Of a stretch of DNA of 31,906 bases, positions 1-31,906 are shown piece after piece. Below the pieces are notes generated by a model. It worked only from the letters and a program-made list of their open reading frames with translations, did not search any database and was not told the origin of the DNA. Location: the IMG/VR virus record IMGVR_UViG_3300010391_002385, positions 1 through 31,906 of that record, one strand, 5' to 3'. Origin of the DNA: a virus. Every line of letters begins with the position of its first letter. Within the stretch, counting starts at the first letter, position 1. Made by a program: the position numbers and the translations under genes.

Positions 1-259
1 GCGCCCGGAGCGCCGGCCACGGCTGCGCCTCGTGCTCGGTGTCGTGCGCGCCCTCGTGCCCCCTGCCGGCAAGCACCACGCCACGCCGCCTGGACGACGT
101 TAGAACCTGGGCGCTCAACACGAACCAGTATTTCAGGATTCCGGACTTCGGGCATCGCGGAATCATGCCCGAGTCGGCGGCGACTGCGTAGGGAGGCTGA
201 GGCGCAAGTAAGCAGCGGGCTGTGGAAGCTATCGGATGAATCGCTGGTCGGGGCCCCGA
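1..259. other. Left edge, gene-free; possible transposase scrap
   Basis: No intact gene is supported here. On the plus strand, the frame beginning at base 2 reads about 33 codons to a stop near 102. It contains a stretch resembling VRALVPPAGKHH, which faintly recalls the C-terminal ALVPPPR-H motif of IS91/ISCR-type (Y2) transposases. A neighbouring frame runs on to a TAG near 188. If real, it is a frameshifted remnant only. The minus-strand ATPase gene ends at 260. No terminator hairpin with a T-run was found in this stretch. Confidence 0.2.
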
Positions 260-3200
260 CTACAAATCCTCCTCCGCCTCGCTCTGCTGGGCCGCTCGAA
301 TCTCCGCTTCCATGCCTGGAATCAAAGACATGGCCCAGTTGCGGATGGCGGGCTCCGAATCGCGGGCCCAGTTGCGGATCCACTCCAAGTGGCCCGCATG
401 CCAGCTACTGACTTCGCCGGAGAACACGCCTGTGTGCATTCGCGCTAGGAGCGACGAGCGGATGGTCTTTGAGTCGGAAAATTGGATGAGCAGTTTGCGT
501 TGCACTTCGGATAGCTCCGGGCCCACCGCTGTCAGCTCAATAACATCCGTGGCTCCCTGTTCGCCATGCTCTTCCACCCATTGTTCAACGACCTCCATGG
601 GGATCACGCCAAGGAGTCGTCCCCCGAGTGACGATTGAAGACTCAAGCGCGATTTCCACCCTGATGAGTAGCTCTCCATGACGAGCTGCCAAACCTTGGC
701 CGGCTTGCGACGTGCCGCGTCCACAAGCACCTCCACACGTTCATCACGTTCGGAGATGTACCCCGCGCCGGCAAAGGCTTCCAGCGTCGCGGCGGCGACT
801 CGCACTGGATCAGCCTCGAGCAGTAGCTTGGCCAGGCGGCTCCAGTTGAACGGGCCCATTTGGTCATCGTTTTCTGACGCTGTGGCCTCGAGAACCTTCC
901 AAAGGGAGTCTCCGAACGCGTCCCTCTCTTCAGGCGTTGGGCGCAGACGCATGCCAAGGAGGCTGAGCGCGGTCTGATACGCCTCGCGGGAGTCGCGGGC
1001 GACGAGGGCGTCAACGATCGCCACCGCGCCTGGTTGCGTTGTCTTTCCAATCCAGTTGCCGTAGATCAGAATGCCCGCCTGCTGCGGCCCCAACGCGTTC
1101 TCACGGATCATTTCAGCAATCAGCATCGCGGCCTGCTCGGAGGGCTCTGAACGCCAGAGCGCGTCGAGTGCAGATCCAGACGTTCGTGGATCCCGTGAAA
1201 GCAATCCAATGCGTTGCCAGACCCAGTCTCCCCTTCCAGCTCGTCTATGACCTTCCAGCGCCGCCGACCACTGTGGTGTCGGGCGCTCATCAAGCGTCTC
1301 TGCACCCAACACGCTCTCAAGACGGGCTGTGTACTCAAGCCCGGCGTCAAGCTCACCCAATCTGACGAAGAACTGCCAAAAGCGCTGGGCATGAGGTGAA
1401 ACAAGCCACGCCCACTCGCGCTCCAAGAGGGACTTATCGTTCCAGGCCTCATCGGCGAGTTCCCGTCCTCGTCGCTCCAGTTGGCCGGGATCCTCAATCT
1501 CCAGCTTATGATCCTCTGGACTGGGTTTGCCCAGCCAGCGACGGAGTTGAGCTGAGTAGTCACCGACCAACGCCGAATCTCGCAAGGCCTCAAGCGCGGT
1601 GACAACCGTGCCAGGTAGATCGTCGCGATCGTATGCAAGTACAGCCCCAATGGCCCCGGCAGCCCGGGCCTTGAACTCGCTGTCGGCAGTGCTCAAGAGC
1701 CTGCGCATCATTACGAGGGCGGGATCGCCAACCGCCCCGATGATCATTCGAAAGTTCTCGGTGAAATGATCCAGGGCACGAGTACCAATGGGGGCGGCTT
1801 CGGCGGCGGCCCGCTCCAGCAGCGCAAAGGCCTTTGTCATTGCACCACGTAGCTCACCGACGGTACGAGGTCTCCACTCATCTGGTAGCGGCTTGCCTCC
1901 GAGGCTATCCATCACTGAGCCGCGAGATACATGCGACTCAAAGGCATGCAGCAAGCCTTCTAGGGCCAGTTCACGGCGGCGAGGAGACTGGCGCAAGTCG
2001 AAGAGGATGCGCTCAAGGAGCGCCAGGCGGTCAAGGCTTGGAACAGCGGTGCCGCTCAGATAGGGACGGAAGAGCTGGTGCCAGATGCCAGTGGCGTTGT
2101 TCGAATATCGCTCGTTCTCGGCCTCGGCCAAGGCGAGGAGGAGCCGTGCGGAGCCTTCGAACGTATCGGGCAACCAGACGAGCTTCTCAAGTGTGGCAAC
2201 AACATCGCGACGGCCACCGTTGAGACCGAGTAGTTCCGCGACCGTGGCAGAACCAAGGAGGCGTTCAAGCATGGCGAGGCCAGCGACCGGATGCGCCTCG
2301 GTCAGATAGCGCGCGAGCTTACTGCGCGTGGGAACGTACAGATCCGCTCGGTCGCCAAAGATGTCGGCGGCATTCAGCATCCCACCGACAATGTCACGAG
2401 TACGCTCATCGTCACCAAGACTTGCGAGACGCCGCAAAAAGCGTTCGCGAGCATTCTCTGTGGGCAATGCGACATAGAAACTGAGCAAGTCACTGGCTGG
2501 CCGGCGCCCCCACAACTGTGCAGCCAGACGGATAGCGAGGATCTCGGGCGTAACATAGACGAAAGATCCTCGTTTCTGCACCACGCGGGTTGAAGTGGCG
2601 GCGTCCAAGCGGTCGCGCATTGTGTTCGGCGTTAGACCTACGAAAGCCGCAGTCTTCTCGAGTTCATCCCGACGAGCGTCATCAACAGGGAGGTGCGTGA
2701 ACAAAGAAGCCCCGGACAGGGCACTGAGCGTATCTGCATCCGGCGCCCCAAGTAGCCCATCCAGAAACTCTTTGACGCCTTCGGTGTCGGCGAGTTGCGC
2801 TGGGATGAGAGCTGGATTGACCGCGTAGTTACGTGCGATCTGGACGGCAGCTCGAATAAACCCTGAGGCAAGTCGTGCAACAAGCGCACGCGTTTCATTT
2901 GAGAGCGACGGCGCGGCCGCGGTGACTATTGGCTCAAGCTGGGCAGGCGCTGCCGTATCCAAATAGTACCGACCCGGGGGTGCGCCGATGATGCGTGGTC
3001 CATCTCCAATTGTCACAAGCTGCAGGCGTCCACCACAAGGCGTGACGTGGGTGCTAAAGGTAGCCACCTGGTCGGCATCACACTCGTCAATTACCAGAAT
3101 AGCTTCGGCGCGAGCCTGACGACGCATCCACCCAAGGAAGCCGGTGGGCACATCCTTGGGGGACGGAGCAAAGACAACCAGGGGCCGCAATTCGGTCGCG

Positions 3201-3898
3201 GAAACGGCCTCCAAAGCTAATCGCGTCTTCCCGACCCCTGATAGGCCCTCGATTCTGGAGACAGGATTGCCGTGGTGCCGCCCGGTGAAGTCGTCGCTCA
3301 GCTGCGCCATGAATTCACGCTGCTGGTCAGTTGGCTCAAACGCGGGTCGGTCGCGCTCTGCGGCCGCCCATTCGTTGTACGTCATCAGATCACCGAGTGG
3401 ATGGCCAAAATACGTCGGCGCAACAGAAAGGTGAGTGCTGGCCCATCGAGCGACATCGTCTCCAGTTAGAACCACACCGCGACCGGCGAAGCCGTGTGCT
3501 GCCAGCGCACTCTCGAGCGCCTGCTCGAACTCGACGCGTGGCTGTTGGGTGCTTTCGCGGCTTAGGGCTAGGACGTAGCGTGCACCGCCTCCCAAAGCGG
3601 CGATGACGAGAGGATGGTCCGCGATCTCACTCTCAATTGCAGCGGGACGAAAGTTGCCGCTCTTGAACTGCCAGACGGATTCCCCTTGAGGGATCCAATC
3701 AGGGTTGGTCGCGCCGGCCTTGATGCTGGCGTCAATTCCGCCGTCGGGCGTGTGTTGCTTCCAGCTCAAGTCGAGGTCGCTGGGCGGAATCCCGGCCCTC
3801 TGGGCCTCAAGCGCAAGAAGCGCGTTGAGGACCAGAACGAACGCAGGGTCGCCCAGGTCTGCAACTTCCTTCGGCCTCACCTCAAATGGAACGGTCAT
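260..3898 (-). CDS. Nuclease-STAND ATPase, Avs-like antiphage protein
   Basis: A 1212-residue cytoplasmic protein with no signal peptide or TM segment. Residues about 1-190 look like a PD-(D/E)XK nuclease of the Mrr/Cap4 type: GGID with D56, then a strand with the Q-x-K signature WQFKSG (Q77, K79). A P-loop follows at 218-225 (GLSGVGKT) with Walker B ILVIDE (D271, E272) and a following strand LQLVTIGDG, as in STAND ATPases. The remaining ~850 residues are helical, rich in Leu/Ala/Glu, and probably form the sensor. Known Avs proteins bind a phage protein through this region, oligomerise, and switch on the N-terminal effector. That role here is inferred from architecture. The start is the ATG at 3896-3898; I see no strong Shine-Dalgarno. 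The upstream gap holds a tRNA-Glu scrap, suggesting arrival on a tRNA-targeting element. Alternative: an ATP-regulated restriction enzyme of another STAND family. Confidence 0.75.
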   Translation of the reverse strand: MTVPFEVRPKEVADLGDPAFVLVLNALLALEAQRAGIPPSDLDLSWKQHTPDGGIDASIKAGATNPDWIPQGESVWQFKSGNFRPAAIESEIADHPLVIAALGGGARYVLALSRESTQQPRVEFEQALESALAAHGFAGRGVVLTGDDVARWASTHLSVAPTYFGHPLGDLMTYNEWAAAERDRPAFEPTDQQREFMAQLSDDFTGRHHGNPVSRIEGLSGVGKTRLALEAVSATELRPLVVFAPSPKDVPTGFLGWMRRQARAEAILVIDECDADQVATFSTHVTPCGGRLQLVTIGDGPRIIGAPPGRYYLDTAAPAQLEPIVTAAAPSLSNETRALVARLASGFIRAAVQIARNYAVNPALIPAQLADTEGVKEFLDGLLGAPDADTLSALSGASLFTHLPVDDARRDELEKTAAFVGLTPNTMRDRLDAATSTRVVQKRGSFVYVTPEILAIRLAAQLWGRRPASDLLSFYVALPTENARERFLRRLASLGDDERTRDIVGGMLNAADIFGDRADLYVPTRSKLARYLTEAHPVAGLAMLERLLGSATVAELLGLNGGRRDVVATLEKLVWLPDTFEGSARLLLALAEAENERYSNNATGIWHQLFRPYLSGTAVPSLDRLALLERILFDLRQSPRRRELALEGLLHAFESHVSRGSVMDSLGGKPLPDEWRPRTVGELRGAMTKAFALLERAAAEAAPIGTRALDHFTENFRMIIGAVGDPALVMMRRLLSTADSEFKARAAGAIGAVLAYDRDDLPGTVVTALEALRDSALVGDYSAQLRRWLGKPSPEDHKLEIEDPGQLERRGRELADEAWNDKSLLEREWAWLVSPHAQRFWQFFVRLGELDAGLEYTARLESVLGAETLDERPTPQWSAALEGHRRAGRGDWVWQRIGLLSRDPRTSGSALDALWRSEPSEQAAMLIAEMIRENALGPQQAGILIYGNWIGKTTQPGAVAIVDALVARDSREAYQTALSLLGMRLRPTPEERDAFGDSLWKVLEATASENDDQMGPFNWSRLAKLLLEADPVRVAAATLEAFAGAGYISERDERVEVLVDAARRKPAKVWQLVMESYSSGWKSRLSLQSSLGGRLLGVIPMEVVEQWVEEHGEQGATDVIELTAVGPELSEVQRKLLIQFSDSKTIRSSLLARMHTGVFSGEVSSWHAGHLEWIRNWARDSEPAIRNWAMSLIPGMEAEIRAAQQSEAEEDL

Positions 3899-4039
3899 CC
3901 AGGCAGGATAGCAAGTTGGGAAGATCCGTAAAGATCGGCTCGGTCTGAAGATCCAGTGTGCGCTCGGACTTCGTCGAGTATTGTTCAGACCGCGATCAGG
4001 AAGCTCCGAGCCAGCGACCCGCTCGCCGGTGCGGCGCCT

Positions 4040-4091
4040 TGTCCCTCAATTGTCCCCGAACTGTCCCCGTCCTGCGTCTACTCCCGTCCAC
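4040..4091. repeat. GTCC-core repeats phased at 10-11 bp
   Basis: On the plus strand TGTCCC or TGTCCCC occurs at 4040, 4051 and 4062, an exact 11-bp step. Weaker GTCTAC (4076) and GTCCAC (4086) follow at a 10-bp step. One face of the helix is therefore marked repeatedly. The array lies about 85 bp from the tRNA-Glu remnant. Similar arrays lie near the Ser/Cys and Arg tRNA remnants. Integrase arm-type sites are one possible reading. An alternative is the degraded 3' end of a lost integrase gene. Confidence 0.5.
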
Positions 4092-4176
4092 TCTCGTCGC
4101 CTGACTCGTCGCGTAAGTTGTTGTCTTTGTGCGTTTGGTCGACAGGTTGCGACGATGGTTTGCGGGGGCTCTTGGC

Positions 4177-4199
4177 TTCGAATCCCGTTGGGGACGCCA
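4177..4199 (+). pseudogene. tRNA-Glu 3' fragment (T-loop to CCA)
   Basis: The 23 bases match the end of a bacterial tRNA-Glu. The T-loop TTCGAAT (4177-4183) is followed by the 3' T-stem CCCGT (4184-4188), the 3' acceptor strand TGGGGAC (4189-4195), discriminator G and encoded CCA (4197-4199). Immediately 5' the similarity stops: the base before the T-loop is C instead of the invariant G53, and no 5' T-stem, anticodon arm or D arm can be built. A break at the T-loop is typical of the far-end attachment site left by an element that integrated into a tRNA gene. The tRNA-like identity is clear; the isotype is assigned from the acceptor sequence. Confidence 0.75.
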
Positions 4200-4379
4200 A
4201 GGCCGTCCACCGAAACGGGGCAACTCCATGATGGTCCAACCTACGTGTCGGCCTTCGAGTCCGGCTCGCTTCCGCACCTAACCTGTTGAACCTACACTAT
4301 CTTTCCACTGGAGCCACCGGTTCATAACGCCGCCCGGTTCGAGTTGGATAGGGACTCCGAGCTAATGGGTCCTAGTGAC

Positions 4380-7300
4380 TCATTGGAGGTCCGGCGGACC
4401 GGGGGGGATCGTAAGGACGTGAGCCTCGGCATCCAATCTCTTGGGATCGGCTGGGAAACCTGCTAGCAGCCACAGCGGCTCTGCGGCTAACAACTGCCCG
4501 GATCCCTCCCGCCAACACTTCTCCAACCACTCCACCATGCTGAGGTTGATCCGATGAGCGGTCGAAGCCTGATCAAGCCTCGTACCGGGCCAGTCACCCG
4601 CCCCCTCAATGTTCCATCGCCAAAGGTCGAGCGTCTCGCCGATCGCCTTCCCTTCAACGTTCACCGATCCCGGGCCGATCGAAGCTGCAGCTCGCAGACC
4701 CAGCCAGAGTTGCCTCTGCCATTGCTGCACGATCTTGGCTTCCGGGCGATGCGGTACGAGTGACGGTAGTTGGCCAATCCGATCCCACGGCGCGTGGACC
4801 AAGATCGTGCGATCAACCGTCCAGCCTGCAAGCTGGGAAGTTCCGAGCAATTGAACCGCGGCACTGAGTTCTTGATCATTTAGAACCTCAGCGCGTGAGA
4901 ACGGCGCTTCTAATCGCACGGAAATGCATGCATGCCAGAAGTAACGAATGATCCGCGGCGGCTGATGAATCGCAATCGTGCCGAGTGCGCCTGCGAGCGA
5001 GAACAATGACGCCGACTGCAAGGCCGTCTCCAACCACGCATCCGTGCAAACTCTATCGAGCAGCCCGACAAGATCGGTTTCCTGATCAGGCGTAGTCAGG
5101 GCAAGGAGACGGGACATTTCGATTAGCGCGCTCCTAGGATCGCTGAAGTCGACCAGCGCCTTGCGACGGAGGAGGTTGTCGACGAGCGCGACCTTTAGAT
5201 CCTCGCGCCCATTGCGACCGAATTGGCCTGCCAATCCAGGAGCGCCCGTTGAGAAGCGGTTGGTCCGATACGGTCCATACGCCCAATCTTCCACCCTTAG
5301 CCTTTGGATGATAGCCCTCCGGAGTTCCTCCGGAGCGAGCACGAGGAAGCTCATCAGACTGCCAGGGCTCTGCGTGGAGGCCCGCGCGGCCAAGCGGTCG
5401 GGCTGCGCCGAAACGGCGCGCCACACGCCCTCGATCGCCTCGCTTTGGTCCTGCTGTGCCGCCAAGAGCAAGAACCCGCGCAAATCGCTAATCGATGATG
5501 CCAGTACGCACTCTACGAGCCGCTCTGGGCTTGCACCGATGAGCTTCCAGAGTGTCTCGACAACTTCTCTTGAGACTTGCTGCTCGGCGACTTTCAAGAA
5601 CTGAACAAGGGTGTTGAGCGTAGACGAGAACACGCGCATGGCCAGCATTTCCGGTTGCGCCACAGATGCCTTCCATACTCGGGCGACCAATTCCCTCCGC
5701 CCCTGCTGTCCGGCGGACACCAACAGAAGTGCGAGATTGTTGAGCGGGAGAGCGAACGCGTACTCCACAAACCTATCCGGTTGCGCCGCCATCGCTCCCC
5801 ACAACCTATCGACCAGCTGGCTCCGACCCTCGCTTCCGGCCGTGTTGAGGAATCGAGCCACAAGATGCAGCGGATTCTCAAGCGCACGCTCCACTAGGTC
5901 CGGCTGCGCCTCCAGAGCCCGCCACATTTCTTCCGCCATCTCAGCTTTCCCCGCCTTCCGCGCCGCAACGATGAAGTCGGCCAAGGGATCCAGCGGTGTC
6001 TCAGATGCAGCCTGGGCGAGCATCGCTGGTTGTGCCGCGATTTGCGTCCACACCCTGTCTACAAGTCCCTGTTGGCCCTGGTCCTTCGCGATGTTTATGA
6101 ACTTGAGAAAGAAATGCAGGTGGGCCGAGAGTGCCCGCTCTGCCACCTTCTCCGGCTGCGCCGCCAGCGCTTCCCACAACCCATCGACAAGCTGGCTCCG
6201 TCGCTGCTTCCTAGCCGTGTCCAGGAATGCCGCCACCCTATTCAACGGATTCTCAAATGCGCGTTCGACGAGCCGCTCAGGTTGTGATTCCAGCGCCGCC
6301 CAGAGTCCCTTGGCCAGCTCGTTGCGCCCCGCTTCTCGGGCCGCGACAATGAACTCGGCTACCCAGTCTAGCGGCGTAACGAATGCGGCCTCCGCAACTT
6401 TTACTGGTCGCGCCGCAAACTGCTCCCACAGCTGCTCCACAAGCGGCTGTTGCCCTCGATCTGCCGCGGTGTTCAGGAACCTGACAACGATGTGTAGGTC
6501 TCCCGAGAGCGCCTGCTCTGCCAGCTTCTCCGGTTGCGCCCCTAAAGCTCGCCACAGCTTATCAACGAATCGACCACGCCCCTCGTTCTCTGCCGCTTTC
6601 AGGAATGCCGCCACCGGACCCAGCGGAGCCTCGAGAGCGCGCTCAGTCAGCCGGTCTGAGTAAGCTGGCATCTCGAGTCCTCTCCAAAGCATCGCGTATT
6701 GCTCCGTGGTCTCCACACCCTTCAGCCTCGACGCGATCGTCGCGGCAAAGAGGATGCTATTTGAAGCGGCGTTGAGGATGATCCCGTTACGGTCCGGCGG
6801 TGTTGCGAGAGCCGCCAGAATCAACCGTCCCCACTCAGGTTCACGCAGCCTGTACCGCGAGTAACGACCTGCGACCAACACATGCTGGACTAGGCCCGTC
6901 TCCTGTAACCGACCAACTTCAGCCGGATTCGGCAAGCACTCCACCGGAACATCCAGCTCCAACCCCTGCTCGCCGAGCACCGCGAGACAGACTGCGTTCG
7001 CGAGTTCCGAGCCGTTCAGGCGGCGTAGATGACGGGCTCTGACCCATTGGGCGGCGGCGGACGCAGGCAGCGTGAAGTCGCCGCGGCTCAGCTGAAAGCG
7101 ACGCTGAGAGACCGCGACCACGAAGGCGCCCATCTCTCGGCCGAACGTCTCGTGCCAGGCCGCTATCGCATCTGGTGGCGGAGCGAGAGCCGCAGCCGAC
7201 AAGCCGAGACGTCTTAGAACATAGAGAGCGATTGGCAGCAGATCTGCCGGCGACGGACGAAGTTGAACGGCCGGATTCTCAGGGTAGGTCTCAAGATCGT

Positions 7301-8696
7301 AAAGGCTCGACTCGCCTGGCAGGTTGACGGGATGACCTATGCGGGTTGCGAGCAACATCAACTTACTGCCCGTCGGTCGCTCGCGCCATTGCTGCCACAG
7401 TGTGTGCGCGAGTTCAGGCTGCAGGTTTGCGTCGTCGATTATGAGAAGCACGCCTTGGCGCGCGAGACGAGAAACGGCAGATTGTGGACTGACGCTCACC
7501 GCAAGGTTATCGTCGCCGAAGATATCGCTCAGCAGCAGATGATAAGCCGGCTTGCCCCGGTATTCGGGCCGGGCGGCAATTCGATAGGCAAGTGTGGTCT
7601 TTCCCACGGAGGCGGTGTCGAGCACGAAAGCCCAGCCGTGCACGTCAAGCCGCCGAAGCACTTCCTCGTCGGCCGCCAGAGCCGGCACCTCGCCATCGAT
7701 GAACTCCTGCCACGACGGGAACGGGCTCGCCAGGGGTGACTCATCCACCCGCCGCAACCGTCGCCCACTTGGCCCCACCCTCTCGAAGGGGGCGCAGCGG
7801 GCCTCCGGGGTCAATTCCCGAAGCAAGCCGGGCAGCTCCGTATGATCCCCATACGCATGCGTCGTCAAGTTGGTCGACCGGACCACCGGGGCGGGCAGAC
7901 TCCCAATGGTCGCATGCGCTGTGAGGAAGAAGCTACGCATGGCGCTCTCGCCGAGGCCCACCTCACGGCCCCACTGAAGCAAAGCGCCGAAATTTGGATC
8001 CGCCAGTCCGCCGCCGCAGCCCAGATAGAGCCAGTGCCAGTGCAACCAGAGATGACGAAGCTCGGTCTGCGCCAATGCTACCTCCTTGATGCGGTCGTAG
8101 GAGGTGCGCCCGAGGACGATGGAGGATGGCCGACTCCAATGCCCATGGATGTGGATGACTGCCTTACACTGCCGATTGACCACTTCAATAATTCGGGCAG
8201 GTTCCTCCCAGGTGACGAAGTCGAACCCGGTGGCCTCGCAAAGTAGGTTGTCGTAATTGGTCGTGAGAATTAGTGCCCCAGCTCTGGCGAGATCGGCGAT
8301 AGCATCGAGTGTCAGTCGATCGTTGGGATTCGTAGTGAGTGAGCCAACCGAGTCCTTCAGCCAGGCTGCGAAGCGGGGGTCGTCGGCCCCCCCGAATCGC
8401 TCAATCATTGACTCCGCGCGCCTTAGGATCTCATCAAGCTTAAACTCGCCCGAGAACGCCTCCTCGATCAAGACGCGCTCCGATGCCAGGACCTCGGGGC
8501 CCTGGACGCCGAAGCTCTCAATCCTCGAGAGCCCGTCGAGGAGCAGCCCCTTCCAGCTGGCTCGCGGATCCGCGGTCGCGCCGATCGAGACACCTGTGCC
8601 GACCATGATGAGCACGCTCGGCTTCGGATCGTCGAAGAGCCGTTGTAGAGGTTTCAAGCTGTCCGGCAGACGGGTGCTCACGGGCGTTGCCCGCAT
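4380..8696 (-). CDS. SIR2-STAND ATPase with 42-aa repeats (Avs5-like layout)
   Basis: A 1438-residue cytoplasmic protein. Residues about 25-300 form a SIR2-like domain: GTGVS (33-37), TTNYDN (145-150) and the catalytic-type HGH (184-186). In defence proteins this fold hydrolyses NAD+ to starve the infected cell. A P-loop follows at 360-367, but it begins with Asp (DTASVGKT) where Gly is usual. Walker B is LLIIDD (D421, D422). Residues 682-1100 are ten tandem 42-residue helical repeats, listed separately. The last ~340 residues are unassigned. The order effector, STAND ATPase, repeats matches SIR2-carrying Avs proteins, so phage sensing followed by NAD+ depletion is the inferred job. The ATG at 8696 lacks a clear Shine-Dalgarno; a GTG five codons in is possible. 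The gene stands alone between broken tRNA genes, consistent with separate acquisition. Confidence 0.82.
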   Translation of the reverse strand: MRATPVSTRLPDSLKPLQRLFDDPKPSVLIMVGTGVSIGATADPRASWKGLLLDGLSRIESFGVQGPEVLASERVLIEEAFSGEFKLDEILRRAESMIERFGGADDPRFAAWLKDSVGSLTTNPNDRLTLDAIADLARAGALILTTNYDNLLCEATGFDFVTWEEPARIIEVVNRQCKAVIHIHGHWSRPSSIVLGRTSYDRIKEVALAQTELRHLWLHWHWLYLGCGGGLADPNFGALLQWGREVGLGESAMRSFFLTAHATIGSLPAPVVRSTNLTTHAYGDHTELPGLLRELTPEARCAPFERVGPSGRRLRRVDESPLASPFPSWQEFIDGEVPALAADEEVLRRLDVHGWAFVLDTASVGKTTLAYRIAARPEYRGKPAYHLLLSDIFGDDNLAVSVSPQSAVSRLARQGVLLIIDDANLQPELAHTLWQQWRERPTGSKLMLLATRIGHPVNLPGESSLYDLETYPENPAVQLRPSPADLLPIALYVLRRLGLSAAALAPPPDAIAAWHETFGREMGAFVVAVSQRRFQLSRGDFTLPASAAAQWVRARHLRRLNGSELANAVCLAVLGEQGLELDVPVECLPNPAEVGRLQETGLVQHVLVAGRYSRYRLREPEWGRLILAALATPPDRNGIILNAASNSILFAATIASRLKGVETTEQYAMLWRGLEMPAYSDRLTERALEAPLGPVAAFLKAAENEGRGRFVDKLWRALGAQPEKLAEQALSGDLHIVVRFLNTAADRGQQPLVEQLWEQFAARPVKVAEAAFVTPLDWVAEFIVAAREAGRNELAKGLWAALESQPERLVERAFENPLNRVAAFLDTARKQRRSQLVDGLWEALAAQPEKVAERALSAHLHFFLKFINIAKDQGQQGLVDRVWTQIAAQPAMLAQAASETPLDPLADFIVAARKAGKAEMAEEMWRALEAQPDLVERALENPLHLVARFLNTAGSEGRSQLVDRLWGAMAAQPDRFVEYAFALPLNNLALLLVSAGQQGRRELVARVWKASVAQPEMLAMRVFSSTLNTLVQFLKVAEQQVSREVVETLWKLIGASPERLVECVLASSISDLRGFLLLAAQQDQSEAIEGVWRAVSAQPDRLAARASTQSPGSLMSFLVLAPEELRRAIIQRLRVEDWAYGPYRTNRFSTGAPGLAGQFGRNGREDLKVALVDNLLRRKALVDFSDPRSALIEMSRLLALTTPDQETDLVGLLDRVCTDAWLETALQSASLFSLAGALGTIAIHQPPRIIRYFWHACISVRLEAPFSRAEVLNDQELSAAVQLLGTSQLAGWTVDRTILVHAPWDRIGQLPSLVPHRPEAKIVQQWQRQLWLGLRAAASIGPGSVNVEGKAIGETLDLWRWNIEGAGDWPGTRLDQASTAHRINLSMVEWLEKCWREGSGQLLAAEPLWLLAGFPADPKRLDAEAHVLTIPPGPPDLQ
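5397..6653 (-). repeat. Ten tandem 42-aa repeats within the SIR2-STAND gene
   Basis: Codons 682-1100 encode ten units of 126 bp (unit 7 is one codon shorter). Each unit has hydrophobic L/V at 2, A at 6, L at 11, F/L at 17, A at 21, W at 34 and usually P at 41 with the signature AQPE or AQPD. The pattern fits a helical hairpin solenoid. Units do not diverge evenly. Units 2, 3, 4 pair with units 5, 6, 7 respectively (by hand count 22/42, 24/42 and 28/41 identical), and unit 1 resembles 4 and 7. A three-unit block was therefore duplicated as a whole. The DNA still shows it: nearly the same 30-mer occurs at 5794 and 6169, 375 bp apart. Confidence 0.9.
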
Positions 8697-9035
8697 CTAG
8701 GTCGGGAATGTGCTCGGCACCGCTCGGAGGCGAGGAAGGACACTATTCGACGATACGGCAAGCACAACGGCCGTGCCAGCGTGGAGAATGTCGGGACACG
8801 AGGGTGCCTCGACAGCGCCGGAGCGCGACGCTTCATCGCCCGTTTCGATCCCGCCGAATGGTGTGGCGCTCGTCCGAAGCCGTGGTGCTGCCTGAGCAAC
8901 GCGGATGCGCCCAATCCGTGACGCGCACAGTCACCCGGGGAATGCACTCAACTAGCCTGCGCGCGGGTACCGCTCGGGTACCACCTCAAGGTCCATTCCC
9001 GAACTCTGGTGGCTGCTCCTGGACATCAAGACGAA
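8697..9035. other. Gap upstream of the SIR2-STAND gene
   Basis: No supported gene. This stretch must contain the promoter and leader of the minus-strand SIR2-STAND gene, but I could not pick convincing -35/-10 boxes. CGGGTACC occurs twice in close succession near 8964 and 8975. Open frames on both strands here have no recognisable protein features. Confidence 0.4.
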
Positions 9036-9059
9036 GCCCCCGGGATCGCTCCCAGGGGC
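9036..9059 (-). terminator. Hairpin downstream of the tRNA-Ser remnant
   Basis: A 10-bp stem (9036-9045 with 9050-9059) closes a GCGA tetraloop when read on the minus strand; its single non-Watson-Crick pair is G-U on that strand but C-A on the plus strand. It lies about 40 bases beyond the CCA end of the tRNA-Ser fragment, where a tRNA terminator would sit. The T-run after it is weak, so termination is likely but not certain. Confidence 0.55.
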
Positions 9060-9096
9060 TCGAAATAGGCAGTTTCCTTGGCTTTGGCGCGAAATG

Positions 9097-9144
9097 TGGC
9101 GGAGAGGGAGGGAGTCGAACTTTTCGAGACCGTTCGATTCAACC
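9097..9144 (-). pseudogene. Rearranged tRNA-Ser(CGA) remnant
   Basis: Read on the minus strand, 9144 to 9121 gives the end of a D arm and the 5' anticodon stem and loop of a tRNA-Ser, with loop CTCGAAA (anticodon CGA). It then jumps straight to the T-loop, GTTCGACTCCC, and continues through the acceptor CCTCTCC, G and CCA, ending at 9097. The 3' anticodon stem, the long variable arm and the 5' T-stem are missing. The first ~15 bases of the tRNA (acceptor 5' strand, start of D arm) are also absent. A functional tRNA is impossible. The breakpoints, after position 38-39 and before about 53, are the two places where tRNA-targeting integrases usually cut. Confidence 0.7.
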
Positions 9145-9236
9145 TCCTGCCGACAGTCCGCCCGGCGGGTTGGAAGGGGCCCATGCGACCCTCGCCATCG
9201 TCTGCTACAACTTGCTACGGTCTCAACTTCCTCGGG

Positions 9237-9266
9237 AGTCCTCTCGTGTCCCCTCATGTCCCCTCA
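9237..9266. repeat. Tandem TGTCCCCTCA repeats
   Basis: The 10-mer TGTCCCCTCA is present as two perfect tandem copies (9247-9256 and 9257-9266), preceded by a degenerate copy AGTCCTCTCG (9237-9246), so the period is exactly 10 bp. The array sits between the tRNA-Ser and tRNA-Cys remnants. It shares its core with the arrays at 4040 and 11,722. Helical phasing suggests a protein-binding array such as integrase arm sites; that is inference. Confidence 0.55.
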
Positions 9267-9366
9267 AAGGACATCGCCCCTGCGGGGATAAACCGCTGGG
9301 GCGATTGGCTATCGGTCTGTGGCGATATCGCTTGCGGGCTCGGCGTTGAAGAATATTGCGCCGACA

Positions 9367-9403
9367 TTTGCAGACCCTCGCCTTACCACTTGGCTATGCC
9401 GCC
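9367..9403 (-). pseudogene. tRNA-Cys 5' half, broken after the anticodon loop
   Basis: On the minus strand 9403-9397 is an acceptor strand GGCGGCA, then TA, then a D arm closed by GCC/GGC around AAGTGGTAA, G26, a 5' anticodon stem AGGGT, and the loop CTGCAAA (anticodon GCA, Cys) at 9373-9367. The following bases TGTCGG cannot pair with AGGGT, and no T arm or CCA follows. Identity ends exactly at position 38. This is half of a cysteine tRNA gene. Confidence 0.75.
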
Positions 9404-9460
9404 TCGGGGGCGACGGAAGGTAGCACCTAGCCAAGAGAACGGGCAAGCGACCGTCGGCTT

Positions 9461-9622
9461 CCGGGAGAATCGACTCGGACCCTGCGAACGGATCTTGTTC
9501 AGTCGGGCGCGTTCATCCCAACCAGGCTCGGCGTCACGCTACCGCCCGAGCAGCTCGACGAGCTTGAGTTGGCGGTGCGGAAGCTGCGGGAGCTGGGGGC
9601 CCGAGAGACCCCGCAGGCCTGA
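9461..9622 (+). pseudogene. N-terminally truncated PC4-like fragment
   Basis: An open plus-strand frame ends with TGA at 9620-9622 and lacks any good start codon; the frame is closed upstream by TAG at 9428. Its last ~40 residues, from GAFIPTRLGVTLPPEQLDEL onward, match the C-terminal pattern of small PC4/p15-type single-stranded DNA-binding proteins (f-PT-kGv-lp-e, then a helix). The expected N-terminal beta strands are missing or out of frame. I read it as a remnant cut by the rearrangement next to the tRNA-Cys half. Family assignment is from memory of the motif. Confidence 0.4.
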
Positions 9623-9768
9623 GCAACGCGCCCGGCAGCCCGCTGTGCCAAGAGCTGCCGGTGCCGGCGAACCTCGCGTGGGGCATTCACGAAACCATCA
9701 GCCTTTGGCGCCACCCGAGCGTGATGCCTCTGAGCGGGATGCTGCGGCGCCCCGACCAGGAGCTTTAG
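9619..9768 (+). CDS. Possible 49-aa small protein, coupled to PC4 remnant
   Basis: A short plus-strand frame begins at a CTG overlapping the TGA of the PC4-like fragment and runs to TAG at 9766-9768. It reads SNAPGSPLCQELPVP and includes a hydrophobic/Trp stretch (LAWGIHETISLWRH). Its stop overlaps the stop of the convergent two-TM gene by four bases. No ATG, GTG or TTG with a Shine-Dalgarno is available, so it may be the tail of a larger broken gene. I recognise no family. Confidence 0.25.
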   Translation: MSNAPGSPLCQELPVPANLAWGIHETISLWRHPSVMPLSGMLRRPDQEL

Positions 9769-10550
9769 GGTGCTTCTTCTCTCTCCTCGCCCCGGAGCTC
9801 CATTGCGATGTCCGGGTGCTCCTTCTCGAAGAGCGGCGCCAGGTCGTTCCCAACGCGCTTGCGAATGCCGGGGATATCCCACCGCCGCCGCAGTTCACCG
9901 ACCTCACGGTGGAACTCGTCGATCTCGTCGAGGACAGGCGCTAGCGCAAACGACGTCATCAGCGCCCGGCTGTTCGCCGAGATCTCCCCCAAACTCTGGA
10001 CGATTCCGAGCTTCTGCATGTCATCGCTCACCTTGATGCCAGGGTGGTCAGCCAAGGCCTCCAGATTCGCCTGTAGACGATTGAGCCAGCGCAGTTCTCG
10101 CACTTTGAAATACCGGCTGTAGGTGAGCGTGAGCGTTCGGAGCCACCCAGCCTGATAACGGTACTCCGGTCCTTTCTTCCGAAGCAGCTCGATGACGTCT
10201 GGGAGCATGCCGTGCCTGGCAACTAGCATCACGTCGTGACCCGCACTGATGCAGACGAGGACCGGCCAGTACGTCTCCGTGCCGAGAAACGCCTGAATGG
10301 CCCGTTTACGGCGCGCAGCCCGAACCGCGCGACGGGCCTCCAGTGCCCTCTCCTGGGCCTTTTGTGCCCGCTTCTCATACCTTGCGATCAGGATGTTAAC
10401 GGCGGCGATTGCAAGTGCCGTGGTCGCGAGGTTACAGACCAGGCTTGGGACCCACAGCTCGGGACGATACTGGTTGAATGCTACGGTGATCGTCGCCGCA
10501 ATCACGACCAGCACGCCAACGACTATGTAGATAACACGGTTGAGAGTCAT
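9765..10550 (-). CDS. Two-TM membrane protein of unknown function
   Basis: A 261-residue protein. Two hydrophobic segments near the N-terminus (about 5-26 and 35-54) form a membrane hairpin. A strongly basic, Ala/Arg/Glu-rich coiled-coil-like stretch follows (58-85), then a ~175-residue cytoplasmic domain ending in a charged helical tail. No catalytic motif is recognisable. The ATG at 10550 is preceded by a weak Shine-Dalgarno (CAGGGA). The gene lies in a defence island between the SIR2-STAND gene and an Mrr-type nuclease, 135 bp downstream of the latter on the same strand, so a membrane-effector role is conceivable. That is inference from position and topology only. A small hypothetical membrane protein unrelated to defence is the alternative. 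Confidence 0.6.
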   Translation of the reverse strand: MTLNRVIYIVVGVLVVIAATITVAFNQYRPELWVPSLVCNLATTALAIAAVNILIARYEKRAQKAQERALEARRAVRAARRKRAIQAFLGTETYWPVLVCISAGHDVMLVARHGMLPDVIELLRKKGPEYRYQAGWLRTLTLTYSRYFKVRELRWLNRLQANLEALADHPGIKVSDDMQKLGIVQSLGEISANSRALMTSFALAPVLDEIDEFHREVGELRRRWDIPGIRKRVGNDLAPLFEKEHPDIAMELRGEEREEAP

Positions 10551-10685
10551 GCAGTCCCTGACTGGACAAGATACGCGAGGGATTTCGGCAGGAGATGCCT
10601 TACAGGCTAGATTCGCCGGATAACCGCCTGAGACCGCCGCTCCTACATCTTGCCGCCAGTCGGTGAGGATGCTCCCATTGATGCC

Positions 10686-11666
10686 CTACTCTGTTCGCAT
10701 CAGGACTAGCCAGCGTTCGAGCGTTTCGCGCTCCGCAGCACGAATCGGGTACTCGCGGCTCGCACAAACCTCACGCGCCCCAGGCGACAAGCGCTGCGTC
10801 GTAACAATGACACCTGAGTCCGCCTGCTCGAACTGAACGTCCGACCACAGGGCCTTCACTACAACTTTCTCCACGGCCCGCTTTACCCTCTTGCATTGGA
10901 CGAGCATGGTGGGCGGGCCATGTTCCGCTGCCTCAGAAGCCCACGTCCGAGCATCAATACCGCCGTCATTCCGGCCAGCACCCAACACAACATGCAACCC
11001 GGTCCTCGCGAAGTACTCTCCAGTCAAACCCTCGAACTTGCGCCAGTGCATCTTGTCTAGACCCACTGGATTCGCGCTCAGGTAGTCAATGAAACGCTGA
11101 TCGAGGAAGCGCCCATACTTGGTGGCGAGCGACTCGCTCTCGAAGAGCTCCCACAATGGCAAGGTATCGTCGTACGCACGCTTGCGATACCCTGACCATG
11201 GGCTTGAGTGTAGATCGTCGATTACGAGATCCGAATACTCTGCGGCCAAATCGTCAGCGTCGCCCCCCAGCTTGGCGTGCACCAATTCTTGGAACGACGA
11301 GAGGGGGTCGCTGGGGCCTTCTTCAAGTCTCCAGACTTCAACGATTTCCGCGAAGAGGGAGTCAACACGCTGCGCCAATGCGAGCCGCTCAGGCTGACTG
11401 CTGTATCTGCTCCTTATCACAGCCCCAGGATTGTAGGGTCCTGGACCGGCGAGCGATCCAAGGCGATAGAGAAGCTTAGCAGCCAGACGCTCAAAGTTAT
11501 GCGGCGTCAGGTGGAGTTCTTCGTCGTCGGCCCGTAGCAGTAGGTCGTCATGCTCGGGTAGGTGATCCAAGAGGTCCCACTCATCAACCCAAAGCCCTGA
11601 CTTGTGGCGTGCGACGTCACACAACGAAGTTACAAGCTCAAGCCGCGTCTCTGCTACGATGCGCAA
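10686..11666 (-). CDS. Stand-alone Mrr-type restriction endonuclease
   Basis: A 326-residue cytoplasmic protein. The C-terminal ~120 residues hold the Mrr catalytic fold: FEGLTGEYFARTGLHV, then GGID with D238, then a strand with Q257-x-K259 (MLVQCKR), followed by VIVTTQRLSPGA, a typical Mrr continuation. The N-terminal 200 residues are acidic and helical with no family I recognise; they may choose the substrate. Mrr proteins cut DNA carrying particular methyl marks. The first codon is TTG at 11664-11666, with GGGAG about 8 bases upstream; no nearby ATG fits better. No cognate methyltransferase adjoins it; the type I operon next door is separated by a broken tRNA-Arg and phased repeats. Either a solitary modification-dependent nuclease or one effector of an unknown set. 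Confidence 0.75.
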   Translation of the reverse strand: MRIVAETRLELVTSLCDVARHKSGLWVDEWDLLDHLPEHDDLLLRADDEELHLTPHNFERLAAKLLYRLGSLAGPGPYNPGAVIRSRYSSQPERLALAQRVDSLFAEIVEVWRLEEGPSDPLSSFQELVHAKLGGDADDLAAEYSDLVIDDLHSSPWSGYRKRAYDDTLPLWELFESESLATKYGRFLDQRFIDYLSANPVGLDKMHWRKFEGLTGEYFARTGLHVVLGAGRNDGGIDARTWASEAAEHGPPTMLVQCKRVKRAVEKVVVKALWSDVQFEQADSGVIVTTQRLSPGAREVCASREYPIRAAERETLERWLVLMRTE

Positions 11667-11721
11667 GAGAGGTCTCCCTGACCGCTGCGCTTCACGGCTA
11701 AGGGTTAGCTACGGCCTCAGC

Positions 11722-11757
11722 GTCCATTCGCGTCCAAGGTGGCCCATTTTAGTCCAT
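11722..11757. repeat. Four GTCCAT-like hexamers at exact 10-bp spacing
   Basis: On the plus strand GTCCAT (11722), GTCCAA (11732), GCCCAT (11742) and GTCCAT (11752) are separated by exactly 10 bp each, with unrelated 4-base spacers. They lie 38 bp from the end of the tRNA-Arg half and 56 bp upstream of the Mrr gene start. They could be integrase arm-type sites left with the tRNA scar, or an operator for the nuclease gene. Confidence 0.6.
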
Positions 11758-11794
11758 AAACAGCAGTAGCCCCAAGAGTTTCGCCCCGGCCACG

Positions 11795-11833
11795 TTAGGA
11801 AACTGCTGCTCAATCCGTCTGAGCTACGGGGCC
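11795..11833 (-). pseudogene. tRNA-Arg(CCU) 5' half, broken after the anticodon loop
   Basis: On the minus strand 11833-11827 reads GGCCCCG (acceptor), then TA, a D arm with GCTC/GAGC closing AGACGGATT, A26, anticodon stem GCAGT and loop TTCCTAA (anticodon CCT) ending at 11795. The next bases CGTGG cannot pair with GCAGT, and there is no T arm. The break is again exactly after position 38. The hsdR stop lies on the other side. Confidence 0.78.
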
Positions 11834-11850
11834 ACGGCTGGCACGATCTG

Positions 11851-14921
<3,071 letters not shown>

Positions 14922-14925
<4 letters not shown>

Positions 14926-15893
14926 GCCCGGACAAGCCCTGGCTTGAGGCCCAGCCGCTCCTGAAACTCAGGCGGGACGTCGTTCCAGTGCTCCACCAGC
15001 AGGTCGACGAGCTGCCTGCCATTGACGAGACCGATGCGAGGGAACCCCTGCTCAAGGGCCACATCCAAGGCAGAGTTCTGGAAGTCAGCCGTAGTGATGA
15101 AGGCGCCCTGACCGCCAAACGGGATCGCCTGGCGCAACTGACGGACGATCTTCGCGGAGATCTTTGAGCCGATCTGGTACCGCTTAGCCTGAACAAACAC
15201 CTTCACCTTCGCGAGGTTTCCAACGTTCAGCTCACCCGTCGCATCCACACCCCCATCGCCGGTCTTGCCGGTGACCTCGGAGCCCTCGAATCCCAGGGCG
15301 GTCAACAGGTGCCCTGCCAAGATCTCGAACTCTTTGTCGTCCAGCTGGAGCACCTGCTCCAGGACGGCGCGGTACGGGTCGTAGCTGGCCGCTTCAGGGG
15401 TCGGCACCAAGTCTCTGCGCCCGATGGCAGCGAGGAACTCGTCACGCTGGGACACGGCGAACACGGTGAGCGACGAACGAATCGTGTTCTGGAAAGGCAC
15501 CGAGAAACCGCTTCGCTTGAGCGCCTCCTTCACCCACTCAACACGCCTGCGGTGGCGGTAGGGGCAGCCATCGTCTCCAGCCGCGTACATGTACGAGGGA
15601 TCGGGCGCGAGTCGGCCGTAGTGCAGCAGTTCGGTGTCTGCTGCAGGCGTGATGACGTAGTCGCCGGCCTGCATCTCGAGCAGGAACCGAGCGATCTGTC
15701 CGACCTGCTGGCCGACGACGATGTTGCTCGTGTCCTCAGGGTGCGCCGCCCGGTAGAGCGGATACAGCTCGTCGCGGGAACTGACCTGGGAGAGGTCCGT
15801 GCTCGGCATCCACCCAATTGCGACGTAGCCGCCACCGACGAAGTGCTGCGCGTAGGTACCGAACGCGGCGCGGACGCACCAGACGTTGCTCAT
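14922..15893 (-). CDS. Mrr-type nuclease with PUA/EVE-like N-terminus, inside the type I operon
   Basis: A 323-residue protein starting at the ATG 15891-15893, which overlaps the hsdS stop; its own stop overlaps the hsdR start. The N-terminal ~150 residues start [13 protein letters not shown], continue YVAIGW and contain GDYVITP, resembling PUA/EVE-like domains that read modified bases in some nucleases. The C-terminal half is an Mrr catalytic domain: [24 protein letters not shown] (D217), VFVQAKRY (Q235, K237) and GAFITTADF. It may cut modified DNA that the type I enzyme cannot, giving one operon with two opposite specificities. That is inferred. A longer frame upstream of 15893 lies within hsdS and is not used. 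Confidence 0.85.
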
Positions 15894-17176
15894 GCGGTGG
15901 CCCGCTTCACGACACGCGCGCCGTCGGGCACGCGCAGTTCGCCGGAGATGAGCTTGGGCAGCACCGTGTCTCGAAGAGCGGCGAGGGCGCGGGACTGCAC
16001 GTCGCGGCGCCACGTGCTCTCCAGGATAGGCTGGATGTGCGAATCGATCGCGCGCAGCAGCTCTTTCCCAGGGACTGGCAACCTGGCAGCCGACAGGTGA
16101 CCGCGCTGGATATGGCCCATTGTGGTCGCCTTCCCAGCTGCGATGTGCCGGAAGTCGTCCAGGTACTCATGTATCCCAAGGTAGCAAAGCCACCTTGGAT
16201 ATGTGGCCGACGTTACCTTGAACAGATGCTGATTCAGTGCACCCCTTCCACCAGCCCAGAGCACGCACTCTAGCGAGCCAGACCACGAGAATAGGATGTC
16301 CCCATCTTGAACGATGTAGTCGGCCTCGAGGTCAGCACTCGCACGGTCGGCGCCATTGGTGTTGCCCGCACGAAGTTGAGCGATCTTGATGACCGGCAGC
16401 GATCGCCCGTCGATAGCTGGGTACTTCTGCAACGCCAAACCATTAAGAAAGCACGCGATCTCATCGAGGCTCTTGACCTCCCACCCCTTTGGAATCTCTC
16501 CCAGATCCGAATCCTCGAACGAGTCTGGGAACAGGTCGGCGAGGGGCTTGGGCACGCCAGGATCGCGGCCTTCGGCCTTGGCGCGAATGGGGTCAAAGTC
16601 CACGAACCAGGACTTGAACAGCGCCCTCGCGATAGCCTCGAGTGTCTCGTTCATCCGCCGGTTCAGGTCGATCCTCGCGGACAGTTCAAAGTAGATATCG
16701 CCGATGAGCTCCTGGACGGTGCGACTCGGAACCGGCAACAACAGCTTGTCGAAGTCGCCCTTCTTGAAGTGGGGAATGAGTGTTCCCACGTGCATCTGCC
16801 GGATCTTCTCTTGGACGATTGGCGAACGTAGGGCCGCAAATAGGTACTTTGGATAGATCTTCCGCGGATCGGCTCGCACTGCGACCATGTCCTGAGCGAT
16901 GCAGAAGTCCACTGGATCGGGAACGAGACAGACACGACCGGGAGTCGCCTTGTTCACAAATAGGATGTCGCCCGGCCTTGGATGGCCGCGAAACCACGTC
17001 AGGTATGTCTGCTGCGAGACAAGGCGCACCTTTTCGTAGGTCGGGTACAGGAGTTCATTGCGGACGCAGTTCGTCGCGATGAGTGGGATGCCCCCATCCG
17101 CTGTCGGGCAAGTCCTTCCGCGATTGTCTATGATTTCGCAGAGGAGTTCTGAGAACGGCATCTCCTCAACTCGCAT
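15890..17176 (-). CDS. hsdS: Type I restriction-modification specificity subunit
   Basis: A 428-residue protein with two target-recognition domains. TRD1 is about 1-150 ([24 protein letters not shown]). A conserved helical spacer follows ([24 protein letters not shown]). TRD2 is about 220-380 ([29 protein letters not shown]), then a second spacer with [11 protein letters not shown]. HsdS sets the DNA sequence for both methylation and cleavage. ATG 17176 was chosen because AAGGAA lies about 8 bases upstream; a TTG two codons earlier is also open. The gene overlaps the end of hsdM by about 11 nt and the Mrr-type gene by 4 nt. I cannot deduce the target site. Confidence 0.94.
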
Positions 17177-18764
17177 GCCCAAGTTCCTTCAGGCGTTCGG
17201 CGATGGCGGCGTCCAGCTGGGCCCCTTCCGCCTGCTGCTGGCGCAGCGTCGCAGTAAGCCGCTTCACCTTCTCCTTCAATGGCTCGCCATCCTCCTCTGC
17301 CGCTTCAGCGCCCACATAGCGGCCGGGCGTGAGCACGTGGCCGTGCTTGCGAATGTCGTGGAGTTTCGCCGACATGCAGAACCCGGGCACGTCGCTGTAC
17401 TTGCCCGCGCCCTTATCGCCGCGCCAGCCATGGTACGTCCCTGCGATCTCGGTAATGTCCGCGCTAGTCAGCTCCGCGTGTACGCGGTCGATCATCGAAC
17501 CCATCTTGCTTGCGTCGATGAACAGCGTCTCGCCTCGTCGGTCGCGGAAGCGGCCGTTCTTCTTGTTTCGCGCCATGAACCACAGGCAGACAGGGATCTG
17601 GGTCGAATAGAAAAGCTGGCTCGGCAGGGCCACCATGCAGTCCACGACGTCGGCCTCGATCATGGCCTTGCGAATCTCGCCCTCGCCTGACTGATTCGAG
17701 GCCATCGAGCCGTTGGCAAGCACGAAGCCCGCGAGCCCGGTGGGTGCAAGGTGGTGGATGAAGTGCTGCACCCAGGCGAAGTTCGCGTTCCCAGCAGGCG
17801 GAACACCGTACTTCCACCGCAGGTCCTCGCGCAGACGGTCACCGCCCCAGTCGCTGTCGTTGAAGGGCGGGTTGGCGAGCACGTAATCCGCCTTCAGGTC
17901 CTTATGGAGATCTCGGTGAAAGCTGTCCGCGTGCTCCGGTCCGAGGTTCGCGTCGATGCCACGGATGGCCAGGTTCATCTTGGCCAGGCGCCAAGTCGTT
18001 GCGTTCGACTCCTGTCCATAGACCGCGATGTCTCCGATCCTCCCGCCATGGACCTCCACGAACCTCTCGCTCTGAACGAACATCCCGCCTGATCCGCAGC
18101 AGGGGTCGTAGACGCGGCCCTTGTAGGGCGCGAGAATCTCGACGAGCACCTGTACCACGCAGCGCGGCGTGTAGAACTGCCCGCCCTTCTTGCCCTCGGC
18201 GCTCGCGAACTGGGAGAGGAAGTATTCGTAGACGCGACCCAGAATGTCCTTCGAGCGGTTCTCCTTGTCTCCGAGGCCAATCGTGCCTATAAGGTCGATC
18301 AGTTCGCCGAGGCGCTGCTTGTCGAGATCTGGTCTCGCGAAGTTCTTGGGCAGGGTGCCCTTGAGTGAGGGGTTCTCGCGCTCGATGGCCACCATAGCGT
18401 CGTCGATGACCTTCCCGATTGTCGGCTGCTTTGCCTGGCCCTGGAGCACCGGCCAACGCGACCCCTTCGGCACCCAGAACACGTTCTTGGCCGTGTACTC
18501 GTCGCGATCCTCGACGACGGCCTGTCGTGAGCGGGCGTCCTTGACGTAGAGGTCGCTCCTCGGGTTCGCAGCCTCCCGCTCGAGTAAGGAGTGGTGCTCT
18601 CCGAAGGCGTCCGAGATGTACTTGAGGAAGATCAGACCGAGCACGACGTGCTTGTACTCGGCCGCGTCCATGTTATTGCGGAGCTTGTCGGCGGCCTGCC
18701 ATAGGGTGGCCTCGAACCCCAGGGCGGCGGCCGAGCCGCTGTTCTTCTTCGGCTTCTTCGGCAT
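17166..18764 (-). CDS. hsdM: Type I DNA N6-adenine methyltransferase subunit
   Basis: A 532-residue methyltransferase. The N-terminal helical domain ([20 protein letters not shown]) is typical of HsdM. The SAM-binding motif I is [10 protein letters not shown] (220-229) and the catalytic motif IV is NPPF (298-301), giving m6A. The motif GGQFYTP precedes motif I, as usual. The start is the ATG 18762-18764 (MPKKPKKN); the open frame upstream of it is not family-like. Shine-Dalgarno is weak. It is the first gene of the operon; HsdM2S methylates alone and recruits HsdR for restriction. Confidence 0.96.
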
Positions 18765-18979
18765 GGCGGGGGGCTCCCGGTAGGAGGCGGGCTCGGACCG
18801 CTTGGAAACTAGCACGGCCCCGGCGGAACACGAAGAATAGCCGGAGCTTGCTGGACCAAGAAGGCATGACGCCTTGGGTCTTGCTCGCGAGCTTCCGCAG
18901 GGCGGGTAGGCCGGCTCTTCCTGCTGGAGCCACGCGCACGAGGGGCGCTGGCTTCATGAGGGGATCGTGCCCAGGAGCC
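18765..18979. other. Gap upstream of hsdM
   Basis: No gene supported. This must hold the hsdM promoter on the minus strand. A 15-base stretch at 18795-18809 on the plus strand resembles a serine tRNA anticodon arm, but it has no D arm, so I do not call it a tRNA remnant. Confidence 0.35.
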
Positions 18980-19087
18980 GTGGTCGCATACAATCTTGTG
19001 AGGGTTCACCGCTCGCTCAGAATGACGCCCGCGATGGCGGCAGGCGTAACCGAGAGGCTGTGGACAGTTTCCTACCTCATCCTGTAA
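18980..19087 (+). pseudogene. C-terminal remnant of an IS transposase
   Basis: About 34 codons ending in TAA (19085-19087) read VVAYNLVRVHRSLRMTPAMA followed by AGVTERLW. This is the well-conserved end of a DDE-type transposase or IS1-like integrase-core protein (yN-vRvH-slr-TPAMaaG-t--lW). The rest of the gene is missing upstream, where the frame loses all similarity. A short perfect hairpin (19089-19103) follows the stop. It shows past IS activity between the type I operon and the toxin-antitoxin pair. Confidence 0.75.
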
Positions 19088-19088
19088 T

Positions 19089-19103
19089 GCCCAGAAACTG
19101 GGC
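19089..19103 (+). terminator. Small hairpin after the transposase remnant
   Basis: GCCCAG and CTGGGC pair perfectly around an AAA loop directly after the transposase stop codon. There is no T-run, so it may be an IS-end structure and not a terminator. Confidence 0.3.
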
Positions 19104-19246
19104 CCTGCCCTAGTGTCTTGCTCTCTCTTTGCCGACCATGCCCCGGTGTGGCAGCATCTGGCTGGGTCCGCTTCAGCCGGCTCACGGAAGTGTCGATATC
19201 CCCCCTATCGCGCGCCTCTTACTTCCGACAGAGAGAGAATTCGATC

Positions 19247-19945
19247 ATGGCGACTCAGACGTTCGACGTCATCGGTCGTGGCATCTTTTCGGTCACCGAT
19301 GCCTCTCGGCTCACACGGATTCCCTCCCGCCGAATCCGCCGATGGATTCTCGGCTACGATTTCCGCCTGCCTTCTGGGATTCGCCACTCCGAACCCGCCC
19401 TCCACCACGATTATCAGATCTCCGGGCGGGATGTGTGGCTGAGCTTCGCCGACCTGATTGAAGTTAGATTCCTCGATGCTTTCCGGGATGCCGGGGTTAG
19501 TTGGGCTGCCATTCGGGTCGCGGCAGAGAGAGCGACCCAGCTGCTGGGGCAGGACCATCCGTTCTCCTCGCGAAAGTTCAAGACGGATGGCAAGACGATC
19601 ATGACGGAGATTGCATCGGGTACGGGCGCTCAGGAATTGCTTGACCTTGTCCGTAATCAGGTGGCCTTCAAACGAATCCTTGATCCTTACCTATACCGTG
19701 GACTTGAGTTTGGCCCAGGCCACGTCGTGAGCAAGTGGTGGCACGAGGCTGGGAACCGGAAGATCGTGATCGATCCCGAGCGTGCTTTCGGCAGGCCTAT
19801 TATTGCAAAGGAAGGCGTGCCAACTCGGGCGCTGTCCTACGCCTTTGCCGTAGAGAAATCTATCGAGCGGGTAGCGGCTCAATTTGAGTTGTCGAAGGCC
19901 AGCGTCGCAGCCGCTGTTGAGTTTGAGCAGCGCCTGGCCGCATGA
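19247..19945 (+). CDS. Antitoxin, MerR-like HTH plus DUF433-like domain
   Basis: A 232-residue protein, long for an antitoxin. The N-terminus (FSVTDASRLTRIPSRRIRRW) looks like a MerR-type winged helix for operator binding. The C-terminal ~70 residues (IVIDPERAFGRPIIAKEGVP, then YAFAVEKSIERVAAQFELSK) fit the DUF433 family, antitoxin partners of PIN-like toxins. The ATG at 19247 follows a GAGAGAGA Shine-Dalgarno at 19231-19238; the frame is open further upstream but without family-like sequence. Its stop overlaps the toxin ATG by four bases (ATGA). It presumably neutralises the toxin and represses the pair. Confidence 0.75.
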   Translation: MATQTFDVIGRGIFSVTDASRLTRIPSRRIRRWILGYDFRLPSGIRHSEPALHHDYQISGRDVWLSFADLIEVRFLDAFRDAGVSWAAIRVAAERATQLLGQDHPFSSRKFKTDGKTIMTEIASGTGAQELLDLVRNQVAFKRILDPYLYRGLEFGPGHVVSKWWHEAGNRKIVIDPERAFGRPIIAKEGVPTRALSYAFAVEKSIERVAAQFELSKASVAAAVEFEQRLAA

Positions 19946-20337
19946 AATTCATGCTCGACCACAACCTCTCGCCGTTGCTTGCGAGGGCGTTGAATGAGTT
20001 GAGCGGCGGAAGTGGCAACGAGGTTGTCGCCCTAAGAGACAAGTTCCCGCAAGGCACCAAAGACGCCCAATGGATGGGGCAGTTGGGGGGCGAGGGCGGA
20101 TGGGCTGTCGTTTGTGGCGACCGCGGCATTCTCGCCGACTCGATTGAGTTGAAAGCATGGCGCGAATCGAAACTGACCATCTTCTTCTTAGCGCGGGGCT
20201 GGTCATCGTTTGATCACTGGGCGAAGGCCGCCAAGCTGATCAAGTGCTGGCCAAAGATTGAATCTCAAGCGCGAGATGTCCTTCCCGGCGTGTCCTACAT
20301 CGTGCACGTAAACGGGAAACTCGAAGTAATTCCCTAG
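19942..20337 (+). CDS. PIN-like toxin (DUF5615-type)
   Basis: A 131-residue protein starting MKFMLDHNLSPLLARAL, the hallmark of the DUF5615/PIN-like toxins paired with DUF433 antitoxins. Acidic residues suited to a metal-dependent RNase site are D6, D41 (DAQW), D60 (VCGDRG) and D66. It probably cleaves RNA when its antitoxin is lost, stabilising the island or aborting phage infection. It is translationally coupled to the antitoxin. It is somewhat longer than the usual ~110 residues, with a C-terminal beta-rich tail (SYIVHVNGKLEVIP). Confidence 0.78.
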   Translation: MKFMLDHNLSPLLARALNELSGGSGNEVVALRDKFPQGTKDAQWMGQLGGEGGWAVVCGDRGILADSIELKAWRESKLTIFFLARGWSSFDHWAKAAKLIKCWPKIESQARDVLPGVSYIVHVNGKLEVIP

Positions 20338-20348
20338 CCTGCGAATTA

Positions 20349-20382
20349 GGACACTACCCGCTAGTCCAGCTCGGACACTACC
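20349..20382. repeat. Two GGACACTACC direct repeats at the defence/phage junction
   Basis: GGACACTACC occurs at 20349-20358 and 20373-20382, starts 24 bp apart, exactly in the 40-bp gap between the toxin gene and the terminase gene; the second overlaps the terminase stop codon. The intervening bases contain CTAG. They may be an IS end, a deletion scar or a recombination junction. Confidence 0.5.
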
Positions 20383-22231
20383 AGTTCTGGACCCAGTTCC
20401 TCCGCCGCGGGGCCTGCGGCGCGGGCTTAGGAGCCTCATCCGAGGGCGGTCGGCTCCACTCCGCGGCGCGGCGCCCGAGGTTCTTCACGAACGCCTCACC
20501 CGTGGTGTAGAGCGCGGCGAGCGAGTACACGGTCAGGTCGAGCGCCTCGTTGCGCGCCCTGATTTTCTCCCACACGCGGACACTCCCGCGGCCCTTGACG
20601 TACTTCCGGATCGCGCGCTCTGCGGAGAGCTGCTCGAGGTACTCGTCGTCCACGATGTCCTGCGAGAGGTGCATGTAGCCGGGGCCCGGGGTGCGGATCT
20701 GCATGCGGCCCATGACGAGCGCCTTGCCCGTATCCACGCACAGGATATGCAGCGGGATCCCATAGCGGTTGCGCATCGAGGGGCGCTGGACCAGCGGCAG
20801 GCCGGTGAGCGAGCCGCCTTTGATCGCGTAGACGCCGGACGCGGTACGCGCCGCGCAATACTTGTAGGCGTCCTCCGTGTTGTCGCCGCCGGTGTCCACG
20901 ACGGCGCGCTCGACGTGGATGACACGCTTGCTCTCGTGCGCGAAGGGCTGCTGGAGGAACTGATCGAGCTTGAACCACACGTCGGCCGATGAGGCGTCAC
21001 CCATGAGCTGCTCGAAGGCGATGAGCCACGATTCCTCGCGATCGCCGAAGCCGACCACCTGCGCCTCGAGCCGCATCGGGTGGACGTCGACCGCGGCCAC
21101 CAGCACGCCGACGCCGTGCGGGACCTCGGCCGCGTACTGCTCGAGGCGAGACTTGAGAGAGCCCACCTCCACCGAATCGCCAGCCTCCTCCCACGTCTCG
21201 GCGAGAACCGTGTTCACCCAGGCCTTGAGCAAGAACGGGTTCTCCTTCGCGCGCAGGAACTCCGCGGCGCAGGCGGCCCACGACGACTTCCACCCGACCG
21301 GCGAATAGAGGGCCGGGAGATGGAAGCCGGCGCTGCGCCCGTCGCCGGCCGCGGTCGCGCGCCACTGGCCGTGGAGCAGCATCTGCGTCTTGCGCCACTC
21401 CTCCGCGGCCGCACCGCACGCGCTACAAACCATGTGAGCTGTCTCGGGACGGCCCTCGTCCCACTCGATTCGGTGATGCGCGGGATCCCTCCAGGTCAGG
21501 TAGTCCATGTGGCCGCACGACGGGCACGGGATGAAGTAGCGGCGCTGGTCGCTGGCCAGGAACTCGGCCTCGATGCGCGACACGCCCTTGATTGTCGGCG
21601 TGCTGGGGAGGAAAATCTTCCGCCGCGCGAACGTCGAGGTGCGCTTCTCGGCGAGCGAGACCGGATCGCCCTGGCCGTCGACGTCACCCGGGTAGTTGTC
21701 GATCTCGTCCATGAATAGGAACCGGATCGGCATCGACCTCAAGCCCGCGCTCGAGTTGGCCCCGGTGATGATCAGCACGCCGCCTGCGAATTCCTTCACC
21801 TGGACCGTGTTCCCGCTGTCGCGCGCGCGCGCCTCGGCCACGCGCGCCCGGAGCACCGGCGTCGAGTCGATCATCGGCGCGATGCGCTGCTTGCTGACGC
21901 GCTTGGCGGTCTCAACCGTGGGCAGCACCATGAGTATCGGACCAGGGTTGAGGTGGATGATGTACCCGATCCAATTGTTCCCGCATTCCGTTTTTCCGGT
22001 CTGTGCCCCGGCCATGACCACGATGCGCTCGATCGGACAGGACGGTGAGAGCAGGTCCATGATCTCGCGCAGATACGGGGTCCGTTCGGTCTTCCATGGG
22101 CCCGGCTCGGCCGGGGCGACGCTGCTCAGGATCCGATAGCGGTCCGCCCACTCGCTGACCGTGAGCAGCGGCTCGAGGGCGGCGCCATCAACGATCGCCG
22201 CGGCGCAAAGCTCGGCAACCGAGGCGGCCAT
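20378..22231 (-). CDS. Phage terminase large subunit (GpA family)
   Basis: A 617-residue packaging motor and nuclease, normal size for lambda gpA-type proteins. Walker A is GAQTGKT (75-81). Walker B is FLFMDEIDNYPGD (D175, E176). A zinc ribbon CPSCGHMDYL...CSACG follows at about 235-275. The C-terminal RNase-H-like nuclease contains VAAVDVHPMRLEAQVVGFG and VVDTGGDN. The start is set at ATG 22231, two bases after the small-subunit stop; the frame is open about 210 codons further upstream, but only as a shadow of the small subunit and HNH genes. The portal gene that normally follows is absent: the next gene is a convergent toxin. Confidence 0.95.
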   Translation of the reverse strand: MAASVAELCAAAIVDGAALEPLLTVSEWADRYRILSSVAPAEPGPWKTERTPYLREIMDLLSPSCPIERIVVMAGAQTGKTECGNNWIGYIIHLNPGPILMVLPTVETAKRVSKQRIAPMIDSTPVLRARVAEARARDSGNTVQVKEFAGGVLIITGANSSAGLRSMPIRFLFMDEIDNYPGDVDGQGDPVSLAEKRTSTFARRKIFLPSTPTIKGVSRIEAEFLASDQRRYFIPCPSCGHMDYLTWRDPAHHRIEWDEGRPETAHMVCSACGAAAEEWRKTQMLLHGQWRATAAGDGRSAGFHLPALYSPVGWKSSWAACAAEFLRAKENPFLLKAWVNTVLAETWEEAGDSVEVGSLKSRLEQYAAEVPHGVGVLVAAVDVHPMRLEAQVVGFGDREESWLIAFEQLMGDASSADVWFKLDQFLQQPFAHESKRVIHVERAVVDTGGDNTEDAYKYCAARTASGVYAIKGGSLTGLPLVQRPSMRNRYGIPLHILCVDTGKALVMGRMQIRTPGPGYMHLSQDIVDDEYLEQLSAERAIRKYVKGRGSVRVWEKIRARNEALDLTVYSLAALYTTGEAFVKNLGRRAAEWSRPPSDEAPKPAPQAPRRRNWVQNW

Positions 22232-22233
22232 GG

Positions 22234-22749
22234 CTAGCGCGAGCTCTTGGTGGCCGAGTTCGACGCTACGGCCCCCGGCAACTCGGAGAGCGCCGCCGTG
22301 ATCTCCTCGGTGAGAAGCCGGTGGATGAGGGCTGGGTCTGCCTGCCCCACCAGGCGCGGGGTGATGCGATCGGGGATCCCCATGAAGCCGTCGCGCAGCC
22401 GGCGCCCGATCGCGAACATCGAGGCGCGGACCTCGTCCGCGTCCACGAGCTTGCCGGACATCTTCTCGTACTCGAGCTTCGCCTTGCGGGCGAGGTAACC
22501 CTCGCGCGCCGCATGCGACGCCCCGAAGCTCGAGGCCAGACGGGAGGCGTCCTCCCCCGCCGGGATCCCGTTTCCGGCATTCATCGCCTTGGTCGGATCC
22601 GTCGAGGTCGCCCACTGCCGGTCGGCGACCGCAGGGTCGATCGTGCCGTCGGGCAGGAGCGTGATGCGCCCCGCGGCGATCGCCCTCTGCACGGCGGTGT
22701 GCGACACGCCGCGGTGATCGGCGTACTCGCGTCCCGACATCCCTGGCAT
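22234..22749 (-). CDS. Phage terminase small subunit-like protein
   Basis: A 171-residue protein. The N-terminus (GREYADHRGVSHTAVQRAIA) is a helix-turn-helix for pac/cos recognition; the middle (ARKAKLEYEKMSGKLVDADE, VRASMFAIGRRLRDGFMGIP) matches Nu1-like small subunits that oligomerise and hand DNA to the large subunit. The ATG at 22749 directly follows the HNH stop codon, with GGAG 6-7 bases upstream. Two bases separate its stop from the large-subunit start. Position confirms the role. Confidence 0.88.
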   Translation of the reverse strand: MPGMSGREYADHRGVSHTAVQRAIAAGRITLLPDGTIDPAVADRQWATSTDPTKAMNAGNGIPAGEDASRLASSFGASHAAREGYLARKAKLEYEKMSGKLVDADEVRASMFAIGRRLRDGFMGIPDRITPRLVGQADPALIHRLLTEEITAALSELPGAVASNSATKSSR

Positions 22750-23178
22750 CTAGGCTCCGTTCGCTTGCGCGCTGTGCCTGCGCCGATGGCACGAGCGGCA
22801 CAGCCACCGTACCTCGAGCGGCTTCGAATAGTCCTCGTGGTGCGCCTCGAGCCGGCGCTCGAGCCCGCATCCGTCACACCGGTCCGGCCTCACGAGCTTT
22901 CCGGACCGCACCGCCTTGTGCACCAGCCGGTGCGCCGGGCGACCGTCCCGGTGCTCCCGCTCCCAGCGCGTCACCCGCTCGTGGATCAACCGCGCCTGCG
23001 GGCTCCGGCGCGCCACCATCGCCTCCCCGCGGGCGCGAGCCTCCTCGAGGCGCCGCTCCAGGATGACGGCCTCGACCCGGACCTTAAGCTCCCGGGCGCG
23101 CCGCAACTCGAGCCGCCTGGCCTCGAGCGCGAGCTTGCGCGCCGCCGCACGCGCCCGGCGCTCATCCGCCGCCGTCAT
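22750..23178 (-). CDS. HNH-type zinc protein, phage-associated
   Basis: A 142-residue protein. The first ~70 residues are an Arg/Ala/Glu-rich helix. The C-terminus has CDGC, then LEAHHEDYSKPLEVRWLCRSC and HRRRH, a zinc-bound HNH-like fold commonly found beside terminase genes, where some HNH proteins aid packaging or nicking. The start is the ATG at 23176-23178, inside the last codons of the DUF3800 gene (17-nt overlap); a longer frame would extend further into that gene. The catalytic Asn of classical HNH is not clear, so it may be structural or DNA-binding only. Confidence 0.75.
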   Translation of the reverse strand: MTAADERRARAAARKLALEARRLELRRARELKVRVEAVILERRLEEARARGEAMVARRSPQARLIHERVTRWEREHRDGRPAHRLVHKAVRSGKLVRPDRCDGCGLERRLEAHHEDYSKPLEVRWLCRSCHRRRHSAQANGA

Positions 23179-24067
23179 GGTCTGCCGGCGCCGCGGACGG
23201 CTTGGACGGGCCCTTCCAGCCGCGCTCACGGGCGGCCTCTAGGTCGCTCTTGGCGAAGTCGGTTAGCCCCCGCTCGATCACCATGCGGAGGTTATTCTTG
23301 TCGAACCGGTAGTGACGGCGGGGGGTGAGCTTGTCCAGGGCTAGCAGGCTCTTTCTCGGTTCCCGCCTATCGACGCCCATGTCGCGCAGACAATCCTTCC
23401 CGACCTCATAGGCGAAAAGATCGGCTACCTGTAGCTCAACGAAGTCCTCCTTGCGGGCCCAGAGCGGACGGCCTGCTAGGCGGCGCTCGGGACACGATTT
23501 CAGAGCGCGCTCGAATGAATCCGGTACCCGGCCCGCCCCGCCCTGGCGCTGCTCGAACACGTAGTGCACGAGCCCTTCCAGCTTGTTCCAAGGATACTGG
23601 TTCAGCATGCACGAGATGTTTCGCGCGCACCATTCCGCACAGAACTCGTAGGGCGTGCCGAGCACCTTCCGGTCGGCATCCGTAAGCGCCTCATAGTCGT
23701 TCAGGACAAGCGTGCACGAGAACCACATCGTGTCGGCGCCGTTGACCACGTCGATTAGGTCCGAGTGAAATTCCTTTCGGCGGATGCTGCACCAGTCCTC
23801 GTAGGGACCCCGCTTGGCCTCGAACTGGCTCGCCCGGAAGTACTCAACGCCGTGTTTTTCGAGGATGGCGGTCCATGGTTGCTTGAAGTAGATCCACCCG
23901 CCGTCCTGTTCCCCGAAGGCAGCGGCGACGGAGAACACGCGAACGCCCTTGTCATCGGTCCCGACCTCGCTCTCGTCGCAATAGGCGGAAAAGATCGTCA
24001 GAAGGCACGCCCCCTCGAACGTGGCCGTCCACTCAGCGATGCTCCATGGCAGGAATGACTTATTCAT
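23162..24067 (-). CDS. DUF3800 protein with a borrowed C-terminal tail
   Basis: A 301-residue protein. FSAYCDESEVG near the N-terminus and FVELQVADLFAYEVGK near residue 215 are the paired acidic motifs of DUF3800, an RNase-H-like family of unknown enzymatic role common in mobile elements. The ATG at 24067 overlaps the methyltransferase stop; a GTG three codons earlier has a similar chance. The final residues ARERGWKGPSKP copy the tail of the upstream methyltransferase (ARERGWKAPAPT), and the DNA shares a 19-bp identical block. The gene therefore looks inserted by recombination at the 3' end of the methyltransferase gene. Defence or anti-defence cargo is possible, unproven. Confidence 0.78.
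   Translation of the reverse strand: MNKSFLPWSIAEWTATFEGACLLTIFSAYCDESEVGTDDKGVRVFSVAAAFGEQDGGWIYFKQPWTAILEKHGVEYFRASQFEAKRGPYEDWCSIRRKEFHSDLIDVVNGADTMWFSCTLVLNDYEALTDADRKVLGTPYEFCAEWCARNISCMLNQYPWNKLEGLVHYVFEQRQGGAGRVPDSFERALKSCPERRLAGRPLWARKEDFVELQVADLFAYEVGKDCLRDMGVDRREPRKSLLALDKLTPRRHYRFDKNNLRMVIERGLTDFAKSDLEAARERGWKGPSKPSAAPADHDGGG
23212..23230. repeat. 19-bp direct repeat, copy 1
   Basis: CCTTCCAGCCGCGCTCACG is identical at 23212-23230 (end of the DUF3800 gene) and 24113-24131 (end of the methyltransferase gene), 901 bp apart in the same orientation. The pair brackets essentially the DUF3800 gene, as expected for a cassette inserted by, or removable by, homologous recombination. Confidence 0.85.
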
Positions 24068-25598
24068 TCTTCCCACTTTCCTGCGGGTGCTTCAAGTATG
24101 TTGGTGCCGGAGCCTTCCAGCCGCGCTCACGCGCCACCGCCGCGTATGGCTCCCCGCCCTCGAGCGTCACGAGCCCGCCCGTAGACTCCGCCCACCGCCA
24201 CACGATCACGTCCACGAAGCGCGGGTCGAGCTCGATCAGGTGCCCGCGGGCCCCCAGCCACTGACACGCCATGAGCGTCGAGCCGGAACCGCCGAAGGGG
24301 TCCAGCACCACGTCGCCCCGCTTGGCAGAGTTCTTGAGCATCGGCGCGACCAGCGCCACCGGCTTCATCGTCGGGTGCTCAGCACTCGAGGTCGGCTTCT
24401 TCTCGTAGAACACCGTCCCGCGCACCGGCTCCACGGTGACGTCATCGCCGCGGACGATCAGCGTCGTCTCCCCCAGCACGATCTGCCACTCGCGCTCCCC
24501 GACCTGCTGGAACGGGGGCCCGTCGAACTCGAGGATGGTCGTCTTGTCCCGCGACCCGTACCACGAGTGAGCAGACCCCGGCTTCCAGCCGTACAAGATC
24601 GACTCGTGCTGCCAGTGGTAGTCCCCGCGCGAGAGCACCAGCGCGTTCTTGCGCCAGATCAGACACGACGACAGCTTGAAGCCCGCCTCGAGGAAGCAGC
24701 GCCGGAACGTGAACCCGCCGGTGTCGGAGTGCGCCACGTAGATCGGGGCCCCGGGACGCATCGCGGCGATCAGAGAGCGGAACGCCGTGCCCAGGAACGC
24801 ACCGAACTCCTCGTCCGAGAGCGCGTCGTTCTGGATCGATCCGGCCGTGCCCTCGTAGGCGACGTTGTACGGCGGATCGGTCCACACCGCGTCGGCGAGC
24901 TCGCCCCCCAAGACGCGCTCGAGATCGGCCGGGACCGTCGCGTCCCCGCACAGCACCCGGTGATCCCCGAGGATCCAGAGGTCGCCCTTCCGGCTGATGG
25001 GATGCTCGGGCAGGGCCGGGACCGGCGGCTCCTCGAGCCCGGGCGCATCCACGCTCGCGAGAATCTCGGCGAGTTCCTTCTCGCTGAATCCCGTGATGCC
25101 GAGATCGAAGCCGAGCGCCTCGAGCGCCGGCAGCTCCTCGGCCAGGAGCTCGGCCGACCAGCCGGCGTTAAGCGCGATCTTGTTATCCGCGATGATGAAC
25201 GCGCGCCGCTGCGCCTCGGTGAGATGCCGCGCCTCCACCACCGGCACGAGCCTGAGCCCGAGCTGCACCGCCGCCCAATACCGCCCGTTGCCGGCGATGA
25301 CCTCGCGCGTCGCCCCGTCGACCATGATCGGCCACAGGAAACCGAACTCCCGGATGCTGGCCGCGATCTGCCCGACCTGCTCCGGCGAGTGGGTCCGAGG
25401 ATTCCGCCCCAGCGGGACCAGCCGGTCGATCGTCCACAGCTCGATTCGGCTCACCAGCACCGGCACCACGGCCAGGGCATCCCTGACCGCCGCCTGCGCC
25501 TCGGCTTCGCTCAGGTGCGCGGCACCCGAGGCATCGACCACGGGCACCCCCTCGTTCGCCCCTGTCGCGCCCACGGACGCTCCAGCGCGCTTCACCAT
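24060..25598 (-). CDS. ParB-like/DNA adenine methyltransferase fusion
   Basis: A 512-residue phage-type protein. Residues about 52-140 are a ParB/sulfiredoxin-like domain (IDRLVPLGRNPRTHSPEQV, VIAGNGRYWAA). Residues about 200-490 are a methyltransferase with catalytic DPPY (241-244) before the SAM motif FGGSGST (435-441), the beta-class order of N6-adenine (or N4-cytosine) enzymes. The start is ATG 25598, preceded by a good Shine-Dalgarno (AGGGAGGT); the open frame beyond it covers the iteron region. Such fusions methylate element DNA, probably to evade host restriction or mark replication; the ParB part may help target or bind nucleotide. Confidence 0.92.
   Translation of the reverse strand: MVKRAGASVGATGANEGVPVVDASGAAHLSEAEAQAAVRDALAVVPVLVSRIELWTIDRLVPLGRNPRTHSPEQVGQIAASIREFGFLWPIMVDGATREVIAGNGRYWAAVQLGLRLVPVVEARHLTEAQRRAFIIADNKIALNAGWSAELLAEELPALEALGFDLGITGFSEKELAEILASVDAPGLEEPPVPALPEHPISRKGDLWILGDHRVLCGDATVPADLERVLGGELADAVWTDPPYNVAYEGTAGSIQNDALSDEEFGAFLGTAFRSLIAAMRPGAPIYVAHSDTGGFTFRRCFLEAGFKLSSCLIWRKNALVLSRGDYHWQHESILYGWKPGSAHSWYGSRDKTTILEFDGPPFQQVGEREWQIVLGETTLIVRGDDVTVEPVRGTVFYEKKPTSSAEHPTMKPVALVAPMLKNSAKRGDVVLDPFGGSGSTLMACQWLGARGHLIELDPRFVDVIVWRWAESTGGLVTLEGGEPYAAVARERGWKAPAPTYLKHPQESGKNE
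24113..24131. repeat. 19-bp direct repeat, copy 2
   Basis: Second copy of the block described at 23212-23230. It lies in the last codons of the methyltransferase gene, encoding part of ARERGWK in the same frame as in the DUF3800 gene. Confidence 0.85.
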
Positions 25599-25614
25599 GA
25601 CGACCTCCCTGTCA

Positions 25615-25695
25615 GTGGCAACCTGGCAACCTGATAGTTGCCACCCCGACAGCCCCCCGCAACGACTTGCGGGGGGAAAAGTGGCAACTGGCAAC
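25615..25695. repeat. GTGGCAAC iterons flanking a GC-rich hairpin
   Basis: GTGGCAAC (25615), CTGGCAAC (25623), inverted GTTGCCAC (25637), then a perfect 10-bp hairpin CCCCCCGCAA/TTGCGGGGGG with CGAC loop (25653-25676), then GTGGCAAC (25681) and CTGGCAAC (25688). Two direct copies flank each side of the hairpin. The array lies just upstream of the methyltransferase and downstream of the primase-helicase gene. It could be a replication origin, an operator for the methyltransferase, or a terminator with binding sites. No proper T-run follows the hairpin on the minus strand. Confidence 0.75.
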
Positions 25696-25749
25696 ACGAA
25701 AAAAGCCCTGTCACTAGAGATTCTCTGCCATCGCCGTGACCTGCAGAGC

Positions 25750-25795
25750 TTCCCCCGGGAAGGACCCGTGACCCGGGGGAATCTGTCCACGGACA
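25750..25795. promoter_or_regulatory. Second hairpin and TGTCC/GGACA palindrome
   Basis: A 10-bp stem (25750-25759 with 25772-25781, TTCCCCCGGG/CCCGGGGGAA) with a 12-base loop is followed at once by TGTCCACGGACA (25784-25795), five-base inverted arms around two bases. Both lie in the 284-bp gap after the primase-helicase gene. They may be a weak terminator plus a regulator site. No gene fits this gap. Confidence 0.45.
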
Positions 25796-25882
25796 AGCAA
25801 CGAGTTGTGCGATTCTGCGGACACTTCGGACCGAACGAAGCCCTTCCGTAGGAAATCCCCCATGAGGCGAATCTGAAAAGGG

Positions 25883-28507
25883 TTATGTGGAAACAGGGTC
25901 CGAAGGGTCCGAAGAGTCCGCACTCGCCTCTCCGTCAAACATGTCCTGCACCTCCCTTAGCCTGATCCCCCCCCACCCCTTGGGGCGCGCCTTGTCCTTC
26001 CCCCGTGCGCGGTGGAAGCCGTGATCCACAAGGGCACGCCCGAAGGCCCGCGCCCCCACAGGCTCCTCCTCGGCGTCCGTGCACCAGGCCTCATACGCCG
26101 CGAACAGCACTCGGTGCGACGTGAAGCTGCCGGCCTTCCGCACGCACCGCTCGGCCAGGAATGGGGCGATAGCGTCCTCGCTCTCCCGATAGGCGCGCGT
26201 GGCCAGCTGCACCGCCTCCGGGGGGCGCAGGCCCGTGCGCAGCCACTCCATGCACCCCTGGACCGCCCCGGCGAGAATCCCCGCCAGCTCACCAGGCTCG
26301 CATAGCTTCTCGAGCAGGTTGCGGTCGCGCTCTTGCTCGGGAATCATGACGGTGAAAGGCACTTCCAGCACGCTGCGCCAGATCGCCTCCGTCATGTCCG
26401 CGATCTCGGGCCGGTGATTCACCGCCAAGAACAGCTTGGACTCGGGAGGGAAGTTGGTCACCTCTCCTTCGTAGAGCCCGCGCGCCGATACGCTGTCCCC
26501 GTGCGTCACTTCCTTGACCAGGTTCGCATCCAGCCTTCTCTCCTGGCCCGCCTCTACGGCCAGCACTAGGCGTTTCCCGCGCAGGGCGAGCAGGTCGGGG
26601 CGTGCCCTGCCCTGTCGGTCCCGGCTCCCCTTCGATTCTAGAAAGGTTTCAAAGTCCGCCTTGTGGGCGTAGTCCCCAAGGAGCGCCTTGAGCGTTTCGA
26701 GGAACGTGCTCTTGCCATTCGCGCCCGTGCCGTAGAGCAGGACGAAGGCCTGTTCCCCAACGTGCCCCGTCAGGGTGTAGCCCAAGAAGCGTTGCAGAAA
26801 GGCCCGCACCTCGGGATCGGGCACCACGCGGGCCAGGAAGGCGTCCCAGGCCGGGCACTTCGCCTCCGTGTGGTACTCAACCGGGGCGAGCTTGGTGATC
26901 ATGTCCTCGGGGCGGTGCGGGCGTAGCTCCCCGGTTCTCAAGTCCAGCGTGCCGTTGAGCACGTTGAGCAGGTAGCGCGTGCCGTCCCCGTCGAAAGACT
27001 CGGGCAGGACCGCGATGCGTGGATCGGACTTCGCCAGCTCGAGCATCCCCGCGATTCGCCGCTGCGACTCCGAGGAACGCGCGTGCCTCGCTAGCTCGAT
27101 GCGCTTGGCGTCGTCCTCGAGGTCCGCAGCCTCGTGGTACATGGCTCGTACCGTTTCCTTGGCGCGCCGCCAGGCCTCACCGCTCCGATCCCGCGCCCAC
27201 CTCCGCCCGTCCCATACCAGCCATGCCCGCCACGGGTGGCAGTAGCGCAGCTCGCCGCCGTACTGCGCGGCCAGGCGCTCGGCGTTGCCCACGTCGGTCG
27301 GATTGGGTTTCTCGAGCTGCGCTGGTTCGGTTGAGTTTCCCCCCACGACGCCCGACTTCAAGGTGCCGGGGGTCGGCTTCTCCCGTGGCCCACGCGGCTC
27401 CCTCTCGCCGCCGTCGACCCCATTGCGAGTCGTGGCGCGCGCGGCCGCGCCAGTGTCCTGTTTCCCGGATTCCCGGTTTCGCGGTTTCGCGCCCCTGAGG
27501 TAGCCGTTCTCGCGCAGCACATCCACGCGCTTGCGATTGCTGCGCTGTGCCTCGAGGTCGAGCGCATCGCCGATCCAATGCCCCTTGGTGCTCGAGCAGC
27601 CGACGCCGCCCGAGTCCGCCTCGTGGTTGCTCGAGAAGCAGCACCACTTCTCGGGAATCGAGGGCAGGCGCCCGAAGCAACCCCGATGCCGGCAGGCGCG
27701 GCACTCGCCGGCGCCGGGGCGTCCCCAATCCTCGGCGTGGTCCGCGTTCCACCGCTTCACGGCTTCGGTTAGGTTCGTGCTCGAGCGCGGATCGTGCCCC
27801 GTCGCCGGGCGTTGCATCGGCGCTGGCGGCGGCAGTTCCGCGGCCAGCCCCTCCGCGCTGCAAAGTTCCTCGCGAATCACGTGCACGTCCGCGTCCCGCT
27901 GCTCCTCGTTCACGATCGCGCGGGGCGCGTAGAGGAACCGCGCGAGGTCGGTCGCGGCTGCGTCCACCGCGTAGCCCTCGAGGAAGCGCCCGCGCTCATC
28001 CTGCCGCGCGTGAAGCCCCAGCGCCTCGAGCGCGCGCCGCGTTTTCAAGCACGCCCCCTCGATCGCGCGGGTGTACGACTCCGGATCGGCCATCGGCTCC
28101 GCCGTCACGTAGATGAATCGGGCGCCGCGTGGCGTGCAATGGAATACGTTGCCTGGTAGCTCACCTTCGTGAGCTGCCTGCCTGAGCCGAGCGCGGACCT
28201 CGCTCGCCGGAGCCGCGTGCTTCCCGTCGGCGTCGTGATAGTCCACGTCCACGACCAAGGCGCTAGCAGCCAACCAGTTTTCGGAGAGGCGTCGATCGCC
28301 GTCCCACACGTGCGGCGACCACCACGCCTCGTGGGTGGGCTCGATGTGGCGCAGCAGCTCAGCCAACGCCATCGTGACGCTGACGTCCGGGCCCGAGCGG
28401 AGCGGGTGGCGCGTCCCGTGCGTATTGGTGCGAGGACCGTTACTCACAGTGATGCAGTGAGTCGACGGGCGCTCAGCGACTTTCTGGCCAGGCACCGGAG
28501 TGATCAT
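25883..28507 (-). CDS. Primase-helicase (PrimPol/D5-like SF3)
   Basis: An 874-residue replication protein. The N-terminal ~200 residues resemble an archaeo-eukaryotic primase: LVVDVDYHD with D87 and D89, then NVFHCTPRGARFIYV and DLARFLYAPRAIVN. A Cys-rich zinc motif sits at about 269-304 (CRACRHRGC, CCF, GC). A low-complexity linker follows (340-405). The D5_N and SF3 helicase region carries Walker A YGTGANGKSTF (GxxxxGKS 593-600), Walker B LVLAVEAG and a sensor motif LFLAVNHRPEI. This pair primes and unwinds element DNA, so the element replicates itself after excision. The ATG at 28507 overlaps the TGA of the upstream small gene. Confidence 0.93.
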   Translation of the reverse strand: MITPVPGQKVAERPSTHCITVSNGPRTNTHGTRHPLRSGPDVSVTMALAELLRHIEPTHEAWWSPHVWDGDRRLSENWLAASALVVDVDYHDADGKHAAPASEVRARLRQAAHEGELPGNVFHCTPRGARFIYVTAEPMADPESYTRAIEGACLKTRRALEALGLHARQDERGRFLEGYAVDAAATDLARFLYAPRAIVNEEQRDADVHVIREELCSAEGLAAELPPPAPMQRPATGHDPRSSTNLTEAVKRWNADHAEDWGRPGAGECRACRHRGCFGRLPSIPEKWCCFSSNHEADSGGVGCSSTKGHWIGDALDLEAQRSNRKRVDVLRENGYLRGAKPRNRESGKQDTGAAARATTRNGVDGGEREPRGPREKPTPGTLKSGVVGGNSTEPAQLEKPNPTDVGNAERLAAQYGGELRYCHPWRAWLVWDGRRWARDRSGEAWRRAKETVRAMYHEAADLEDDAKRIELARHARSSESQRRIAGMLELAKSDPRIAVLPESFDGDGTRYLLNVLNGTLDLRTGELRPHRPEDMITKLAPVEYHTEAKCPAWDAFLARVVPDPEVRAFLQRFLGYTLTGHVGEQAFVLLYGTGANGKSTFLETLKALLGDYAHKADFETFLESKGSRDRQGRARPDLLALRGKRLVLAVEAGQERRLDANLVKEVTHGDSVSARGLYEGEVTNFPPESKLFLAVNHRPEIADMTEAIWRSVLEVPFTVMIPEQERDRNLLEKLCEPGELAGILAGAVQGCMEWLRTGLRPPEAVQLATRAYRESEDAIAPFLAERCVRKAGSFTSHRVLFAAYEAWCTDAEEEPVGARAFGRALVDHGFHRARGKDKARPKGWGGIRLREVQDMFDGEASADSSDPSDPVST

Positions 28508-28713
28508 TCGACGGCCCCCGTGTTCGGCTCGCGCCCATCCTCTTCATCGACGGCAGATCCGCGGCACGTGGCCCCAGGTTCCAAAGCAACCCGCGAAGAG
28601 CTGTTGGACTCCCCTGCTACAGCCTGCTCTGGGGGTGTGCCGGCGCGCAGCACGAGGAGCAACGCCTCGAGCTGACGCTCTTCGTCGGGCTGATACTGCC
28701 TAACGATTCGCAC
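28504..28713 (-). CDS. Small protein between excisionase and primase genes
   Basis: A 69-residue acidic protein beginning MRIVRQYQPDEERQLEALLL, with one probable amphipathic helix and a disordered tail. I recognise no family. Reality is supported by layout: it starts 14 nt inside the excisionase-like gene and its TGA overlaps the primase ATG, so all three are translationally coupled. Short proteins of this type are common at this place in phage-like elements. Confidence 0.65.
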   Translation of the reverse strand: MRIVRQYQPDEERQLEALLLVLRAGTPPEQAVAGESNSSSRVALEPGATCRGSAVDEEDGREPNTGAVE

Positions 28714-28924
28714 CGGCCGACTCCGGCGCGCGCGTCACCACCAGCGCGCGCTTGGACTGCTCACTCAGCCACGCGTCGAACCCACGCCTCGGGATTCGGA
28801 TCGAGCCGCCGCCCCGGATGGCCGGAATCTCTCCTGCGCGAATCATCTGGTAGACACTGCCCGTCGTGATTCCGAGTTGCGGTGCAATCTCCGACGGCTT
28901 GAAGAACTCGCGCCTTTCGCCCAC
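28700..28924 (-). CDS. Excisionase-like HTH protein
   Basis: A 74-residue DNA-binding protein. FFKPSEIAPQLGITTGSVYQ, then MIRAGEIPAIRGGGSIRIPR and FDAWL, is the winged-helix excise/MerR-like (HTH_17) pattern. Start chosen at GTG 28924 because AGGGGG lies five bases upstream and the domain begins at once; a longer frame to 29089 would cross the divergent promoter. As first gene of the minus-strand replication operon and facing the recombinase operon, it may act as the directionality factor for the serine recombinase or as the early-gene switch. Confidence 0.82.
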   Translation of the reverse strand: MGERREFFKPSEIAPQLGITTGSVYQMIRAGEIPAIRGGGSIRIPRRGFDAWLSEQSKRALVVTRAPESAGANR

Positions 28925-29015
28925 GTTTCCCCCTGGAGAAAGTTCTGGCGGGGAACTTAAGAGCTGAGTACCATCCTGTGTAACTGCGTATTTAACCGGA
29001 TGGAGGAAAGCGCTA
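28925..29015. promoter_or_regulatory. Divergent control region
   Basis: A 91-bp gap between the minus-strand excisionase-like gene and the plus-strand recombinase operon. It is visibly less GC-rich than its surroundings. For the plus strand, TATTTAAC near 28989 may form a -10-like box, followed by a strong Shine-Dalgarno GGAGG at 29002-29006. The minus side has AGGGGG before its GTG. Both operons must start here, so it is the likely lysogeny/excision switch. Confidence 0.6.
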
Positions 29016-30191
29016 ATGTGCGACGAGATTTGGACCCGCGTTGAGAGGAAACTGAACCGGCCGGTCACGAAAGGGCTCCGCGGCTTCATCGAGAAAGAGA
29101 CTCAATACATTGAGATGGTGCGTAACAAGGCCCCTAATGCCTTCCTCGACCTGGTCGACTACGTGCGGAGCGTGGAGCATTTTTTCGAAGGTCCATCGGG
29201 CGTGGGCGGATACTCGCGTAGCGCCCCTTCGACGCGATCAGGCAGGAAGCGCCGAGCAACACGAGCAGAGGGCTACGAGAAGGAGCGGCTTCAGCTTCGG
29301 ACCTCGTACCTCATCAAGCGAATCGAGGCAGACGATTCGGCGATCCGCCTTCGAAGGGAGCTCTTCCGCGGCAAGAAGCTCACCCGTCCTCAGGCACGGA
29401 GGTGGCTGGCATCTCCGGCGCCACGATTCCTGTCACAGGAGGCCTTTCGGTCCCTCGGCATCCCAATCACGGCCCATGACTCCCGCATCGTCGGCATCAG
29501 GCGCAGCGCCAGGGAGGAAGGAAACTTGTTTATTGCCGAGGAGCACGTGAACTTGGAGATCACCTGGCGGGGCGGTCGGGTCTCCCCGGAGTTCGGGTAC
29601 CGGTGGAGGCACACACGGGGCTCGCACCCGCCGTCACGCCCGCAGTTCCCCGTACTTTCTGAAGACGGCACGGTCATGCGGCTCGCGGGCTTCCCACACA
29701 CCGTATTCGACGCCCTTCAACATGTGTCTCAGCAGGTGGCCAAAGATACGCGTTGGCCGGAGTTCGACGCGGCGCTCTTCGTGTTAACGGGCATCCCACC
29801 CGACGAAACGGGGATCAGGTTCAACCTGCGCCCCGATTGGACGTCCTGCCTGGCGGAGGACGTCATCGTCTTGACGGTAGACTCATGGATCTCGGCTGAA
29901 ACCGTGGCCCAGACGTATCGGGACCTGCAGCGAGACGTACTCGATGGCAGGAGCAGGGCGCACGAGAAGAGCCTCGCGATCGTGAAACTCGCCATCGAGC
30001 TGATGGAACCTGGAGGGGCCCCACCGACCCCAGACGATTTGTTTGATGCGTGGAACAAGCGATTCCCCGAGGAGCCGTACGAGGATCGGTGGCGCTTTCG
30101 AAGCCACTACAAGGAAGCATTCAGGCAGTTGCTTCGCCCCGGGGAGGTGCGGTTGGAGAAATTCCAGAGCAAGAGACGAGGCAAAGGGTGA
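29016..30191 (+). CDS. Unknown 391-aa protein coupled to the recombinase
   Basis: A soluble 391-residue protein of unrecognised family, with no TM segment. The first ~150 residues are basic and helical (GRKRRATRAEGYEKERLQLR, KKLTRPQARRWLASPAP). The middle appears alpha/beta (NVNLEITWRGG-like strand, FDAALFVLTGIPPDETGI, EDVIVLTVDSWISAE). The C-terminal ~100 residues are helical with a basic tail (KFQSKRRGKG). It starts at ATG 29016 with GGAGG 9 bases upstream. Its TGA overlaps the recombinase GTG (GTGA), so both are made together. DNA-binding accessory to integration, control or defence are all possible; none is shown. Confidence 0.8.
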   Translation: MCDEIWTRVERKLNRPVTKGLRGFIEKETQYIEMVRNKAPNAFLDLVDYVRSVEHFFEGPSGVGGYSRSAPSTRSGRKRRATRAEGYEKERLQLRTSYLIKRIEADDSAIRLRRELFRGKKLTRPQARRWLASPAPRFLSQEAFRSLGIPITAHDSRIVGIRRSAREEGNLFIAEEHVNLEITWRGGRVSPEFGYRWRHTRGSHPPSRPQFPVLSEDGTVMRLAGFPHTVFDALQHVSQQVAKDTRWPEFDAALFVLTGIPPDETGIRFNLRPDWTSCLAEDVIVLTVDSWISAETVAQTYRDLQRDVLDGRSRAHEKSLAIVKLAIELMEPGGAPPTPDDLFDAWNKRFPEEPYEDRWRFRSHYKEAFRQLLRPGEVRLEKFQSKRRGKG

Positions 30192-31906
30192 AGGCCGCCA
30201 TCTACATGCGCGTGAGTACCGAGGAACAGCGCGAGCGCCAGTCGATCGCCACGCAGCGGGATTTCGCCGAGCGGTACTGTGCGCTGCACGAAATCCCGAT
30301 TGCTGGGTTCTATGCCGACGATGGCGTCACCGGGACGATGTCGCTGGAGCAGCGCCCGGAGGGACATCGGCTCCTTGGAGATGCCAAGGCCAAGAAGTTC
30401 GACGCCGTCCTGATCTATAAGCTCGACCGCCTCGGGCGCGAACCGCGATTGATCTTGAACGCGGTCAAGGGGCTTGAGGACCTGGGCGTCGAGGTCAGAA
30501 GCATGACCGAGCCATTCGACACAAGCACTCCGGCCGGCCGCTTCCTGCTGACAATCCTCTCGGGTGTGGCCGGACTCGAGCGTGAGAACATCCTCCAGCG
30601 CTCTGCCGAAGGGATCAACCGTCTGGTACGCGAGGGGGCATGGGTAGGGGGCATCGTGCCCTATGGATACCGCGTCAAGGGGGAGCGGCGCGGGGCCCGC
30701 CTTGTCGTCTCCGAGGCACCAGTTCCTGGCACCGGGCTCACTGAGGCCGACGTGATTCGCCTCATCTTCCGCATGGCCGGAGAGGAAGGAAAGTCGTGCA
30801 TCGCGATCGCCGACCACCTCAATCGACTCGGGGTCCCGGCTGCATACGCACGGGAGAGCTCGGGCACCCTGCTCGGAAAAAGGCGACGCACTACGTCTGG
30901 CATCTGGCGCAATTGTCGGATCCAGTACGTCCTTAAGAACGCAACCTACAAGGGCGTCCACATCTACGGTAAGAACCCCAAGAACCCCAAGCGTCCGCCG
31001 ACCCTGATCGAGCGCCCGGTGCCAGCCATCGTGGATTCCCCGCTCTGGGAGCGGGCGACGCAGACGCTTCGCCGGAATCTGCTCTTCAGCAGGCGAAACG
31101 CGCGCCGCAGGTATCTGCTGCGGGGGCTCATCAAGTGCGGGCACTGCGGACGAACGTACTTCGGCACCGGATACAGCTCCGGCCGGCGCGCGGGCAAGAC
31201 CTTCTATGTATGCAACGGGAGGCATCAGGGCCGAAAGGCTTTCCCCGACCCCGAGTTGCGGTGCCGCTCGAAGCAAGTCTCGGGCGACATCGAACACCTT
31301 GTCTGGCGCGACCTGGAGGGCTTCTTGCGAAATCCTGGAGCCGTGCTGCGACAGCTGGCTGCACGGCTCAGGACCGTGGTGGAGCGATCATCGACCGGCC
31401 AGGTACAGCTGGTGACACTGCGGTCGACCCTGGCCGGCAAAGACGAGGAGCGCAATCGGATCATCAGCCTGTTCCGCCGCGGCCGGATCGACGACGGGGC
31501 TCTTGACCGCCAACTCGACGAGATCGAGAAAGAGAGGGCTGGTTTGCAGGAGGAGATTGGGCAGTTCGAGGCGGCGGGCGACCGGGCGCGTGAGACGCAA
31601 GTTCAACTCGAGACCGCGGGGGAGCTCCTGTCGGAACTCAACCGGCGACTAGATCAACCCCTGACCTGGGAGCTCAAGCGGCAGCTCGTAGAGACTCTTG
31701 TGGAAGGCGTCCGGGTCGAGACCGTTGCGGACGGCTCCTACCGCGATAGCCGTGTGACAGTGACCTACCGGTTTTCTGTACCTGATGGTCCAATTGCAAC
31801 CCACACGCCTGCTCGAACCACTTCTTCGCGTCGGACGGCTTGCCGCACGCGGCCGCCGCGAGCGCGAGCACGCGATAGGTCGCGGCCTCTTCGTAGCGAT
31901 CACCCA
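30188..31906 (+). CDS. Large serine recombinase, open to window end
   Basis: Starts at GTG 30188 overlapping the previous stop and stays open for 573 codons to the edge. The catalytic domain begins KAAIYMRVSTEEQ with nucleophile S10 and R8; YKLDRLGR and the loop VAGLERENILQR follow. The recombinase domain (about 170-290) has VPYGYRV and IQYVLKNATYKGVHIYG. The zinc ribbon has CGHC and later Cys residues (about 318-360). A coiled coil spans about 420-500, then the VETLVEGVRVE strand. It catalyses site-specific integration and, with a directionality factor, excision. Residues after about 535 (PIATHTPART...) are encoded by host DNA, so this C-terminus exists only in the integrated state. Confidence 0.95.
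   Translation, partial: MKAAIYMRVSTEEQRERQSIATQRDFAERYCALHEIPIAGFYADDGVTGTMSLEQRPEGHRLLGDAKAKKFDAVLIYKLDRLGREPRLILNAVKGLEDLGVEVRSMTEPFDTSTPAGRFLLTILSGVAGLERENILQRSAEGINRLVREGAWVGGIVPYGYRVKGERRGARLVVSEAPVPGTGLTEADVIRLIFRMAGEEGKSCIAIADHLNRLGVPAAYARESSGTLLGKRRRTTSGIWRNCRIQYVLKNATYKGVHIYGKNPKNPKRPPTLIERPVPAIVDSPLWERATQTLRRNLLFSRRNARRRYLLRGLIKCGHCGRTYFGTGYSSGRRAGKTFYVCNGRHQGRKAFPDPELRCRSKQVSGDIEHLVWRDLEGFLRNPGAVLRQLAARLRTVVERSSTGQVQLVTLRSTLAGKDEERNRIISLFRRGRIDDGALDRQLDEIEKERAGLQEEIGQFEAAGDRARETQVQLETAGELLSELNRRLDQPLTWELKRQLVETLVEGVRVETVADGSYRDSRVTVTYRFSVPDGPIATHTPARTTSSRRTACRTRPPRARARDRSRPLRSDHP
31788..31906 (-). pseudogene. Interrupted host gene, TPR-like fragment
   Basis: On the minus strand, entering from the window edge, one frame reads GDRYEEAATYRVLALAAAAC then GKPSDAKKWFEQACG, an amphipathic helical pair of TPR type. 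The similarity stops near 31,790, where the serine recombinase end begins. It is the upstream part of a chromosomal gene split by the element. The exact crossover cannot be placed from one end; the candidate core lies between about 31,775 and 31,815. Confidence 0.6.

Follow-up and report, generated by a model that had tools for sequence, protein, structure and literature searches.

Fragments of four tRNA genes among the defence genes of a phage-derived element as probable fossil attachment sites

Pieces of four different tRNA genes (Arg, Cys, Ser and Glu) lie among the defence genes of a viral DNA of 31,906 nucleotides (IMG/VR virus record IMGVR_UViG_3300010391_002385, positions 1-31,906; this whole stretch is referred to here as the window). 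They are probably fossil attachment sites, lying in the cargo region of a phage-derived element that has exchanged its integration module, an interpretation given a probability of about 0.6. All four would be attachment-site scars of tRNA-targeting tyrosine integrases. Attachment sites in the form of tRNA fragments are already known, and it is the presence of four different ones within 8 kb that is unusual.

The window contains phage-type genes for a primase, a ParB-methylase and a terminase. On the minus strand, the terminase large subunit (gpA) occupies 20378..22750, with the small subunit within 22234-22749, and the ParB-methylase (24060-25796) and a D5 primase-helicase (25883-28507) together span 24060..28507. 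No capsid gene is present among the proteins annotated in the window; the record is possibly a fragment. The defence genes, also on the minus strand, encode a PD-Lambda-4_A-like protein (260..3898; PDLC03991, E 1.4e-43), a SIR2-domain STAND-like protein with C-terminal repeats (4380..8696; SIR2_2, E 3.2e-10; FAM118B in the PDB, E 2.5e-14; repeats and P-loop assigned by eye), an Mrr-type restriction endonuclease (10686..11666; Mrr_cat, E 1.8e-22) and the type I restriction-modification set of hsdM, hsdS, Mrr/PDC-S02 and hsdR (11851..18815). A small protein with two transmembrane helices, recognised by eye, is encoded on the same strand at 9765..10550 and has no match in Pfam, PADLOC or NCBIfam. 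A toxin-antitoxin-like pair, DUF433 and PIN_10, lies on the plus strand at 19205..20337.

Two of the four pieces are 5' halves covering tRNA positions 1-38, both on the minus strand: tRNA-Arg(CCT) at 11795..11833 and tRNA-Cys(GCA) at 9367..9403. In a BLAST comparison with 185 tRNAs, the Arg half corresponded to letters 1-39 of its tRNA (94.9% identity, E 5.5e-9) and the Cys half to letters 1-37 (97.3%, E 5.5e-9). Because the anticodons begin at letters 35 and 33, respectively, both halves stop at standard position 38, where identity to the tRNA is abruptly lost. A profile built from 81 5' halves, among them those of another Cys and another Arg(CCT) tRNA but not of the close matches, placed the Cys half (E 1.9e-4) and the Arg half (E 6.3e-4) as its top two matches, the third reaching E 1.7. 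With no more than one mismatch, the Arg pattern was found in 5 of 200 Pseudomonadota genomes, and the spelling of the window in none of them. The exact ends of the Arg and Cys halves point strongly to fragments of attachment sites cut at a crossover sublocation.

The other two pieces are 3' ends. A 24-nt tRNA-Ser end, running from position 53 through CCA with one mismatch to the common tRNA-Ser, lies at 9097..9120 on the minus strand, and a 23-nt tRNA-Glu end, running from position 54 through CCA, lies at 4177..4199 on the plus strand; the latter is identical to a tRNA-Glu(TTC) of one genome (G012). When up to two mismatches were allowed, 50 of 100 Pseudomonadota genomes contained the Glu 23-mer and 85 of 100 contained the Ser 24-mer; neither reversed pattern occurred in any of 100. 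ARAGORN called tRNA-Glu at 19 of 20 loci fetched with the Glu word and tRNA-Ser at 19 of 20 fetched with the Ser word. The Ser and Glu assignments rest on this genome word search, since the T-arm model and a scan with tRNA ends were unsupportive. The T-arm model gave the Glu piece rank 19 (E 7.7), and the Ser piece was absent from its 24 matches; tRNA ends chosen independently of the words agreed with the Glu piece in 21 and with the Ser piece in 20 of 24 letters, and the reversed window also reached 21. A scan score of 23/24 for both pieces was rejected, as the tRNA set included ones fetched with the same words. The Ser and Glu pieces are thus consistent, less firmly than the 5' halves, with cuts at a crossover sublocation, through the genome words and not through the T-arm model.

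The preliminary description had named these four pieces, with 5' halves stopping at position 38 and 3' pieces starting from the T-loop, and these searches bear it out; the strands (plus for Glu, minus for the other three) and the mismatch in the Ser piece are added here. A covariance search had been recommended there; in Rfam, no tRNA match appeared at the gathering score, at E 1 over the whole record or at E 10 over 3.9-11.9 kb. ARAGORN found no intact tRNA in the window; an intact cognate tRNA closing the element on its far side is absent from the record, which may be a fragment.

It is very improbable that the pieces are decayed remains of complete phage-carried tRNA genes rather than attachment-site halves. 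Such an origin would suit a 12-nt stretch located 21 nt past the Arg half, which agrees in 11 of 12 letters with the tRNA 3' end and its flank (equalled in 15 of 500 shuffles), and whole tRNAs are carried by phages with tRNA-dependent lysogeny, according to PMC10865867. However, nothing similar follows the Cys half, where no tRNA 3'-half homology was found and the best score was reached by 492 of 500 shuffles, and neither the sharp drop in identity at position 38 of both halves nor the abrupt start of the 3' pieces at the T-loop is what decay would leave.

The earlier statement that no integrase of the kind that targets tRNA genes remains holds for the tyrosine class, as PF00589 searched over six frames gave no match at E 1. 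The single match to the tyrosine-recombinase motif in a scan of the window, at 30798, falls within the serine integrase region but in a different frame and was taken as chance. No integrase remnant is recognisable next to any of the four pieces. The lack of a tyrosine integrase in the element fits remnants rather than active sites. What that statement overlooked is a large serine integrase frame, beyond the coordinates it covered, at 30152..31906 on the plus strand, with resolvase, recombinase and zinc-ribbon domains (phrog_95, E 2e-104), which is likely the present integration module.

The placement of the Arg half in other viral records carries the argument further. Its pattern was found in three stretches of two viral records, G001 and G002. 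In G001, a 41-nt half at 726 and an intact tRNA-Arg at 13295 indicate, by their spacing, a 12.6-kb element; a tyrosine integrase stops 160 bp before the intact tRNA-Arg, and a type IIG restriction enzyme begins about 215 bp after the lone half. G002, which carries a portal gene, resembles the window in its ParB-methylase (60% identity), TerS (39%) and TerL (44%), with gene order kept; its HNH gene (57% identical) lies on the opposite side of the ParB-methylase, so that the order differs there. The Arg half stands behind terL in both G002 and the window, in the same orientation to it. In G002, an integrase frame (4938-5918) ends within the half, its TAA stop lying in the anticodon loop; a search of viral contigs found no relative of this integrase except itself. 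In the window no integrase gene ends in the Arg half; the gene upstream is hsdR, whose stop codon precedes the half by 17 nt. Of the two records with this half, one is thus related to the window and carries the half in the corresponding position. The preliminary view that the pieces are of the kind left by tRNA-targeting tyrosine integrases, cut at the anticodon-loop and T-loop sublocations, is supported, and for the Arg half G001 and G002 provide counterparts.

The same two records bear on whether the encoded halves could be functional RNAs that counter tRNA-cutting defence systems as decoys or regulators. Anticodon nucleases cut at the point where the 5' halves end, and defence genes surround the halves. 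Even so, this is hardly credible: in G001 the Arg half marks the boundary of an integrated element, in G002 it overlaps the integrase gene, and 3' ends that start at the T-loop do not fit. A promoter-like sequence for the rebuilt tRNA precedes the half in G001 and G002, and none is evident by eye before the Arg half of the window.

The preliminary description had proposed that the region consists of small cassettes, each an integrase-mobilised unit of one defence gene and one tRNA end, added singly. tRNA pieces and defence genes do alternate, the Ser and Glu 3' pieces flank the STAND gene and are both directed at it, and the lone 5' half of G001 is followed by the type IIG restriction gene. 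Nevertheless, no homologous cassette was found, about 250 bp without a gene separate the Cys and Ser pieces, and G002 accounts for the Arg half without a cassette. The prediction that the same defence genes would be flanked by the same tRNA pieces elsewhere did not hold. Distant homologues, of Mrr at four loci and of the SIR2 part of the STAND protein at two, have no tRNA piece in their vicinity; a tRNA-like gene occurs at one of these six loci, about 8 kb from the homologue. This test is weak, because the homologues are so distant that their flanks could hardly persist, and no close homologue was found. Cassettes are an improbable explanation, and the Arg half is better read as a candidate for the old attP of the phage lineage than as a cassette end.

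No relative of the two-transmembrane gene was found in viral contigs or in 299 Pseudomonadota genomes, a search without a positive control, and homologues of the SIR2-STAND protein were found in none of the viral contigs, in one of the 299 genomes and, partially, in three plasmid records. The DNA of 8.7-11.9 kb shows no similarity to phages or plasmids. The possibility that the STAND gene with its inverted flanks forms one transposable unit was dismissed, as no convincing inverted repeat was seen.

Defence islands commonly adjoin prophages. The left third of the window could be host DNA beside a prophage, in which several tRNA-targeting islands inserted independently and then decayed, with displaced tRNA ends and defence cargo left behind. 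That four different tRNAs are represented is expected from the joining of different islands, and G+C is lower in 1-11.7 kb (0.59-0.65) and in the restriction genes (0.635) than in the terminase-primase block (0.68). This origin is judged unlikely, since the position of the Arg half behind terL in G002 ties at least that piece to the phage, and there is neither an intact tRNA gene nor, among the proteins annotated in the window, a housekeeping gene.

The fossil attachment sites of a phage-derived element can also be viewed against its wider relatives, in which both integrase class and tRNA target vary. Among 28 related records, serine recombinases occur in five and tyrosine integrases in five, with both in none. 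In four relatives, a tRNA 3' part is found at a record end or close to it; it starts at the anticodon loop in L043 and L370 (both Leu) and in L363 (Glu), and is a T-arm part in L341. No counterpart of the Cys, Ser or Glu piece was seen in a matching position in relatives; the half models were applied to 53 of the 64 TerL loci and to 76 of the 78 additional ParB-methylase loci, and the word scan to 144 loci.

Short repeats near the pieces are possible arm-type integrase sites. On the plus strand, TTGTCC/CTGTCC occurs three times in phase with 11 bp spacing at 4039..4067, which is 110-138 bp upstream of the Glu piece, and GTCC[TC]C occurs three times in phase with 10 bp spacing at 9238..9266, in the interval that separates the Ser piece from the Cys half. 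TGGAC-like repeats, seen by eye and not called by the phased-repeat scan, lie on the minus strand at 11720..11765, directly 3' of the Arg half. The window holds three phased clusters and its shuffles 0-3 (mean 0.8), for a motif noticed before the test; as this count is within the shuffle range, only the location of the 4039..4067 cluster stands out. Three copies of TGTCCC were rejected as a marker of integrases: a tyrosine-recombinase motif lay within 600 bp at 1 of 84 loci (4 from genomes and, of at least 120 viral stretches, the first 80), compared with about 1% of random positions.

Several known systems share features with the window. Phage satellites such as P4-like elements and PICIs combine primase, integrase and defence cargo, as does the window, which also has no annotated capsid gene; the difference is its gpA-type terminase, and as the record may be a fragment, the missing capsid proves nothing. 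Tycheposons are tRNA-targeting elements that remodel islands, which is comparable, but the window has no element that combines a tyrosine recombinase with a tRNA of its own. In PMC4383910, Islander islands have an intact tRNA, their own fragment and an integrase, and element-end fragments of both 3' and 5' kinds are cut at the anticodon loop or T-loop, as here. Unlike them, the window has four different fragments, no intact tRNA and no tyrosine integrase, and two of its four pieces are 5' fragments, compared with 159 of 3919 islands (4%) in that dataset. The integrase genes of Mx8 and SSV span attP, according to the same source (PMC4383910), and the G002 integrase frame similarly terminates in a tRNA half, whereas the window has no integrase there and hsdR stops short of the half. 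Actinobacteriophages with tRNA-dependent lysogeny are likewise tyrosine-integrase phages at tRNA genes; by PMC10865867, the sequence they share with the tRNA is only about 10 bp long and they carry the tRNA whole, while the window has long halves and no whole tRNA.

Lone 5' halves were also seen outside the Arg records. One lone Cys half was present among 31 viral stretches matching its pattern. As a separate observation, three contigs have a Leu(CAA) 5'-half site and, at a distance of about 0.9 kb, a tyrosine-recombinase motif.

Taken as fossil attachment sites, the pieces suggest the following history. The ancestor would have had a tRNA-Arg(CCT) attP in the cargo region behind the terminase, sharing the 5' half with its target and crossing over in the anticodon loop. 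Its tyrosine integrase gene would have been lost, with restriction genes occupying its place, and the serine integrase at the opposite end now probably handles integration. The identity of the Arg half with this attP, the replacement of the integrase by restriction cargo and a similar arrival of the other three pieces are inferences; the Cys, Ser and Glu pieces may be remnants of earlier modules of the lineage or of the ends of fused tRNA-targeting elements. Defence genes would have gathered around these remnants. A rather unlikely extension is that old attPs served as growth points, at which other tRNA-targeting elements docked after each change or loss of the module. If true, site-specific recombination would have brought in the defence genes, and their order of arrival would be recorded in the tRNA ends.

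How phages and islands gather defence genes is a live question. No published description of several different tRNA ends in one phage defence region was found in a limited literature, covered by titles and openings of abstracts. Examples of the rare 5'-half class of sites are added: Arg and Cys in the window and, elsewhere, two viral records with Arg, one with Cys and three contigs with Leu(CAA). Readable scars, together with a relative that has kept both integrase and site, may offer a way to date and test individual gains of defence genes.

All four tRNA pieces proposed in the preliminary description were found at their positions: Arg(CCT) at 11795-11833(-), Cys(GCA) at 9367-9403(-), Ser at 9097-9120(-) and Glu at 4177-4199(+). 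The Arg 5' half corresponds to tRNA letters 1-39 at 95% and the Cys 5' half to letters 1-37 at 97%; as the first anticodon base is letter 35 in Arg and letter 33 in Cys, each half breaks off at standard position 38. They are also the top two matches in the window of a 5'-half profile built from 81 halves, among which are a further Cys and a further Arg(CCT) tRNA, with the third match far behind. The Ser (24 nt) and Glu (23 nt) pieces both run to CCA. Neither is found by the T-arm model. Compared with tRNA ends retrieved independently of these words, the two pieces score 21 and 20 of 24, with the reversed window reaching 21. The Ser word occurs in 85 and the Glu word in 50 of 100 Pseudomonadota genomes (at most two mismatches), the reversed patterns in none of the 100 for either, and ARAGORN identifies tRNA-Ser and tRNA-Glu in 19 of the 20 loci fetched with the respective word. 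All four pieces are taken as real and beyond chance; the case is firm for the 5' halves and reasonable for the 3' ends. Four different tRNA ends inside 8 kb are unusual and are explained only in part.

The 31,906-base IMG/VR virus record closes with a large serine integrase (30152-31906(+)), whose frame is still open at the record end. Leftward of it lie a gene of unknown function, an excisionase-like HTH protein, a D5 primase-helicase, a ParB-methylase, DUF3800 and HNH-type genes, both terminase subunits, a DUF433/PIN_10 pair, and a run of type I restriction genes that includes an Mrr/PDC-S02 gene. The leftmost genes encode, from right to left, Mrr, a two-TM protein, a SIR2-STAND protein and a PD-Lambda-4_A-like protein. 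PDC-S02, a second Mrr-type gene within the type I restriction genes (14922-16013(-)), has an open frame that overlaps hsdS, and the SIR2 part of the SIR2-STAND-like protein (4380-8696(-)) matches PDB chains named FAM118B (E 2.5e-14). A frame at 18986-19080(+), reading YNLVRVHRSLRMTPAMAAGVTERLW, resembles an IS-type transposase end.

The Arg-half pattern matched three stretches in two other viral records. In the first (G001, IMGVR_UViG_3300049734_000530), a 12.6-kb element is bounded by the half, at position 726, and by an intact tRNA-Arg(CCT) at 13,295; its tyrosine integrase stops 160 bp short of that complete tRNA, and paired GTTAGAT repeats lie near each end. In this integrated phage, the gene for a type IIG restriction-methylation enzyme begins some 215 bp past the lone half (L141:726-4308; PADLOC, E 0). 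The second record (G002, IMGVR_UViG_3300037488_002617), a relative of the window, carries ParB-methylase, TerS and TerL genes homologous to those of the window and in identical order; an HNH gene is also common to both, but on the opposite side of ParB-methylase. After its terL, a tyrosine integrase frame (L139:4938-5918(+)) ends within the Arg half (L139:5880-5925(+)). Its stop codon TAA consists of the last anticodon base and positions 37-38 of the tRNA half, so the attachment site also serves as the gene end. Since a portal gene follows about 9 kb further on, this half lies inside a phage genome, as an attP would. The window's half likewise stands behind terL in the same orientation, but restriction and toxin-antitoxin-like genes separate the two, hsdR ending 17 nt before the half. 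The Arg half is probably an ancestral attP.

Lone 5' halves occur elsewhere as well. Among 31 viral stretches matching the Cys 5'-half pattern, one (L030/G003) has the half alone, followed by non-tRNA sequence, and the remaining 30 are tRNA-Cys by ARAGORN. Lone tRNA-Leu(CAA) 5' halves are present in three other viral contigs (L019:901-942, L020:8585-8626 and L024:815-855), which are alike around the half, with a tyrosine-recombinase motif lying some 0.9 kb downstream of it. The Islander work reports 5' fragments for 159 of its 3919 islands and places crossovers in the anticodon loop or at the T-loop/junction (PMC4383910). Attachment sites of the 5'-half type are known but rare.

The preliminary description had also suggested small cassettes, each bringing one defence gene and one tRNA end. 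Homologues of the interleaved defence genes are few and distant: Mrr in one Bradyrhizobium locus (35%) and six plasmid records (36-48%), SIR2-STAND in one genome (25%) and three plasmid records. Six loci were checked, namely the Bradyrhizobium and three plasmid Mrr loci, the SIR2-STAND genome locus, only 3.8 kb long, and one plasmid SIR2-STAND locus. None of the six has a tRNA half or any piece beside the gene, and CCA ends of at least 20 of 24 letters are absent from all but L001, where the tRNA-like gene is some 8 kb away from Mrr. This check, which the preliminary description itself proposed, lends no support to a model of one gene per cassette, although it is weak because homologues so distant could hardly have kept their flanks. 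The pieces are best explained by a phage-derived element in whose cargo region scars of former tyrosine-integrase sites persist, integration now probably falling to a serine integrase.

A phased-hexamer scan (three copies) gave three clusters in the window, an unremarkable number since 20 shuffles give 0-3 (mean 0.8). Two of the three adjoin tRNA pieces and have GTCC in common; they are at most weak candidates for arm-type integrase sites, the motif having been noticed before the scan. Elsewhere the motif shows no link to integrases: of 84 loci with it among the matches listed, one has a tyrosine-recombinase motif within 600 bp, about as many as at random positions (about 1%).

Among 28 relatives with TerL or ParB-methylase in common with the window, five have a serine recombinase, five a tyrosine integrase and 18, many of them fragments, neither; none of the 28 has both classes in one record. 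Half models were applied to 53 of the 64 TerL loci and to L139-L143, where matches fell in G001, G002, G003 and L043, and then to 76 of another 78 loci with ParB-methylase. The latter set yielded intact tRNAs in L331, L362 and L387 (ARAGORN), and tRNA 3' parts near record ends, with no intact gene, in three loci: tRNA-Glu from the anticodon loop at one record end (L363:11-60(-)), tRNA-Leu from the anticodon loop at another (L370:1-63(+)), and a T-arm piece not assigned to a tRNA (L341:113-147(-)). These three are more distant relatives than G002. The exception is L043, a relative with a tRNA-Leu part that begins in the anticodon loop and runs to CCA (110-170(-)); an 18-bp direct repeat lies roughly 210 bp upstream of that part. 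Given these tRNA parts and integrase counts, the phage group therefore meets several tRNA genes, Glu included, and both integrase classes.
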